Positions 1-64,000 of a stretch of 64,000 nucleotides of DNA are shown here, one piece after another. The DNA is from an uncultured Clostridia bacterium. GTDB taxonomy: Bacteria; Bacillota; Clostridia; Christensenellales; Borkfalkiaceae. The notes beneath the pieces were generated by a model. It was not told the DNA's origin. It made no database searches and saw nothing but the letters and a program-made list of their open reading frames with translations. Position numbers and translations under genes: made by a program. How positions within the stretch are numbered: position 1 is the stretch's first letter; each line of letters opens with the position of its first letter. Where the stretch lies: positions 172,701 through 236,700 of the forward strand of contig CALVXG010000002.1 of the NCBI GenBank assembly GCA_944368925.1. Direction: 5' to 3'.

Positions 1-444
1 AGCAAGAGTGACGCGCGCGGCGTGGTGCAGATTCTCAAGAACGAGGGGTATTTCGGCTCTTATGAGCTTATGCACGAACGTGTGGTAGCGCTTCTTGCGG
101 GCAAGGCGGCGGTAGAGATTAAGTACGGGCGTACGGATGTGGGGGCGTTTTCCGATATGGACAGGGCGTCCGCCATTTTGCAGCGGTTTATTACGGAATA
201 TGCCGTAGGCGGGTACGGGTTGCTGCGCCCGGTAAACCGTTACTGCATCGAATCTCCGCAGCAGGACGAGAAAATCATTGTCGAGCGCAGCGCCATGCTT
301 GCCCGTTGTTATGAAGAAACAAAAGATTTGCTTCGCAAGCATTGGGCGTTTGTCGAAAGGCTTGCCGCGGAGCTCGTAAAGAGAGATACACTCGTTTACG
401 AAGAAATCATCGCGTTGCGCGATGAAACGGAAAAAGCGGCATAG
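1..444 (+). CDS. FtsH-like AAA+ metalloprotease, C-terminal part (partial)
   Basis: The reading frame is open from base 1, so the gene begins outside the window; about 147 codons are visible. The piece resembles the helical M41 peptidase domain of FtsH-type membrane proteases: AGKAAVEIKYG, then GAFSDMDRA, matching the family pattern AGRAAEE...GASNDLERAT, followed by a helix ending ITEYAVGG. The AAA ATPase module and the HEXXH zinc site would lie upstream. FtsH proteins degrade membrane and regulatory proteins. The tail after residue 90 of the visible part, rich in Arg, Glu and Lys, is the usual helical end. The divergence from canonical FtsH, for example ITEYAVGGYG, suggests a paralogous AAA+/M41 protein rather than the housekeeping FtsH. 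Confidence 0.7.
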   Translation, partial: SKSDARGVVQILKNEGYFGSYELMHERVVALLAGKAAVEIKYGRTDVGAFSDMDRASAILQRFITEYAVGGYGLLRPVNRYCIESPQQDEKIIVERSAMLARCYEETKDLLRKHWAFVERLAAELVKRDTLVYEEIIALRDETEKAA

Positions 445-489
445 AAAAAAATTGTCGGGCGGGGTAAACCTGCCCGAAAGGAGAAAAAT

Positions 490-675
490 ATGATAGAAAC
501 AGCCATTCAGAGAGGAAAGTATGTGTACGTGTACGGGAACGGGAATCATTTGCTCTTCAGCCGTTTCGGTGAATTGTACGGGTTTACGTCTACGACGGTT
601 TCCGTCAAAAACGGAAAGTATGTCTATACGTACGATGCGCGCGGCTCGCAGAAGAGCTCGCATTTTGTGGGGTAA
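490..675 (+). CDS. Small uncharacterised protein (61 aa)
   Basis: A short gene preceded by a good ribosome site (GAAAGGAG, 6-7 bases before ATG). The product is rich in Tyr, Gly and Ser, with two similar stretches (GKYVYVYGNGN and GKYVYTYDARG) that look like a repeated beta-hairpin. There is no signal peptide, membrane helix or cysteine. It follows the protease gene by 45 bases and is probably cotranscribed; the strong hairpin at 784-823 would end the transcript. I do not recognise the family and propose no function. Confidence 0.6.
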   Translation: MIETAIQRGKYVYVYGNGNHLLFSRFGELYGFTSTTVSVKNGKYVYTYDARGSQKSSHFVG

Positions 676-783
676 GCGAAAGCAGTTTGCGTTTATGCCG
701 TTCGGAAGTTTTTCAAGCGGCATAAACGTTTTCAAAATTTTTATAATTTTCAGCATTTCGGCATGAAAGAGTTCAAAAGCCAA

Positions 784-823
784 AGGCGTGCCCCGCAGAA
801 TGAAAATTCTGCGGGGCACGCCT
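784..823. terminator. Strong hairpin terminator
   Basis: Two perfect 17-base arms (784-800 and 807-823) around a 6-base loop, followed by CTTTCTC. It lies after the small gene and before the next promoter. The T tract is weak, so termination strength is inferred from the very stable stem. Confidence 0.65.
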
Positions 824-939
824 CTTTCTCATGGGTTTGCCGACGTCGGTATTTTCGTGTACGGGGGCATAAAAAAGGCACGGCCGAAGGAAAGCGAAAG
901 AGGAGAAGACGCAATGTTTGTGAATGTGCGGGGAAATTA

Positions 940-968
940 TTGACAAAGCGAAAAAATTATACTATAGT
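940..968 (+). promoter_or_regulatory. Promoter of the YitT-family gene
   Basis: TTGACA (940-945), a 17-base spacer, and TATAGT (963-968). Near-consensus sigma-A type promoter about 60 bases before the start codon at 1029. The rest of 676-1028 holds only the hairpin terminator; short reading frames there have no ribosome site. Confidence 0.8.
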
Positions 969-1028
969 GAGACCGAAGCGCCGATAAGCGAAAAAAATAT
1001 ACAAAGAGGCGCTGTATAGTGAAGAGAT

Positions 1029-1976
1029 ATGAATGCAATAAAAGTAAAAAAAGAAGTGAAGTTGTTCTGTATCATGCTGATTTCTGCGGTTATATCGGCA
1101 GCGGGGTTGCATATATTTATTTATCCGACGAATTTTGCGCCCTGCGGAGTGGATGGGATCGCGACGGTTTTGCAGGCGGTAACCGGGATCAACGCAGGTA
1201 TTTTCAATTTTGCCATCAATCTGCCTCTGCTTGTGGCGGCATGGTTTATATTGAAGAAGCGATATGTGATTTATACGATTTTTTATACATTGGTCACGTC
1301 GGGTCTTTTGATTTTATTTGGCGAACTGCATGTATATCAGTATGTGAGTGAAAGGGACATGTTGTTGCCCGCGATCTTCGGAGGGATTGCGCAGGGGATG
1401 ACGGGGCTCATGCTGCGGATCGGTGCGTCGGCGGGAGGCATTGACGTAGTGGCATGTATGTTGCACAAAAAGTTTTCGCACAAGAACATAGAGAACATAA
1501 TAGCCCTGTTGAGTTATGTGATTGTGGTGATTTCGTATTTTGTGTACTGGGATCTGAACAGTATTCTTTTATCCGTAGTGGAGATTTTCGTATGCGAGAG
1601 GGTGACGGAAATTTTGTTGCGGGACAGGCGTCACGGAGTAAAGTTTGAAGTGGTGGCGGATGAGAGGTATTTGCAAGAGATCAAGCGTGCCATTTTATAC
1701 GATTTACGGCACGGTGCCACGGTGATGAAAGGCAGCGGCATGTTCATGGGGGAGAAGAAGAATGTCATTGTGTGTATTGTCAATTACAGGCAGATTCCGG
1801 AATTTTTGGAAATGATTTCGAAGTTTCCCGATGTATTTGTGTATTATTCCGACATATTAGGGATACGCGGGAATTTTGATTGGCGGAAAGAGGAAGAGAG
1901 TGAAGAAGATAAGCGTCGGCGGGAAATCAGACAAAGCACGGAAGAAAGTCAGAAAGAGATAGCCGAGGCGAAGTGA
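1029..1976 (+). CDS. YitT family membrane protein (DUF161/DUF2179)
   Basis: A 315-residue protein with the YitT layout: five or six hydrophobic helices in the first about 190 residues (YitT_membrane), including the conserved GGIDVVA segment and the family's N-terminal PTNFAPCGVDGIATVLQ-like stretch, then a soluble DUF2179 domain (VKFEVVADERY to about residue 280) and a charged Glu/Lys/Arg tail. Members are common in Bacillota; their molecular role is not settled, and the C-terminal domain is thought to bind a small ligand. The chosen start follows GAAGAGAT and the promoter at 940-968. The gene appears to be monocistronic. Confidence 0.9.
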   Translation: MNAIKVKKEVKLFCIMLISAVISAAGLHIFIYPTNFAPCGVDGIATVLQAVTGINAGIFNFAINLPLLVAAWFILKKRYVIYTIFYTLVTSGLLILFGELHVYQYVSERDMLLPAIFGGIAQGMTGLMLRIGASAGGIDVVACMLHKKFSHKNIENIIALLSYVIVVISYFVYWDLNSILLSVVEIFVCERVTEILLRDRRHGVKFEVVADERYLQEIKRAILYDLRHGATVMKGSGMFMGEKKNVIVCIVNYRQIPEFLEMISKFPDVFVYYSDILGIRGNFDWRKEEESEEDKRRREIRQSTEESQKEIAEAK

Positions 1977-1993
1977 AAGGGATGAAAAGCTGC

Positions 1994-2040
1994 TTCCCGC
2001 ATGTTTTCCGGCATGATTTTTTAAGATGCGGAAATTTTTA
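1994..2040 (+). terminator. Probable terminator after the YitT gene
   Basis: Imperfect stem TTCCCGCAT / ATGCGGAA enclosing a smaller GCATG...CATG repeat, followed by ATTTTTATGTTT. Modest stem, reasonable T-rich tail. Confidence 0.45.
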
Positions 2041-2090
2041 TGTTTCGATAGGGACAGTATTGCTTTCGCGCATTTTGCGGAAGGGGTTTC

Positions 2091-2228
2091 ATGATTGAAA
2101 GAATATCGGCAGACGGGCGGAGGAGAAAAAGACGCAGACAGAATGCAGAAAAGCGAGAAATCGGACTAAGTTTTAAACAGGCTTTTTCAGAACAAAGCCG
2201 ATTGATTCAAAAAACGGAAAAGGAATAA
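2091..2228 (+). CDS. Candidate small basic protein (45 aa)
   Basis: ATG at 2091 follows GGAAGGGG at a suitable distance. The 45-residue product is very basic at its start (GRRRKRRRQ) and ends before a clear hairpin terminator at 2258-2306. No homology is recognised, and a reading frame this short can occur by chance; the ribosome site and terminator are the only support. Confidence 0.25.
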   Translation: MIERISADGRRRKRRRQNAEKREIGLSFKQAFSEQSRLIQKTEKE

Positions 2229-2257
2229 GGGGGACTGTTCTTTTGATCTTCTCTTAT

Positions 2258-2316
2258 ACGGCGCATTCGGAACCCGCGCTCAAAATGCGGATTCCGAATG
2301 CGCCGTTGTTTTGTTT
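2258..2316 (+). terminator. Hairpin terminator
   Basis: Perfect 15-base arms at 2258-2272 and 2292-2306 with a second small stem in the loop, followed by TGTTTTGTTT. Confidence 0.65.
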
Positions 2317-2454
2317 ATGGAGAGCATTCTTTTGATCGGAAAACTTCGCTTTGTATCGCCTGTAAGAGGGGGGTGTCCGTTTTTTAAGCGGCGGCTTCGT
2401 TTGTTTGCAGACATTTCGGTTGTTCATTCGCTATAATACATTTTTACTTATCTA

Positions 2455-2483
2455 TTGACACAGCAACGGGTTGGTGTTATGAT
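2455..2483 (+). promoter_or_regulatory. Promoter of the small lipoprotein gene cluster
   Basis: TTGACA (2455-2460), 17-base spacer, TATGAT (2478-2483) with an extended TG motif just before it. It points to the broken lipoprotein gene at 2562 and probably drives the following genes too. Outside this promoter and the hairpin before it, 2317-2561 shows nothing further. Confidence 0.75.
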
Positions 2484-2561
2484 ATATATGTGCAATGATT
2501 TGTGAAAAGATACAAAGTTTGTCTTTTCGTGAAAAAATATTTTAGTAAATGGGGAGGAAGT

Positions 2562-3072
2562 ATGAAATAAGTAAAGCGGATGGCCGTGATAATGGGCACG
2601 ATTCTGCTGTGTGCAGAAGTTTTTTGCGGGTGTGATAACGGAAAAAAATTCAGAAATAGGAGATGGGCCGCTTTATACCTTGGAAGAGATATATGAAGCG
2701 CAGGTGATTCAACGGCGCGACTTTCTGAACATTGCCTATTATAACGGCGATATAGAGAGAAATAAAAAAGAAATGAAAAATTTTGAGCCGGAACCTTTCG
2801 AGGATTTGAGCGAGGAAATATCGCTGAAAATTCGGGAATGCGTGGCGGAAGGCTATCGTAACGACGGAACTGCTCCGGAGGCGACATCTGAAAACATTTT
2901 TATAAAAAAATATCTTGGTTATTACAATGGATATTATGCCGTTCGTTATTTAAACAATCTATCAATCAGACCGGATGTAATAACAGATCCCGAAGATTAT
3001 ATTGAGAAAATTGACGGCATCAAATTTTGTTATTGGCAGACAAGTAAAATTTATTTTTGGAAAGAGAATTAA
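2562..3072 (+). pseudogene. Broken small lipoprotein gene (stop at codon 3 plus frameshift)
   Basis: A strong ribosome site (GGGGAGGAAG) precedes ATG at 2562. The frame reads Met-Lys-stop, then Val-Lys-Arg and a hydrophobic signal ending in the lipobox-like VFCGC followed by DNG. The signal peptide is therefore intact apart from a TAA at codon 3. At a run of seven A near 2641-2647 the frame breaks: removing one A joins the signal to the body, which is open to 3072 and includes LYTLEEIYEAQ and ends YWQTSKIYFWKEN. The body resembles the next gene (LYTLQEAY), so the two are paralogues. The body alone could start at GTG 2611, but that would lack the signal. Most likely an inactive lipoprotein gene. 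Confidence 0.7.
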
Positions 3073-3081
3073 GGAGAGGGA

Positions 3082-3606
3082 ATAAAAACGAAAAGGATTA
3101 ATTTATTGGTCGGAATGTTACTGGCAGCAGCTATGGTATTGTCGGTCGGTTTAGGGGTGCTTGTCGGATGTGGCGGCAGTAACGGGGAATTGTATACGTT
3201 ACAGGAAGCATATGCAAACGGTTGGCTGACAAAAGATGATATAATGGAGGTTTGTTACGAACGGTTTGGTGAAGTTTGGCTTGGAGAGAATCTTGACAGT
3301 GATTCGTGGGTCAGGTATGAATATGTTCCGAAACATACAAGACAGGAACTAGATAAATCAGTTGAAAATGATATAAAAAAGGCGTATTATTCCATCCATA
3401 AAAGTGAATTTTTTGATAAAGATGGGAATGAGCTTGGAGGGGGCGAGGATTTATCTGTACAATATTTTGGTACATATAATGATTCCTATGTGATTGTTAT
3501 GAAATGTTCTCTTTGGGAGATAGGACTAGTGGCGGCGCCTACGTTTTTAGCAGGAGTGGCATGGTGGGAAACAGGGGAAGGCTTTTTGGTATATCGGGTT
3601 AATTAA
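3082..3606 (+). CDS. Small lipoprotein, probable ATA start codon
   Basis: AAGGAGAGGG is followed not by ATG but by ATA at 3082; from there the frame reads KTKRINLLVG and a hydrophobic stretch to the lipobox LVGC, a classical lipoprotein signal. Starting at the internal TTG (3106) or ATG (3115) would remove the positively charged n-region. The start is therefore either a rare ATA codon or a mutated ATG. The mature part begins GGSNGELYTLQEAYANG, like the preceding paralogue, with no recognisable enzyme motif. It is presumably anchored to the outer face of the membrane. The function is unknown, and the gene may be silenced by the start-codon change. Confidence 0.6.
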   Translation: MKTKRINLLVGMLLAAAMVLSVGLGVLVGCGGSNGELYTLQEAYANGWLTKDDIMEVCYERFGEVWLGENLDSDSWVRYEYVPKHTRQELDKSVENDIKKAYYSIHKSEFFDKDGNELGGGEDLSVQYFGTYNDSYVIVMKCSLWEIGLVAAPTFLAGVAWWETGEGFLVYRVN

Positions 3607-3627
3607 AAAATGTAAGGGGGCTAAAAT

Positions 3628-3700
3628 CAGACAGAAGAGGTCTGCGGCATTTATGATTGGCAGATAAGTCCGATTTGTTTTTGGGAAGGAATTTTATCAG
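3628..3700 (+). pseudogene. 3' remnant of a third related lipoprotein gene
   Basis: Translating this stretch gives GIYDWQISPICFWEG, which matches the end of the gene at 2562-3072 (GIKFCYWQTSKIYFWKE). No start, no full frame. It appears to be the surviving tail of another copy lost by recombination. Confidence 0.5.
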
Positions 3701-3709
3701 GAGGATAAT

Positions 3710-4207
3710 ATGATAAAGAAATTAGCTATTGTTATTATAAGTTTATTGATAGGAATGACATGTATTGCTTGTCAACCCGCCGGATCAATTCGTTTTCAGG
3801 TAGATCGTTTTGGAGGCATATTTCAGGCTAAAGACGGGCGACCTGTTGGTATTTTTCATTCACAAGAAGAAGTAAAGACTTTTTTTGAAAACTACGATTT
3901 AATATGGGACAATTTACCTGTTTGGGAAGAATATTCAAACGATTTTTTTAAAGAGAATGCTTTGGTATTTTATTCCTGTAGCCGAGACGATCAAAGCATA
4001 AAACGCTCAATTCATAATGTATATATTAACCAAAACACATTAATGCTTGATATCGTAGAAGAAGTGCCCGAATCAAGAGTGCATGGCGACAAAATTGATA
4101 TCAACTTAGATTCGGTATTTTTAACATTTCTTATAGAAGTAAACCAAACGGATATTATAGACATAAATAAAGTGGATGCAGAGTTTCGTTTTGAAATAAT
4201 AAAATAA
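3710..4207 (+). CDS. Small lipoprotein of unknown function
   Basis: ATG at 3710 follows CAGGAGGATAAT. The 165-residue product has a short charged start (MIKKLA), a hydrophobic core and the lipobox CIAC, so it should be lipidated and face outward. The mature part is acidic and mixed alpha/beta, with no motif I can name. It is the only undamaged member of the local lipoprotein group, although its sequence differs from the other two. No terminator in the plus direction is evident directly after it. Confidence 0.75.
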   Translation: MIKKLAIVIISLLIGMTCIACQPAGSIRFQVDRFGGIFQAKDGRPVGIFHSQEEVKTFFENYDLIWDNLPVWEEYSNDFFKENALVFYSCSRDDQSIKRSIHNVYINQNTLMLDIVEEVPESRVHGDKIDINLDSVFLTFLIEVNQTDIIDINKVDAEFRFEIIK

Positions 4208-4265
4208 AATTGCAGGAAGGGAAAAGTAAGCAAGTCAACCAAATTGTTTGACAAAATCATAAAAA

Positions 4266-4296
4266 AGGGGGTGCTGTCATTGTTTGGCAGCGCCCC
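4266..4296 (-). terminator. Hairpin with T tract on the minus strand
   Basis: A stem of about 10 pairs (GGGGGTGCTG with CAGCGCCCCC, one G-T pair). Read on the minus strand it is followed by six T. No minus-strand gene feeds it, so it is probably a leftover of a larger element. Confidence 0.4.
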
Positions 4297-4310
4297 CCGA
4301 AATGGTCGGG

Positions 4311-4526
4311 GCCGGATCCGATCCGACGAATGACGGAGGCAGAGGAATCAAGAAATTGCGAAATATGCCCCAAAATGTCCGAAAAGCCCATAAAAAGTGT
4401 CGCTTTTTGTATATTTTTCCGTCTGGTTTACCTTCGTAAAAAACAGATAGTATAATTACGCAGAAAGTTGGTTTCAGCAGCAACGGAAACCGCAGGGGCG
4501 CGCCGATCGGCGCGCCCCTTTTTGAA
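4311..4526. repeat. Dispersed non-coding repeat unit, copy A
   Basis: About 200 bases that match 35596-35802: a tRNA-like edge (GACGAATGACGGAG), a shared middle (AAGAAATTGC, CCCATAAAAA) and a final GC-rich hairpin containing GGCGCGCC with a T-rich tail (4496-4526). No credible coding frame. The remaining bases 4527-4654 show nothing recognisable. Confidence 0.65.
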
Positions 4527-4654
4527 TGAAAACAGGTCGCTATCCCTCTTCCGCACGTGCTTTGATGTGTGCTTTGCGCATCAAAGCTATTGTTTTTAAA
4601 TGACAGAACAGATTTCGAAATGTTAAAAAAAGAAAGATAGTGTGAAAATTCAGA

Positions 4655-4683
4655 TTGAAAAATATTTTTAAATTTCTTATAAT
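4655..4683 (+). promoter_or_regulatory. Promoter of the first glycan operon
   Basis: TTGAAA (4655-4660), 17-base spacer, TATAAT (4678-4683). It lies about 260 bases before the first gene of the operon, which leaves a long untranslated leader. A second TATAAT at 4842-4847 has no convincing -35. Confidence 0.75.
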
Positions 4684-4872
4684 AATAGATGTGACTGCGG
4701 CGGGCGGCGGATAACGTACACGCAAAGCGGGTATTTAGGGGAAAGAGTGCATAGGAGTGTGCAGTCAGGCGAAATGCGTATGTGTTAAAAAACGATAAAT
4801 ATAAATCAAAATATGAAATGAGAAAAGCGTACGGGCGGGTATATAATAAAAATACAAAAAGGTAAAATTGCG

Positions 4873-4917
4873 GCAGCCGATTTCTTTCTGATAAGGGAGG
4901 CGGTTGCGGTTTTTTTG
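4873..4917 (+). promoter_or_regulatory. Possible leader attenuator
   Basis: In the leader, GCAGCCG (4873-4879) can pair with CGGTTGC (4901-4907), followed by GG and seven T. This terminator-like shape ends about 27 bases before the start codon, so it could control entry into the operon. No riboswitch class is recognised. Confidence 0.35.
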
Positions 4918-4944
4918 TGAACAGATCAAAACCAGGAGGTAAAG

Positions 4945-7701
4945 ATGAGTACGAAGAGCAAGACAATACTGACGTTTTTAAGCGTAGTTATTTTTTGTTT
5001 TGCGATGGCGGTGCTGACGGCGGTATCGGCGGGAGTGCAGGCCGAAGAGAGCGTGCCGCTGCAGGTCACGGACGTGCAGCTGTTGCGGAATCAGGACAAC
5101 GGGGCGAATCATTGGCTGGTGATTTATTTTAATCAGAACGTGGTTTCGCATACGACCCCGGGAAATGTCAGCAACGAAGAAGTGCGCAGCAAGCTGACGA
5201 TCAACGGGAAATCTGTTTACGCGTACGAAGCGGAGGACAAGTTGGCGACGGCGTGTTATTACAACTATCCGACGGGGCAGAATCTGATCCGTGTGAACAT
5301 ACCTGTCAGCGCATTTACGGCGGTATTCAACAGTGATGCGGAGACGGGGGAAGTTCTGAACACGGAGATCGTGTTGCAGGCGGGCATGCAGTTTGAGAAC
5401 GGGGTGACCGTAGCGGAAGACATATCTTTCACGTACTATGCGGCGGCGGACACGTTTTTATTGCCGGGGCAGGACATAGCATCGATCGCGACGAATGTGG
5501 AAGCGGTGCATTATTATGTGAATGTGAAGCATCTGCGGATCTACTTTGACGCTCCGGTCGGCTCGGCGACGACGACGACGGAGATCGCGCAGAAAGCGAT
5601 GGAGAAAATACTGATCAACGGGGTATCGGTGAAGCAGCGCAATCTGGAGCTTTACATGGATCCTGCGTCCATTATCGGGCCGTCTTCTACGGAAGGCAAC
5701 TGGTTCGAGTGGGTAGACGGAGAGGATGTCTGGGGCGGAGAAACGGGGCATCTGAACTGTCGGTATATGATAAGGATCAGTCTGGACTCGTCGACGGGGA
5801 GTTACAATCTCAAGAGGGACGGCACGGACGTTATAGAATTTTTGCCGGGGTTAAAGACGGCGAACGGGAAGGTGCTTCTCAATTCAGTCGTTTTTAAGTT
5901 GACGGAAGACGGGTTTAACCGTGTCGGCTGGCTTGACAGCGTGGTGGATGAATGGGACAAAGCGCAGAATATTGTAGAAACGGATTATACGCTTTCGCGC
6001 GGCGAAGGCAATTGTGCGCAGCTGCGGATCATTCCTACGGGCGAGTACAGCCCCGTATCTTCGGAGCAAGTTTTCAGTGCTTCGGAGATCAGCATGTATT
6101 TTTCGCAGATCGAGATGAACGGGCAATCGGTGTCTTCCATTGCGGGGGTACAGGTAAGCGGATATGAGATCGAAGACGGAAAATACGGATTACTCATCAC
6201 TTTTCCTGAAAATTTTGTAAAGTTTGACGGAACGGACACGTTTGCGTTTTTAGGCGGGTACGTATTCCCGAACGGAAACGATTCGCGGGCGGAGACGGTG
6301 ACGTTTTCCAACGCGCCGCTGACGGCGGAAGCGTCCTACGATGCGCAGACGGGCAAGACGAGCGTGGTGCTCAAAACGGAAAAGGCGGTCGGATCGGCGG
6401 GGGAATACGCTGCGCTGACGGCGGGGGATCATGCGCTCACGGCGGAAAGCACGGAAGGAAACGAGATCCGGTTCAGTATGGCGGGGCAGTTGCAGGAAGG
6501 CGACGTGCTCACGGTTCCCAAGGGGACGCTGGACGGCAGAGGGTATGCGGCGGCAAAGGATATGGAGTACGTATACCATGCGGATACGGGGCTTTTGATT
6601 TCGCGGGAGCCGTCCTCCTATTTTCTGATCGACAAAGTGAATGCGGTGAAGAACCAGGACGGCGGACGGAACAGCTGGGTGGTCATCGATTTCCGTGAAG
6701 CGGTGGTAAATTACAGCGGCTATCCTTATTTGGTGACGGGGAACGAAACGGAAAATTACGGATACATTACCTTAAACGGGAGGCCGGTGACGGAAGCTGC
6801 GGACACGGCGGAGAATGCGGGGCTGAATGTGTATTGGACGAGCGCGATGCAGCTGCAGATCGTGATCCCGTCGGGGAACGAGCTTTTGGATTTCGGAAAG
6901 CCGCTCACGATCCGCGTGGCGGAGGAATTCCGCACGTCGCTGAATGCGGGAGCGCAGGGCGTATTCGAGCAGACTTTGCGTGAGTACAGCGACCGCGACG
7001 GAATGTGGAAGGAAGTCTTTTCCGAAAGCGGGAAGCTGTTTGACACGAACGACGGTCTGGCCGTGACGGATGTGGGAGCCTATACGGACGAAGGGGAAAA
7101 CGTATCGATCGCGATCACGTTCAACCAGGACATAGCCTACGGATATTTCCCGCACGCGAACAGCACGGCGACGTTTATGAGCAGCATGCTGCAGCAGTAC
7201 TATACGCAGAACGAGATCAAGTATTTTGTGTACAACGGTCTGGGCGACAGTATCCGCGACAATATACTTTTGGACGGCAAGAGTATTTGGGAGCGCATGG
7301 AAGAGGAAGACAGTGCGCTGATGAACCAATACGTGATGGTGCATTACGGGACGGTCGGCACGACGACGATGCAGATTTTTATCAACAAGAAGAGCAAGAG
7401 CATTGATTTTATCGATGCGACGAAGGAGCATACGCTGACGGTCAAGGCGGGGTTCCAGGTTCCGAACGGCGGAACGGTGGCGCAAGACATGACGTTTGTT
7501 TACAATCCTGCGGCGAAGACGTGGGCGCTGCAGGGCGGAGAAGAGGAGCAGGAAATTCCCGTCGATGCAGGGCAGAGCAGTTATCCGATCGCGGGGAGCG
7601 GCTGCGGCGGCGCGGCGGTGCAGGCGGTATTGCCTGCGGCGGCGGTGTTGTTGGGACTGGCAGGCGTAATGTTGCGTAGAAGAGGGAGAAAACAGGCATG
7701 A
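4945..7701 (+). CDS. Large surface protein with repeated modules and C-terminal anchor
   Basis: A 918-residue exported protein; ATG follows AGGAGG. It has an N-terminal signal peptide (about residues 1-35, ending GVQAEE) and at least two related modules of about 300 residues. Module one begins VTDVQLLRNQDNG and module two begins IDKVNAVKNQDGG; each continues into a hydrophobic strand and a Tyr/Asn/Gly-rich beta region. The C-terminus is a three-part sorting signal: AGSGCGG, a hydrophobic helix and RRRGRK. First gene of the glycan operon, overlapping the next by four bases (ATGA). It has no catalytic motif I can name and is more likely a glycan-binding or scaffold surface protein. The paralogous surface protein at 15561 carries a similar anchor. 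Confidence 0.75.
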   Translation: MSTKSKTILTFLSVVIFCFAMAVLTAVSAGVQAEESVPLQVTDVQLLRNQDNGANHWLVIYFNQNVVSHTTPGNVSNEEVRSKLTINGKSVYAYEAEDKLATACYYNYPTGQNLIRVNIPVSAFTAVFNSDAETGEVLNTEIVLQAGMQFENGVTVAEDISFTYYAAADTFLLPGQDIASIATNVEAVHYYVNVKHLRIYFDAPVGSATTTTEIAQKAMEKILINGVSVKQRNLELYMDPASIIGPSSTEGNWFEWVDGEDVWGGETGHLNCRYMIRISLDSSTGSYNLKRDGTDVIEFLPGLKTANGKVLLNSVVFKLTEDGFNRVGWLDSVVDEWDKAQNIVETDYTLSRGEGNCAQLRIIPTGEYSPVSSEQVFSASEISMYFSQIEMNGQSVSSIAGVQVSGYEIEDGKYGLLITFPENFVKFDGTDTFAFLGGYVFPNGNDSRAETVTFSNAPLTAEASYDAQTGKTSVVLKTEKAVGSAGEYAALTAGDHALTAESTEGNEIRFSMAGQLQEGDVLTVPKGTLDGRGYAAAKDMEYVYHADTGLLISREPSSYFLIDKVNAVKNQDGGRNSWVVIDFREAVVNYSGYPYLVTGNETENYGYITLNGRPVTEAADTAENAGLNVYWTSAMQLQIVIPSGNELLDFGKPLTIRVAEEFRTSLNAGAQGVFEQTLREYSDRDGMWKEVFSESGKLFDTNDGLAVTDVGAYTDEGENVSIAITFNQDIAYGYFPHANSTATFMSSMLQQYYTQNEIKYFVYNGLGDSIRDNILLDGKSIWERMEEEDSALMNQYVMVHYGTVGTTTMQIFINKKSKSIDFIDATKEHTLTVKAGFQVPNGGTVAQDMTFVYNPAAKTWALQGGEEEQEIPVDAGQSSYPIAGSGCGGAAVQAVLPAAAVLLGLAGVMLRRRGRKQA

Positions 7702-10112
7702 AGAAAATTTTGACAAAATTTCTGACGGGCGGTCTTGCCCTGGCGATGTTGTTCGGGGGCACGGCGTGCTCGACGGAAAACGGGGAATACGAATACAAAA
7801 AGGAGAGCGAAACGCTCTATTATACGGGGTCGGACAATACGGATCTGAACCTGTTCATGAACGATTTTTTCCACCGGAACATGCGTTATGACGAAGAGAG
7901 TCTTGCGGGCTGGGGCGACGACGTGACCCTTGGTGCGGTGACGGGCGCGGGATCGTTTTTCGGGAAGGAATGGGAAGCGTTGGCGCTGACGTTCTTCGAT
8001 TCTTCGGCGGACGTATACAATACGGACAGGTATCAGACGGTGCGCAACTGGCTGACGGGACAGCCGATGGACAAATTCGGGTATGTCTGGAACGGTGCGG
8101 ACAGGTTTGAAGCGGGTCGGAACACGGAGCAGCTGTTCAAGCAAGGCTGGCCGTTCCCCGATTATACGTGGAACACGGGGTCTTTGCCCGGCTGGGAATT
8201 CAATGCGGACGGAGACAAGGAAGGCTGGACGGACAATGCGGCGTCCTCGTCGGTGTCCAACGGTTTTTATTCGGCGAGCGCGGTGAACGCGGACTCTCTG
8301 GAGTTTGTCTGGCCGGAAGAGAAGGTGGTTTTGTCGGAGCTGACGCCGTTTGTGGAGGTAGATCTGAGCCTTTTGGACACGGCGACGTACGGGCAGCAGG
8401 AGATGTCGGTGGGGGACGTGCAGATACAATTCCGCAACAGTCAGAGCGACGAGTGGTACACCGCGTCGATGGCAGATTATTGCACGCGGCCTGCGGAGGA
8501 GATCTCGCCGAATTTCCGTCAGAACATGTATTTTGACATGTACAATCACCCGCAGTGGGCGGACAAAGAGATCACGGACGTGAAGCTGGTCATTCTTCCC
8601 AAAGAGGGGCAGAAACTGAACGTAGACGCAAAGCTGAACTTTTTCCGTATGCAGTTCGATTCGAGGCAGGTGAACAACAACAGCATTCTGATCACGGGGA
8701 CGAAGGCATTGTACGAGTATTCGCATGATACCGAACTTTTGGAAACGATGTTACCCAAAGTGAAGCGTGCGGTGCAGTTTTATCTGACCAATCTCGGCGG
8801 CGAGAGCGGGGTCGTTTCCAACGAATTCTGTGTGGGGCACGAAATACGTCTGGACGAACACGGATCGCGGATCATGGGATACGGGATCGGCGACGGATAC
8901 TGGGATATGCTGTCGCTTCCTGCGGAAAATATTTACATTAACGTGTATTTCTACAAAGCGGTGCGCGATGCGGCATGGCTTTTGGAAGCGGCGGAGCAGG
9001 AAGGCATTACCTGCGACGAGCAGACGATCGTGACGAATGAAGGCCTGGAAGTTTCATGCGACGCCACGGCGGAAGAGCTGGAAGCGTTGATGGGCGTGAT
9101 TGAGACCAAATTCACGGAAACGTTCTGGAACGAGAGAACGGGCAGGTTCCATGCGGGATATTCCAACGCGTACGGCTGCATCATCGACTACGGGTTCACC
9201 TATTTCAATCTGGAAGCGATCGTGGCGGGGCTTGCTTCGCAGGAGCAGGTAGAGAGTATTTATGCCTGGCTGGACGGCGACAGGATCGTGGAGTCGCAGA
9301 CGTATACCTGTGCGAACGGGGCGACGCTGAACGTGGTGGAAAAATCTACGGGCGACGACATTTATCTGTACAGGTTTGCGCCGCGGACGAACACGGCGGA
9401 CAACGATTCGGCGCATTATCTGTGGACGTGGACGCCCAGGAAGTTCGGAAATCAGTTGCAGAACGGCGGTGCGGCGCTGTTTATGTCCTATTATGATCTT
9501 GTGGCGCGTGCGAAATATCTTGGAATCGAAAATGCGGCGCAGCGTCTCAAAGAGATTCAGGAGTGGTATCTGGAAGTTCTGAATTACAACGAAACGGACG
9601 AAGGCGCGCGCGGCGGTGCCTATTTCTACTGGGATTATTACCAGGCGTTGGATATCGATGAAAACCCGTGGATCATGGATGCGGGCAATCTTCTGGAAGG
9701 TTCCAACATGGGAACGGCAGGCTCGGGACTTTTGGCTTTGGACTACGTATTCCCCGAAACGGCCCTGTTCTGGAGAGCGATCCCCGAAATGTATTTCGGG
9801 ATGAGCGTATCCACGGATAACGTATTGCAGCTTGCACCGAATCTGAGCGAAGATCTCAGCTGGTATAAAAACGAAAATCTCAAGTATTCGGGTCTTGTCT
9901 ATGATCTGACCGTGGGGAACAATTTTGTTCAGATCAACAACGTGCGCGGAACGGTCACGGATGAAAAGGTATGCGTAACTTTGGAAAAACCGGAAGGCGG
10001 GTTCAAAGTTTATTTGGACGGAAAGGAGCTTCCTTCGTCCGAATATAAAGTCAGCGGTTCCAAAATCGAAGTCACGGCAGATTTTGGAGCGTGCAAAATC
10101 GAAGTTCGATAA
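7698..10112 (+). CDS. Lipoprotein, putative six-hairpin glycosidase
   Basis: An 804-residue protein with a lipoprotein signal (lipobox GTAC, lipidated Cys about residue 24). Residues about 150-320 look like a beta-sandwich, and the second half alternates helices with aromatic, acidic loops (LWTWTPRKFGNQLQNGG, FYWDYYQALDIDENPW, GNLLEGSNMG), as in (alpha/alpha)6 glycosidases and phosphorylases. A short beta domain closes the protein (YLDGKELPSSEYKVSG). It probably cleaves oligosaccharides at the cell surface before import by the adjacent ABC system; the substrate and GH family cannot be fixed by eye. Start codon overlaps the previous stop, indicating translational coupling. Confidence 0.6.
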   Translation: MKKILTKFLTGGLALAMLFGGTACSTENGEYEYKKESETLYYTGSDNTDLNLFMNDFFHRNMRYDEESLAGWGDDVTLGAVTGAGSFFGKEWEALALTFFDSSADVYNTDRYQTVRNWLTGQPMDKFGYVWNGADRFEAGRNTEQLFKQGWPFPDYTWNTGSLPGWEFNADGDKEGWTDNAASSSVSNGFYSASAVNADSLEFVWPEEKVVLSELTPFVEVDLSLLDTATYGQQEMSVGDVQIQFRNSQSDEWYTASMADYCTRPAEEISPNFRQNMYFDMYNHPQWADKEITDVKLVILPKEGQKLNVDAKLNFFRMQFDSRQVNNNSILITGTKALYEYSHDTELLETMLPKVKRAVQFYLTNLGGESGVVSNEFCVGHEIRLDEHGSRIMGYGIGDGYWDMLSLPAENIYINVYFYKAVRDAAWLLEAAEQEGITCDEQTIVTNEGLEVSCDATAEELEALMGVIETKFTETFWNERTGRFHAGYSNAYGCIIDYGFTYFNLEAIVAGLASQEQVESIYAWLDGDRIVESQTYTCANGATLNVVEKSTGDDIYLYRFAPRTNTADNDSAHYLWTWTPRKFGNQLQNGGAALFMSYYDLVARAKYLGIENAAQRLKEIQEWYLEVLNYNETDEGARGGAYFYWDYYQALDIDENPWIMDAGNLLEGSNMGTAGSGLLALDYVFPETALFWRAIPEMYFGMSVSTDNVLQLAPNLSEDLSWYKNENLKYSGLVYDLTVGNNFVQINNVRGTVTDEKVCVTLEKPEGGFKVYLDGKELPSSEYKVSGSKIEVTADFGACKIEVR

Positions 10113-10126
10113 TCGGAGGAAAAAAC

Positions 10127-11470
10127 ATGAAAAAACTGACAGTCATTTTGCTGTTGCTCGCCTTTGCGCTGACGCTGGCGCTGTCCGCGTGCGCGAAGGT
10201 CGATGACATCAACGAAGGAAACGAGTACGAAGAGGACGCCGTCACCATCGTGGTGGGCATCAAGGCAGATTCGACGGAAAAGGCGTATCTGAGCGCTTTT
10301 TCGAAGGCGTTTAACCAGGTAAACAAATCCATCAAGATCTCGATACAGACGTTTGCGGATTATCAGCAGGCGATGAACAACTACATCGCCACCGACAGCA
10401 TGCCGGACATTGTCTGGTGCACGGGCGACTATCATGCTCCCTATTCGAGCACGGGGCATTACGAAGATCTGACGCCTTACTTTGAACGGGACGGGATCGA
10501 CCTTTCGCAGTATTACAAGACGAGCATCGATTCGGCGCGCCTGACCAGCGATACGACGGCGGAAAATTACGATTCCGTGTGGTTCATGCCGAGAGATTAC
10601 AACAGGCTGACCATCATGTACAACAAGGACATTTTCGACAAGGCGGGACTTGCGTATCCTACCGACGATTGGACGTGGGAAGATTTTCTGGAAACTTGCA
10701 GGACGCTGCGCGAAAAGATGAACAACAACGAAAACGGGCTCAGCCAGTATATGTATCCTGCGGATCTGCTGTTGAGCGACAACGTCGGCATGTTTACGGC
10801 TCTGACGGCGGAAGGCGGCAGCATTGTGGATGAAAACGGAAATTCGGACGTCGCTTCCATGGAAACGCAGCTCGCATACGAAGCGCTGCGCGGATACGTG
10901 CAGGAAGGGTTGTTCCTGGATCCGACCAAGAGTGCGAGCGTATCGTTCTCGCGCAATACCATTGCGATGAACGCATGCGTGCGCCCCGTGCTTCCCAATT
11001 ATATCAACGACGTCAATCTTGATTTTGCGGCGTATCCGCTGAGTGAAACCACGAAGGTGGGGGCAGGCTGCTCGGGGTATGCGATCTCTGCCACGAGCGA
11101 GCACAAAGAGGAAGCGTGGGAATTCATCAAATTTATCGGTTCGGAAGAGGGACAGCGCGCCTTTGCCACCACGTCGGGATGCGTGCCCGTGCTCAAGAGC
11201 GTGGCGGAAGACGAAACGTCCGCATGGCGCAGGTTTACGGGCATCACGGGGGCGGAACTCAACCATCAGGCATTCATCGCGGATTCCGATCGTGACCTGT
11301 ACCTGAATGTATTTGACCACAAAGATCCGCGCCTGTCCACGACGCTTTTGGGATATATGCAGGATTGTTCGTATGCCTGCCTGCATGAAACGTACAACGG
11401 CCGCGGAAGCATAGCGGGTGCGACGCAGTATTACCAGGATCAGATCAACAACGCGACGTTTGTCGGTTAA
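10127..11470 (+). CDS. ABC sugar importer, solute-binding lipoprotein
   Basis: A 447-residue family 1 extracellular solute-binding protein. The start at 10127 is chosen because GGAGG lies 8-9 bases upstream and gives a clean lipoprotein signal (MKKLTVILLLL to LSAC, Cys 22); the upstream in-frame codon would overlap the previous gene. Typical features: VVGIKADSTEKAYLSAFSKAFNQ near the start, a PDIVWCTGDYHAPY hinge segment, MYNKDIFDKAGL, and an EAWEFIKFIGSEEGQ segment near the C-terminus. It should bind an oligosaccharide and deliver it to the two permeases encoded next. No ATPase gene is present; such importers often share an MsmK-type ATPase encoded elsewhere. Confidence 0.9.
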   Translation: MKKLTVILLLLAFALTLALSACAKVDDINEGNEYEEDAVTIVVGIKADSTEKAYLSAFSKAFNQVNKSIKISIQTFADYQQAMNNYIATDSMPDIVWCTGDYHAPYSSTGHYEDLTPYFERDGIDLSQYYKTSIDSARLTSDTTAENYDSVWFMPRDYNRLTIMYNKDIFDKAGLAYPTDDWTWEDFLETCRTLREKMNNNENGLSQYMYPADLLLSDNVGMFTALTAEGGSIVDENGNSDVASMETQLAYEALRGYVQEGLFLDPTKSASVSFSRNTIAMNACVRPVLPNYINDVNLDFAAYPLSETTKVGAGCSGYAISATSEHKEEAWEFIKFIGSEEGQRAFATTSGCVPVLKSVAEDETSAWRRFTGITGAELNHQAFIADSDRDLYLNVFDHKDPRLSTTLLGYMQDCSYACLHETYNGRGSIAGATQYYQDQINNATFVG

Positions 11471-11484
11471 GGACGGTGAAAGCG

Positions 11485-12390
11485 ATGCAGGCGTCTTTCC
11501 GAAAGAAAGGTTTGCTGAAAAGCGGGGCGTGGGTCGGCTATATTCTGATCGCGCCCTGCATGATCGGTATTCTGATATTCAACTTCATTCCGATGGGATT
11601 GTCGTTGTTTTACAGCTTTTCCACGTATGACATCATCAATCCGCCGCGCAATTTCGGCGTACATAACTATACCAACGTTTTCACGAACGTGATCCTGCGC
11701 GACAAGTTTTTGAAATCGATGCTTCATACGGGCGAATATCTCATATTCAGCATTCTGATCGGGTTGTTTTTATCCTTTTTGCTGGCGTTGTTTCTCAACC
11801 AGAAGCTCAAGGGCATGGCGGCGTACAGGGTTTTGTATTATCTGCCGAACCTGCTTCCGCCCGTCTGTTCGGCGATCGTGTGGGCGGACATCACCGATCC
11901 GCTCTACGGGTTGGGGAATTCGCTTCTCAATCATATGGGGCTTCCCTCGTATACGTTTTATGCGGATCCGAGCTCGGCGATGCCCACGTTTCTGATTTTA
12001 AGTCTTTGGGGGCTGGGAAGCGGGCTGATGCTCTGGATCGCACAGTTCCAGAACATACCCGACGCGTTGTATGAGGCGGCGGATCTGGAAGGGGCGAACG
12101 CGTTTGAAAAGTGCATCAAGATCACGGTGCCGATGAGTACGCCGACCATCTTTTATACGCTGATCAACAGCATCATTGCGGGGTTGCAGGTATTCGGGCC
12201 TTACCTTGTGACGGGCGCGGGGCCGGACGATTCGCTGTTGTTCTTCGTGACGAACATATATATCAACCACCGCGAATTCAACATGGGGCTCGCGTGCGCG
12301 CTCAGCTGGATGCTGTTCGTCGTGATCGCGGTTCTGACGCTTGTGTTGTTCCGCAAGAGCAAGTGGGTGTTTTACGGGGAGGATATCTGA
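11485..12390 (+). CDS. ABC sugar importer permease (MalF/UgpA-like)
   Basis: A 301-residue integral membrane protein with six predicted helices and the cytoplasmic EAA loop (EAADLEGANAFEKCIKITVP) that docks the ATPase. ATG 11485 is preferred over GTG 11476 because the GGTGA-type site precedes it and the protein then begins with a short basic stretch. It pairs with the downstream MalG-like permease; the two genes overlap (TGATG). The order binding protein, permease, permease is standard for CUT1 carbohydrate importers. Confidence 0.9.
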   Translation: MQASFRKKGLLKSGAWVGYILIAPCMIGILIFNFIPMGLSLFYSFSTYDIINPPRNFGVHNYTNVFTNVILRDKFLKSMLHTGEYLIFSILIGLFLSFLLALFLNQKLKGMAAYRVLYYLPNLLPPVCSAIVWADITDPLYGLGNSLLNHMGLPSYTFYADPSSAMPTFLILSLWGLGSGLMLWIAQFQNIPDALYEAADLEGANAFEKCIKITVPMSTPTIFYTLINSIIAGLQVFGPYLVTGAGPDDSLLFFVTNIYINHREFNMGLACALSWMLFVVIAVLTLVLFRKSKWVFYGEDI

Positions 12391-13262
12391 TGGATGCAGT
12401 CAACGAGCGCAGACGGAAAATGCGCAAGATCCGCAGGACGACGGTCGTTGTAGTGCGGCATTGTATCATCAGTCTGCTGGCGCTGTTCTTTTTGCTCCCG
12501 ATCATCGTGCTTCTCACCCGTTCGGTGATGAGTCCGGACGATATTTATCGGGTACCGACCCTGCTTTTCCCGACGAAACTGGATTTTTCGGGGTATACAG
12601 AGGCGTTCGACGCGCAGATTCTGAGTTATCTTCTGAATACGGTGATCGTGGTCGCGGTAAACACGGTCTTTGTGCCGCTGACCTGTCTGATGTGCGGATA
12701 CGGGTTTGCGAAGGTGCGTTTTCCCGGCCGCGGGATCGCGTTTTCGCTGCTGTTGAGCACGATCATGATCCCCGGGATCGCGATGCAGATCCCGCTGTAC
12801 ATCGTGTATTATCATCTGGGGCTGACCGATTCGCTTTGGCCGCTGATGATCACGGCGTTTTTCGGCGGCGGGGCCATGAGCATCTTTTTCATGCGCCAGT
12901 ATTTAAAGGGGATCCCCGATTCCATTCTGGAAGCGGCGCGCGTGGACGGTGCGAACGCGCTGGTCATCATGTTCAAGATCATGCTGCCGCTGGCGCGTCC
13001 CGTGGTGGTGCTGACGGCGGTCAACGTGTTCATCGGGCAGTATAACGATTACGGCACGGCGCTCATTTATATCTGGAACGAGAAGTTTTATACGCTTTCG
13101 GTGGGCTTGTATTACAAGTATCTCGCGCCGGGGGCGGAGAGCATAGACGCGAACGTGCAGTATGCGGCGGGCGTGTTGGTCATGGTTCCGATGGTGGTGA
13201 TCTTTGCGCTGTTCCAGAAGCAGCTCATCAACGGCATCGTGACCAGCGGAATGAAATTATAG
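12390..13262 (+). CDS. ABC sugar importer permease (MalG/UgpE-like)
   Basis: A 290-residue inner-membrane permease with about six helices and the EAA loop (EAARVDGANALVIMFKIMLP). ATG at 12390 shares its first base with the previous stop codon; GGGGAGGA upstream serves as the ribosome site. The N-terminus is basic (ERRRKMRKIRRTT) before the first helix. It forms the channel with the preceding permease. The reading frame is open further upstream (12111), but that part overlaps the previous gene and is not real. Confidence 0.9.
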   Translation: MDAVNERRRKMRKIRRTTVVVVRHCIISLLALFFLLPIIVLLTRSVMSPDDIYRVPTLLFPTKLDFSGYTEAFDAQILSYLLNTVIVVAVNTVFVPLTCLMCGYGFAKVRFPGRGIAFSLLLSTIMIPGIAMQIPLYIVYYHLGLTDSLWPLMITAFFGGGAMSIFFMRQYLKGIPDSILEAARVDGANALVIMFKIMLPLARPVVVLTAVNVFIGQYNDYGTALIYIWNEKFYTLSVGLYYKYLAPGAESIDANVQYAAGVLVMVPMVVIFALFQKQLINGIVTSGMKL

Positions 13263-13274
13263 GACGGGCAAGCT

Positions 13275-15536
13275 ATGGACATGCAAGAAAGTAAATGGAT
13301 CGGTTTTTATACGGATCCTTCCTACGACGAGAGCGAAAGCGACCGTAAATTCGGAGCGCCCGCGATGTACGTGTATAAGAAATTCGATATCTGGAAGGCG
13401 GTGAGCCGCGCCACGCTGGAGTGCTGTGCGCTGGGCGTATACGCGGCGTACGTGAACGGCAGTGCGGTGGAGAGCTTTTTGGAACCGGGGTTTACCGATT
13501 ACAACAAGCGGGTCTACAGCCGCAGATTTGACGTGACGTCCCTGCTGATCGGCGGCAAAAACGCATTCGGGGCGTGCGTCGGCGACGGCTGGTACACGGG
13601 CAACGTGGCGATGGTGCGCAGGCAGCGGTTCGGCAAATATCCGCTCCTGTTCGCGGCGCGGCTGGAGATCGAATACCGCGACGGGGAAGTGCAGGTGATC
13701 GGGACGGACAAAAGCTGGAGCGGCGCGACGGGCGCGGTGCGCGAAAACGACATTCTGAACGGAGAAACGCGCGATTTCAGGCTTCCGCACGGCAGCATAT
13801 TCACGGCGGACTATCCCGACAAAAGCGCGGTGACGGAATCGGAATATCCGATTTTGCCGCAGCCGAGTGATTTTGAACCCGTACAGCTTTGCGAAAAATT
13901 TGCCCCGACGTACATATGGCGCGGGGAAAAAGAGGCGCTTGTCGATTTCGGGCAGAACATGGCGGGCGTGCTGCACCTGCGGGTGCAGGGCGAAGCGGGC
14001 ACGCGGGTGACGCTGCGCCACGGCGAGATGCTCGATGAAGACGGGGAGCTGTATACGGCCAACCTGCGTTCGGCGCTGAACACGGACACGCTGCTTTTGA
14101 GCGGCGGCGAGGACGATTTTGTTCCGCTGTTTACCTATCACGGGTTCCGTTATGCGCAGATCGAAGCGGATAAGCCCGTAAAGATACTCTTTCTCGAAGC
14201 GCGCGCGGTGCACAACGAGCTGAAAGGGGCGGGGGAATTTTCCTGTTCGTCGGCGCTCGTCAACCGTATATTCCGCAACGTATGGTGGAGCATGAATTCC
14301 AATTTTGTCTCCGTACCGACCGACTGTCCGCAGCGCGACGAGCGGCTGGGGTGGCTGGCGGACGCGCATTTGTTTGCGCGCACGGCGATGTACAATGCGG
14401 ACTGTGAAAAATTTTACAGGCGGTATTTGCGCGACGTTTCGGACGCGGCGACGGAAGAGGGCGTTACGGACTATGCGCCGTACGTGAACATTTTCGGCAG
14501 GAACAACGGCGGCTGGGCGGACGGTGCGGTGATATTGCCGTATTTTCATTACCGCATGTACGGAGATAAGGGCATCATACGCGAAAACCTGGAACTGATG
14601 CAAAAACATATCCGTGCGAGCATACGCACGGCGAAGGACGGGATCCGCGAGCAGAGCGTGTACGGCGACTGGCTGAACATCGGTGCGGATACGCCTCTTG
14701 ACGTGTTCTGTACGGCGTACCATTATTACAGTCTGTGCCTGTATCTGTATCTTTTGGGTGAGATCGGCGAAAGCGATGCGGAAGCGGAGACCGAAAAACA
14801 GAAGACGTATAGCGCATTTCGCGGCAAACTTGTGGATGCGGACGGCAGGGTGAAAGGGGATACGCAGACGGGGTATGTGCTGGCGTATGCGTTCGGACTG
14901 CTGGAAAAGGAAGCGGCGGCGAAGCATTTGCGCCGCAAATTCGAAGAGAGCGGCATGCATCTGACGACGGGATTCAACGGCGGAAGGTATCTTTTGCCCG
15001 TGCTTTCGGAGCTGGGGTTGGGCGACATTGCCTACACGCTTTTGCTCAGCGAAGAATATCCGGGCTGGGGATACAGCATTGCGAACGGTGCCACGACCAT
15101 CTGGGAACGTTGGAACAGCTACACGAAGGAAAACGGATTCGGCGATGCGAGCATGAATTCTTTCAATCATTATGTGTTCGGCAGCTGTGTGGAATGGATG
15201 TACCGCTATGTGTTGGGGATCCGTGAAGACAGACCGGGTTTTTCGGAAGTTCTCATTGCGCCGCGGTTCGACCCGTGCGGGAGGATCACCTCTGCGGAGG
15301 GCAGGTACGATTCGCGCGGCGGGAGGATCGCGGTCAGATGGGAGCAGGCGAAGGGCGGCTATCTTTACCGCGTGCAGTGCCCGCGCAAGATGAATGTGCG
15401 TTTCGATTTCGGGGGAACGTCTGCCCGTTTGGTTTCGAAAAAGGACGGAGAATACGTATACCGCATTGCGGCTCCCTGCGGGGCGCAGCCGGAAGCGGTT
15501 ATTGAAATGAGTGAGATAAAACGCGTCAGCGTTTGA
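13275..15536 (+). CDS. Alpha-L-rhamnosidase, GH78
   Basis: A 753-residue enzyme without signal peptide, so cytoplasmic. N-terminal beta-sandwich domains (YVNGSAVESFLEPGFTDYNK; FGQNMAGVLHLRVQGEAG), then the (alpha/alpha)6 barrel with the GH78 hallmark DCPQRDERLGWLADAH near residues 352-367, GDWLNIG, and the late ATTIWERWNSY and SFNHYVFGS segments. These acidic residues form the catalytic centre in known bacterial rhamnosidases. It should remove terminal rhamnose from oligosaccharides taken up by the importer encoded just upstream. The gene starts 12 bases after the permease and is cotranscribed. This is the clearest substrate clue for the whole operon. Confidence 0.9.
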   Translation: MDMQESKWIGFYTDPSYDESESDRKFGAPAMYVYKKFDIWKAVSRATLECCALGVYAAYVNGSAVESFLEPGFTDYNKRVYSRRFDVTSLLIGGKNAFGACVGDGWYTGNVAMVRRQRFGKYPLLFAARLEIEYRDGEVQVIGTDKSWSGATGAVRENDILNGETRDFRLPHGSIFTADYPDKSAVTESEYPILPQPSDFEPVQLCEKFAPTYIWRGEKEALVDFGQNMAGVLHLRVQGEAGTRVTLRHGEMLDEDGELYTANLRSALNTDTLLLSGGEDDFVPLFTYHGFRYAQIEADKPVKILFLEARAVHNELKGAGEFSCSSALVNRIFRNVWWSMNSNFVSVPTDCPQRDERLGWLADAHLFARTAMYNADCEKFYRRYLRDVSDAATEEGVTDYAPYVNIFGRNNGGWADGAVILPYFHYRMYGDKGIIRENLELMQKHIRASIRTAKDGIREQSVYGDWLNIGADTPLDVFCTAYHYYSLCLYLYLLGEIGESDAEAETEKQKTYSAFRGKLVDADGRVKGDTQTGYVLAYAFGLLEKEAAAKHLRRKFEESGMHLTTGFNGGRYLLPVLSELGLGDIAYTLLLSEEYPGWGYSIANGATTIWERWNSYTKENGFGDASMNSFNHYVFGSCVEWMYRYVLGIREDRPGFSEVLIAPRFDPCGRITSAEGRYDSRGGRIAVRWEQAKGGYLYRVQCPRKMNVRFDFGGTSARLVSKKDGEYVYRIAAPCGAQPEAVIEMSEIKRVSV

Positions 15537-15560
15537 AAATATTTATTTCGGAGGAGAATC

Positions 15561-18341
15561 ATGAGAAAAAAACTGTTGCTTTTATGCCTGGCCGTTATCA
15601 TGGCAGCTTGCCTTGTTTTCGGCATAACGTCTGTCGCTTTTGCGGCGGAAAACACGAGCGGCTGCACGATTTCGACGGCGCGCGACGACGGGGAAGGGGA
15701 GTACCGTATCCAGCTTTCGGGCGAGGGGATCACGGACGGGTCTTTCGATAACACGAAAGTTCTGATCAATGACAAGACGCTGAAAGCGTGGACGGAGGAA
15801 GGCAAGATCACGCAGGTTTACAGCAGCGGCGAAGCGGGCGCGAATCTGGTTCGCATCGATCTTCCCAACTATGCGGGCGGGATCTTGAATCTGGACGGTA
15901 CGGACACGGTCACGCTACTGGACGGCTTCAAAGTCGGTGCGAACGGGGTCGTACAGACGGGCGATTATGTGCAGACGCTTGCGGAAATGAAAGCGCCGAC
16001 CGTAGACTACGGCTTTGCGGCGGGCGTTGAAATTTCGGACGGCGTCATCACGGCAAGTGTCGGCACGCTTGAATTTACTCCTGTATTTACGGCAGGTTAC
16101 GGAGAGGAAGTGCAGAATGTGGCGGTGAAGCTCAACGGCACGGCGCTCACGGCAGACGAAAACGGCAAGTATGTTGCCGAATTCGGGTACGGTACGAGCA
16201 CGCTGGTGTTCCGTGCGGAAAACGCCGCAGCCCCCAACGCCTTTACGGAAAAGACAATTACGATCAATTATTCCGATCCGATCGTGGAAGGGCCCGTGTA
16301 CGTCAGCGTAGCCGATTTTGCGCGCAACGTTGAGGGCAGACCTGCTTATAAAGATCAGCTCAGCATTCGTTTTTCCAACGTCATTTCTGCGGAAGATCAG
16401 GCGAAGCTGACCCTTTCGATCAACGGGCAGGACCTGACGGCGCTCGGTGCGAATGCCGTCGTGAGCTGGTCGGCGGACGGGCGTCAGGCGGACGTAAAGA
16501 CGCTGTTCTTCCAGGAAGGAAACAAAAATCAGTCGGGAATTTATAAGTATGACGGAACGGACGAAGTGATCGTGGGCGGCGTGACGGCGGAAGCGAACAC
16601 GCTGAAGATCACCTCGGACGGGCAGGTTTACAACGTGACCAGAGGCGAAGAGGAACCCGCGTACAAAGGCGAAGGATATATCGGCGTGCAGAGAGTGGCG
16701 GTGGAGCGCGACCATGAAGGAAAGCAGAAAGACGCGATCCATATTTTCCTGGACGCAGACGCGGACATTCTGGGATCGGCGGCGCAGTCGGAAGGGGTGC
16801 TTTTGTTCAATACGGGCACGATCCTTATCAACGGGTACAATTTGCAGGCATTCTGGGACAAGAACAATTCGACGACCGCGTTCTGGGTGAACACGGCGAG
16901 CCCGCAGTATGTGCGTATCGACGTTTACTATGCGGGGCTTCCCGCCGATATGTGGGATCGCAGCGGTGAGAATACGATCACGGTCGACGCAAGTTTCATC
17001 ACGATGACGGATCTCGGGCTGGGCAAAGGATACGGAGATTACCTGTACGATGCGGCGGATAACGTGGTGTATGCGCCGGGTGAACAGCCCGAAGAAATTT
17101 CGCTCACGCTCAATGAGATGCTTGTTCTCAAAGAGATCGAATCGGGCAACGACTGGATTCAGTTCCGTTTTGATCAGGACGTCTGGACGGAAGCGAAGCT
17201 GAACGTGCAGACCAATACGAAGATTACGGACAATATCGTATTTAATGGCAAGACGCTGACGGAGCTGAAAGGGACGCTTGCCAAGTGTGAGATCCATGCG
17301 GGAGCGGACGGGGCGAACGTGCTGCGCATCACGATTTCCTCGGCGGACGATCATGCGGATCTCAAAAAACTTTTGAATCTGGACGGCACGGACGAAGTTA
17401 CGCTCAAAGCGGGGCTTGGTTTCAACAAATACCAGTGTGTGAAACAGGATATTGCGGTCGGGGGGCTCGATGACGTAACGGCGCCCGTGATCACGGCGGA
17501 AAAGCCTGCGGAAGCGGTGCACGAAGCGCAGTATGAGATCAAATTCACGGTTGCGGACGACTCGGAGTACACGGTTGTCGTAAAATTGGGCGACACGGTG
17601 ATAGAGCCTGCGGACGGGAAGTACACGGTCACGCTGGCGGCGGGCAGCAACACGGTGACGATCACGGCGACGGATGCGTCCATGTTTGCGAACAGCGCGA
17701 CGGAGACGTTTGAAGTGACGTACGAAGCGGTGCCGCAGATCAGTGTGAGCGGCGTAACGGACGGCGCAACGGTCAAGACGGCGGCGCAGAAGATCACGGT
17801 TTCCGTGGATGCGGGGCAGATCGTTTCCGTGAAGCTGGGCGAAACGGTTTTGACGGCAGGTACGGACGGCAAGTATGCGCTCACGCTTGCAGAGGGTGAA
17901 AACACGATCACCGTTGAGGCGAAAAACGGCGGAACGGCCAGCACGCTCACGGTAAAAGTGATTTTGGACACGACGGCTCCCGCGATCGAGCTTTCGGCGA
18001 AAGAGGAGACGGTGGAGTCTGCGGAATATACCTTTACGGTGAACGCGGCGGACGCGGAGACGGTTGTGGTCAAAGTGAACGGTACGACGGTCACGGCGGG
18101 CGAAAACGGATATACCGTGACGCTGGAAGAAGGTGAAAACGAAATTTCCGTTACGGCGACGGACGCGGCGGGAAATATCGGTACGGCAAAGGTTACGGTC
18201 ACGCTGGCGGCGGAAAATACGGAAGGCGGCGGGAGCGGCGCGAGCGGCGGTTGCGGCGGCAGCGTTGCGGCGGTATCCGCGGTCGGTGCGCTCGGCTTGC
18301 TCGTCTGTGCGGTGTTTGTGCTGCGCAGAAAGGCACGGTAA
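15561..18341 (+). CDS. Large surface protein with Ig-like repeats and C-terminal anchor
   Basis: A 926-residue exported protein preceded by CGGAGGAG. Signal peptide of about 30 residues ending SVAFAAE. Several related modules follow, each with a phrase like NLDGTDTVTLLDGF or NLDGTDEVTLKAGLGF, related to the modules of the surface protein at 4945. The last third holds two or three small beta domains of the glucodextranase-B/Ig-like type (VVKVNGTTVTAGENGYTVTL, ISVTATDAAGNIGTAKV). C-terminus: SGCGGS, a hydrophobic helix, RRKAR. Probably a glycan-binding, wall-facing protein of the same utilisation system. Last gene of the operon before the hairpins at 18349-18400. Confidence 0.75.
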   Translation: MRKKLLLLCLAVIMAACLVFGITSVAFAAENTSGCTISTARDDGEGEYRIQLSGEGITDGSFDNTKVLINDKTLKAWTEEGKITQVYSSGEAGANLVRIDLPNYAGGILNLDGTDTVTLLDGFKVGANGVVQTGDYVQTLAEMKAPTVDYGFAAGVEISDGVITASVGTLEFTPVFTAGYGEEVQNVAVKLNGTALTADENGKYVAEFGYGTSTLVFRAENAAAPNAFTEKTITINYSDPIVEGPVYVSVADFARNVEGRPAYKDQLSIRFSNVISAEDQAKLTLSINGQDLTALGANAVVSWSADGRQADVKTLFFQEGNKNQSGIYKYDGTDEVIVGGVTAEANTLKITSDGQVYNVTRGEEEPAYKGEGYIGVQRVAVERDHEGKQKDAIHIFLDADADILGSAAQSEGVLLFNTGTILINGYNLQAFWDKNNSTTAFWVNTASPQYVRIDVYYAGLPADMWDRSGENTITVDASFITMTDLGLGKGYGDYLYDAADNVVYAPGEQPEEISLTLNEMLVLKEIESGNDWIQFRFDQDVWTEAKLNVQTNTKITDNIVFNGKTLTELKGTLAKCEIHAGADGANVLRITISSADDHADLKKLLNLDGTDEVTLKAGLGFNKYQCVKQDIAVGGLDDVTAPVITAEKPAEAVHEAQYEIKFTVADDSEYTVVVKLGDTVIEPADGKYTVTLAAGSNTVTITATDASMFANSATETFEVTYEAVPQISVSGVTDGATVKTAAQKITVSVDAGQIVSVKLGETVLTAGTDGKYALTLAEGENTITVEAKNGGTASTLTVKVILDTTAPAIELSAKEETVESAEYTFTVNAADAETVVVKVNGTTVTAGENGYTVTLEEGENEISVTATDAAGNIGTAKVTVTLAAENTEGGGSGASGGCGGSVAAVSAVGALGLLVCAVFVLRRKAR

Positions 18342-18400
18342 AAAAATAGTCCGCAGTTTCCTGCGGACAAAAGAAGGCGCCGCCGCGGCGGCGCCTTCTT
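18340..18400. terminator. Bidirectional terminator between operon and araC-type gene
   Basis: Two hairpins. GTCCGCAG/CTGCGGAC (18349-18368) has a TTTC loop and, on the minus strand, is followed by seven T, so it serves the regulator gene. The second is a perfect palindrome (18371-18400, arms of 15 bases, centre CGCG) that probably stops plus-strand transcription. Confidence 0.8.
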
Positions 18401-18411
18401 CAATACAAGCG

Positions 18412-19269
18412 TTAAAGGCCGGGAGTCATGTTTTTGCGGTAAGCGCTGGGTGTGATTCCCGTGTATTTCTTGAATTGGTTGATGAAGTTGGATTGGCTGT
18501 CGTACCCGACGAGCGAGGAAATTTGCAGCACCGTGAGGTCGGGGTTGGACAGAAGCCGGCAGGCGTGCTGCATTTTGATGCGGGAAAAAGCGTCGATGAT
18601 GCGTTCCCCCGTGTATTTTTTGAACAGCCTGCAGAGGTGTCCGTGTGAGAAGTTGGAGGCTTTGACCACGTCGTCGAGGCTTCCGCCGATCAGATCGATG
18701 CTGTGCATTTTCTGGATCAGCTCGTTCAGCCAGACGGGATATTGGCTCTGGTCGAAGTACATTTTTTCGATCACGAGCCCCAAAACTTCGCAGACGAGCG
18801 CGCGGTGCAGCATTTCGAAGTAAGGTTTTCTGTCCTCCGTATACATTTCCAGCAGATTGAGCTTGGATTCGAGGTTGGTGCGCTGTGCCGTGGTGAGGTT
18901 GATGACGACAGGGTAGTTGGGTTTGAGCAGGTAATCGATGACTTCTTTCCCGCCGATGTATTCGGCCGCCTGGTCGAGCACGTCGATTTTGATATAGAGA
19001 TCTCTGTGTTCGTAGGGGATGCCGCTTCCTTCGGGGAAGAGGCTGTTGGGGAGAACGCCGTCGAGGATATAGTAATGGAAGTCCGTGGGCCGCACGAAGG
19101 CGAGCTGCCCCGCGACGAGGTCTTTCACGATCCCGTTGCAGTGGTGGTGAGCGGTTCCCTTGGTGAGGAGCACAAATTCCCAAAAGGAATGAACGTGTTT
19201 TTCGGCGCACTGCCAGTGAATACGGTGGGTATATTCGTTTTTCCAATCGTAACAGATGGGTTGCGGCAT
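18412..19269 (-). CDS. AraC family transcriptional regulator
   Basis: A 285-residue regulator. The N-terminal half is a cupin-like sugar-sensing domain (HCNGIVKDLVAGQLAFVRP). The C-terminal about 95 residues hold two helix-turn-helix motifs typical of AraC proteins: SNFSHGHLCRLFKKYTGE and LQISSLVGYDSQSNFINQFKKYTG, ending TPSAYRKN. It lies between the two glycan operons and on the opposite strand, so it is the likely activator of one or both. It has its own promoter at 19298-19326, overlapped by an inverted repeat that may be its operator. Confidence 0.9.
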   Translation of the reverse strand: MPQPICYDWKNEYTHRIHWQCAEKHVHSFWEFVLLTKGTAHHHCNGIVKDLVAGQLAFVRPTDFHYYILDGVLPNSLFPEGSGIPYEHRDLYIKIDVLDQAAEYIGGKEVIDYLLKPNYPVVINLTTAQRTNLESKLNLLEMYTEDRKPYFEMLHRALVCEVLGLVIEKMYFDQSQYPVWLNELIQKMHSIDLIGGSLDDVVKASNFSHGHLCRLFKKYTGERIIDAFSRIKMQHACRLLSNPDLTVLQISSLVGYDSQSNFINQFKKYTGITPSAYRKNMTPGL

Positions 19270-19297
19270 AACAACGCCTCCTTTTTTCTTTTTATTT

Positions 19298-19326
19298 ATT
19301 GTATCACAAAATCAAGATTTTGTACA
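19298..19326 (-). promoter_or_regulatory. Promoter and operator-like inverted repeat of the araC-type gene
   Basis: On the minus strand: TGTACA (19326-19321), 17-base spacer, TACAAT (19303-19298). A perfect inverted repeat ACAAAATC-AA-GATTTTGT (19306-19323) fills the spacer and would block or guide polymerase if bound. No clear plus-strand promoter for the gene at 19343 was found here. Confidence 0.55.
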
Positions 19327-19342
19327 GAGGGTTTGAAAAAGA

Positions 19343-21070
19343 ATGAAGCGTAAAAGTATAATTTTTGCTCTGGCGCTCGGCATGGTGCTATTGTGTTCTA
19401 TTTTGCCGCAGAGAGTATCGGCGGAGACAAAAGGGGAAATTTCGATGAATGCGGCGCCGTCCGTAGTTGCGGAAGCGGCGTCGTATGCGGAGCTGGACGC
19501 GGCATTGGAATACGCGGACGTTCTTCTCTTTTCGGTGGATAAAGAGGGGGCGGCGCGTTTTACGGACGGAACGGCTTGTTCTTTAAAAGACTTATACGTG
19601 CGGTGCGAAGAGGTTGTGCCTGCCGCCCGCGTGCAGACGCAGGAAGAGGCGGAAGCGCTTGCGGCGTTTCTTCTCGAGAGCGGTGCGGAAGATTTTTTTG
19701 TCGTATCCGATTCGGCGCAGATGATCGGGGCGGTGAAGTCGCAATATGCCGTGGTGCGCGGCGTGTACGACGCGAGGGAAAAGGAACTTTCGGGCGATGG
19801 AGCAGGGTATGCGCTGGCGGGTGAAACTTGTGCGGCGCAGGCGCAGGTCGTTCTGCTCGGGGAAGGCGTCTCGCGCGAAGTGACGGAGCAGGTTCAGTCC
19901 CGCTCGGTGCTTGTCTGGGTGTGCGCGGACGATTCCGCGCAGAGCCTTTGGGCGGCGGCGACGGTCGGTTGTTTCGGGATCGTAAGCGGCAATCCCGCCG
20001 CGGCGGTGCAGGTGCTTTCGCAGATGGACGGCGATGCGCTGGCGCGGCCCGCGTATCTTGCGGGACACAGGGGCGACACGGAATCGTACAACGAAAATTC
20101 CGCGGAAGGGGTAAAAGCTGCCTTCCGTGCGGGGGCGACGCACGCGGAAATCGACCTTCGGCTGACGGCGGACGGGCAAATCGTGATCATGCACGACGCG
20201 ACGATCGACCGCACGACGAACGGAACGGGTACCGTTTCGCAGATGACGCTGGAAGAGATCCGTCAATATAAGATCATCGACAACATTATGCTGGCGGGGC
20301 AGTCGGAGATCCCGACGGCGGAAGATATGCTGAAAATTCTCTGCGAAGAGGAATTTGCCGATAAACTTCTGATTCTGGAGATCAAGGACGACAGCGTGCC
20401 GCTTTTGGAAAAAATCGGGGAATTTCTCGCGCGGTATCCGCAGGTGCGGGATCGCCTTCTGTTCATAACGTTTTACGAGGGGTTGCTTTCCGAACTTGCG
20501 GAGCGTTTTCCGGACATTCCGCGCGGGTTTCTGGACAGCTTGTCCGCGGCAGACTTTCTGCAAAGGATGTCGCCCGTGAACGCGTTTATCGACAACAACG
20601 TTGCGTCCGTGCTGGCGTCGGTGGCGAATGCGGAAATGCTGCGCGATTACGGGTATTCGGTATGGGCGTGGACGTACGGCGACGCGGGGTCGCTCGCGTC
20701 GGGGATGCACGCGGGATTTTTGGGCTTGACGGCGGACAATGCGGAAGATTTTTCCGCCTGCATCCGCCGCGTATCCGCGCCGCAGACGCTTTCCGCAAAG
20801 GAGGCGAAGGACGGGTACACGGTCACCGCGACCCTCTACGACGGCACGCAGGTTCCCATGCAGGCGGAGTGGGTGTCCGTATCGGAAAATGCGGGCGTTT
20901 TTCTGGTGAAGGTTGAAGACGAAGACAATTTTCTCACCTTCGGCTACTATACGGAGCCCGTTCTCGTGCAGGGTGCGGGTTGCGCGGGCGAAGCGGCAGG
21001 CGGAATGCTGTTTGTATCGGCCGCCGCATGCTTAGCAGCCGCGGTGCTGTTTTTTGGGAGAAAGAAATGA
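19343..21070 (+). CDS. Surface-anchored glycerophosphodiester phosphodiesterase family protein
   Basis: A 575-residue exported protein: signal peptide of about 27 residues ending RVSAE, an unassigned region, then a GDPD domain from about residue 240 (AGHRGDTESYNENSAEG, HAEIDLRLTADGQIVIMHD, TIDRTTNGTGTVSQMTLEE) carrying the catalytic HR and HD residues and the metal-binding EID. The C-terminus has AGCAGE, a hydrophobic helix and GRKK, the same type of anchor as the surface proteins at 4945 and 15561. It should hydrolyse glycerophosphodiesters, for example from lipid head groups or teichoic acids. The unassigned N-terminal part is unusual. Overlaps the next gene by four bases. Confidence 0.8.
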   Translation: MKRKSIIFALALGMVLLCSILPQRVSAETKGEISMNAAPSVVAEAASYAELDAALEYADVLLFSVDKEGAARFTDGTACSLKDLYVRCEEVVPAARVQTQEEAEALAAFLLESGAEDFFVVSDSAQMIGAVKSQYAVVRGVYDAREKELSGDGAGYALAGETCAAQAQVVLLGEGVSREVTEQVQSRSVLVWVCADDSAQSLWAAATVGCFGIVSGNPAAAVQVLSQMDGDALARPAYLAGHRGDTESYNENSAEGVKAAFRAGATHAEIDLRLTADGQIVIMHDATIDRTTNGTGTVSQMTLEEIRQYKIIDNIMLAGQSEIPTAEDMLKILCEEEFADKLLILEIKDDSVPLLEKIGEFLARYPQVRDRLLFITFYEGLLSELAERFPDIPRGFLDSLSAADFLQRMSPVNAFIDNNVASVLASVANAEMLRDYGYSVWAWTYGDAGSLASGMHAGFLGLTADNAEDFSACIRRVSAPQTLSAKEAKDGYTVTATLYDGTQVPMQAEWVSVSENAGVFLVKVEDEDNFLTFGYYTEPVLVQGAGCAGEAAGGMLFVSAAACLAAAVLFFGRKK

Positions 21071-22752
21071 AACGAGTATGTGCCGTACTGTTGAGCGCCG
21101 CTTTGGCGGTGCTCGGCGGCTGTGCCGCAAAGCAGGACGAATATCTTTCGGCGGACGCGTTTACGCGCACGACGGCTTCCGTTTGCGGTTGGACGGCGGA
21201 CGGGGAATATTTTCACGGCGGCATTCCCGACGAGGGAAAACTGACGGGGATGTTCTATTTTACCTGGCTCGGGCAGCATCCCGATGAGCAGAAGGGGATC
21301 TACGATATCACAAAATTATCCGAAAGCGATCCCGAAGCGATCTGGGATCCGCAGAGCGAGGCAAGTCCCATGAACGAATATCATTTCTGGGGCGAGCCGC
21401 TTTACGGATATTACAATGCCGCAGACCCGTGGGTGATCCGCAGGCACATAGAAATGTTTGTAAATGCGGGCATCGGCTTTTTAGGGTTGGACGCCACCAA
21501 CGGCGTCTTATACGAAGAGGTGTACGAGGCGTTGTTTTCCGTATTGAAGGAATTCCGCGATCAGGGATTTGCCTATCCCCGCATTTGTTTTCTGACAAAT
21601 TCTTCTTCGCGGAATACGGTATTTCGGCTGTATGAACTTTATTATTCAAAGCCGGAATACGACTGGCTTTGGCTTTATCGTGATGGGAAACCTTTTATTG
21701 TGCTTGATAAGGCAGATTTCGATTTTAAAGACCCGCAAATTACGGCCGTTACCGATAAATTTTCGTATCGTCATGTGCAGTGGCCTTATTTTGCACCGTA
21801 TGACGAAGGGTTTCCGTGGATGAGTTACGATTATCCGCAATACAATCATAACGGGATCATGAGTGTTTCGGTCGCACAGCATACGGCGGGTGCGATGAGC
21901 CGTACGGGTAACCGCGGCAGGGGATATAATTATGACAGCGGCCAAAACGAAGAAAGCGGGATTGCTGTTTGTTCCAATTACCGCGGCCAGTGGGAGACCG
22001 CTTTGCAGTCGGAAGGCGTCGATTGGGTCTTTTTGACGGGTTGGAACGAATGGATGGCGCTCAAACTTCCCGATTCGGGCGAGCATGAGGTGTGTTATAC
22101 GGATGCGTTCAACTATGAATTCAGCCGCGACATCGAGCCTTCCCTGCGGGAAGACGGGGATGCGTATTATCTTGAAACGGTGCGCAGCAATCAGAGATTT
22201 CTTACGGAATGTACGGGCGTATCCGCCCTGTCCCGCGGAGCGCTCTTTGTTGAAAGCGACGCGGAAAAATTATACGGCGAGAACAAAGCCATGATCTATA
22301 AGGATCTGCAAGGGGACACCGCGCCGCGCGATTTTGCGGGAGCGGCGGGGGCATTGCGTTACACGGATGACAGCGGCAGGAACGACATCGTGTCGGTCAG
22401 CGTGTCCAACGATGCGAAAAATTTGTATATCCTGGTCGAATGTGCGGAGAATATCACCGCGTATTCGGAAGACTGCTGGCTGAATATTCTGCTTCGCACG
22501 GGCGGAAACGAATATTTGCTCAATGCGCAAGGGCAGGGCGTGTTGCAGGGAAAGTCTGGGAGCAAGGTGTGCGAAAATAAATTGCAAGGCAATCGTTTTT
22601 GGGTAAAAATACCTTATACGTATCTTGAAAACAAAGGCGAAACGTGTGCGTTGCGGGTGATGGATCATGTCGGAGAGGAAATGCTGGGCGTGTATGCGCA
22701 AGGAGACAGCGCACCGCTCGGGAACTTATTTTACGAATATAAATTTGCTTGA
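21067..22752 (+). CDS. GH99/WbsX-like lipoprotein with C-terminal sugar-binding-like domain
   Basis: A 561-residue lipoprotein; ATG at 21067 overlaps the previous stop (ATGA) and gives a clean signal with lipobox LGGC. The first about 380 residues follow the GH71/GH99/WbsX-like pattern: GMFYFTWLGQH, YGYYNAADPWVIRRHIEMF, NAGIGFLGLDATNG and WVFLTGWNEWMALK. The last about 150 residues resemble a CBM9-type beta-sandwich, ending AQGDSAPLGNLFYEYKF. Probably an outward-facing endo-acting glycosidase or glycan-binding protein. The substrate is not evident. The same C-terminal ending recurs in the chimeric pseudogene at 24435-24961. Confidence 0.7.
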   Translation: MKRVCAVLLSAALAVLGGCAAKQDEYLSADAFTRTTASVCGWTADGEYFHGGIPDEGKLTGMFYFTWLGQHPDEQKGIYDITKLSESDPEAIWDPQSEASPMNEYHFWGEPLYGYYNAADPWVIRRHIEMFVNAGIGFLGLDATNGVLYEEVYEALFSVLKEFRDQGFAYPRICFLTNSSSRNTVFRLYELYYSKPEYDWLWLYRDGKPFIVLDKADFDFKDPQITAVTDKFSYRHVQWPYFAPYDEGFPWMSYDYPQYNHNGIMSVSVAQHTAGAMSRTGNRGRGYNYDSGQNEESGIAVCSNYRGQWETALQSEGVDWVFLTGWNEWMALKLPDSGEHEVCYTDAFNYEFSRDIEPSLREDGDAYYLETVRSNQRFLTECTGVSALSRGALFVESDAEKLYGENKAMIYKDLQGDTAPRDFAGAAGALRYTDDSGRNDIVSVSVSNDAKNLYILVECAENITAYSEDCWLNILLRTGGNEYLLNAQGQGVLQGKSGSKVCENKLQGNRFWVKIPYTYLENKGETCALRVMDHVGEEMLGVYAQGDSAPLGNLFYEYKFA

Positions 22753-22770
22753 AAAGACGGAGAGGAGAGT

Positions 22771-24207
22771 ATGAATCGATTGTACGGAGAACCGGAGATG
22801 CGGCGATTGAAGAGCAGGGAGCGCCTGAGCGATGCGCGGTATTGCGCACCGCAGATTTTTGCGGAAGGCGGCGAATGGCCGGGCGACTGGCAGGGCAGGG
22901 CGCTTCTTGCGTTGGCGTGCCATTACAAGATGGCTCCCACGCAAGCGGAGCGTGAGAGTATTTACGGACAGGCGGAGGCGGTTTTGCGGCTTTTGCCCGA
23001 GCGCACGAACGAAGGCGGTTATTTCGGCGAGACGTTCGACGAGAACAACGCCAACGAACAGCTGCTGTCGGGGAATAGCTGGTTTTTGCGCGGGCTGTGC
23101 ATGTGGTATGAGATCACGAAGGACGAGGCGCTGCTTGCGCGGCTGAAAACGATCACCGAATCGCTCCTTTTGCGGCTGATACCTGCATACAAGCGGTATC
23201 CTGCGGGGAAGCGGGAGGAAGGCTCCGTGGACGGGCATTTGCAGAAAAAGACGGTAAACGGGTGGCGGCTTTCGAGCGACGTCGGGTGTGCGTTCATACT
23301 GTTGGACGGCATCACGGACGTATACGAGAAGACGAAAGACGTGCGGCTTGCGGAAGTGATCCGCGTAATGATCGGGGAATTTTGCAAGATCGATTATGTG
23401 AAGAGCCAATGCCAGACGCACGCGACGCTGACGGCGGCGCGCGGGATTTTCCGCTTTTATCGGGTAAGCGGAGAAGTAAAGTATCTCGCCGCGGCAGAGG
23501 AAATTTTCCGACGCTATCGTGAGGAAGGCATGACGGCAAATTATGCCAATTTCAACTGGTTCGGAAAGCCGTTTTGGACGGAGCCTTGCGCCGTCGTAGA
23601 TTCGCTCCTTCTTGCTGTTCAGCTCTTTCGCGAAACGGGCGAATATGGTTATGCACAACTGGCAAACCGTATTTATGTCAACGCGTTTCGCCGTGCGCAG
23701 CGGCCGAACGGCGGCGCGGGATGCGATTCCTGTCTTTGCGAATACACGAAAGAGCTGAAAGTGCTCATGTATGAAGCGTTTTTCTGCTGCACGATGCGCT
23801 ATGCCGAAGGCTTGCTGTGCGTATACGAAAATGCGCTTTACCGTGAGGACGAAAAAGAGGTCTTGCTATTCCGTGAATCGTGTTCGGACAGAGAAATGAC
23901 GGTACGTATATCGAAAAACGGTGCGACGTGGCGTATCGTGACGGAAGGGAATCCCTGCGAAGCGGAGGTATATCTTCCTGCGCAAACGAAATGCGGCAAA
24001 GAGACCGAAGGCGGCTTTGCGCATATCCGCTGCGGCGAAGAACTGACGCTGACAGACGCCGTGCATACCGAAAAGATCGCAGGCGCGGAAGTCGACATGT
24101 GCGGGGACGAAGTTTTGCTCAAAGACGAAAGCGGCAAGGCGGGCGACTGGCAGAATTGTATGTCCGCAACGGAAGAGGAAGTGGGCCGCAAGGTGTGGAG
24201 CATTTAG
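22771..24207 (+). CDS. GH127-like glycosidase (beta-L-arabinofuranosidase-like)
   Basis: A 478-residue protein without signal peptide, preceded by GGAGAGGAG. It is largely helical with repeated hairpins, as in (alpha/alpha)6 enzymes. Near residue 315 lie GCDSCLCEYTKE and near residue 335 AFFCCTMRYAEGL, which resemble the cysteine cluster that binds zinc and supplies the nucleophile in GH127/GH146 beta-L-arabinofuranosidases. A small beta domain follows. It is shorter than typical GH127 proteins (about 600 residues or more), so the assignment is to the superfamily. It would act in the cytoplasm on imported oligosaccharides. Confidence 0.55.
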   Translation: MNRLYGEPEMRRLKSRERLSDARYCAPQIFAEGGEWPGDWQGRALLALACHYKMAPTQAERESIYGQAEAVLRLLPERTNEGGYFGETFDENNANEQLLSGNSWFLRGLCMWYEITKDEALLARLKTITESLLLRLIPAYKRYPAGKREEGSVDGHLQKKTVNGWRLSSDVGCAFILLDGITDVYEKTKDVRLAEVIRVMIGEFCKIDYVKSQCQTHATLTAARGIFRFYRVSGEVKYLAAAEEIFRRYREEGMTANYANFNWFGKPFWTEPCAVVDSLLLAVQLFRETGEYGYAQLANRIYVNAFRRAQRPNGGAGCDSCLCEYTKELKVLMYEAFFCCTMRYAEGLLCVYENALYREDEKEVLLFRESCSDREMTVRISKNGATWRIVTEGNPCEAEVYLPAQTKCGKETEGGFAHIRCGEELTLTDAVHTEKIAGAEVDMCGDEVLLKDESGKAGDWQNCMSATEEEVGRKVWSI

Positions 24208-24362
24208 AAGCTGCCTGTATTTCCCTTATAAAAAGTAGGTGATTTGAAATCATAAATACGATCGGTGTAAAGAAGATCGGCAGGGTGTAAGGTCGTGACA
24301 AAGATCCGCTGATTGAGCGTTAAAGCAATCGTAAAACAGGAAAAATTTTTTCAGAAAAAGTG

Positions 24363-24391
24363 TTTACAGATAAATTTTTATGTGCTACAAT
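24363..24391 (+). promoter_or_regulatory. Promoter before the chimeric pseudogene
   Basis: TTTACA (24363-24368), 17-base spacer, TACAAT (24386-24391) with an extended TG element. A good promoter that now drives a broken gene. Bases 24208-24362 show no gene. Confidence 0.7.
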
Positions 24392-24434
24392 GAAAAAAAT
24401 TTATACAAAAATCGCGTAACGCGGAGGTAGGAGT

Positions 24435-24961
24435 ATGCGAGGATTTGATGTCAACAAGGGTACATATACTTTGACGGAGCGGGAAACGGGAAAAGATTGG
24501 GGAAATTTTATTTTCAACGATCTTTCTTACATTCTGTACGTTTCGCATTTGGGAGACACGAACGCAAAGTATCTGAATCATGATGCGGTGCAGGTGAGTG
24601 TGAATACGGCGGGGAGCAACTGGATCTATGTGCGCGACGAACAGACGGGCAAGTTCTGGGATGTTGCGGGGTATCCGACGATGGCGCCGGTGACAGATTA
24701 CAAGTGTGTGCACGGGCAGAAGTTCACGCAGATAACCTCTGTATGCGAGGGGATCGAGATGTGTGTGACCTATGTATAAATGTGCAGGGGAACGTGATGC
24801 AGGTGCGCGTAAAGCTGTCCGATCTGGGATTGAGCGCAGATGATTTTTATACGCAGTTCAAGGTGACGGACAACGTGAAAAAGGCGAGCGATCCGCTTTC
24901 GTTTTACACGTCGGGAGACAGCGCCCCGATCGGGCGGCTGTCCTACACATACGGGTATTGA
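24435..24961 (+). pseudogene. Chimeric remnant: GH94 phosphorylase start joined to CBM-like tail
   Basis: GCGGAGGTAGGAG precedes ATG at 24435. The first 114 codons match the N-terminus of cellobiose-phosphorylase-type GH94 proteins: a FDVNKGTYTLTER opening, WIYVRDEQTGKFWD, then YKCVHGQKFTQI. After ITSVCEGIEMCVTYV the frame stops at 24779. From about 24745 another frame carries VQGNVMQVRVKLSDLGL and ends YTSGDSAPIGRLSYTYGY, which matches the end of the lipoprotein encoded at 21067-22752 rather than a phosphorylase. A deletion has thus joined the front of one gene to the tail of another. GH94 enzymes are about 800 residues, so most is missing. Confidence 0.7.
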
Positions 24962-25150
24962 TACATATCTTTCGTGTAGCGGTTTTATTGCCGAAAGGTT
25001 TCTCTCTTTGCGTGCAGGTAAATAATTTGGTAGAAAACTGTCGGCTTTGAGCAATGCAAGAGCCTTCAAAGTACAGGAATTCATTCCGTTGTATTTGCCT
25101 TGCAAGAGCACACGGCGGGATACTTTCAGAAAATGATTCCATATTATGCG

Positions 25151-25187
25151 ACAAGGGCGCGCCGATTCGGCGCGCCCCTTGTTTTTT
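25151..25187 (+). terminator. GC-rich hairpin terminator (dispersed repeat)
   Basis: ACAAGGGCGCGCCGA pairs with TCGGCGCGCCCCTTGT (one bulge), followed by TTTTTT. The core GGCGCGCC hairpin recurs at 4496 and 35771. It ends the region after the pseudogene; 24962-25150 is otherwise empty. Confidence 0.7.
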
Positions 25188-25235
25188 AGTCTTATAGTAT
25201 TTAGATAACGACAGCAATTCGATTTGTTAGTGAAT

Positions 25236-25430
25236 CTTCGTGCTGTATATAATTTTCTTTCCCCAAAAGTGTACACCCCCCCGCGCTTTCGCTGACACGG
25301 TCTGTCTTATTTTCCCGCACAAACAGCAGAAAAGTGTCCCTTTCTCTCTGTGATGAACGTATCTTTGCTCGGTGGGGGAATTGTCCGACGTTGTGCTTGG
25401 GCTCTGCCAATGGAAAACTTTTCCGACGAA
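25236..25430 (-). pseudogene. Fragment of a DUF3427-type helicase gene at the old end of the CRISPR array
   Basis: This stretch is a diverged copy of 37826-38022, which encodes the C-terminal DUF3427 part of the helicase at 37736. On the minus strand it reads FHWQSPSTTSDNSPTEQRY and, after a frameshift, [18 protein letters not shown] and YIQHED, against [36 protein letters not shown] and YVQHEG in the full gene. It has neither start nor stop of its own. It is a remnant of a second helicase gene or a partial duplication, sitting directly against the degenerate last CRISPR repeat. Confidence 0.8.
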
Positions 25431-27607
25431 TAAGCGCATGTCGCACTCCGTGCGGAGTGCGACTTCAATCTGCTGGCGGTAGTGCGTCGCCTCCATATTT
25501 CAATCCACGCACTCCATGCGGAGTGCGACATCATAGGACTTTGGCTTTGTGCATTTTAGACGATTTCAATCCACGCACTCCATGCGGAGTGCGACCAGAA
25601 CCCGACACGCACGGAAGAAACCACTTTCCATTTCAATCCACGCACTCCATGCGGAGTGCGACGCAACGCAAGCGGGCATACAGAATTCCAACGCGCATTT
25701 CAATCCACGCACTCCATGCGGAGTGCGACTGGAAAGGGGCTTGGTATAGCCCAAACCCCTCAGAATTTCAATCCACGCACTCCATGCGGAGTGCGACGCC
25801 TCCGATCAGCACGCCCTGCGCGGACAACAAAATTTCAATCCACGCACTCCATGCGGAGTGCGACTCCCTCCTTATGCCGTTCCATCAGCGCAATTCGCAA
25901 ATTTCAATCCACGCACTCCATGCGGAGTGCGACTACATGATGCAAGTTGTTTTATCGGTTGTCAGCATTTCAATCCACGCACTCCATGCGGAGTGCGACT
26001 AAAACCGTACTTTTTGATTATGTAATTTTCCCATTTCAATCCACGCACTCCATGCGGAGTGCGGCCCAGCCTTGCACGGAGTTCGGCGTTTTCGGATTCA
26101 TTTCAATCCACGCACTCCATGCGGAGTGCGACGATCACGAAAACGAGCAGCATGGCGGCGAACATACATTTCAATCCACGCACTCCATGCGGAGTGCGAC
26201 CGGACAACCTGTCCCTGCTGCTGAAAGGTTTGTGATTTCAATCCACGCACTCCATGCGGAGTGCGACCATACCCTGATATAGATCCGCCGTTTTCTTTTA
26301 TATTTCAATCCACGCACTCCATGCGGAGTGCGACTTTGCACAAACGCGCAAGGCCGCCATAGATCAAAATTTCAATCCACGCACTCCATGCGGAGTGCGA
26401 CATTGTCTGAAACAGAAGTAGAAGACATGGCGGCGATTTCAATCCACGCACTCCATGCGGAGTGCGACTGTTGATGTCTGATGTCTGGATGTTGACTTTG
26501 ACATTTCAATCCACGCACTCCATGCGGAGTGCGACGTACTCGAATCGGTGACCGTCAACAGCGTTTCGGATTTCAATCCACGCACTCCATGCGGAGTGCG
26601 ACGAATTGTAATGATCTTCGTTTTCGTGGTTATTTGATTTCAATCCACGCACTCCATGCGGAGTGCGACGTTCTGATGAGGAAACTCATGATTATGCCGT
26701 GGAGATTTCAATCCACGCACTCCATGCGGAGTGCGACTCATGCCTATGCAGAATTGTATCGGTATATGGACATTTCAATCCACGCACTCCATGCGGAGTG
26801 CGACGGGTACAGATTCCCAAAGCCAAACGTGGCAGAAATTTCAATCCACGCACTCCATGCGGAGTGCGACGACGATCGGTTAATGAGTAAAAAGTGCGAT
26901 CGTCATTTCAATCCACGCACTCCATGCGGAGTGCGACCTGTCTTGCCATTCCTTTTAACTTGGGATATGCTGAAATTTCAATCCACGCACTCCATGCGGA
27001 GTGCGACGGTACACTCCCATAAGAAAGGGAATCGTGTTAATATTTCAATCCACGCACTCCATGCGGAGTGCGACTTTGTCAACGGGTCTCCGTTATCCAT
27101 GTTGCTGTTATTTCAATCCACGCACTCCATGCGGAGTGCGACCTTGTCTTTAAGGTATGCCGTGAATTTATCAACATTTCAATCCACGCACTCCATGCGG
27201 AGTGCGACATATTTGTTCAAATATGTTACCTTGATCTATGTATTTCAATCCACGCACTCCATGCGGAGTGCGACCTGCTCTCTGTGCTATTTCTCTTCGT
27301 TCGCTCGATTTCAATCCACGCACTCCATGCGGAGTGCGACCCGGGTCTTTTGCAAACTGTTTTGTTAAACGGTCATTTCAATCCACGCACTCCATGCGGA
27401 GTGCGACAATATTTCTACAAGAAAATTTCCATTTCCGCAACATTTCAATCCACGCACTCCATGCGGAGTGCGACCTGGATGCTTGGTATAATCCTTCCGA
27501 GTTTATGATTTCAATCCACGCACTCCATGCGGAGTGCGACGAGGTGGGAGATCGTCTTTCGAAGCTTCTCGTCAATTTCAATCCACGCACTCCATGCGGA
27601 GTGCGAC
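25431..27607 (-). CRISPR. Type I-C CRISPR array, 32 repeats plus one degenerate repeat
   Basis: Thirty-two 33-base repeats (plus strand begins ATTTCAATCC and ends GGAGTGCGAC; first 25497-25529, last 27575-27607) alternate with 31 spacers of 33-37 bases. A further degenerate repeat (about 25431-25463) with only its right half conserved marks the old end; its spacer is 33 bases. Read on the minus strand the repeat starts GTCGCACTCC and ends GGATTGAAAT, the usual I-C form, with an inner hairpin GCACTCC/GGAGTGC. The repeat at 26033-26065 has one change near its end (GCGGC for GCGAC). The array is transcribed leftward from the leader next to cas2. The spacers were not matched to any source. Confidence 0.98.
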
Positions 27608-27752
27608 TCTATATATTGTGCAAAATTGATCTGCCGATACAAGATATCGGAAATCTTCGAGAGCACAAAAATACAAAAGTAAAAATACAGTAAAATAGTT
27701 ATGAAGTCAGAGCGCGAAGCTATGTAGTAAAAAGCATCACTGGCGGTTCGCG
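27608..27752 (-). promoter_or_regulatory. CRISPR leader
   Basis: An AT-rich 145-base stretch between the newest repeat and cas2, as expected for a leader on the minus strand. It contains an inverted repeat AGCGCGAA (27711-27718) / TTCGCGCT (27747-27754) that reaches the cas2 stop codon and may act as terminator or as a site for spacer integration. Confidence 0.75.
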
Positions 27753-28043
27753 CTAAAACAGAAGGGTTCCTTCGCTATCATATGTCTGTTGAACGCCAAA
27801 CTGTTCGATCTTGTCTTTCCATTTATTGCCAAGGTAATAGAATCTCAAGTTATCTTTTTGTTTGTCCATAATTTTGAGTAAGCTATCTTTAAGCAAGATA
27901 AATTTACCGTATTCGATATTGATTTCAAAGACAGAATTTTGTACGCGTTGGCCGTAATTTACGCATTCTTTTGCGATTTTGCGAAGTCTTGTCTTTCCGC
28001 CGGAAGATTCCACATTGACATCATACGTTATAATTACAAACAT
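27753..28043 (-). CDS. cas2: CRISPR-associated endonuclease Cas2
   Basis: A 96-residue protein with the Cas2 start MFVIITYDVNVES (catalytic Asp 8) and the NSVFEINIEYGKF segment. Cas2 forms the adaptation complex with Cas1 and inserts new spacers beside the leader. The normal small size and position between cas1 and the array fit type I-C. It follows cas1 without a gap. Confidence 0.97.
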   Translation of the reverse strand: MFVIITYDVNVESSGGKTRLRKIAKECVNYGQRVQNSVFEINIEYGKFILLKDSLLKIMDKQKDNLRFYYLGNKWKDKIEQFGVQQTYDSEGTLLF

Positions 28044-29072
28044 TCAATTCACCTGCAGACAAGGATATTTATTGATTTCCTGGCGAATAAATTTAGCCAT
28101 AAGATTAGCCTGAACGTAGGGGAAGAGGCCGAATTGCAATTTCTCTTTTAAAAGGGGATGGATGAAACTTTCGCGTTTTTTCTCTTGCCAAAGCGTGATT
28201 ATTTTTTTACGGCCGTCGTCGTTGAGGTACATAGCTCCGCCGACTTGTTGCGTGAAATCATCCTTATTGATTTTTGAAAGGTTTATTGCGCTGATCACGA
28301 ATCTGTCAATCACAGTTCGGAATTCTTCCACGATATCGCAAGCCAAAGAAACTCTTCCGGGGCGGAGAGTGTGATACACGCCGATGTACGGGTCGAGGCC
28401 GACGCACTCGAGGGCGGATGCGATGTCGTTCGTGCAAATAGTATATAGAAAAGAAAGGACGGCATTTATTCTGTCCAGGGGCGGTCTTTTGGTGCGCATA
28501 AACAATCTGAAATATTCACGTTGCCGGAGCAAAAGTTTATCGAAGATTTCAAAGTAGGCTTTTGCGCTTTCTCCTTCTAATCCGCGAAGTTTATCGATAT
28601 CCTGTTCCGATTTTATTTTCGCAAGGTTTTCGGACAGCAGATCCAGGCAATGCGTTATGGGGGCGCATGTATCGGGATCGTCGTTATCTCTTCGGCTTCG
28701 CAAAAGCAGATTGCGCGTATTTTTAATTTTAGCGGACAAAATTGCGCGGATGAGATCGAGGCGTACCGAATTGTCGGCAAACCTTTCGATCTGCTGTTTG
28801 CGCAGAAATACGTTTCCCTTTGTTTTACCCGTGACGCGGGCCAGAAATCTTCCTTGCGGTGACAAGAAACATAAGGCGACGTTTTCCTCCGCGCATTTTC
28901 CCATCAGGGCAGGGCTGCAGCCGAGGTAGTTGAAGCAGTAGATGCTTTCCAGGTTAGCAAAGGGAAGGCGGACTATTTCTTTTCCTTTTTCCGTCAAAAC
29001 AACGTTTTCGCCGTCGAGGGAGAGATAACCTTCTTCCCTGGTTACATACAAAGTATTTAAAAGTTTACGCAT
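28044..29072 (-). CDS. cas1: CRISPR-associated endonuclease Cas1 (type I-C)
   Basis: A 342-residue integrase of usual length. N-terminal beta domain (LNTLYVTREEGYLSLDGENV), then the helical catalytic domain with FLYTICTNDIASALECVGLD, the metal-binding His in YIGVYHTLRPGR and acidic residues in LACDIVEEFR. With Cas2 it integrates new spacers, and in I-C systems Cas4 helps select the adjacent motif. The start overlaps the end of cas4 by eight bases, indicating coupled translation. Confidence 0.97.
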   Translation of the reverse strand: MRKLLNTLYVTREEGYLSLDGENVVLTEKGKEIVRLPFANLESIYCFNYLGCSPALMGKCAEENVALCFLSPQGRFLARVTGKTKGNVFLRKQQIERFADNSVRLDLIRAILSAKIKNTRNLLLRSRRDNDDPDTCAPITHCLDLLSENLAKIKSEQDIDKLRGLEGESAKAYFEIFDKLLLRQREYFRLFMRTKRPPLDRINAVLSFLYTICTNDIASALECVGLDPYIGVYHTLRPGRVSLACDIVEEFRTVIDRFVISAINLSKINKDDFTQQVGGAMYLNDDGRKKIITLWQEKKRESFIHPLLKEKLQFGLFPYVQANLMAKFIRQEINKYPCLQVN

Positions 29073-29688
29073 TGATTTTAACCGCCTTTGGCAGACATAT
29101 ATCTTTCATGGAACATCCGCCGCAATAGACGGACGGATCGACAGGAGGGATGATGGCCTTTGCATAACACAGACGAATCGCATCGATGGCCTGTTTCAAA
29201 TCCTCGTAATCATTTTGCGAAAAGACGATCTCGACGCATTTACGGGTATCCGCATAATAGATGCAGGCTGAACATGACACTCCGAACATCGCATCGGCGC
29301 ATATTTTTTGGGCCAGAATCTGCATTTTATCTGCGGTAAATGCTTGTGAGCGGGTCGTCTTCGTCGGTTTATATTCGACTATTTCAAGGCTGAATTTTTT
29401 GCGATATTTTTCTATGTAACATCCGTTGTTATCGGGGGTGAGCCGGAGGCAATCCAAAACGCCGAATAAGCCCCATTCATCGTTATAAACCTGTACAGAC
29501 CGCTCCACATATTTACTGCGCAGGGAAGACGTCTTTCCGCTATCGGCATTGTTATGGATGATTTGTGACTTACTCACAAAAAAATTTTCGCTCCAATCGC
29601 AGCCGATATGGATCAGACCCCATCGGTGCGGGCAATAGAAATAGTGCTGCAGTTCGCGGATATTGATAATTCTGTCAGAGTCTTTCAA
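29065..29688 (-). CDS. cas4: CRISPR-associated exonuclease Cas4
   Basis: A 207-residue RecB-family nuclease with an iron-sulfur cluster: first cysteine in FYCPHRWG, then GVLDCLR and LEIVEYKPTK (nuclease motifs II and III) and the last three cysteines in VYCGGCSMKDICLP. Cas4 trims prespacers and fixes their orientation relative to the protospacer-adjacent motif. It overlaps both neighbours, cas1 and cas7. Confidence 0.95.
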   Translation of the reverse strand: MKDSDRIINIRELQHYFYCPHRWGLIHIGCDWSENFFVSKSQIIHNNADSGKTSSLRSKYVERSVQVYNDEWGLFGVLDCLRLTPDNNGCYIEKYRKKFSLEIVEYKPTKTTRSQAFTADKMQILAQKICADAMFGVSCSACIYYADTRKCVEIVFSQNDYEDLKQAIDAIRLCYAKAIIPPVDPSVYCGGCSMKDICLPKAVKINA

Positions 29689-30535
29689 TGAGTTGTACTC
29701 CGTCGGGCATATCGGCGTCTACAGTTACAATATAATCGCCAAAGCTTCTGGGGACTTCAACGTCGGGTTTGCGCGTCACGGTCACTTTGTCAAAGAGCAC
29801 AGAGGAAGGGGCGTTGCCGAGTTTGCTTTCATGGCGGAAAACGATAAGTTTTCTGAGACACATTTTACCGCGTGCCGCACTGTGGTCATGCTCGAACATA
29901 TTCAGGATTGCCTCCCACAACAAGGCGAGGTCATCTTCCGAAAAACCGGTCTTTTGCGCGAGCATTGCAGAGATATAACCTTCCGCTCTGTACAAGCCGT
30001 AGGGGATAAAGTTCTTTTTGCCCATTTCCGTTTCCTTGTTTTCCTTGTCGGCAGCAGAGGTGACGGCCTGTCTCGTGATGGTTATTTCCTGGGGAAGGAC
30101 GGGGTCGATGCTTCTTGCAAAGTTGATCTGAACGGGGCCGCGCACGATTCCGCATGGATCGTCGCCCGTGCTCATGACCGCGCCGAATGTGCGCACGTCG
30201 AAGTAATTCGCGCACATATAGTCACGGGCGACTGCGACCGAAGAGACGTTTTTCTTTGCCTCTTTTGTGTTCAGTCCGCACGCTTCGTACGCTTCCGTAA
30301 ATTTTGTGTTGAGGGCTTTGTCCGTTTTGATGAGGATATTGCAGCCGGCTTCGCCCTCGTGGGCCAGTTCGATATAATTGCGGATCTTGCGCTTTAAGCA
30401 GACGTCCGTGACGATGCCGTTGCTTGTTTCCGCATCAACTCTGGGCATGTTGCCTGCGTCGGGATCGCCGTTGGGGTTGCCGTTTTCGCAGTCAAACAAC
30501 ATTACAAATTCATACCTGTTCTGAATCGCTTCCAT
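29675..30535 (-). CDS. cas7c: Cas7 (Csd2), type I-C Cascade backbone
   Basis: A 286-residue protein with the Csd2 opening YEFVMLFDCENGNPNGDPDAGN, shortened here to the hallmark NGNPNGDPDAGNMPR, and later GPVQINFARSID and FVFRHESKLGN-like segments of the RAMP fold. Several copies coat the crRNA in the Cascade complex. Start codon abuts the end of cas8c (one shared base). Confidence 0.97.
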   Translation of the reverse strand: MEAIQNRYEFVMLFDCENGNPNGDPDAGNMPRVDAETSNGIVTDVCLKRKIRNYIELAHEGEAGCNILIKTDKALNTKFTEAYEACGLNTKEAKKNVSSVAVARDYMCANYFDVRTFGAVMSTGDDPCGIVRGPVQINFARSIDPVLPQEITITRQAVTSAADKENKETEMGKKNFIPYGLYRAEGYISAMLAQKTGFSEDDLALLWEAILNMFEHDHSAARGKMCLRKLIVFRHESKLGNAPSSVLFDKVTVTRKPDVEVPRSFGDYIVTVDADMPDGVQLIERL

Positions 30536-32304
30536 TATTTTTCTTCTCCCTTAGAATTTTTTGTATATAAATTTTGTTTTTGCTGATAGTAGCCGAGTAT
30601 AAACATCCCTTGTTCTTCCATATTCAGTGCTTTGGGGAAAGCGCTGTTGATATTGGAGAGGATGCTCTGTATGAGCTTATCCGAACAGATCCTTGCCCCG
30701 TCGCCGAGTTTTGAAAGATGAGCCTGTGCCAACTTCAAAAGCCGCGGGAATACAAGGTAGGGGGTAGCGCATGCCGACGAAAAGAATTTATCTTTTATCG
30801 ACGCATTGACGCTTTTGAGTGCATCCGACTGAATTTTTTCCAGCACGGCAAATAACCTGCCGAGGTTATAGGCCGTATCCGGACTGTTTTCTTGCAACAT
30901 ATTGTAGACCTCCGTTATATATTTTTTTCTTATCAGGCATGCCTTGATGATTCTGGCACGCGTTGAGCTTACCGAGTAAAACTGTTTTTCTGCATTGTCC
31001 CGATCGGTTCGGCAGCGCCTTACGACGGTATTGAGCAAAGTTTGCGGATAGGGCAGAACCTTTATAATGGAAAGTAATAATTTTGCCTGTAACGCGGGAT
31101 CGGGACTTTCATTGGTAACGGGCGATTGCATCGCTCTGTCTATTTCCCAGACGGAAAGCTGTCTGTCGTTTACAGAAAAACTCAGGTCATTGCAATGCTT
31201 TGCAACGTTTGCCATCAGTTTTCCGAATTTTGACCGCTCGAACAACTTTACGGCAAGGCGGCTTACGTTCGGTTTCACGCCGAGGATATAAAAATCGGTG
31301 GAAAGATCCGCAAAATCCATATCGGGCGTACGGCCTTCCCGCAGTTTTCTGAAAACAGAATCGAGGATCTCGTCTTTTGCTTCGTCCGAAGAAGGCGAAA
31401 AAAGAGAGAAAGACAAAAAGTCGAGATAGGGCTTTTCGCTGTCTTTTGTGTTTGCCCAATACAGCAGCGTCATATCGCCTATCGTCTGTCGGTGCATAGG
31501 GGAAGAGACGAGAAAATTGAGGGCCGTCGTATACTTTTTCATGCTTTTTTGCGAAATACTGGCATTGTATGATTTCGTCCTGCCATAGGACTCGAATGCC
31601 GTATTGTTAAAGCAAACCAGATTGACACCGGACGCCTGCCCCCCGCGTATTCCTGCGATCTTATCGTGCGTGCGCGCAAGGGGGAGATATTCCCCCGAAA
31701 TCGCATCCTGCCCTATGACGCCGCCTTCGTTCGATGAGGAAAGGCTTTGTTCCCACTTTGCGCAGACCTGGGGAAGCCTGTTTAAGGGGAAGGTTTCTTC
31801 TCCTTCCAGGGTAATGACAAATTTTGCCGCCGCATAATCTTTTCCCAACTTCAGAAGCTCCGGATTCTGCGTCTGTTCCTCGGGGCGCCAATTCAGCATG
31901 AACGACATATATGCCTGCGCCAGCGGGGAATCGATTCCCTGCAAAAACGCGAGGTTGACCTCCCGGCATTTTTCAAACGCCTTTACGGAGTTCGCCGTCG
32001 TGGCCAGGCCCTCCTTGTTCTTGTCCCATTCCAGCCCGAAAAGATATTTTTCACGGTGGTCGATGGTTTCCGCCGCGATCCCTGAAATCGAATTTCTGAA
32101 GGGGAAGATCTCCTCTTTGCCGACCGTTTTGACTTTTTTCCCGACCGCAATATCGCGCACATAGGGGAGGATGGCGCGGATCGAGCCGTCTGCCCGCAAT
32201 ACGAGGTTGCAGTTGACGATAATTTTGCTGTATCCTTCTTTGATAAGGCCGCTGTCCGGTCGGGCGCGCAGGCAATCATAATATTCACATAAGGCTCTTA
32301 ACAT
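30535..32304 (-). CDS. cas8c: Cas8c (Csd1), type I-C Cascade large subunit
   Basis: A 589-residue protein of normal Csd1 length. Recognisable segments are LRALCEYYDCL at the start, LFGLEWDKNKEG, the YGRTKSYNASISQKSMKKY region, and a helical C-terminal part (AYNLGRLFAVLEKIQ; FILGYYQQKQNLY) that is also translated internally as Cas11c in characterised I-C systems. The protein recognises the protospacer-adjacent motif. It overlaps cas5 by seven bases. Confidence 0.96.
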   Translation of the reverse strand: MLRALCEYYDCLRARPDSGLIKEGYSKIIVNCNLVLRADGSIRAILPYVRDIAVGKKVKTVGKEEIFPFRNSISGIAAETIDHREKYLFGLEWDKNKEGLATTANSVKAFEKCREVNLAFLQGIDSPLAQAYMSFMLNWRPEEQTQNPELLKLGKDYAAAKFVITLEGEETFPLNRLPQVCAKWEQSLSSSNEGGVIGQDAISGEYLPLARTHDKIAGIRGGQASGVNLVCFNNTAFESYGRTKSYNASISQKSMKKYTTALNFLVSSPMHRQTIGDMTLLYWANTKDSEKPYLDFLSFSLFSPSSDEAKDEILDSVFRKLREGRTPDMDFADLSTDFYILGVKPNVSRLAVKLFERSKFGKLMANVAKHCNDLSFSVNDRQLSVWEIDRAMQSPVTNESPDPALQAKLLLSIIKVLPYPQTLLNTVVRRCRTDRDNAEKQFYSVSSTRARIIKACLIRKKYITEVYNMLQENSPDTAYNLGRLFAVLEKIQSDALKSVNASIKDKFFSSACATPYLVFPRLLKLAQAHLSKLGDGARICSDKLIQSILSNINSAFPKALNMEEQGMFILGYYQQKQNLYTKNSKGEEK

Positions 32305-32975
32305 ACAAGCTCCTTTGCACAGAACGCCACGTCGATCACGCCGTCTTTCATGTGCGGACGATAGAATCGCGGCAAAGCCTTATCGGAGGGCTTGCCGTCT
32401 TTATTTTTTTCATATTGCAAGTCGTAGAGCATAAAGCCGAGATCTGCGTCTCCGCGGAGCGTACTTGCGGGCAATTCGTCGACGAGACGGACCTCGGCGG
32501 GGAACTCGCGGCAACCAAGGCAGGGTTGGCTGAAATGCTGGCCTTTTTTCAGACGCCGAAGAAGAATGTTATAGCACTTTACCTTTGTCATGTCGGCGTC
32601 TTTTTCGTCGGTCAGATCAAAATGGAATTCAATGCCGTATTCCACATCTTTCAAGAGCATGCTTGCCCGTTGTGCCCGCTCCTGCTGGTCCGAACAAAAG
32701 ACGGTCGCGTCGCCCGTACCCTTCATCTGTGCAGTGATGCTCTGCGGCGAAATCTTATCGTTCAGTTCGTTGCGCCGTATGTTCACGAAGTTTATCTCTT
32801 TATAGACAATGATCTTGTCTATGACATACTTTACGCCGGGATGCCAGAAAACGGAAGAAATTAACCCTGTCAGCGCACTCGGCGTCGGTACGTCGTAACT
32901 GACGCGCTCGACTTTCATTTCGGGGCGGGAAAAGAGTGCGTAATCGCCCCTGATGATCACTTTAAACCCAAACAT
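32298..32975 (-). CDS. cas5c: Cas5 (Cas5d), type I-C crRNA-processing nuclease
   Basis: A 225-residue RAMP protein starting MFGFKVIIRGDYALFSRPEMKV-like (GDYALFSRPEMK) with SYDVPTPSALTGLISSVFWHPG, the conserved glycine-rich and catalytic region of Cas5d. In type I-C it replaces Cas6, cutting the repeat RNA and remaining on the 5' handle. Thirteen bases separate it from cas3. Confidence 0.97.
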   Translation of the reverse strand: MFGFKVIIRGDYALFSRPEMKVERVSYDVPTPSALTGLISSVFWHPGVKYVIDKIIVYKEINFVNIRRNELNDKISPQSITAQMKGTGDATVFCSDQQERAQRASMLLKDVEYGIEFHFDLTDEKDADMTKVKCYNILLRRLKKGQHFSQPCLGCREFPAEVRLVDELPASTLRGDADLGFMLYDLQYEKNKDGKPSDKALPRFYRPHMKDGVIDVAFCAKELVC

Positions 32976-32988
32976 TTTATGCTCCTTA

Positions 32989-35127
32989 TTAGAAAATATA
33001 GGTGTTATTGTCCGACAGGCAGATGCCTGTATCGGGATCGTAATAGGAAAAATTGGTCAGAAAGCAAAGTCCGTCGCGCTGTGAAACAACGCCCTGTTCC
33101 GACAGCTTTCGGAACTCGTATTCTCTGAGCGATACCGTGTATTGCTGCAATTTCCGCTTTGCTTTCCTCCCGTCCTTCGCAAGTTCTGCAATGATATCTT
33201 TTTGTACGGCATCATCGGGGTACAGAACGATGACGCTGTGGCCCGCATCATCGATGAGTTTAAATTTTTCGGCATAACTTGCGAAGTTGAAACCGGTCGG
33301 AGTCATGAATTTTACAAAATCGTATTCGGACATCGTCTCCTTCCCATAGGTAAAAATTTTGTCAAAATATGCGCGTATCGCTTTGTCCGAGATGCCGAAA
33401 TCGCGCATCACTTCCGTACATACATACTGCTTTGTAAGCATGTGTTTATCCTTCGTCCTCAGATCTTCTTCTTTGAAATCAAAGACATATGTGCGACTCT
33501 TCTCCGAGTCTCTCTTCCCCTCACGGTTGCATCTGCCTGCCGTCTGCAATATGTTGTCTATTCCTGCCCGCTCGCGGAAGACTGCTTCGAAATCAAGATC
33601 GACGCCTGCTTCGATGAGTGAGGTGGAGACAAGTACGAACGGTTCGCCTTGTTTGAGCGCTTCCTTGACCTGGCTGAAGATCCTGTTCCGGTCGAGCTTT
33701 GTTATGTAGGTGGACAAATGATATTTTCTGCCCGAAAGTCTGTTATACAGCTCGCGCGCCGCCTTTCGTGTGTTTACCACAATGAGCGCAGAAGTATGGG
33801 AGGTCGCTTTGCCTAAAAGTTCCTCCGTACTGACAGGGCCGGAATCTTCGACGACACAGCGCTCAAAGGCTTTGAAAACCGTCTTATCGCTGATGACGTC
33901 GCTTATATTCAGACTGTCGCAGCCGAATTCATCCAGCCATTTTCTGAAATCGGGCATTGTTGCCGAAAGCAAAAGCGCTTTGCAGCCGTAATCTTGTACA
34001 AGCAGTTTGATCGCTTCAAGACAGGGCTGATAGAAAAGAGCAGGGAACATATGGGCCTCGTCAAAGACGATAACGCTTTGAGCGATATTGTGCAATTTTC
34101 TCATCTGCGATGGCTTGTTGCCGTAGATCGATTCAAAAAACTGAACATTCGTGGTGACTATGACAGGGGAATCCCAATTTTCCGAAGCAAGAGCGAGTTT
34201 TTGAGCCGTATCGGCGTTTTCCAAGCTGTCATAATCAAAATTACAGTGATGTTCCAATACCGTGTCTTCACCGAAAATGCTGCGAAATACCTGCGCATTC
34301 TGCTCTATGATGCTCGTATACGGAATGACGTAAATTATCCTTTTCAAATTGCGCTTTTTTACAAGTTCAAGTGCAAGATCCATGCTGGCAAGTGTCTTGC
34401 CGCTGCCTGTAGGCACATTCATTGTAAAAATTTGTGCATTGTCTTCACGGTGCGACAAAGTTTGCTTCAGCAAAGTATTTCTCGCTTTCTGAACAGCCGT
34501 TTTGCAAGGGAAAGACGAAATCTTCTCATTTAAGACTAAAAGCATCTTTGAAAAGTCGGCTTCCGAAAACATACGCTCTTTGTCATTGCAAAAACGTTCC
34601 GTATCCAAAAAATCTGCGTCGACCAAAGAAGAAAACATCATGCGTATCCAGAAAGCAAACTGCTTTTTTGCCGAAACGATGTCACGCGCCTGCGGCAGCT
34701 GCAGGGGATTGCTGACGATTTTTTCAGGGGATACTTCGCTCCGATATGCAGAATAATCCTGGGCAACGCGCTTTAATCGGGCTTGAAGAGTATTCTCATC
34801 CGCTCTGTCCGTGACCGTCCCTATATCGGGAAGACCGCCATGGTGTCCGGCTATGCAGTAATCGGCTCCCGGCATAGCATAGGCACGGCTTTCCTTTGCT
34901 CCGCAAAAGGCGTGCTCAATTTTAATACTAGGATCGTGCAGACGCCGTTGAAAATCTTGCTGGTATTTTCCTATATCGTGCAAAAGCCCTAAATTATTGG
35001 AAAATGCGGTGCTGCACCATGCTGCAGAAAACCGAGAACATAGTTTCCCCACATTTTTTAAATGTTCTTCGAGAGGCTGCCAATCTTTTTCGTTGCAACC
35101 GTTCTTTGTATGCGCATAATATTTCAT
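32989..35127 (-). CDS. cas3: Cas3 helicase-nuclease (type I-C)
   Basis: About 712 residues. N-terminal HD nuclease domain (LGLLHDIGKYQQDFQ, IEHAFCG, CIAGHHGGLPD), then a superfamily 2 helicase: NVPTGSGKTLASMDLA (Walker A), VIVTTNVQFFE, VFDEAHMFP (DEAH-type box), LLLSATMP, and motif VI LQTAGRCNREG. Cas3 is recruited by target-bound Cascade and degrades the DNA. ATG at 35127 follows GGCGGGT on the minus strand; the GTG at 35130 is less well placed. First gene of the cas operon, transcribed from the promoter at 35158-35190. Confidence 0.97.
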   Translation of the reverse strand: MKYYAHTKNGCNEKDWQPLEEHLKNVGKLCSRFSAAWCSTAFSNNLGLLHDIGKYQQDFQRRLHDPSIKIEHAFCGAKESRAYAMPGADYCIAGHHGGLPDIGTVTDRADENTLQARLKRVAQDYSAYRSEVSPEKIVSNPLQLPQARDIVSAKKQFAFWIRMMFSSLVDADFLDTERFCNDKERMFSEADFSKMLLVLNEKISSFPCKTAVQKARNTLLKQTLSHREDNAQIFTMNVPTGSGKTLASMDLALELVKKRNLKRIIYVIPYTSIIEQNAQVFRSIFGEDTVLEHHCNFDYDSLENADTAQKLALASENWDSPVIVTTNVQFFESIYGNKPSQMRKLHNIAQSVIVFDEAHMFPALFYQPCLEAIKLLVQDYGCKALLLSATMPDFRKWLDEFGCDSLNISDVISDKTVFKAFERCVVEDSGPVSTEELLGKATSHTSALIVVNTRKAARELYNRLSGRKYHLSTYITKLDRNRIFSQVKEALKQGEPFVLVSTSLIEAGVDLDFEAVFRERAGIDNILQTAGRCNREGKRDSEKSRTYVFDFKEEDLRTKDKHMLTKQYVCTEVMRDFGISDKAIRAYFDKIFTYGKETMSEYDFVKFMTPTGFNFASYAEKFKLIDDAGHSVIVLYPDDAVQKDIIAELAKDGRKAKRKLQQYTVSLREYEFRKLSEQGVVSQRDGLCFLTNFSYYDPDTGICLSDNNTYIF

Positions 35128-35157
35128 CACTTTACCCGCCAGAACTTGATTAAATTC

Positions 35158-35190
35158 ATTTTATCATATAAAATATGACATATATTGTCA
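35158..35190 (-). promoter_or_regulatory. cas operon promoter with palindromic operator
   Basis: On the minus strand a 15-base palindrome TGACAATATATGTCA (35190-35176) is followed after 12 bases, which end TATGA, by TAAAAT (35163-35158), an extended -10 element. There is no good -35 box, so the palindrome probably binds an activator or repressor. The same arrangement, with one base different in the palindrome, is found at 42863-42895. 35191-35340 is AT-rich and shows nothing else. Confidence 0.6.
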
Positions 35191-35340
35191 TGATTAAAAA
35201 ATTTTTACAACTTTTTTTAATAAAAAATAAAACTTTTTAGTAATATAAAAAGGAAAACCGCTTTTCCGCGCTTTCCTAAAATGGAAGATACGGCATCAAT
35301 CAGATTATTTTAAAATTGCTACGGTTTAAAATAAAAAATG

Positions 35341-35577
35341 TTTTTATTCATTATATCAGACTTTAAGAGTGAATGCAATATTTCGTTAAAAATAGTAAGG
35401 TCTTAAATGTTTTCTTATTTGTTTTTTTATATTCTTTGTAAAATAAAGCGGAGCCGTTTGGCTCCGCTTTATTTTTAATAACTTCCTTCTAACTCCTGCG
35501 TTTGAAAAAGAGGATCATTGAAAAAGTCGTACAGCGTGATCTCCAGTGCCTGACATATGTCCAGCAATGTGCGAGTG
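35341..35577. repeat. Left copy of a long direct repeat (XRE gene end plus terminator)
   Basis: Matches 61566-61807: AAATGCAATATTTC, AAAAATAGTAAG, a GCGGAGCC/GGCTCCGC terminator hairpin (35441-35474), and the last about 34 codons of an XRE-type gene. The first 58 bases also match 42718-42772. The left edge is diverged; the match is close from about 35370. Confidence 0.8.
35475..35577 (-). pseudogene. 3' fragment of an XRE-type regulator gene
   Basis: On the minus strand it reads TLLDICQALEITLYDFF then NDPLFQTQELEGSY and stop, identical in protein to the end of the regulator encoded at 61715-61960. The part before it (the helix-turn-helix) is absent. It is cut off two or three bases before the tRNA-Gln fragment, marking a recombination junction. 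Confidence 0.85.
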
Positions 35578-35579
35578 CC

Positions 35580-35618
35580 TGGGGTAGCTGGATTCGAACC
35601 AACGAATGACGGAGTCAG
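35580..35618 (-). other. 3' half of a tRNA-Gln gene (fragment)
   Basis: The minus strand reads TGACTCCGTC, then ATTCGTTGGTTCGAATCC and AGCTACCCCA: the anticodon-stem 3' side, the whole T arm (GGTTCGAATCC) and the acceptor 3' strand of a tRNA-Gln. The 5' half is missing, so no tRNA can be made. Such fragments are typical attachment-site leftovers of elements that integrate into the 3' end of tRNA genes. Confidence 0.75.
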
Positions 35619-35802
35619 AGGAATTAAGAAATTGCTAAATATGGCCCAAAATACCCGAAAAACCCATAAAAAACGCTGTTTTTTTGGATTTTTCCACCCA
35701 ATTTACCCCACAAAAAGTACATGGTAGAGGAGTTTTCAGAGGGTTGATTTAATCAATGTTTTATACAGCAGGGCGCGCCGAAACGGCGCGCCCCTGTTTT
35801 TG
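35596..35802. repeat. Dispersed non-coding repeat unit, copy B
   Basis: Related to 4311-4526: shared edge AACGAATGACGGAG, AGAAATTGC, CCCATAAAAA, and a closing GGGCGCGCCG/CGGCGCGCCC hairpin (35771-35797) with a TGTTTTTG tail. No coding frame. It separates the tRNA fragment from the DUF262/HNH genes. Confidence 0.65.
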
Positions 35803-35864
35803 TAAATTAGTATGCAATATTACCCGAAGCACAAAAGTAATCGTGTTGTGTTAACATGAATTTC

Positions 35865-36275
35865 TTATAATGCATAGTAATAATTTTTGATTTTTTGCGC
35901 CATAAGTTTTCGCCGTTGCTCTAAAAATGAGCTGTAATCAGTATGCGACATATTCACAGTTTCAAACGGGATACAGTTCTCTGCCAAATTTGCCTTCAAT
36001 ATTTCAAGATCTGTAATGGAACCGCAAGTTATTTGCTTTGTTTCGCATTGTTTTACTGCTTGGGCAAAATATTCAAAAGGCGCTTGCTTGCCAATCGATT
36101 TATTAACTTGAGCATCCAGATAGGCATAATTTGCATTTTGATTATATAAATTACGATCATATCCGGCCGATTTTAAATACTCTTTCGGAAAAATATGATG
36201 CACGTCTCCCGCTACCTCGATCAAATCTTTGACGGTGATCGTATTAGATAGGAGCGATTTGTCATTTCCCCGCAA
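35865..36275 (-). CDS. HNH (DUF1524-like) part of a split GmrSD-type protein
   Basis: A 136-residue piece with the HNH-type motif GDVHHIFPKEYLK and helices typical of the DUF1524 nuclease domain that forms the C-terminal half of GmrSD-like proteins. Its apparent start (TTG 36275) lies inside the preceding DUF262 frame, and the two products join naturally (LVYLAAQV then GNDKSLLSNTITVKDLIE), so this is the second half of a single gene broken by one extra G in a GGGG run, or joined by +1 frameshifting at AAA-TGA-C. If not joined, it lacks a ribosome site. Confidence 0.75.
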   Translation of the reverse strand: MRGNDKSLLSNTITVKDLIEVAGDVHHIFPKEYLKSAGYDRNLYNQNANYAYLDAQVNKSIGKQAPFEYFAQAVKQCETKQITCGSITDLEILKANLAENCIPFETVNMSHTDYSSFLEQRRKLMAQKIKNYYYAL

Positions 36276-37689
36276 CTTGCGCAGCTAAATAAACAAGATA
36301 AGTAGGATTAATGGTTGACATATAGGAAAGATCCTGCACAATGCGCACCTCCCAAAAATTATCGGAAAGGGTTGCGTCTTCAATCGCTTTAAGCGCATTT
36401 ACTGCACCAATTTCGTTAATTTGGCGAATGTCCTTGTAAAATGATGATTCCGGAGAAGCGCTATAACGGCCTGTCAGAACGGATAAAACATACCATCTTT
36501 GTACAATGCGCTTTACTTCACTGACTGATACGCCTGGGTCCTTTGTTAGTCTTAAATAAAGTGCATACGCAAAGTCAAGCGCCATATATGAATTGACTAA
36601 TTTTGCCGAAATGAAACCTGCCCCTCGTATGGCAAGCATAAACTGGTTAAAATTATTTTTATTAAAAACGTTTAACACGCCTTCTTTTAACTTAGCATAG
36701 GTATCTTCCATAATCTCTACGCGGAATTCTCTCGATTCAAAGTCTCTTCCCGAGAGTAAGTTGACGAGATCAGCCAATTTTGCACGGGGATACATATGCA
36801 TAAAAGCTACGCGTAAAATATCATCGCATTCCGGGTTATATACGTCTTCTTTGTCGTTTTCCAGCCACTTTATTTTTGGAAAGTATTCCGAAGTTGCAAA
36901 TTCACTGTCGTTTTCCTTTATAAAACTGCAAAACGACGGCTCAACGCAAAGATGAGCAAAGTAGTCTATGGCTTTTCTCAACATATTTCCGCCGTATGTT
37001 TCGTCCGAAGCGATCTTGGACATGACAAAGTCGCCTTGGCTGAGTGCCGTTCCCTTGGAATTGATACGGATAAAAATATCTGTTACGACATCGATATCCA
37101 GATTATCCGAAAGCTCTATGACGCCGATCATACGATTGCCAATGGCGCGCAGATTGGTTAGGATATCGCTCAATGTATCCGGTTGCATCTCTGTATTTTC
37201 GGCGCAATATTTTGTTATAAAAGCATAAATAGAGAAATCATTGCGGAACACTTCGGCAATATCAGGAATCCAGCGTTTGCTTTTCAAATGACTTTGATCT
37301 TGAACGGCAAAAACTTCAGCTTCTCTGTCTTCTGAAAGTGCTGCGAAAGGATCAAAAGCAATTTTAATTCTTTCTTTCCGATATTCACTGTTGATTACAG
37401 GAATGCCTGCTACCGCCGTCATTAAAGCTGTAACACGCTGTTGCCCATCGATCAGAATTTTTTTACCTGTAGAGAGTGTTCCGTCTTTTAACTTTACATT
37501 CGGGTTTTTCCATACAATCAAATAACCTGTCGGGTACCCTTTATAAAGGGAATCCAAAAGATCGCGTACTTGTTTCTTTTTCCAGACAAAAGGTCTCTGT
37601 ATTTCCGGAATTGCAATATCTCCCGAGGCAATCAGTCCAAGAATTGCCCCAACATTGAGTGAGTTTGGATTGTATTTTTCAATAATCAT
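36262..37689 (-). CDS. DUF262 (GmrS-like) part of a split GmrSD-type protein
   Basis: A 475-residue DUF262 protein: AIPEIQRPFVWKKKQVRDLLDS, SLYKGYPTGYLIVWK, KILIDGQQRVTAL (the conserved DGQQR loop) and IDVVTDIFIRINSKGTALSQ-like FIRINSKGTALS. DUF262 domains bind nucleotides and regulate an attached nuclease; GmrSD-type proteins cut DNA carrying modified bases such as glucosylated hydroxymethylcytosine. The frame ends TGA at 36262-36264 just before the HNH part starts in the +1 frame, so the gene is either inactive or needs frameshifting. It sits with a helicase and an EVE-like gene, as expected in a restriction cluster. Confidence 0.8.
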   Translation of the reverse strand: MIIEKYNPNSLNVGAILGLIASGDIAIPEIQRPFVWKKKQVRDLLDSLYKGYPTGYLIVWKNPNVKLKDGTLSTGKKILIDGQQRVTALMTAVAGIPVINSEYRKERIKIAFDPFAALSEDREAEVFAVQDQSHLKSKRWIPDIAEVFRNDFSIYAFITKYCAENTEMQPDTLSDILTNLRAIGNRMIGVIELSDNLDIDVVTDIFIRINSKGTALSQGDFVMSKIASDETYGGNMLRKAIDYFAHLCVEPSFCSFIKENDSEFATSEYFPKIKWLENDKEDVYNPECDDILRVAFMHMYPRAKLADLVNLLSGRDFESREFRVEIMEDTYAKLKEGVLNVFNKNNFNQFMLAIRGAGFISAKLVNSYMALDFAYALYLRLTKDPGVSVSEVKRIVQRWYVLSVLTGRYSASPESSFYKDIRQINEIGAVNALKAIEDATLSDNFWEVRIVQDLSYMSTINPTYLVYLAAQVAGK

Positions 37690-37735
37690 AACATATTTCT
37701 CCTGCCATATCAGTGAATAATTTTTGAAATTTTAT

Positions 37736-40351
37736 TTATCCCCCGATGAGTTCGTTTGTCTTTTTCTGTAAACGCGCGGGAATAGGGCGTTCCAGTTTCC
37801 AGAAAATACTCATAGGTCTGGAGCCTTCGTGCTGTACATAATTTGCTTTTCCTAAAAATGTGTACGCTCCTGCGCTTCCGCTGACGCGGTCCGTCTTGTT
37901 TTCCCGCACAAACAGCAGGAAAAGTGTCCCTTTCTCTCTATGGTGGATGTATCTTTGCCCAGTGGGGGAATTTTCCGACGTCGTGCTTTGGCTTTGCCAA
38001 TGGAAAAACTCTTCGCCGACAGAATAGTCCTGATACATTGTCGACGGAGAATAATCCTTGTCCGACTTGTTGAGTGTGACAAAGGCAATGTCAATTTTCC
38101 GATTTGGCAGATACTTTACGCCTTCGCGAACAGTAGAGGGCTTCAGGAAATCCAGCGCAACCAATATCTGGTCGCGCGTATAATCGCAGTGTAAATCGAG
38201 CGGACAATCAAACCCGACATCGACGCGCTCGTCGATAAAATCAATGCGTTCAAAATTGTATTGCAATAGCTCCAACAACTCTGAGCTTAACGTAGGATTT
38301 TTTCGAACCTCTGCAACGCCGTCCAAAAGGTTTGTAAATCCGCACTCTTCAAAGGGCTTTTGCCAGACGGTAAATTGGAACATCTGCAACATACGCTTTT
38401 CTCCTGCAGTCAGGGAGGAACGCGGCTGCATTAGCATTTCTATCCAAAAGGCGATCAATCTGCGGGAATTGACAGTGGCAAAACGAGAAAATGCCTTGCG
38501 CATGGTCTCTTCCAACGGCTCTGTAAAATCTTCCCGAACACCCGCCTGTACGCACAGCCGGGAAAAACTGTCACATGCATACAATGCGCGAATATCCATG
38601 TGTAAATGTTCCAGAAAATTGGAAAGCGTCAGCTCTTTTCCCGTATCCTCCGTAAAATTGGCAATACGCGAAACGAGTCCCGCGCGTGCTCCGAAGGATG
38701 CGCGGATGTTATCATAAATATACTGTTTTGCTTTCTTTTCAAGGAGAATATAGCAGCCTTTCGGCACAGAGACAAACCCTTCCTTCATCTCCCGCAATAC
38801 GCCGCGGGAAGGATCGGACAGGAGCGCGGCAAACTTATCCTCAAAATTGTAACGCTTGTTTGCCTGACCGATAAAATCCAAAACCGTCAGGCATTCCTTG
38901 CCTTCCGCAAGTCGTAATCCGCGCCCCAGTTGTTGCAGAAACACCGTCAGCGATTCCGTAGGACGGAGGAAGATAACAGTATTCACTTCGGGGATGTCTA
39001 CGCCTTCGTTGTATAGATCGAGGACAAAAATAAAGCGAATTTCGCCCTTTACCAGTCTCTGCTTGGCGGTGTTTCTCTCTTCATCGGGCGAATTTCCGTC
39101 CAAAGAGAGGGAAGGAATATTGTGATCGTTAAAATATCTTGCCATAAACCTGGCGTGTTCGACGGAAACGCAGAAACCGAGGCCTTTGACTTCGTCGATG
39201 TCGGTGACGTAGCGCAAGATCGCTTCTATGATCATATCGGCGCGGCGTTTGGCAACAATGCCGCTGAATGTATAGACGCGCTCCAAATCTCCCTTATCGT
39301 ATCCGCCGCGGCTCCATTTCAGGTCATTCAAATCTACAACGTCCGTCACGCCGAAATACTGGAAAGGGGACAAAAGTTTGCGGTCGATTGCTTCGGGCAG
39401 GCGGATTTCTGCCGCGATACGGTTTTCGAAATACTGTAAAATGTTCTTTCCGTCCATGCGCTCTGGTGTCGCGGTCAGTCCCAACAAAATTTTCGGCTTG
39501 TAATAAGTCAGTAATTTTTGGTACGTCGGGGCGGCGGCATGATGGAACTCGTCCACGATGATATAATCGTAAAAATCAGGACTTGTTTTTTCTGTAAAAT
39601 CCTGCGAGTTGAACGTCTGAATGGAGATAAACAGGTGCTCGATGTTCTCGGGTTTGTAATTCCCTACAAACATCTCGCCGAAATTTGCATCCTTTAGCAC
39701 GCCTCGGAAAGTGTACAAGCTTTGCTTTAAGATCTCTTCGCGGTGTGCAACAAACAACAGGCGGCAAAGACTTTTCGGATTCTCCTTGCGAAACCGTTTG
39801 TAGTCGAAAGCGGAGATGACCGTCTTGCCCGTGCCCGTGGCTGCAACGACGAGATTGCGGAAATTCGCACGCACATTTCGCTCCGCCTCTAACTTGTCCA
39901 AAATTTCTTGCTGGTAAGAGTAAGGTGAGATGTCAAATGTATACGCTGCATTTGTCTCTTTAAAGTATTTTTCTGCTTTAAGGGCATGTGCCAATCGTTC
40001 TTTTTTTGAAGGTACGTAGTCCTCAAAATCGCGCAAATTCCAGTAGCTCTCAAAGGTAGCGGCAATTTTTTGCAGAGTTTCCGGCTGGTCTTTTTGGGTG
40101 ATTTTCAGGTTCCATTCCAGACCCGAAGTCATTGCCACATTGGAAAGGTTGGATGAGCCGATATATGCCGTCGTAAAGCCTGTATTGCGGTAAAATACAT
40201 ACGTTTTGGCATGCAGGCGCGTACGCTTCGTATCGTAGCTGACTTTGATGGCCGTGTTCGGCAGTTTGGAAAGCTCTTCAATCGCTTTCAGATCGGTCGC
40301 TCCCATGTACGATGTCGTGATAATACGTAGCGTGCCCCCCGCGCTGAACAA
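37736..40351 (-). CDS. Helicase with PLD end and DUF3427, main part of a frameshifted gene
   Basis: An 871-residue frame: end of a phospholipase-D-type nuclease domain ([28 protein letters not shown]), superfamily 2 helicase ([57 protein letters not shown]) and a C-terminal DUF3427 domain ([19 protein letters not shown]). Proteins of this PLD-helicase-DUF3427 design occur in defence islands and restriction clusters. The frame begins with [15 protein letters not shown], which should continue the N-terminal piece at 40278-40880; a single extra T in a T6 tract (or a G in G6) separates them. A fragment homologous to its 3' end is found at 25236-25430. Confidence 0.85.
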
Positions 40352-40880
40352 AAAATTTTAAATCTTCAAGGATCTGCCTCAATCCGCTCCACTTAATGAA
40401 GGATACCAGCATATCGATGCGGTCGCACGAGGCGATTTCTTTTTTGAGTTCGCTGCCCAGTTGCGGTTCGCGCACGGCGCCCGTAAAGAGCGAACTGTGC
40501 GCAAGAGAGGTGACGGGGCGAACGATCTGCGCCTTTTCGTTGACAGCCAATATGCTGTCCTTTTTATCGAACAGAGCCAACAGTTGCTCTGCTCTCTGAT
40601 CTGCGGACAATTCATCAAACGAATCCTCGCGGGTCTCTGTTTTCACCGCGTCCACAAGTTTATTGACGAGGGCAATCTGGTCGGTAAGGCTTCCGCCGTT
40701 GTCGCGGACGTTATCCAATCCCTTTTCAATGACCTCGGAAAGATATTGCGAGAGTATTTTGGAGGCTTCGCCCGCATCGACAGGCGCGGCGTTTGTATAC
40801 ATTCCCTGACTTTCAGCATTTTTGAGCTCTGCATCGATCATCCGATTGATGAGTTGTTCGTAAAGGCCTTGTTTTAACAT
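40278..40880 (-). CDS. N-terminal piece of the PLD-helicase-DUF3427 gene
   Basis: A 200-residue frame starting [19 protein letters not shown], the usual N-terminus of this helicase family, followed by a linker and the start of the PLD-like domain ([42 protein letters not shown]). After LKFF the frame goes wrong ([12 protein letters not shown]) and ends. Deleting one T gives [20 protein letters not shown], matching the family and entering the frame at 40351. It is the true gene start; the gene is broken or phase-variable. Confidence 0.75.
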
Positions 40881-40905
40881 GATATGATCCTTTAAAGGTA
40901 TAGGT

Positions 40906-41421
40906 TTATAACGTTAATAATTCCGCAAATTCTGGTATTTGATTTAAAATTTCCGGATTATTCTTATATATATTACGCGCAAAGACACCGGCTAACTGAT
41001 CATTCAAATCAAACAAATATCCTTGTCTTCCGTGCCCATTTTTATCAAATGGTTGATATTTATATTTTGAGCAACAGTCAATAATTTCTTTTGTATAATC
41101 CATTGTCATCAGCGGATTTTTAATTGTGAATGATTTACAGTTTACTTGATATCCTTCAGTGATTCCATCTCTGATCTTGCTTTTAAAACAATCGGAAGAG
41201 GCAATACCAACAGCAAAGGTGCACTGAGCTATGCCATGAAATATGATATCACCTTTATTCACTTTTTTAAGCATTGCCCAATGAGATGGGGTATTTCCGC
41301 CCGCATCTTTGCACGGAGCCCAAAGATAACCTTTGCTAATTTCTTTTAAATACTCCTTTCCTTGGAAAACCCAAAATACTTTAAGACCTTTATGCTTTGA
41401 TTCAAGTTTTACATTTACCAT
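40906..41421 (-). CDS. EVE/PUA-like domain protein
   Basis: A 171-residue single-domain protein with the EVE-like pattern GYLWAPCKDAGGNTPSHW, MLKKVNKGDIIFHG and FAVGIASSDC, and later GRQGYLFDLN. EVE and related PUA-like domains bind modified bases and are often fused to restriction nucleases such as McrB-type proteins. Here it stands alone 26 bases downstream of no other gene on its strand and just before the helicase gene, so it may supply recognition for the helicase and HNH products. No catalytic residues are seen. Confidence 0.65.
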   Translation of the reverse strand: MVNVKLESKHKGLKVFWVFQGKEYLKEISKGYLWAPCKDAGGNTPSHWAMLKKVNKGDIIFHGIAQCTFAVGIASSDCFKSKIRDGITEGYQVNCKSFTIKNPLMTMDYTKEIIDCCSKYKYQPFDKNGHGRQGYLFDLNDQLAGVFARNIYKNNPEILNQIPEFAELLTL

Positions 41422-41474
41422 AAAATACTCCGTTCTCTAATGTTGCTTTAATAGCTATAATTTTTCTGTTGGTT

Positions 41475-42206
41475 CTACTGTTTTTTTATAAATTTACATT
41501 TGGGGTAATTTTCGCATCCGTAAAATTGCCCGTATTTTCCTTGACGGAGAACAAGTTTTCCGCCGCAGCGAGGACAGATATTGTGAGCGATTTTATCGCG
41601 CATCATATGGATGTTTTCTATGTGCTCCGCATTGGTCATTTCAGTTGCTTGCGCGTCGTGTAACAGTTTTGCAGCTTCTTGCATTTGCTCAGAAGATAAA
41701 GTAATTCCGCTATTTGTTTCAATTTTATCGTAAAGGCTGTATAGGGGAATGGCAATTTTTGAATTGATATGCTGAGTGTTATTCTGCACAAACACAACAA
41801 CAGAAATGAGAGGAAAATCTTTGGGAAGGATTTTTCTCAGTCGATATAAATGCGTGTTATTTTGTTTTACAGGGTTATAAATTTTATTTTTAACTTTCCC
41901 GGAGGCAAGAATCTGTGTCCATTCTCGCTGTTCATCTGAACCATATATATCCCCGGAGTAGTTTTTCGTTTCTATAACAAATACACCGTTCCGGTTTATC
42001 AGGATGTGATCAATTTGACAGGACATGCCTTCGTCTACAATTTTATAATCGTTGAATACATAGCGTAAACCTTCTTGCGTTTCGCCGAGAACTGTTTTGA
42101 CACGATTTTCTCCTCTTTTTCCGCGTACAGAAGGAGCCTGTAAGTAAGCTGCTAAAACAGTGAATCCTATCGCTAATACAATTCCAATGATAATAAAAGG
42201 GATCAT
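41475..42206 (-). CDS. NERD domain protein with topoisomerase-type zinc finger
   Basis: A 243-residue protein: N-terminal membrane helix (IPFIIIGIVLAIGFTVLAAYL), NERD nuclease-related domain (GKRGENRVKTVLGE, CQIDHILINRNGVFVIETKNYSG with the acidic and ETK residues of the restriction-endonuclease-like fold), and a C-terminal C4 zinc finger of the topoisomerase type (CPRCGGKLVLRQGKYG, FYGCENYPKC). Such proteins are common near defence and repair genes. It is probably a membrane-tethered DNA-binding or nicking protein. Confidence 0.88.
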   Translation of the reverse strand: MIPFIIIGIVLAIGFTVLAAYLQAPSVRGKRGENRVKTVLGETQEGLRYVFNDYKIVDEGMSCQIDHILINRNGVFVIETKNYSGDIYGSDEQREWTQILASGKVKNKIYNPVKQNNTHLYRLRKILPKDFPLISVVVFVQNNTQHINSKIAIPLYSLYDKIETNSGITLSSEQMQEAAKLLHDAQATEMTNAEHIENIHMMRDKIAHNICPRCGGKLVLRQGKYGQFYGCENYPKCKFIKKQ

Positions 42207-42236
42207 GATTAAATTCTCTCTATCTAAAAAGCTACA

Positions 42237-42689
42237 TTAAATCAATGACAATACGTCGGCAGCGTTGGTGTCCGGCTTGACTTTGGGCATAATTTTGAGG
42301 ATTTTTCCCTGTTCGTCGATGAGGAAAGTTGTGCGGACAACGCCCATGCTTGTCTTTCCGTACAGTTTTTTCTCCTGCCATACGCCGTACGCCTGGATCG
42401 CCTGCAATTCGGGATCGGACAGCAGGACAAAGGGAAGACTATACTTTTCTGCAAATTTTACGTGTGAAGAAACGCTGTCTTTGCTAATTCCGACAACGAC
42501 GGCGTTTTTCTTCTCAAATTCGCCGTAAGCTGCCGCAAAAGCACACGCTTGACGCGTACATCCGGGCGTACTGTCTTTGGGATAGAAGTAGAGAACTACT
42601 TTTTTGCCCAAAAAATCGGAAAGGGAAACTAATTTTCCGTCTTTATCTGCAAGGGTAAATTCAGGTGCTTGCATTCCTTCTTGTAACAT
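42237..42689 (-). CDS. bcp: Thiol peroxidase of the Bcp/PrxQ family
   Basis: A 150-residue peroxiredoxin of normal size: LYFYPKDSTPGCTRQACAF holds the peroxidatic Cys in PGCT and the resolving Cys five residues later, typical of Bcp. Later segments are GISKDSVSSHVKFAEKY and RTTFLIDEQGKI. It reduces hydroperoxides using thioredoxin. It is a metabolic gene in a defence neighbourhood, separated from its neighbours by repeats, so it may be a passenger. Confidence 0.93.
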   Translation of the reverse strand: MLQEGMQAPEFTLADKDGKLVSLSDFLGKKVVLYFYPKDSTPGCTRQACAFAAAYGEFEKKNAVVVGISKDSVSSHVKFAEKYSLPFVLLSDPELQAIQAYGVWQEKKLYGKTSMGVVRTTFLIDEQGKILKIMPKVKPDTNAADVLSLI

Positions 42690-42717
42690 GATTGATTTCT
42701 CCGTTTCAAAATGAAAA

Positions 42718-42772
42718 AGAACTTTTATTCATTATATCAGACTTCAGGGATAAATGCAATATTTCAGTAAAA
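42718..42772. repeat. Short copy of the dispersed AT-rich repeat
   Basis: TTTTATTCATTATATCAGAC and AAATGCAATATTTC followed by GTAAAAATAG, nearly the same as 35340-35398 and related to 61568-61620. It lies between bcp and the mobile-element remnant. 42773-42862 shows nothing else. Confidence 0.7.
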
Positions 42773-42862
42773 ATAGCTGTTTTGCAACTATGTTTTATGA
42801 TTCAAAGCGCGGGGTTCCGCGTCAGATATTTTTGACGATTTGCAATAAAAAATTTTTAAATA

Positions 42863-42895
42863 TGACTATATATGTCAAGATTAGTATGATACAAT
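42863..42895 (+). promoter_or_regulatory. Promoter with the same palindrome as the cas operon
   Basis: TGACTATATATGTCA (42863-42877), 12 bases ending TATGA, then TACAAT (42890-42895). Spacing and sequence copy the cas promoter at 35158-35190, with 14 of 15 palindrome bases identical. It drives the 22-residue peptide gene. Confidence 0.65.
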
Positions 42896-42913
42896 AAACG
42901 AAAGGAGTAAACT

Positions 42914-42982
42914 ATGAAATATTTATTGGCAATCTTATTGGGAATTATCAATGCCTTTTTTGACGTGTTCGGAAAGAAATAA
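42914..42982 (+). CDS. Small hydrophobic peptide (22 aa)
   Basis: AAAGGAG seven bases before ATG gives a strong ribosome site. The peptide starts MKYLLAILLGIINAFF and ends DVFGKK: one hydrophobic or amphipathic helix with a charged end, the size and shape of type I toxins or small membrane regulators. It has its own regulated promoter. No antisense RNA or antitoxin is evident, so the toxin idea remains a guess. Confidence 0.55.
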   Translation: MKYLLAILLGIINAFFDVFGKK

Positions 42983-42999
42983 GAGAAAAGAGAAAAATA

Positions 43000-43463
43000 T
43001 CAAGATGTGTGCCCACGATTTACACACGCAGCAATATGCAATGCAGGACGAAAAGCAATTGAAGAAGCAGGCAAAAAGCAAGAGTTAATGCAAAAGCTTT
43101 TCGTGGTAGCCGAAAAGAATTCTTCTTTGTCTTTGCGGTACAACAAACGGAGCGCTTTTATTTGCATCATTGCAAGATCACCTGCAGACCTCATCTGCAA
43201 AGGCGGACTCATGCACTACTGTGTAGGGCGATGCAGTACGATGAGCGTTTTGCTAAAGAGCAATCGCTCATTTTCTTTATCCGTGCAAAGGAAAAGCTGG
43301 AAAAGCCGCTCGTTACGCTTGAATACTACTCTCCATGTACAAGGTGTTGCAATGCTTTGCCTCTTATAATCAAAAGCCGAGTGAAGAAATTCTGCATTAC
43401 ATTAACAAAATCTGGCTGCCGTACGCAAACAAGAATCTCAAACAAATTCAGACAGTGGCATAA
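43000..43463 (+). pseudogene. Degenerate PcfJ-like gene
   Basis: Three frames in succession carry parts of the PcfJ-type protein found on conjugative elements: LICKGGLMHYCVG, then YDERFAKEQSLIFFIRAKEK with VTLEYYSP, then YKVLQCFASYNQKPSEE and IWLPYANKNLKQIQTVA before a stop at 43461-43463. At least two frameshifts and a missing N-terminus make it non-functional. It marks an eroded plasmid or integrative element. Confidence 0.65.
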
Positions 43464-43479
43464 CAGTAAAGGAGTTTTT

Positions 43480-43761
43480 ATGAAAAACAACATCGACGAA
43501 ATCTATTCTGTATCCGAATTCATGAGGGACAATCCTGCGTTTACTGAACAAACTGAAAAAGCAGTGCAATATTTCAAAGGCTATTGCCCGAACAGTCAAG
43601 ACGCTACATTTGTTGTCATTAAAGTAGAAAACTATAACTGCATTGCGTATCTTGCAGACGAGTTTACTCCTTATACATTGGCTGAAATGATAGCGCCGTT
43701 CGATAAAGACAGAATTTGCCCGATTCAGGGGCTTGAAACAAAGTACGCATTCAAAAAATAG
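43480..43761 (+). CDS. Small protein of mobile-element type (93 aa)
   Basis: AAAGGAG precedes ATG at 43480. The acidic 93-residue product (NNIDEIYSVSEFMRDNP, YNCIAYLADEFTPYTLAEMI) has no domain I can name. It lies between two pseudogenes that belong to conjugative elements and probably has the same origin. The frame runs open further upstream, but that part belongs to the PcfJ remnant. Confidence 0.6.
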   Translation: MKNNIDEIYSVSEFMRDNPAFTEQTEKAVQYFKGYCPNSQDATFVVIKVENYNCIAYLADEFTPYTLAEMIAPFDKDRICPIQGLETKYAFKK

Positions 43762-43776
43762 TAAGGAGAAAACACT

Positions 43777-44060
43777 ATGGTAAACTATTTCAGAATAACC
43801 GCATATCATCCCGCCAGGGATATCTGTGCTGTCTTTGACAGCAACGGCAGATTTGAAAAGTTCTGGCAATTCAGCTCATTTCTCGTCTAGAAAGACTTCA
43901 AAATCGTCGAAGTCGGAGGGGACGATAAATTCCTCGACGAGACTTTCCGATGGTTCCTGAATCCGATAAACTCATTTTACGCGCTTGTGGTAGAGGAATT
44001 CTGGAAAGGAAAGGTAACACGATTGCCATAAATGGGAAACTATATGAAGCCTTAGGTTAA
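43777..44060 (+). pseudogene. Small mobile-element gene with nonsense mutation and frameshift
   Basis: AAGGAG precedes ATG 43777. The frame reads VNYFRITAYHP and FDSNGRFEKFWQFSSFLV, then TAG at 43888-43890. Beyond it KDFKIVEVGGDDKFLDE continues in frame, and after another shift PESDKLILRACGRG and NTIAINGKLYEALG end at 44058-44060. The pieces look like one small protein of the kind often seen on integrative elements of Clostridia; a Gln codon has probably become TAG. Confidence 0.6.
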
Positions 44061-44086
44061 TACAGAATATAAACAGAATTGCAAAG

Positions 44087-44114
44087 GGGAGAAGTCATGA
44101 CTTCTCCCTTTTTT
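44087..44114 (+). terminator. Intrinsic terminator
   Basis: GGGAGAAGTCA (44087-44097) and TGACTTCTCCC (44098-44108) form a perfect palindrome followed by TTTTTT. It closes the mobile-element remnant. 44115-44337 is AT-rich and shows nothing else. Confidence 0.85.
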
Positions 44115-44337
44115 ATAAGTATGGAGTATACGACCGAATAGTGCAAGAATTTTTATAAATTATTGAAATCTAAACAAAAATATGGTAAAATGACTTTATG
44201 TGCAAAATTCATTATGATTGGTCTTGATCAGTCTGGATAGATAGGGTCTTAAAAGAAAAGATTTTTATAAATGATTTTTATTTACTTATTGCGCAATGAG
44301 CAAATATTAAAAAAATATAGGATATACTCACTTTATA

Positions 44338-44366
44338 TTGAAATATCGTGTAATGCGTGCTATAAT
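44338..44366 (+). promoter_or_regulatory. Promoter of the BREX-4-like operon
   Basis: TTGAAA (44338-44343), 17-base spacer, TATAAT (44361-44366) with TGC just before it (extended -10). It lies 34 bases before the regulator gene and is the only clear promoter before 59.8 kb. Confidence 0.8.
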
Positions 44367-44400
44367 GTAATAGATTGGGTAGTTTTAGGATATTAGACAT

Positions 44401-44604
44401 ATGACAATCAGTTACAAGAAATTATGGAAACTCTTTATAGATGAAAATTTGAAGGACAGGGATCTATTTCGCATGTCAAGTATAAGCAATTATACATTGA
44501 AGAAGCTGAATTATGATAAAAGCGTAACGACGGATAATTTAGTGAGGATATGTGCTGCATTAAAATGCGGTATTGAAAATATTATGGATATGGTTGAAGA
44601 CTAA
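44401..44604 (+). CDS. XRE/Cro-type regulator, first gene of the BREX-4-like operon
   Basis: A 67-residue helix-turn-helix protein of the short YozG/HTH_26 type: ISYKKLWKLFIDENLKDRDL, MSSISNYTLKKLNYDKSV, then DNLVRICAALKCGIENIMDM. It is little more than the DNA-binding domain. Its stop overlaps the next start (TAATG), so it is made together with the defence proteins and may repress the promoter at 44338-44366. Small XRE-type or WYL-type regulators are common at the head of defence operons. Confidence 0.85.
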   Translation: MTISYKKLWKLFIDENLKDRDLFRMSSISNYTLKKLNYDKSVTTDNLVRICAALKCGIENIMDMVED

Positions 44605-47600
44605 TGGAAGGTTTAATACTGTTCATATTTTTGATCGTTGTGCTGTTAGTGATTTTGTTGATCGTTTATTTAGAAAAAAGGAAAAAAGCGACGCAAACGC
44701 TTTTAATTGAGAAGCCAGTAAAAGAGAAAACAATAGCATGGAAGACAAGTCAAGAATATGCGCTTGTTGGTTTCCTCGTGTCCTCGCTAAATCAATTTCA
44801 AAAGATCCAAAATCAAATTCAGTATTGCCAGAATTTGATAAAGTGGTATAACAATCGAAAAGAAGCATTGAAATTTTTAAGAAAAAATGAAGAGATTTCT
44901 AAAGAAGCGGGAGAAATTGAACAAATATATAGAGAGATTGTAAAATTAAATAAGGATAAAAATGCAATTATTGCCGAATTTGTAAATTTAAACCCAATTG
45001 GTAAGGATAAAAGTATAGCTTCATTAAACGACTTTAACTATTTTAAAACAACATCGGATGATGCTCTTTCTGAACTATTGCAAAATCTAAATTCTTGTAG
45101 ATTAGATAATGGAATAAAAATCTTTTTTTGTGCAAACTTTTATCTAATGTCAAAAAATTATGGTGTCAAAATTTGCCCTTATTTTGATTTAGGCGTTACA
45201 GAAACAACTGAATTACAAGCAACGGGATATAGCGTTAAACCGGCAATTGATGATGAAATTGTTGGCTTAAAATACTTGCATGAAAGGAAAAGGGGAGGAC
45301 CCGACAAGCGGTATACTTATAATCCGGCCACGTATATTGTTCGTAGAGGGATAGTTGTTTTAACGTTTAGGGGAGACGGTGAAGCGACGATTAAATTTTC
45401 TAATACTACAAAATCTCATTTCTATGCTTCAAAATTCTTGTATTTAGTACGTTTTGCCGGATTTCCCAGAGAAAAAGAGATGTATGCTAAAATGATTTCT
45501 ATGAATAAAGTTTATTCAGCTACGGACATTTTTAAAATGATGGATGAGGATGAATACACTAAAAGAGAAGAGCAGAAAAAATTACAGGTGGAAGGGACTA
45601 TTCGTCAACAAAAAGTAAGCCAGGAAAAACCGGAGGAACAACATGGGTTCAAGGCTGAAGAAGAAAAAAGGTTAGAGGAGGAACGACGCAATTTAATATT
45701 TGCAAAAGAAATTAAGACGATGAAAACGCAACCGGTTTGGAATCAATATGAAGCAGCTTTGTTGCTCAAAGGATACTTAGAAATTAGTAAAGGGGCGGAT
45801 AAGCAAAAGACAATTGAAAGGCTATCAAAGATGCTTCGACGAATGGCTGTTCATTCAGGTATTATAATAGATGAAATTTATCGTAATATAAATGGGATTA
45901 CATTACAGATGGATCGAATGAGAATGGCAATGACCGGGCAAATTGATGAAAGCAGAAAGCCGGCGAAAGTTTTTCTTGACGTTGTTTCATTGTATAAGTC
46001 TGACAAGGAAGGTTTTGATAAAATTTTACTTGAAGCGAAAGAGAAGTGTGGGGAAGGTATTAAGCAAGATGAGGACCTTGTAGTTAAAGTAGAACTTCCA
46101 CCTCTAACTGATGTAATTGATAAAGGAGTAAAACGTAAACCGCAGAAAGACTATCAGCAAAAAGAAGATAATATCAAAGTTTATGATTTTCAACAAAATA
46201 CTTTTTTAGGCTTTACAAAACCACTGTTAGTGATGTATTTTGGAGAAATAAATTCAAAAGTACAAAGTTGGAGTGACGTATATTGCTCGGTCCTTTTATC
46301 TTTGTGGCAAGATTATCCTTCGATCATAAAGGGATTAGCAGAGGATCCGGAATTTACTACTATTTCTTATGATAAACAAAGTTTAAGACATGCGATGGAA
46401 ATTACATCTTCATTGTTTGCAGAAGGAAATAGAAGCGCGACGGATTTAGGACAAGCTATTAGACAATTACTTGATATTTGCAATGTTGACTATGAAAACG
46501 TTGTGATCAGATATGTGTTGGTTGATCAAAATAAGACTGTAAATGATGCAAACGAAAATTTTCAATCTAATGATGAACAGGGTGAGACGATCTCCGATCT
46601 GGATAATGACCTTTTAATAGAGGGGGTGTCTGATTTAGATAATGAAATCTATGATGTGATTAAAACAAAATATTTAAACGGATTTCTTATAGGCGCTATC
46701 AATTTCAAAAAAATACGTCGCTATTATGAGGAAATTTACGCAAAACAATTAACGATTGAGAATAATGCAATCGAAAAATCGCTAAGAAAGACTTGTATAT
46801 TCTTAGATGGGAAATACTATGCAATAGACGCGTTAATGCAAGATGAGTTAAAGAATAAAGTTGCAGAATATATTCAAAATTGCATTAATAGTAATGGATA
46901 TGTTTACTATAAAATGATTATGGACAATTTCGGATACGAATTGACTGAACATATTCCGGACTCTGAGTTGTTAAAGAAATATTTAAGCAAGGTTTTTCGT
47001 CAATATGTGTATTTTGAAGAATACATGGCAAGATCACGTGATGTCAAAATTGACGTTAACAAGGAAGTAGAACAAGTGCTACTTGATTCAGTATATCCCA
47101 TATCGTTTGAAAAAATATGTGCCTTGTTGCCGCACCTAACGGAAGATGCGATTAGGAAAACTATTATATTTGATGACAAGATAATAGTAACCAATAATAA
47201 TGATCGTTTTCATATCGATTCTATGGGGTTGACAGACGATGACGTAAACGCGATTAAAAAAATTATCGATACAGTTCTTCAGGAGCATAATTGTATGTTT
47301 GGGAATGAGCTTCTTAATGGAATAAAAAGCAAGCTTCCCAATCTGTATGAAAGCATAAAAGATTTTGGCGACAGAGGAATCCGGGGCGCAGTGGCATACA
47401 AATTAAAGGGCATTTTTAAGTTTAACTCAAATATTATTTGCAATATCGGAGTGGATATTGATAATGCTGAAGTCTTTAGATCTTTTGCAAAAACTGAACG
47501 ATATTTCAGCCTGGCAGCCTTGATCGCCTTGAAAGATCAAATCGGAATAGGAAATATTTATTTTGATAATGTAAATGAAGTGGCTTCAAGAATAAATGCC

Positions 47601-48023
47601 AATGATTTTGTTCCAAATGAAGCTTTAGTGTTTAATGTAAATACCATAGATGAATTATTGGAGCAGATTATTACAGGCAATATGGCTTCTATAAAAGAGG
47701 CAAGTAATTTTGCTGTTTATCCAAGCACTTGTTATCCTTGGACGGAGTATTTACTTGAAAGCTACGTTGCAAAATATAGTAAAAAATTTAAATTGTTGCA
47801 CGTTTGTTATGCAGAAAGTAAATGTTCAGGGGCAATTGTAAAAAGATCGTCGCAAATTGATTCAATGGATGCAGTTATAATTGAATATCTTATTTTACAT
47901 GAAGAAATTCAATCAGGGAATGACGCATTAAGTGGATTAGTCGAAGATGGATACATTGCAAGAAAGCGCTATAAAAATATTGAAGACTTGTTAATTGTTG
48001 CAAAGGCAAAAAGGAGAAAATAA
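44604..48023 (+). CDS. Membrane-anchored multi-domain protein of the BREX-4-like operon (1139 aa)
   Basis: Starts with one strong membrane helix (about residues 4-23, GLILFIFLIVVLLVILLIVY) and KRKK, placing the rest in the cytoplasm. A helical charged region follows, then a domain around residues 135-310 (CANFYLMSKNYGVKICPYFD), a coiled Glu/Lys/Arg linker (about 325-370), and a helical module (WNQYEAALLLKGYLEIS, LRRMAVHSGIIIDEIYRNIN) that I have seen in several uncharacterised defence-related proteins. A second module (about 530-650) has LRHAMEITSSLF and LDICNVDYENVVIRYV. The last 450 residues look like repeated winged-helix domains (SFEKICALLPHLTEDAI). No enzyme motif was found. It is three bases upstream of brxP, so it is a likely dedicated component. 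Confidence 0.7.
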   Translation: MEGLILFIFLIVVLLVILLIVYLEKRKKATQTLLIEKPVKEKTIAWKTSQEYALVGFLVSSLNQFQKIQNQIQYCQNLIKWYNNRKEALKFLRKNEEISKEAGEIEQIYREIVKLNKDKNAIIAEFVNLNPIGKDKSIASLNDFNYFKTTSDDALSELLQNLNSCRLDNGIKIFFCANFYLMSKNYGVKICPYFDLGVTETTELQATGYSVKPAIDDEIVGLKYLHERKRGGPDKRYTYNPATYIVRRGIVVLTFRGDGEATIKFSNTTKSHFYASKFLYLVRFAGFPREKEMYAKMISMNKVYSATDIFKMMDEDEYTKREEQKKLQVEGTIRQQKVSQEKPEEQHGFKAEEEKRLEEERRNLIFAKEIKTMKTQPVWNQYEAALLLKGYLEISKGADKQKTIERLSKMLRRMAVHSGIIIDEIYRNINGITLQMDRMRMAMTGQIDESRKPAKVFLDVVSLYKSDKEGFDKILLEAKEKCGEGIKQDEDLVVKVELPPLTDVIDKGVKRKPQKDYQQKEDNIKVYDFQQNTFLGFTKPLLVMYFGEINSKVQSWSDVYCSVLLSLWQDYPSIIKGLAEDPEFTTISYDKQSLRHAMEITSSLFAEGNRSATDLGQAIRQLLDICNVDYENVVIRYVLVDQNKTVNDANENFQSNDEQGETISDLDNDLLIEGVSDLDNEIYDVIKTKYLNGFLIGAINFKKIRRYYEEIYAKQLTIENNAIEKSLRKTCIFLDGKYYAIDALMQDELKNKVAEYIQNCINSNGYVYYKMIMDNFGYELTEHIPDSELLKKYLSKVFRQYVYFEEYMARSRDVKIDVNKEVEQVLLDSVYPISFEKICALLPHLTEDAIRKTIIFDDKIIVTNNNDRFHIDSMGLTDDDVNAIKKIIDTVLQEHNCMFGNELLNGIKSKLPNLYESIKDFGDRGIRGAVAYKLKGIFKFNSNIICNIGVDIDNAEVFRSFAKTERYFSLAALIALKDQIGIGNIYFDNVNEVASRINANDFVPNEALVFNVNTIDELLEQIITGNMASIKEASNFAVYPSTCYPWTEYLLESYVAKYSKKFKLLHVCYAESKCSGAIVKRSSQIDSMDAVIIEYLILHEEIQSGNDALSGLVEDGYIARKRYKNIEDLLIVAKAKRRK

Positions 48024-48026
48024 TCA

Positions 48027-50351
48027 ATGTATTCATATGAGTGGGATTCTGCTACAGGCGGATATATCCTGAATTCGACACCTCTTGCATTTAGTAAAGA
48101 ACCCAGACCTGTTTATTATCAAGAACTTGATATTTTAGGGTTTAATGCTAAATGGAAATATCCGAAATCAGATGCTTATCCAATCATGTGGGCGGAAGCC
48201 AATAATTATTATTACAGAGGTAAGTTAGTCGCAAAAACAAAAGGTGGATCGATTTACCAGGCTCCCGAGTTAATTTTTCTTGAAAATCCTGAACCGGACG
48301 GAACTGAATTAAGATTTGTCGATATACCGGCGATGATCGAAAAAAACAGAAGTATATTGGAAAGTTTGACTCAGGAAACAATAAAAAAAATTTATAATAC
48401 ATATTTGGCATATCAAAAGAAAGTAGATGTTTTTTATGTCGCTTTTTCAGGCGGTAAAGACAGTATAGTAACGCTTGATTTAGTGCAAAGAACTTTACCC
48501 CATAATGAGTTTAAAGTGTTATTTGGGGATACAAAGATGGAGTTCCCAGATACTTATAAAACTGTTGAAGTTATAAAAGAAAAATGCGAACATGACGGTA
48601 TAGATTTTATAACAGCTTCATCGCATTTTGATCCATCAGAAAGTTGGCGACTGTTTGGCCCACCGTCTACAGTAACAAGATGGTGTTGCAGTGTTCATAA
48701 AACTTCTCCGCAAATTATCCTTTTAAGAAAAATCCTTAATAAATCTAATTTCACAGGTATGGCATTTATTGGAGTCAGGGCAAGCGAAAGCTTAGCAAGA
48801 AGTGAATATGATTATATTAGTTTAGGAGAAAAACATAAAGGACAGTATAGTTGTAATCCGATTATAGAGTGGAATACAGCAGAATTGTATTTATATATCT
48901 ATACAAATAATCTATATCTCAATGCAGCATACAAAAAGGGAAATCGACGCGCTGGATGTTTAATCTGTCCAAGAGCAGCAGAACGTAACGAGTATATGAG
49001 TAATGCCTGTTATCCGGAGGAAGTAAAAAAGTATTCGTCTATTATCAAATCTTTATATAGTAAAAGTTTTCCTACAGAAGAACGACTTGAACAATTTGTA
49101 AGTTCAGGAGGATGGAAAGCAAGAAAAAACGGTAGAGATTTGGATGTTCAAATGAACTATACTGAATTATCTACAGCAAAAGGGATTACATTACGTGTTG
49201 AAAAACCAAAAACTGACTGGAAAGAATGGATTAAGACTATTGGCATTTTAGAAAGTGATACGTCTCCGTATACCATATTGTTTAGAGGAAATCGGTATTC
49301 CTTTGAACTGGAGGAGAAAGATGAAACTATACAGGTTTTATTTTCACAAGCGATCTGCAAACAAAATCCTCTTTTTGTAAAGCTATTAAAAAATGTATTT
49401 AGAAAGGCAGCTTGTTGTGTGGGGTGTAGGGAATGTGAGGCCGATTGCCATAATGGATGTTTAAAAATCGAGAAAGGTAAAGTAACTGTTAGCAATGAAT
49501 GTAAACATTGTTCAGAATGTCATAAGGTCGAAAAAGGCTGTTTGGTTTATAAATCTATAGAAATGCCCAAAGGAGGGTTTAGTATGAAACAAATGAGTTT
49601 GAATTGCTATTCACATTTCGGCCCCAAAATGGAGTGGATAAATCAATACTTCATGTATAAAAACGAATTTGATGCAAATCATGATTTAGGCTCACAAATG
49701 TATAGCTTTTTTAAAAGATTTTTACGAGATGCTGAACTCATTGATCTTAACGGATTTTCTCGTTTTGCAAAGATTGTTGAAAGACTTGGTTTGGATAATG
49801 AAGCTTCTTGGGCACTTATGTTAACAAATTTGGCGTATACGCCTCAAATTGGTTGGTTTATAAAACATACTGGATTTAGTGAGCTTTATGAAAGAAATTA
49901 TATTTTATCATTGTTGGTTGATGATGGTGCAAAGGAAAGTTGGGTAAACGACATATGGAGTGCGTATTCAAGATTTATAGATTTACCGTTTTCTAATGTT
50001 GGATTAGGTATACCTCATAAAGATAATGGTAAATTTACTGGGTTTACAAGGATTTCTTGGCGTACCCCCGAACCCAAAGTCATTCTATATGCTTTATATA
50101 AATTTTCGGAGGCGTGTGATAATTATAAACAGTTCTCATTGACACGATTGTTAAATCATGAAATTGAGAGCGATGGGATTAGTCCGACACAAATATTTGG
50201 ACTTGATCGGACGACAATGGAAAGAATTCTGAATGGCTTGGCAAATAACTATCCGGATTTTATTTCAGTAGCCTTTACGCTTGATCTTGATAATATTAAT
50301 CTGAAAGAAAAAACATCTGAGGAAGTATTGTCTCTGTTTGAGGGGGATTAA
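48027..50351 (+). CDS. brxP: BrxP, PAPS-reductase family protein of BREX type 4
   Basis: A 774-residue protein after AAGGAG. Residues about 130-325 form a PP-loop ATP pyrophosphatase/PAPS reductase domain: SGGKDS (141-146), GDTKMEFPDTY, a CC pair at 220-221 in TRWCCSVHKT, and GCLICPRAAER (Cys 311 and 314). This is close to DndC/SspD, which activate the DNA phosphate for sulfur insertion. Around residues 463-505 lies a ferredoxin-like cluster of cysteines (CCVGCRECEADC, CLK..., ECKHCSECHK), enough for two iron-sulfur centres. The last 250 residues are helical and unassigned. In BREX type 4 this protein takes the place of the methyltransferase PglX, so it is the likely DNA-modifying enzyme. It is followed by brxC after three bases. 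Confidence 0.88.
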   Translation: MYSYEWDSATGGYILNSTPLAFSKEPRPVYYQELDILGFNAKWKYPKSDAYPIMWAEANNYYYRGKLVAKTKGGSIYQAPELIFLENPEPDGTELRFVDIPAMIEKNRSILESLTQETIKKIYNTYLAYQKKVDVFYVAFSGGKDSIVTLDLVQRTLPHNEFKVLFGDTKMEFPDTYKTVEVIKEKCEHDGIDFITASSHFDPSESWRLFGPPSTVTRWCCSVHKTSPQIILLRKILNKSNFTGMAFIGVRASESLARSEYDYISLGEKHKGQYSCNPIIEWNTAELYLYIYTNNLYLNAAYKKGNRRAGCLICPRAAERNEYMSNACYPEEVKKYSSIIKSLYSKSFPTEERLEQFVSSGGWKARKNGRDLDVQMNYTELSTAKGITLRVEKPKTDWKEWIKTIGILESDTSPYTILFRGNRYSFELEEKDETIQVLFSQAICKQNPLFVKLLKNVFRKAACCVGCRECEADCHNGCLKIEKGKVTVSNECKHCSECHKVEKGCLVYKSIEMPKGGFSMKQMSLNCYSHFGPKMEWINQYFMYKNEFDANHDLGSQMYSFFKRFLRDAELIDLNGFSRFAKIVERLGLDNEASWALMLTNLAYTPQIGWFIKHTGFSELYERNYILSLLVDDGAKESWVNDIWSAYSRFIDLPFSNVGLGIPHKDNGKFTGFTRISWRTPEPKVILYALYKFSEACDNYKQFSLTRLLNHEIESDGISPTQIFGLDRTTMERILNGLANNYPDFISVAFTLDLDNINLKEKTSEEVLSLFEGD

Positions 50352-50354
50352 AAA

Positions 50355-53300
50355 ATGGAAACAAACAAATATGCGCATTATTTTGATATTGACGAAGAGT
50401 TTTTCTCTGCAGTAAATCAAGAACTCATTGAGGAAGGAAAGGTCGATTGGCACAAATTTTTCCCTCATGAGACCTTTGTAAAATTATTGAAAGATACATA
50501 TAGCGTTTTAACAAGGCAGCATCTGTCGATTTGGGTAGAAGGCGCTTATGGTACTGGCAAATCTTATGCAGTACTCACCTTGAAGAAGCTTCTTGAAGCG
50601 GATGAGGATGAGACGATAGCCTATTTCCAAAGATACAATCTTGACATCGATTTGCTCAATAAGTATCTTGGATTGAAGAAAAATAAAGAGCAGAAATTGA
50701 TTACTGTACACCGTTATGGGGCACAGTCGATTCTCAATGAGCAAGATCTTGTTTTGGCGGTGCAGGAGAGCATAAAAGAGGCTCTGGAAGCGAACGGCAT
50801 TGAATATAAGGGAGAGGTTTCATTAAAAGAATCTGTCATCAAGTGGCTGTCTAATTCTTCAAATAAGAAATATTTTAACGATATTATTAATGAAGAATTT
50901 CCGACTGAATTTGGTGGAGATGACGTAGACAGAATTATAGAGAAATTGGAATCTTATTCGCAGGACAAGCTTATTGTAATTATGAATAAGATTTTTAAGG
51001 TTGCAAGAAAAAAAGGTATTCGGGCTATGACCCTTGATAAAGAGGGGATGGTTAAATGGATACAGGATATTATTAAAACTAATAACCTTCGTGCTATAGT
51101 ATTCATATGGGACGAATTCACAAAATATTTTGAAAACAATATGAGTGATTTGACCACGTTCCAAAAACTTGCAGAATTAAGTGAAACAGATCCGTTTTAT
51201 TTGGTTATTGTTACGCACAAATCGGAAGGCATTTTTGCTGAAAACGATAATGATAAAAAGTTGTTGGGTAGATTCGTTAGCCCGACTTGCTTAATAGAGT
51301 TGCCCGATACGATGGCATTCCGTTTGATGGCAGAAGCGATGGAAAAAACCAAAGATCCAGCTGCTCTTGAAGAATGGAATGAGATGGTTGTTGATTTATA
51401 TAATAGAACAGATGTATCGCGAGATTTGGTCCTAAAACAGTTACAGAAAAGAGATCCGAAATTTACCGTTAAGGATATGGGGCGTATATTACCTATGCAC
51501 CCGTATGCAGCATTGCTGTTAAAACATTTATCTGCACAATTCGCCTCTAATCAAAGAAGCATGTTTGACTTTATTAAAAATGATAAAGGCGATGACATAC
51601 ATGGATTTCAATGGTATATACGGAATTATGGGCCTGAAGATGATAATCCGTTATTAACGATCGATATGCTCTGGAACTTCTTTTATGAGAACGGGAAAGA
51701 GCAGTTGGCAAGCGATGTTAAGAATATCCTGAACCATTATAATAATTCACATCCGGATTATTTACTTGAAACACAAAGAAGAGTATTAAAAACGATTCTT
51801 TTAATGACTGCTATATCTCAATCTTTGGGTGATAGCGTGGATTTATTTATTCCTACGGATTCCAATGTAGCCAATGCCTTTGAAGGGATTGAAGATATGG
51901 AAGGTGCTCAGGCAATCAATGCTGCGCGCTCTTTAGTAGAGCAGCATATTTTGTACAGGAAAAAGCTGAAGGATAATAAAGAATGCTTTGCTCCTTTAAT
52001 GGCGGCTGTAGATACCAGTAAAAAAGTCGAGTATGAGGCTCAGATCGATCAATATACAACAACAAAATTAGTTGATGATGCTGGATTTAATAGTGAAGAC
52101 GGTATAAAAAATCCGACAGGAAAACTATTATTTACTTCGCCACTTGCAAATAGATTTAGGATTATTCTTACGGGAGTTGATTCCTTCTCACAAAGAGTAA
52201 GGATGATAAGGAATAATCCTGTTCAAGGCAAAATTTATACAATCTTGGGGTTTGCAAAAAGCGATGTAGAGTGTGCAACTCTTAGCAAGTTGGTAAAAGA
52301 ATACCTTAATAATTCAGAGTATGATGAATGCAATATCATCTACATCATATCTAAAACACCTCTCGGGGCAGATCTTTATAACCGCTATAAGGATAATTTG
52401 TCCGATAGTATGACGTTTGCGGGGAACGATAAAGGTAGTGAGGCCGAGCGGAGGAAGGAAGCATTAAAAATTTTAAACCTAGAATGGGGCTCAAGAATTG
52501 AAGCCGGGACTTTTGACATTGATTGGAAAAAGAATAACGGTGAATTTGTCCATGAGTTTATTTCCGATTTTGCAGCATTGAAATCGTATATGTTGCAAAC
52601 GGTAGATCGTGATTTTTATCCCTATGGATTTGAATGGAGATATTCCGTTGCTTCTAATATGTACAAATCATATTTACAAGCAAAACAAGGTGTTAAGAGT
52701 GCTGTTGCCGGCGTGTGCGAAGGGACATTTAGAAATCCCAATAAGATGATGCTGACAGAGCAAGTGATTGATGCGGCTTGGGGAACTTCGTTTGATGATA
52801 AATATTGGGAAACTAATCCTGGTTTGCCAATCAGTGCTCTTAAAAGTAAAATTGAAGAGAAAATTCATGCCGATTTTGAGGCGGACGGAAGAGTGTCGAT
52901 AAGCAGTATATACCAAATAGCAAAGGCAAAACCGTTTGGTTTAATGCCTTGTAATCTTACTGCCTTTATCTTAGGTTTTGTTTTAAGGGAATATACGTCA
53001 GATCAATATCGTTATACCGATGACCAAACATCGGACGTAATGAGTTCTTTACATTTACAAATAATGATTGATGAAATCATTAAAAACCAAGAAACTCCGG
53101 ACAAACGTTACAGGGATAAATATATTGTAACCATGACTCCGGAAGAAAAAGAATTCCACCGCCTTGCATCAATTGTTTTTGATATTCCGCTTGAGCTCTG
53201 TACATCTATTCAGATTACAAGGGATAGGGTACGAAATAAAATGAAAGTGCTCTCTTTCCCTATTTGGACGTTAAAATATGTAGATGATAGGGAATATGCA

Positions 53301-54617
53301 TCAACGGATAAAAAAACCATTGATGTGGTTATCGATTTGCTTTCGGAACTTGCGAACAGTGGAAATACCAGCGAAGTTAACATAGCTAATCAAATTGGGA
53401 AAATCTCACTCTCCGAGATAAATTTAATTTCAGACTTAAAAGATCTCGTGACTAAAGAAAATTGTAGAAAAGGTATGGCAAAATATTTGTCCGGGTATAA
53501 AGATGGGGAATTGATCAGTTTATCTCAAAGAGTAAAAGATGAAGGACAATATCTTAATGTTGTAGCAGGAAAATTTACAGATGCCGATGCTGCGAATTGG
53601 GTATGGAATCAGGGGACGGCAAATCAAAGAATTGATGAGGTCATCGTAGAATATAAAATCATTGACGAGACCAATAAATTATTAGGGCCTACCAATTATA
53701 ATTTGAAGACTGCTCTAGAATCTTGGAAAAATCAGTGTAATTTAATTCGAATTTCATTTGATGCGATGAAGGATAAAATTGGAGCCTTGGCACAATTTAT
53801 GTCCCTGTTGAAAGAGTTAAAAAGTATTGGCCAGCTGCTCCCTTCCAAGCAAAATGATTTTTATACCCAATTAATCCTTAATAAGGCGGAATTTAAATCT
53901 TTCTTTGATGTTCAGAAAGTGTTGTTTAAAGAAATATGTTCATTCTCTCTTGAAGGAGTGGATGAGGATGAAATAGATGATATTTTCAAGGGTATCAGTC
54001 CTCAACGAAATGCTTTCATTATGACAAAAGCAGATTATATAAAATTAGTTGATGATTTGGTATCCGATTACAAGAAAAACCAGAAGAAAGAGCAACTCAA
54101 AAAATTGTGGAAGGAAAAGACTGGTACAGATTCTCCAAGGGCTTGGTCTGAACAATATAAAACGCCGATACTTTGTATGATTCCAAAAGAAGAGCTGCAA
54201 AAGGCAAAGAAGGCTTTTAGTTGTTTTGAGAGTTTAGTGGTTTCCGATACGGATATACAAGATGCGTTGACTTATTTTGATATGGCAAAGTTTTTTAACG
54301 ACTTAACAGATCAGACATTAAGAGACGAAGCATTTAAGAAAGAAATTTTAAAAGAATACGCAACGATTTTAACAAACGTCAATGAAGTCAGGGAATATTT
54401 GTTGAAATATTTCTTGAACGTATACGATTGGTATGGTGATAATATTGTCGAAGAACGTATTAAATCGTATGCGGAACATGAATATCAAATATCGAAAAAC
54501 CATGAAGTAATTCAAATTATTCAAGGAATGGGCGATGCTGAATTAAAGCAATATATGATGGGATTGGCACAGGATAATGTTTTATTGGGGATTCAAATCT
54601 TAAAAAACAAAAGGTAA
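50355..54617 (+). CDS. brxC: BrxC/PglY-like ATPase of BREX type 4
   Basis: A 1420-residue P-loop ATPase: Walker A in VEGAYGTGKSYAV (residues 61-73, GAYGTGKS at 63-70) and an acidic Walker B region IVFIWDEFTKYF near residue 247, followed by a sensor-like FYLVIVTHKSEG. The rest is long and mostly helical with coiled regions, as in BrxC and PglY, which form large DNA-bound rings in other BREX systems. Six bases separate it from pglZ. The order brxP, brxC, pglZ, brxL is the defining BREX-4 arrangement. Confidence 0.88.
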   Translation: METNKYAHYFDIDEEFFSAVNQELIEEGKVDWHKFFPHETFVKLLKDTYSVLTRQHLSIWVEGAYGTGKSYAVLTLKKLLEADEDETIAYFQRYNLDIDLLNKYLGLKKNKEQKLITVHRYGAQSILNEQDLVLAVQESIKEALEANGIEYKGEVSLKESVIKWLSNSSNKKYFNDIINEEFPTEFGGDDVDRIIEKLESYSQDKLIVIMNKIFKVARKKGIRAMTLDKEGMVKWIQDIIKTNNLRAIVFIWDEFTKYFENNMSDLTTFQKLAELSETDPFYLVIVTHKSEGIFAENDNDKKLLGRFVSPTCLIELPDTMAFRLMAEAMEKTKDPAALEEWNEMVVDLYNRTDVSRDLVLKQLQKRDPKFTVKDMGRILPMHPYAALLLKHLSAQFASNQRSMFDFIKNDKGDDIHGFQWYIRNYGPEDDNPLLTIDMLWNFFYENGKEQLASDVKNILNHYNNSHPDYLLETQRRVLKTILLMTAISQSLGDSVDLFIPTDSNVANAFEGIEDMEGAQAINAARSLVEQHILYRKKLKDNKECFAPLMAAVDTSKKVEYEAQIDQYTTTKLVDDAGFNSEDGIKNPTGKLLFTSPLANRFRIILTGVDSFSQRVRMIRNNPVQGKIYTILGFAKSDVECATLSKLVKEYLNNSEYDECNIIYIISKTPLGADLYNRYKDNLSDSMTFAGNDKGSEAERRKEALKILNLEWGSRIEAGTFDIDWKKNNGEFVHEFISDFAALKSYMLQTVDRDFYPYGFEWRYSVASNMYKSYLQAKQGVKSAVAGVCEGTFRNPNKMMLTEQVIDAAWGTSFDDKYWETNPGLPISALKSKIEEKIHADFEADGRVSISSIYQIAKAKPFGLMPCNLTAFILGFVLREYTSDQYRYTDDQTSDVMSSLHLQIMIDEIIKNQETPDKRYRDKYIVTMTPEEKEFHRLASIVFDIPLELCTSIQITRDRVRNKMKVLSFPIWTLKYVDDREYASTDKKTIDVVIDLLSELANSGNTSEVNIANQIGKISLSEINLISDLKDLVTKENCRKGMAKYLSGYKDGELISLSQRVKDEGQYLNVVAGKFTDADAANWVWNQGTANQRIDEVIVEYKIIDETNKLLGPTNYNLKTALESWKNQCNLIRISFDAMKDKIGALAQFMSLLKELKSIGQLLPSKQNDFYTQLILNKAEFKSFFDVQKVLFKEICSFSLEGVDEDEIDDIFKGISPQRNAFIMTKADYIKLVDDLVSDYKKNQKKEQLKKLWKEKTGTDSPRAWSEQYKTPILCMIPKEELQKAKKAFSCFESLVVSDTDIQDALTYFDMAKFFNDLTDQTLRDEAFKKEILKEYATILTNVNEVREYLLKYFLNVYDWYGDNIVEERIKSYAEHEYQISKNHEVIQIIQGMGDAELKQYMMGLAQDNVLLGIQILKNKR

Positions 54618-54623
54618 GGGTTT

Positions 54624-56909
54624 ATGCAAGTAGAATCATGTATTGAAAAAATCGAAAAGCGCAATCATCGAGATAATCGAAGGATTCTTTATGTCAATAT
54701 AAATAATGACAAAGATCTAAGAGCCATTAAAGAACATTTTGAAGTTGGATATTCGTTTGTCAACGTCGCAACAAAAGGCAAAGATGAGATGCCAACGTTA
54801 GATGAAACGTTGGATCTAATTGAATCATTTCATGATGTTGTATTTATTGAGGGGATTAGCGCTTATTCGAGATTGGGTGGCCAGAAGCAATTAAAAACTA
54901 ATATCAATCTTTTGCTTAATACGCAGCTTTCTTCCAAGGCTGTGGTACTGCTTTATCAATGCGATGATATTCTACAAGAGACCATAAATAAAGATCCAAG
55001 GGTAGAAAATCAAATCCTTTTTGTGGAGGGAAACAAGCAAGAATTACCTAAAATTATCTTTGTTAAAGAAAAAGTGGCGGACATTCTTGATAGTTACGTC
55101 ATTAAAGGTCTATCTACATTGATTCGGAATATTGAAACAGAAGGGTCGGCAGAAATTTTTGTAAAGACACATTTTACAAAAGAAGATTTTCCTGATAGCT
55201 TGTACTTAATTGAAGAAATGAGCTCATTTTTTGAAATTGTTAAGAAAGAATTTCTTCCCTCTTTATCTTTAGAGGATGAAGGCTTGCTTAATGAAGAACA
55301 ATGGCGCATTTTTGCAGAAGGCTGCAAGAAGAACAATGGCATAGAAGGATATTTTCGTAAAGCAATCGGGGATATGCATTCAATTGATTTGTATGTGAAT
55401 AATTGGACAAAGCTAAGTGATGAAAAAAAAGCTTTGTTATTTATTTCAATAAAAACGAATGCAAATAAATGCAATAATAATTCTCTTAAAATTGCGATAG
55501 GAAACTGCAAAAAAATTTCAGATTTACAGATTCAAATTTACAAAAGTATTTTAGTTTATGATTATAGATTAAAAGATTTTTGGCAGAAGTATGATGAACG
55601 AAAAGTATTGCTTGCTGCTATAGGTCCTTCTGAACACTGCGCCAATGAGTTCTGTAACATAGTTGAATCATTTGGATTAAGGGGGTTATATTTTTTAACA
55701 GATTTAACGAAAGCAGAAAGGAAATTGATTATTAAACTTCTATCACTTTATGCAGATCAGGTCGATAAGAAGGAAGTTTTAGGTGTCCTTAAATTTACGT
55801 ATAAGAATCTATGGGCATATTTAAAGAACTACAATTATAAAATTAAGGAATTAGATGAATATTTTAACGAATATAAATGGTTAAAAGTATTAAACCATAT
55901 TACGCCGGAATTTTTGGAGAGAGTAGAGAAAGAAGCAAAAGAGAGAAATTTTTATCGTATTCTTTCTCCCAGAAGTGATTATCTCTCTAAACTTAAGAAA
56001 CAAGATTCTATTTTATATTTTGTTGATGCCTTAGGAGTTGAATATTTAAGTTTTATTGCTCAAAAGGCAGCCGAGTTGAATTTAATGATGGATGTTACAA
56101 TTTGTCGATCTGAAATTCCGTCAATTACATCAATGAATAAAGAGTTTCTTGATGTATTCAAACAATCGAAAGCAGATATTGTTGATAATATTAAGGGATT
56201 AGATGAGATAAAACATTCGGGGGCTTTAGAGTATAATTATTCAAAAAGTCCATACCCTACATATCTTGCGGATGAGCTTTCCATAATTTCTGATGTTTTA
56301 GAGCAAATAAATGCAAAAATAGGCAGTTCGTATGAGAGAGCATACATTATATCAGATCATGGGGCGAGTAGGCTTGCGGTATTGCAAAATCATGAAACAA
56401 AATGGGAAATGTTAAATAAAGGCGAACATTGTGGACGGTGTTGTAAAAAATCCGATAATATTATTGATGTACGTAATGAATTTATGGCTGACGATAATGG
56501 CTATTGGGTTTTAGCCAATTATGACCTGTTTAAAGGTGGAAGGCAGGGCACCGTGGAAGTACATGGGGGAGCAACTTTGGAAGAAGTGACCATTCCTATA
56601 CTTGAATTTACAAGAATGCCAGATAATATCAGCATCGAAGTTTTAACGAAGATTGTAAATACTGGTTATAAGGTAAAGCCTGTTTTGAAGTTTGTTTCAA
56701 GTTTTAAATTGCATAATGTAAAAATCATAATAGGCGAGAGAGAATACCTTGCAGATAGTCAAGATGATTTGCATTTCAGTGTTGAATTGCAAGGAGTTCG
56801 GATAGAAAAGGAATATATTTTTGAAGTGATGGCCGATAGCAATATTAGAATTGATAATCTTAAGTTTAAACTGAAATCATCAGGTATGGTTGATAATGAT
56901 ATACTGTAA
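54624..56909 (+). CDS. pglZ: PglZ, alkaline-phosphatase-superfamily protein of BREX type 4
   Basis: A 761-residue protein with a helical first half and a PglZ domain in the second half: VDALGVEYLSFIAQKA (Asp 468), CRSEIPSITSMNKEF with the nucleophile Thr or Ser region, SDHGASRLAVLQNHE (Asp-His at 578-579), and VHGGATLEEVTIPI (His 647). These residues bind metals in the alkaline phosphatase superfamily. A CGRCCKKSD segment is an additional cysteine cluster. A small beta domain ends the protein. PglZ is present in all BREX types; its substrate is not established for type 4. Confidence 0.92.
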   Translation: MQVESCIEKIEKRNHRDNRRILYVNINNDKDLRAIKEHFEVGYSFVNVATKGKDEMPTLDETLDLIESFHDVVFIEGISAYSRLGGQKQLKTNINLLLNTQLSSKAVVLLYQCDDILQETINKDPRVENQILFVEGNKQELPKIIFVKEKVADILDSYVIKGLSTLIRNIETEGSAEIFVKTHFTKEDFPDSLYLIEEMSSFFEIVKKEFLPSLSLEDEGLLNEEQWRIFAEGCKKNNGIEGYFRKAIGDMHSIDLYVNNWTKLSDEKKALLFISIKTNANKCNNNSLKIAIGNCKKISDLQIQIYKSILVYDYRLKDFWQKYDERKVLLAAIGPSEHCANEFCNIVESFGLRGLYFLTDLTKAERKLIIKLLSLYADQVDKKEVLGVLKFTYKNLWAYLKNYNYKIKELDEYFNEYKWLKVLNHITPEFLERVEKEAKERNFYRILSPRSDYLSKLKKQDSILYFVDALGVEYLSFIAQKAAELNLMMDVTICRSEIPSITSMNKEFLDVFKQSKADIVDNIKGLDEIKHSGALEYNYSKSPYPTYLADELSIISDVLEQINAKIGSSYERAYIISDHGASRLAVLQNHETKWEMLNKGEHCGRCCKKSDNIIDVRNEFMADDNGYWVLANYDLFKGGRQGTVEVHGGATLEEVTIPILEFTRMPDNISIEVLTKIVNTGYKVKPVLKFVSSFKLHNVKIIIGEREYLADSQDDLHFSVELQGVRIEKEYIFEVMADSNIRIDNLKFKLKSSGMVDNDIL

Positions 56910-56924
56910 GCGAGGGTAACTAAG

Positions 56925-58424
56925 ATGAAAGAGGGATTGATTGAAAAACTTCAAGAATGCTTTGGACAAATGATTGTCTATAAAGATTTAAGTAAAAGTA
57001 ATTTCTTTTCAGCTTTGAGCTTGCCGTCTTTTTTGCGTGATTGGTTATTAAAAAAGTTTGAAGACGAAAGCGGTAATTATGACATTGAAGAAGTCAGCTC
57101 TTTTATAAAGACATACTTGCCCAGAAAAGATGATTGGGTCAGTATTAAAAATAGGATTATTTGTGAAAATGAAAGAGTAAAATTTTTAACAAAAATAAGT
57201 GTAGATATAAGTATTAAGACACAGGAAATTACTTTTTCGTTGCCCGAGTTTGGTCTAACTAACAAAGAAACAATAATCGAAGAGCATGTGTGGCAGCAGT
57301 ATAGCTCTGAACTTGTGGCCGGTAAAGAGGTTTGGGGTATTGTTGAATTGGGTTATAGATCCCCTGATGCTTTTGATATAAGCTGGGAAGATAATCAAAC
57401 AGGGACGAAAGCAAAAGGTGGAAAACAGGGAAAGATAAAATTAACGAAATTCACCAATTTCTGCCCTTATACAATAGATACAGATTTCTATAAGGATATC
57501 CGTAATGAATTTACAACTCAAGAATGGATAGATGTTCTTCTTGGAGCAATAGATTATAATGCGGACGGATATAAAAATGATAAAGCAAAACTTGCTATGA
57601 TTTCAAGGTTGCTTCCGTTTGTCGAAAAAAGGATCAACTTGATTGAGTTAGCGCCAAAAGGTACAGGGAAATCATATCTTTTTGGACGGATTAGTAAATA
57701 TGGCAATTTGACTGCAGGTGTGATGTCGCGCGCAAAACTATTTTATGATTTGAGTAAACGGACATATGGCTTAATTTATAATAATGATTATGTTGCATTT
57801 GATGAAATACAAAAGCTTGCTTTTGCCGATCCTGATGAAATGAGCCAAACATTAAAAGGGTATATGGAACAGGGTATTGTATCTTTTGGTGGACATACTG
57901 GAACTCCCGAGGCTGGCATAATTCTACTCGGAAATATTCCCCAGGATAGCATGAATGAATTTGTACCAATGTTTGGATCATTACCGGAATTGTTTAGAGA
58001 AAGTGCATTGCTTGATAGATTCCATGGGTTTATTAAAGGGTGGGATATTCCGAGAATGAGTGAGAACATGAAAATTTGTGGCTGGGCATTAAATACCGCG
58101 TATTTTTGTGAGATCCTTCATATTTTAAGGGATGACGTTAGTTATCGCGCTGTTGTTGATGAATTGCTCGAATATGATGCAAACTCTGATACAAGAGATG
58201 TCGAAGCGGTAAAGCGTATTGCAACGGGTCTTATGAAATTATTGTTCCCCAATGTACGGACAGCAAAGGATATAGCACCTAAAGATTTTAAAGAATATTG
58301 TGTAAGACCTGCGGTAAATATGAGATCTATTATCAAATATCAGATGGGCATACTAGACAAAGAATATCGTGGTAAAGATATTCCTAAATTTTCTATTAGG
58401 GAGATAGAAAAAGAGGATGAATAA
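56925..58424 (+). CDS. brxL: BrxL, Lon-like AAA+ protein of BREX type 4
   Basis: A 499-residue protein: N-terminal DNA-binding-like part, then AAA+ core with ELAPKGTGKSYLFGRISKYG (Walker A, residues 243-250), VAFDEIQKLAF (Walker B, Asp-Glu 293-294), GTPEAGIILLGNIP and a sensor segment ESALLDRFHGFIKGW. Shorter than the BrxL of type 1 systems (about 680 residues), because the C-terminal Lon-protease-like domain appears reduced or absent. BrxL forms DNA-bound rings and is required for phage defence in other BREX systems. The 3' end overlaps the next gene by eight bases. Confidence 0.9.
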   Translation: MKEGLIEKLQECFGQMIVYKDLSKSNFFSALSLPSFLRDWLLKKFEDESGNYDIEEVSSFIKTYLPRKDDWVSIKNRIICENERVKFLTKISVDISIKTQEITFSLPEFGLTNKETIIEEHVWQQYSSELVAGKEVWGIVELGYRSPDAFDISWEDNQTGTKAKGGKQGKIKLTKFTNFCPYTIDTDFYKDIRNEFTTQEWIDVLLGAIDYNADGYKNDKAKLAMISRLLPFVEKRINLIELAPKGTGKSYLFGRISKYGNLTAGVMSRAKLFYDLSKRTYGLIYNNDYVAFDEIQKLAFADPDEMSQTLKGYMEQGIVSFGGHTGTPEAGIILLGNIPQDSMNEFVPMFGSLPELFRESALLDRFHGFIKGWDIPRMSENMKICGWALNTAYFCEILHILRDDVSYRAVVDELLEYDANSDTRDVEAVKRIATGLMKLLFPNVRTAKDIAPKDFKEYCVRPAVNMRSIIKYQMGILDKEYRGKDIPKFSIREIEKEDE

Positions 58425-58617
58425 ATACAAGTGTGTATCCTGTGGTAAAGAGAATCTTTCTAAAGACGAAATCGGTTTAACGAAAAAACTTATATCTCGG
58501 GATGCGACAACATTTTATTGCATTGATTGTTTGGCTGAATATTTGTGTGTAACCACAGATGAATTACGTGATAAAATCGAAGAGTTTAAGGAAGAAGGCT
58601 GCGCGTTGTTTAAGTGA
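58417..58617 (+). CDS. Small zinc-binding protein between brxL and the desulfurase gene (66 aa)
   Basis: A 66-residue protein with two CxxC pairs: YKCVSCGKENLSKDE and FYCIDCLAEYLCV, spaced for a zinc ribbon, and a helical acidic tail (TTDELRDKIEEFKEEGCALF). It overlaps brxL by eight bases and the desulfurase gene starts seven bases after it, so the three are translated together. It may be a zinc-stabilised adaptor, or the cysteines (including a lone Cys near the end) may accept sulfur from the desulfurase. Both are guesses; no family is recognised. Confidence 0.8.
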   Translation: MNKYKCVSCGKENLSKDEIGLTKKLISRDATTFYCIDCLAEYLCVTTDELRDKIEEFKEEGCALFK

Positions 58618-58624
58618 GGATAAC

Positions 58625-59752
58625 ATGGCAAGATTAATCTATGCCGATAATGCGGCAACAACAGAATTAGATGCAGATGCATTTAAGGCGATGACTCCAT
58701 TTTTCTTGACGGAATATGGGAATCCGTCACAACCGTATTCATTTGCTCGCATGCCTAAAAAAGCAATTAAAGAAGCAAGGGAAGTAATCGCAAAATGCAT
58801 TCATGCTGAACCAGATGAGATTTATTTTACATCAGGAGGAACTGAGAGCAATAATTGGGTATTAAATGGAACGACATACCTGAATCATACTCACGGAGCT
58901 ATTGTCACAGATAATATTGAGCACCATGCAATCTTGAGAACATGCGAAAGTATTGAGAGGAGAGGTTATCCTGTTGCCTATATGTTTGCAGACAACGATG
59001 GTATTGTGCAACGAAAGGCTCTCGAAAGTTTTTTAACAAACAAGGCAAATCTTGTGTCGGTGATGACGGCGAACAATGAAGTGGGGACAATACAACCGAT
59101 TAAAGAACTTTGTGATTTCGCGCATAGTAAAGGAGTAATGTTCCATACGGATGCGGTTCAAGCAGTAGGGCATATTCCGATTGACGTAAAAGACTTGGAC
59201 ATTGACTTTTTATCTGCATCAGCCCATAAATTCAATGGTCCTAAAGGTATTGGCTTCCTATACATAAAAAGAGGAATAAAAATTCTTCCTTATCTCTGCG
59301 GTGGCGGTCAGGAAAAAGGTTTACGCGCGGGAACAGAAAATGTTGCGGCGATTGTAGGAATGGCAACAGCTCTTCAAAAGAACGTAATCAACTTGTCGGC
59401 TAATATTGAATATGTGAGGAATTTGGAGACAGAACTTCTCAAATTGTTATCTCAAACAGGAATTGAATTTAAGAGAAATGGAGCGGGAGAGCATGTTCCT
59501 GGTAATATAAGTCTTTCCTTTAGAGGCAAAGATGGAGAAATGATTTTGCATAGACTTGATTTGATGGGTGTTATTGTTTCAACTGGGGCAGCTTGTGATT
59601 CAAAAGAGATAAAAGTATCCCATGTATTAGAAGCTATGAAAGTTCCTAAAGAGTATGCACTCGGCACGATCAGAATTTCGCTATCTAAAGATAATACATT
59701 TAAAGAGGTAGAACAAATAGTCAATATATTAAGACAAATACTAATTACTTAA
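58625..59752 (+). CDS. Cysteine desulfurase (IscS/NifS/DndA-like)
   Basis: A 375-residue PLP enzyme of normal length. ATG at 58625 gives the usual start IYADNAATTELDADAF. Further motifs: YFTSGGTESNNWVLNG, the HTDAVQAVGHIPIDV aspartate loop, SASAHKFNGPKGIG with PLP-binding Lys 202, RAGTENVAAIVG, and the active-site cysteine in STGAACDSKEIKVSHVL (Cys 324). The enzyme takes sulfur from cysteine as a persulfide. In Dnd and Ssp systems a desulfurase of this type supplies sulfur for DNA phosphorothioation and for the iron-sulfur cluster of the PAPS-reductase-like partner; here BrxP is the obvious partner. Last gene of the operon, closed by the hairpin at 59817-59847. Confidence 0.93.
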   Translation: MARLIYADNAATTELDADAFKAMTPFFLTEYGNPSQPYSFARMPKKAIKEAREVIAKCIHAEPDEIYFTSGGTESNNWVLNGTTYLNHTHGAIVTDNIEHHAILRTCESIERRGYPVAYMFADNDGIVQRKALESFLTNKANLVSVMTANNEVGTIQPIKELCDFAHSKGVMFHTDAVQAVGHIPIDVKDLDIDFLSASAHKFNGPKGIGFLYIKRGIKILPYLCGGGQEKGLRAGTENVAAIVGMATALQKNVINLSANIEYVRNLETELLKLLSQTGIEFKRNGAGEHVPGNISLSFRGKDGEMILHRLDLMGVIVSTGAACDSKEIKVSHVLEAMKVPKEYALGTIRISLSKDNTFKEVEQIVNILRQILIT

Positions 59753-59816
59753 AGTTAACTATATTGTCAACTCATTAGAAATTAAATGGAAATAAGCATA
59801 TACCTTAATGGTGTTC

Positions 59817-59849
59817 AAGCCGTGTTGAATTATATTCGATACGGCTTTT
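59817..59849 (+). terminator. Terminator of the BREX-4-like operon
   Basis: AAGCCGTGTTGAAT (59817-59830) and ATTCGATACGGCTT (59834-59847) pair with two mismatches, followed by TTTT. 59850-60138 shows no gene with start and ribosome site; a minus-strand frame ending KDSKNCIAWQEDAKAGEI may be another remnant. Confidence 0.7.
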
Positions 59850-60138
59850 CCAATTCAACTGCCTATCTATTGGTACGTATTACATCATAAAGGATTTTGT
59901 TAAGAAAATAGTAGCGCTGCAGTGCCTAAATTTCGCCTGCTTTGGCATCTTCTTGCCACGCAATACAATTTTTCGAGTCTTTAGTCGAAAATAAATGTTT
60001 GCGTTTTTTAAGACTGCTTACGGGGTGAATTAGAGAACAGGTAAAAAGGCGAAGAGATGTCGGCAAAAAAAATGACGATAAGGGGCTGATGTTGCCTCGA
60101 AATAAGGGTTGTTTAAGTTCCATAAATGGTAAAAATCA

Positions 60139-60265
60139 CCAATGAAAATTTTGTTAAAAATTCACACACTGCCTGCAAGACAACACTAACAGACCTAATG
60201 CGCGGAGTATGGGGTTTGCGCTGATCCGCTTGCACAGCGCCCGTTTTCTCTCGCGCTTTGTTCAA
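60139..60265. repeat. Dispersed repeat, copy without hairpin insert
   Basis: AAAATTTTGTTAAAAATTCA and CACACTGCC, then GCGCGGAG and TTTGCGCTGATCCGCTTGCA to CGCGCTTTGTTCA. The same sequence in the same order occurs at 63799-64000, there with a long palindrome inserted after TTCACA. Confidence 0.75.
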
Positions 60266-60390
60266 GATCTTCCATCCCGTTTTTGGTGCTTGGCAGGGGA
60301 AGTTGCATTGTGGTTTGCCCTTGCTTTCCTTGTTCTGCGCCAATGTGGCGCTTTTGATATGGAACGCTTTGTCCGAAAAAGTATCAAAAT

Positions 60391-60569
60391 ATCTCATTGA
60401 GGTACAAAAAGTTTTCGGTTTTGGCTATGCGAGGAGCTATTTAGCGGGCAAAATGCGAATTATGGTTAAACGATTATTGAAAAAATATAAATACCCGTCC
60501 AAAAAATACGATAATGCCATTGAAACTGTAATGTTGCAATGTGAAATGTGGACAGATAACGCGGAGTAA
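60391..60569 (+). pseudogene. C-terminal remnant of a type I restriction HsdR gene
   Basis: The frame reads YLIEVQKVFGFGYARSYLAG, KMRIMVKRLLKKYKYPSKKY and then AIETVMLQCEMWTDNAE before the stop. The segment VKRLLKKYKYP...ETVMLQCEMW is the typical end of HsdR subunits of type I restriction enzymes. Nothing of the helicase or nuclease domains remains upstream, where the dispersed repeat begins. It shows that a type I restriction system once lay here. Confidence 0.65.
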
Positions 60570-60671
60570 AAGCAAAAGGTACGGCTTATAAAGCGACAAA
60601 AATTTTTGTAAAAATGATTTTATATTTAGTGAAGCGGCGCGAGGACAATGAGCCCTCGCGCCGCCTGCGTG

Positions 60672-61349
60672 TCAGTGGAAAAATCCGTAAAGACTTTTTC
60701 GTATTTCTGTGCTGTAACTTCCCGTTCCGAGGCCGAGTTCTAAAAGTTCTCCCGCATATTTTATTTCGGCGCCTTTCAGCATTTGGTAAATTTTTTCGGG
60801 CAATCGGAGCTCATCTATGGGAGAGAGAAATTTTTTAATGACGGGATCATCGATTTCTAACAGATCGACGCGGGTGCTGCAAGGCGCCCCGAATTCATCT
60901 TTACCGTTAATGCGAAAGATGTCGGAAATCTTTTTGTATTCGATTGCCGTCAAATCTTCCCGTAAAAATTTTGAAAAACAAAAGGCACCGAGAAATTTGC
61001 AGCAAGTCGGGCTGTCGTCTGTATCATACGGATCGATTTGAAAAGCTAACCGAAAAGGATGAAATCCTTCTTTGTCTCGTTTTTCCATTATCTTTTTATG
61101 AGAGGGGCTTACGCAGAATTCTTTTATGAAGGTCTCATCCGAGCTTTTAAAATTTTCCCACAAATTATCTTCCGAGCCATGTTCCATACCGTTCATATAT
61201 ACGAACCAGGCACCGACTCCTGCGGCACCGAAATCGTCAAGTTCTACCAAACTGCGCATATAACCTTTAAATTTGGTACCGATCGCTTTATTGATCATGT
61301 CGGCATAGCTGTGCCCATAGATAAAATCTCCTGCTGTCAATGTCTTCAT
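60672..61349 (-). CDS. Uncharacterised protein with alpha-CTD-like end (225 aa)
   Basis: ATG at 61349 is chosen because AGGGAG lies nine bases upstream on the minus strand. Soluble, no signal or membrane helix. The main part (AGVGAWFVYMNGMEHGSEDN, FHPFRLAFQIDPYDTDD, TCCKFLGAFCFSKFL) has no domain I recognise. The last about 45 residues (LPEKIYQMLKGAEIKYAGEL, LELGLGTGSYSTEI) resemble the helix-hairpin-helix C-terminal domain of RNA polymerase alpha. It may be a regulator or RNA-polymerase-binding protein. Confidence 0.6.
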   Translation of the reverse strand: MKTLTAGDFIYGHSYADMINKAIGTKFKGYMRSLVELDDFGAAGVGAWFVYMNGMEHGSEDNLWENFKSSDETFIKEFCVSPSHKKIMEKRDKEGFHPFRLAFQIDPYDTDDSPTCCKFLGAFCFSKFLREDLTAIEYKKISDIFRINGKDEFGAPCSTRVDLLEIDDPVIKKFLSPIDELRLPEKIYQMLKGAEIKYAGELLELGLGTGSYSTEIRKSLYGFFH

Positions 61350-61370
61350 ACTTTTTCTCCCTTTCAAGTT

Positions 61371-61481
61371 TCAGATGATTTGTACGGTTTTAGAAATTCC
61401 TTGTTCGGCGGCAAGGCGGATTCCGTCAACAAAAAACGAGTATTTTTCGGTGTTTTGTATTTTTTTGTCGTACGGATACAT
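61371..61481 (-). CDS. Candidate small protein upstream of the 225-aa gene (36 aa)
   Basis: A minus-strand frame starting MYPYDKKIQNTEKYSFFV and ending 21 bases before the 225-residue protein. No strong ribosome site. Its plausible composition and position suggest a leader or partner gene, but it may be chance. Confidence 0.25.
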   Translation of the reverse strand: MYPYDKKIQNTEKYSFFVDGIRLAAEQGISKTVQII

Positions 61482-61589
61482 AGATCAAATTCACATTTAT
61501 TTAAGATGTTCCAGAAATATCCGTTGCAAGAAAATCACAATGCTGAATCAACTGTCATTATTTTGCCTAAATTATTTTAGCAAAATTAA

Positions 61590-61807
61590 ACAGTAAATGC
61601 AATATTTCAGTAAAAATAGTAAGTTCTTATATGTTTTCTTATATGTTTTCTTAGATGTTTTCCTGTATTTCCTTCGTAAAAATAAAGCGGAGCCGTTTGG
61701 CTCCGCTTATATTTTTAATAACTTCCTTCTAACTCCTGCGTTTGAAAAAGAGGATCATTGAAAAAGTCGTACAGCGTGATCTCCAGTGCCTGACATATGT
61801 CCAGCAA
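61590..61807. repeat. Right copy of the long direct repeat (XRE gene end plus terminator)
   Basis: Matches 35370-35577, including the AAATGCAATATTTC stretch, the GCGGAGCC/GGCTCCGC hairpin (61687-61706) and the last about 34 codons of the regulator gene. The distance between the copies is about 26.2 kb. Bases 61482-61589 show nothing else. Confidence 0.85.
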
Positions 61808-61960
61808 TGTGCGCGTACCGGGATTTTTACTGCGCCCGTAAAAAATACATCGCAACGTCGCGGACGGAAGTCCCGCCATGCTTGCAAGTTTATTTGGCGA
61901 AATTTTTCGCTCTTCGCATAGATCGTATATGCGCTTTGTGATCGCTTCTTCTAATTTCAT
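61715..61960 (-). CDS. XRE-family regulator
   Basis: An 81-residue helix-turn-helix protein: EEAITKRIYDLCEERKISP, NKLASMAGLPSATLRCIFYG (the helix-turn-helix), then RTLLDICQALEITLYDFF. It ends with a short tail and the hairpin GCGGAGCC/GGCTCCGC that terminates it. It is divergent from a SLOG-type gene, with a large inverted repeat between the two start codons, so it probably represses both. A piece of an identical gene end is found at 35475-35577. Confidence 0.9.
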   Translation of the reverse strand: MKLEEAITKRIYDLCEERKISPNKLASMAGLPSATLRCIFYGRSKNPGTRTLLDICQALEITLYDFFNDPLFQTQELEGSY

Positions 61961-61973
61961 CTGACTGTACCAA

Positions 61974-62045
61974 AGATATATCTCTTATATTTTAGCAATT
62001 ACTTATGCAAAATATGAGAGTTATATCTCTGTTTTGTGTTATAAT
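61974..62045. promoter_or_regulatory. Divergent promoter region with large inverted repeat
   Basis: AGATATATCTCTTATATTTT (61974-61993) and AAAATATGAGAGTTATATCT (62009-62028) are inverted with two mismatches; each holds a palindrome-like AGATATA core. On the plus strand TATAAT (62040-62045) with an extended TG lies directly after the right half. Probable operators of the XRE protein. Confidence 0.65.
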
Positions 62046-62065
62046 GGAAAAAAAGGAGCTTTATT

Positions 62066-62527
62066 ATGCGCAAAACGGCTTTTATCGGTCACAGACGGAT
62101 TCATCAAAATAATCTTGTAGAGGAATTGATTTTGACTATAGAGAGGCAAATTCAATCGGGATGTACTCATTTTATTGTCGGTTCGCACGGAGAATTTGAT
62201 CGTCTTGCTTTGTCTGCTTGTCGTACATTGCGAAAACAATACCCGCAGCTGGTTATTGAAGTCGTAATAACAAGTTTACGTGAGGTGAATACCGATAATT
62301 TTGGACAAAGATACGATGATATAGAGACTGTTTTGTATGAAATTGAAGAAGTTCATTACAAGCGTCGCATCACTGTAAGCAATCAAAAAATGATCGATGA
62401 ATGCGACACGCTTATCTGTTATGTCGATGAGGGCACCTATCAGAGCGGTGCAAAGACAGCCCTGCGATATGCTCAAAGGAAAGGGTTGCAAATCTTTAAT
62501 CTTTGGACTGACAGCGCGAAAAACTAG
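62066..62527 (+). CDS. SLOG superfamily protein (DUF1273/YpsA-like)
   Basis: A 153-residue protein preceded by AAAGGAG. It has the YpsA-like layout: TAFIGHRRIHQNNLVEE at the start, CTHFIVGSHGEFDRLAL with the glycine-rich nucleotide-binding loop, and a late KMIDECDTLICYVDEGTYQSG segment. SLOG proteins bind nucleotide-derived ligands and appear in several defence and stress systems; their substrates are mostly unknown. It is controlled by the divergent XRE gene. Terminator at 62655-62686. Confidence 0.8.
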   Translation: MRKTAFIGHRRIHQNNLVEELILTIERQIQSGCTHFIVGSHGEFDRLALSACRTLRKQYPQLVIEVVITSLREVNTDNFGQRYDDIETVLYEIEEVHYKRRITVSNQKMIDECDTLICYVDEGTYQSGAKTALRYAQRKGLQIFNLWTDSAKN

Positions 62528-62654
62528 TGTCAGTGATAAAAGTCTGATTTTTTTCAATTGTATGCCGTTTCCGTTGAGGCGATTTTGGCATAGTTCTTTG
62601 CGGATGTCAACGGCCGCAAAATCGTCGCTGAAAACTAAAATTTATACTATATGT

Positions 62655-62686
62655 AAAGCCGGGCAAGGGTCTCTTGCTCGGCTTTT
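62655..62686 (+). terminator. Intrinsic terminator
   Basis: AAAGCCGGGCAAG pairs with CTTGCTCGGCTTT (one mismatch), followed by TTTTTC. 62528-62654 shows nothing else; 62687-62836 holds a 12-base palindrome GCATACGTATGC (62702-62713) and a TTGACA without clear -10. Confidence 0.8.
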
Positions 62687-62836
62687 TCGTTTCATGTTTT
62701 AGCATACGTATGCAACGATTTTGATTTTTTTCCGTTGACATCCGCCTGCTTTTATTAAAAATATCTTTCTCTTGATCGACCTATGCCTTTGGCGCCTCTG
62801 CCGGATCCCGGCGAATACAATTTCAGAGGTGTCAGG

Positions 62837-63496
62837 ATGGAAATGTTGGTTACAAAGTTCTCAAATGGAAAATATCGCAACGAAGGTGAACTCTTCGCTG
62901 AACCGATCAAAGTGGATAACGTCAAGCTGATGGGCGAAGTGATCGCTTTGCAATCTTTGCGGACGGCGAAAAAGTATGATTGGCAAATTGCGGATCAATA
63001 TTATATCGGGCTCATCAAAGATCTCCATCACATGGGAGAAGTCGATTATATCGTATCGGACGGCTACGACGTTGCACAGACGGCGATCTGTTTCCTGTAT
63101 CAGTTTCTCGGCAAAAGAGTATCGGACATCTATGGGAAAGACAGTAAGGGAATCGAGATCACGATTAAACTTGCCTGTTACCGTGAACTGAACCGCGAGC
63201 TCAAGCGTTCCAAAAGAAAAGCGCAAAAAACGGAGTATATAGACTTTACGCACTATAAGGCTCTGCCCATGGATCCCGTAAACTGTTTCGAGAAAGAGCA
63301 GATTGATTACACCAAAGCGGATGCGATCCTGGAAGCCATGCATCTGAATGAGATGGAACTTGCCGTGCTTGACTGCGTTCTGAGAGGACTGGTGCGTTCG
63401 GAAATCATCGCGGAACTCGGGATCGGACGTGGCAGTATCTGCTACAGAAAAAGGCAGATCCGATCCAAATATCAGGCATATATCGGAAACATCTGA
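62837..63496 (+). CDS. Sigma-like helix-turn-helix protein
   Basis: ATG at 62837 is preferred: GAGGTGTCAGG lies before it, while the upstream ATG 62783 has no ribosome site. The 219-residue product starts MEMLVTKFSNGKYRNEGEL and has a helical body (QIADQYYIGLIKDLHHMGEV, SDGYDVAQTAICFLYQFLG) resembling an uncharacterised protein common on integrative elements of Clostridia. The C-terminal LNEMELAVLDCVLRGLVRS, EIIAELGIGRGSICYRKRQI is a sigma region 4-type helix-turn-helix. It probably controls genes of a mobile element that continues to the right. Confidence 0.7.
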   Translation: MEMLVTKFSNGKYRNEGELFAEPIKVDNVKLMGEVIALQSLRTAKKYDWQIADQYYIGLIKDLHHMGEVDYIVSDGYDVAQTAICFLYQFLGKRVSDIYGKDSKGIEITIKLACYRELNRELKRSKRKAQKTEYIDFTHYKALPMDPVNCFEKEQIDYTKADAILEAMHLNEMELAVLDCVLRGLVRSEIIAELGIGRGSICYRKRQIRSKYQAYIGNI

Positions 63497-63730
63497 CGAT
63501 CGCGTTTTGATGAAACTTGAAAAATGAATTTATAGGGCCCGAAATTCGCTCTCTTTTGCCCCTTCATGGCAAGAAAAAACTCTTTTCAAGTATTTATCAC
63601 AAACGGATGTTTGCGTTTCAGAAAGCGTTTTTTGAGGCGATTCCTGAATTTACTTCAAAGACGCTTTTTTCGGATATGAAAAAGTGCGAGCTATGAGCAA
63701 AAAATTATCATCAAAACGGCGAATGGCTGT

Positions 63731-64000
63731 AGTATGTGCGCTTGGTTTTAACAAGACATCTGTCCGTCAAAACACTTATCCCTTGAATTTCAAAAAACAA
63801 ATGAAAATTTTGTTAAAAATTCACAAATGACGGCAGTGTGTGCGCTTGGTTATTAACAAGCGGCGGCGCTGCGCGCCGCCGACCAAGCGCACACACTGCC
63901 AACAAAACAATGTATGCGTATGCAAACCTGAAGCGCGGAGAACGGGCGTTTGCGCTGATCCGCTTGCAAAGCGCCCGTTTTCTCTCGCGCTTTGTTCAGG
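63731..64000. repeat. Repeat-rich region with long nested hairpin
   Basis: TGTGCGCTTGGTTTTAACAAG-type sequence occurs at 63735-63755 and again at 63839-63860. From 63799 the region matches 60139-60265. At 63832-63900 lies a long palindrome: 19-base perfect arms (GGCAGTGTGTGCGCTTGGT and its complement) enclose a second perfect stem CGGCGGCGC/GCGCCGCCG with a three-base loop. No coding frame. 63497-63730 shows nothing recognisable. The repeat runs out of the window. Confidence 0.75.

Follow-up and report, generated by a model that had tools for sequence, protein, structure and literature searches.

What kind of system do the eight closely packed genes at positions 44401..59752 of the window (the 64,000-nucleotide stretch of DNA from an uncultured Clostridia bacterium analysed here) encode, and what does the 1139-aa protein preceding brxP, referred to as BIG herein, contribute to it? 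We consider it somewhat probable that the locus encodes a BREX type 4 system, intact and defending by phosphorothioation, that belongs to a BIG-bearing clade and in which BIG would be the DNA-recognition or scaffold arm of the sulfur-modification module.

Gene content and class of the operon

All eight genes lie on the + strand with neighbor spacing between an 8-base overlap and a 15-base gap, which agrees with the co-directional, tightly packed arrangement described by an earlier, sequence-only reading of this DNA. The operon region is AT-rich, with a GC fraction of 0.32-0.37 versus 0.40-0.43 in the 4-kb flanks on each side. A single promoter, as that reading also proposed, may drive the genes: the best of 67 promoter-like sites in the region, TTGAAA-17-TATAAT with a TG ahead of the second hexamer (44338..44366, +), has 11/12 matches, but the number of such sites is not above chance (68.3 expected).

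The first gene encodes an XRE/Cro-C1 HTH regulator of 67 aa (44401..44604; Pfam HTH_26, 6.6e-12), and its TAA overlaps the ATG of the BIG gene (44604..48023), an ORF for a modular protein with no library match. BrxP (48027..50351; PADLOC BrxP, 3.3e-245) follows, with a PP-loop PAPS-reductase domain, a ferredoxin-like Cys cluster and a DUF4007-like end that scores 24.4 bits, below the Pfam cut-off of 27. The next three genes encode the 1420-aa ATPase BrxC with the Walker A motif GAYGTGKS (50355..54617; PADLOC BrxC, 1.6e-257), a 761-aa PglZ of the BREX-4 type (54624..56909; PADLOC PglZ, 9.3e-83; NCBIfam NF033445 above cut-off; 383.8 bits against NCBIfam BREX_PglZ_4, cut-off 140) and the 499-aa ATPase BrxL (56925..58424; PADLOC, 6.3e-202; Pfam BrxL_ATPase and BrxL_N; TIGR02688 above cut-off). 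The operon closes with a 66-aa CxxC (zinc-ribbon) protein, which has two CxxC pairs and, in its C-terminal GCxLF tail, a fifth, invariant Cys (58417..58617), and a cysteine desulfurase with the SAHK lysine and the STGAAC catalytic cysteine in place (58625..59752, 375 aa from its likely start). An alternative desulfurase start at 58559 would give 397 aa; the ATG at 58625, after GAGGATAAC and 7 bases past the CxxC stop, is the more likely one.

The library matches and intact motifs bear out the earlier naming of a BREX-4 core accompanied by XRE, CxxC and desulfurase genes. Near-invariant residues are kept in BrxP (55/55, the SGGKDS loop and cysteine clusters among them), BrxC (30/30), PglZ (23/23), BrxL (52/53) and the desulfurase (23/23), and judged from these sequences the BREX-4 operon looks complete. 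The source genome (93.7% complete) has one BrxP match; beyond the operon copy, its desulfurase matches comprise two good ones (44% and 36% identity) and a weak one.

BrxP, BrxC, a BREX-4 PglZ and BrxL are encoded together, as in BREX type 4, and none of the eight operon proteins has a methyltransferase-family match in Pfam, PADLOC or NCBIfam, as expected of a system that does without PglX. The operon shares with BREX type 4, as given in the covered portions of PMC12839542, a BrxP with a DUF4007-like end, BrxC, PglZ, BrxL, the lack of a methyltransferase, a desulfurase and a small zinc protein; it differs in that BIG, which here carries a predicted N-terminal membrane anchor, precedes brxP and is absent from the components named in those portions.

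Likeness to other sulfur systems is partial. BrxC is related to SspC, BrxP to SspD and the DUF4007-like region to SspB of SspABCD, and the desulfurase matches PADLOC SspA (7.1e-126). However, the operon has PglZ and BrxL and no PADLOC match to the SspE or SspF, SspG and SspH that accompany SspABCD, and so does not have the make-up of an Ssp system. With DndBCDE-PbeABCD it would share DNA sulfur modification, and likewise a desulfurase that matches PADLOC DndA (1.3e-126) and a BIG-core protein, which in two other loci (L035 and L142) lies directly before pbeA. A Dnd system was nevertheless rejected: the operon has no DndB, DndD, DndE or Pbe genes, and the similarity of BrxP to DndC is weak (9.9e-06), although the desulfurase is DndA-like. 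This desulfurase is not the DndA equivalog (332.5 bits versus a TIGR03235 cut-off of 480) and is still NifS/IscS-like with its active-site cysteine. BIG itself is neither PbeB nor PbeD, since the lengths published for these in the covered part of PMC6459918 are 66 and 152 aa.

We conclude that the operon is BREX type 4 of known kind and that it probably tags the cell's own DNA with sulfur. The sequence-only reading, which had proposed a candidate sulfur-based defence system with a desulfurase feeding BrxP, pointed in the right direction, but the idea is already in print: the covered sections of PMC12839542 call BREX-4 phosphorothioation-based, and those of PMC11931770, citing Yuan et al., count brxPCZL among three phosphorothioate-making families.

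BIG, its relatives and its linkage to brxP

BIG consists of an N-terminus (residues 1-372), module A (373-484), module B (519-656) and a core C (678-1137). Searches with the full 1139 aa gave no hit in Pfam, PADLOC or NCBIfam at E 0.1, nor any among PDB sequences at E 10. Core C, the C-terminal half, is predicted to fold as a tandem winged-helix array, and BIG may bind DNA; winged helices mediate protein contacts too. The extreme N-terminus is strongly hydrophobic (Kyte-Doolittle 3.74 at residue 3) and modelled as a helix, so that membrane anchoring is predicted. As a general feature of the family, the membrane anchor assumed by the earlier reading did not hold up: among 66 BIG ORFs, some of them cut at contig ends, only the operon's BIG has a hydrophobic stretch above Kyte-Doolittle 1.8. 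For its N-terminal 372 residues, no convincing homologue turned up. A phage-integrase SAM-like domain was rejected for the operon's BIG, which has no such Pfam match; Phage_int_SAM_5 matches occur in 5/47 family members (E 0.01).

Domains of the sigma-70 region 4 or RpoA-CTD type occur in some BIG relatives. In the BIG-core protein of L035, the sigma-70 region 4 is the part that matches MzaA, a sigma-70-like component of the MZA system, whereas the operon's own BIG has no such match in PADLOC or NCBIfam. Together with the winged-helix fold and the position of the BIG gene directly after the XRE gene, these domains could mean that BIG regulates the operon, or transcription, jointly with the XRE protein. 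We regard this as improbable because BIG is very large, the operon already has its XRE regulator and BIG is far commoner than such XRE genes, which a search of 96 loci found in 10 of BREX-4 and 1 of Ssp type.

To survey loci, we scanned a genome collection by BrxP alignment, which gave at least 592 stretches and at least 307 confirmed relatives. The best 80 were kept, so the sample leans toward BrxP like the operon's, and their ORFs were assigned with iterative profiles. Setting aside three Ssp-type loci (L113, L115 and L116) left 77 loci, and setting aside a further four with less than 300 bp of upstream DNA left 73. Among these testable BREX-4 loci, drawn from the best 80 of at least 307 relatives, a BIG module lies directly 5′ of brxP in 49 and the core in 46, although the module profiles were built from the same loci and match there partly by construction. 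Near copies are included: L028 and L037 share one contig, and L053 and L081 are 98-100% identical.

In a BrxP tree of the best 80 of at least 307 relatives (L028, L035 and BrxP ORFs <600 aa set aside), the operon falls within a clade of 48 rows with an SH-aLRT support of 99. The BrxP ORFs of L062 and L077 start too early and overlap BIG, and both were hand-labelled BIG-positive. A BIG-family gene adjoins brxP in 45/45 testable rows of this clade; the other three rows have 0-2 bp of upstream DNA. Within the 45, L077 has module B with no core detected and L026 a 95-aa piece at a contig end. The clade spans Bacillota, Mycoplasmatota, Fibrobacterota, Planctomycetota, Spirochaetota, Synergistota, Thermodesulfobacteriota and Lentisphaerota. 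In a second clade of the same tree, where 17 of the 27 rows are Bacteroidota, brxP has no BIG core before it; in two loci of this clade, L023 and L087, we found a 262-aa ORF with module B alone. Since this mostly Bacteroidota clade does without the core, BIG is not universally needed.

Could BIG then be a dispensable accessory of an ordinary BREX-4 operon with its published desulfurase? The full BREX-4 cores of the second clade speak for this, as does the desulfurase being in print in the covered part of PMC12839542. But a dispensable gene would sometimes be lost, and all testable rows of a deep, multi-phylum clade keep BIG beside brxP, making this explanation quite improbable in our judgment.

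BrxP-independent searches place the BIG core in a wider family. An initial search found relatives in 5/151 genomes, including the source genome, and in two (G048 and G106) they lie upstream of brxP. A BIG profile then matched 19 of 391 genomes of the class at E 1e-8. The module-A range was matched in six of the 19, each of them a BREX-4 genome; G396 carries this piece on a contig other than that of brxP. One genome, G519, matched in the B range only. The remaining 12 matched in the core only: one in a Dnd-Pbe locus (G367, L142), one beside a C5 methyltransferase (G261, L150; compare L036), six as chromosomal proteins of 809-917 aa that stand alone, outside any obvious defence setting, and four not assigned to any of these. 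From this pattern, the BIG core looks like a wider family whose A-bearing form is linked to BREX-4. A module-A profile matched five of 299 genomes of the phylum, namely the source genome, G697, G746 and two with non-BREX genes; in G697, a BREX-4 genome (L167), modules C and A are separate genes. The core was also found upstream of sspC in 1/7 Ssp-type loci (L113), within the stretch examined.

In the covered parts of PMC12839542, PMC11931770, PMC12707154, PMC10853773 and PMC6459918, we found no description of BIG. Judged from these texts, BIG appears to be an overlooked BREX-4 component. The earlier suggestion that the extra genes at both ends of the core are undescribed thus narrows to BIG, which apparently is; the desulfurase and CxxC protein are already reported in the covered part of PMC12839542.

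We compared the divergence of components in 97 locus pairs drawn from 33 loci, requiring a BrxP identity of at least 55% and setting aside L028, L035, L036 and any locus whose BrxP or BIG is short. Median identities were 68.7 for BrxL, 63.3 for the CxxC protein, 59.3 for BrxP, 59.1 for the desulfurase, 45.6 for BrxC, 39.0 for PglZ and 31.5 for BIG; BIG was measured in all 97 pairs and components besides BrxP and BIG in 43-51. Pairs share loci, and because BrxP identity was the selection criterion, BrxP values are biased upward. BIG was the lowest in 34/36 pairs with five components measured. In one exception (L049-L054) PglZ was lowest; in the other (L037-L057) BrxP was lowest at 59%, with BIG at 63%, BrxC at 79 and BrxL at 90, a pattern that suggests replacement of BrxP itself. 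BIG and BrxP can evolve apart, as this last pair indicates.

Fast divergence also invites a different placement of BIG, on the restriction side, where it would sense incoming phage DNA or a phage product, switch on PglZ and BrxL and owe its divergence to an arms race. No other components diverge as fast as BIG and PglZ, and the multi-winged-helix form with its exchanged middle modules would suit a sensor. Nonetheless, in the 45 testable rows of its clade (best 80 of at least 307 BrxP relatives), the neighbor of BIG is brxP rather than pglZ, and one metagenome-assembly locus, L063, keeps BIG, BrxP, BrxC, CxxC protein and desulfurase but has neither PglZ nor BrxL. We view a restriction-side role as possible but unlikely.

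The desulfurase and the CxxC protein

Downstream genes were counted in 44 of the 77 non-Ssp loci, the other 33 having no BrxL or <1.7 kb after it. Among these loci, from the best 80 of at least 307 BrxP relatives, the desulfurase occurs in 26 and the CxxC protein in 30: both in 26, CxxC alone in four, desulfurase alone in none and neither in 14. In the same sample, BIG core and desulfurase occur together in 23, BIG alone in five, desulfurase alone in three (L089, L091 and L102, where L102 has the core one gene further up) and neither in 13. The sequence-only reading would have been weakened by an absence of the flanking genes from most BREX-4 loci; overall, they are present in most. But in the second, mostly Bacteroidota clade, desulfurase and CxxC protein occur in only 2/14 testable loci (best 80 of at least 307), L089 and L091, both Lachnospiraceae. 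The covered sections of PMC12839542 report a desulfurase in 255/457 BREX-4 taxa, as a possible sixth core component, often accompanied by a small zinc-finger protein.

Five cysteines of the CxxC family are invariant in 39/39 BREX-4 rows, and the fifth lies outside the CxxC pairs in the conserved GCxLF end. This, and the presence of the CxxC protein in all 26 testable loci with a desulfurase (best 80 of at least 307 BrxP relatives), would fit a dedicated sulfur carrier that accepts a persulfide from the desulfurase on its C-terminal cysteine and passes it to BrxP. We hold this as a doubtful, minority reading. The family matched 21/391 genomes, and in 15 of the 21 its member is not at a BREX-4 locus; eight of these copies adjoin genes recognised by eye as GH27-like glycosidases. 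None of the non-BREX-4 copies was seen to have a desulfurase neighbor, yet the fifth cysteine is kept in 15/15 of those read. The covered part of PMC12839542 likens the protein to HTH regulators.

Proposed role of BIG in BREX type 4

We therefore return to BIG as the recognition or scaffold subunit, which is the simplest reading of a large, modular protein with predicted winged helices that diverges fastest and adjoins brxP throughout its clade. The gene set of L063, the pbeA neighbors in L035 and L142 and the sspC neighbor in L113 favor it as well, and we infer a partnership of BIG with BrxP. Against BIG as a sulfur subunit, the core is not specific to sulfur systems (only one of the 12 core-only genomes has it in a Dnd-Pbe locus, and of seven Ssp-type loci only L113 has it in the stretch examined).

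In the favored mechanism, the dedicated desulfurase would draw sulfur from cysteine and supply BrxP, perhaps with the CxxC protein, and BrxP with the ATPase BrxC would insert sulfur at particular positions of the DNA backbone. PglZ and BrxL would act on unmarked DNA, providing the presumed defence. The winged-helix array and exchangeable middle modules of BIG would hold or select DNA for BrxP-BrxC, and in this organism BIG would be tethered to the membrane as well. BIG would thereby fill the task of the type I BREX methyltransferase, which is missing in BREX-4 and which, according to the covered part of PMC11842806, recognises the target site. BrxP could also perform recognition itself through its DUF4007-like end, termed BrxA-like DNA-binding in the covered part of PMC12839542. 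A stricter version, in which BIG is an HsdS-like target-recognition subunit of sulfur DNA modification, its core common to BREX-4 and some Ssp and Dnd-Pbe loci, with the exchangeable middle modules setting the sequence and the membrane tie here serving to inspect entering DNA, strikes us as conceivable though rather unlikely.

Taken together, these results make BIG a concrete candidate for site choice and self/non-self discrimination in methyltransferase-free BREX-4. For practical purposes, BREX-4 falls into two groups: BIG marks the first, usually together with the CxxC protein and desulfurase, and the mostly Bacteroidota second group usually lacks all three. In the first group, reconstructions from brxPCZL alone would omit BIG, the CxxC protein and the desulfurase.

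Incomplete and apparently rearranged or recombined BREX-4 loci

When we compared the BREX-4 operon with loci from other genomes, several of these departed from the full set of core genes (BrxP, BrxC, PglZ and BrxL). At L063:8602-17923, we found BIG (the modular protein family encoded 5′ of brxP), BrxP, BrxC, the CxxC protein and the cysteine desulfurase, with PglZ and BrxL absent at the locus, which is perhaps a modification-only locus. L193:1767-6291 encodes PglZ, BrxL, the CxxC protein and the desulfurase, with BrxP absent within the stretch covered. At L029:3222-7807, BrxP ends at 486 aa and is followed by a resolvase-like ORF, and this BREX-4 locus was apparently disrupted by an insertion. 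At L065:15455-16480, the end of pglZ and the start of brxL are inverted, with the remainder of both genes on either side. Either this segment works as an invertible switch or the assembly is faulty here, and a search of L065 15200-17200 for a perfect inverted repeat longer than 12 nt found none. Lastly, BrxP is only 59% identical between L037 and L057, compared with 79% for BrxC and 90% for BrxL, and it seems that related operons have exchanged BrxP. One further BREX-4 operon lies amid bacterial-looking genes in a record filed as "Bacteriophage sp." (L009; MT835511.1), which is probably not a phage.

BIG-core and CxxC proteins in other settings

Two Dnd-Pbe loci encode proteins with the BIG core directly 5′ of pbeA, one with sigma-70 region 4 (L035:9737-12652) and the other with RpoA-CTD-like repeats recognized by eye (L142:5945-9949). 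The published PbeB and PbeD are far smaller than these proteins. Relatives of the CxxC protein adjoin GH27-like alpha-galactosidase genes, assigned by eye, in eight loci from genomes of the window's class (L195-L198, L201, L203, L204 and L206), and all eight retain the fifth cysteine.

Neighborhood of the window operon

Just beyond the BREX-4 operon, a 231-aa ORF (window 60672-61367, minus strand) has an SRA-like domain (3.2e-09) and an additional weak RpoA-CTD match; its product could be a reader of modified DNA. Also on the minus strand, genes for a GmrSD_N protein, a PLD-ResIII-DUF3427 helicase, a NERD and zinc-ribbon protein and a peroxiredoxin (36262-42689) are placed between the operon and a CRISPR locus.

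That locus (window 25442-35130), which we take to be type I-C-like, comprises an array of ∼33 repeats spaced ∼67 bp apart, followed on the minus strand by genes for Cas1, Cas7, Csd1 and a Cas3-like helicase. The CRISPR-cas locus and the BREX-4 operon lie within one defence island.
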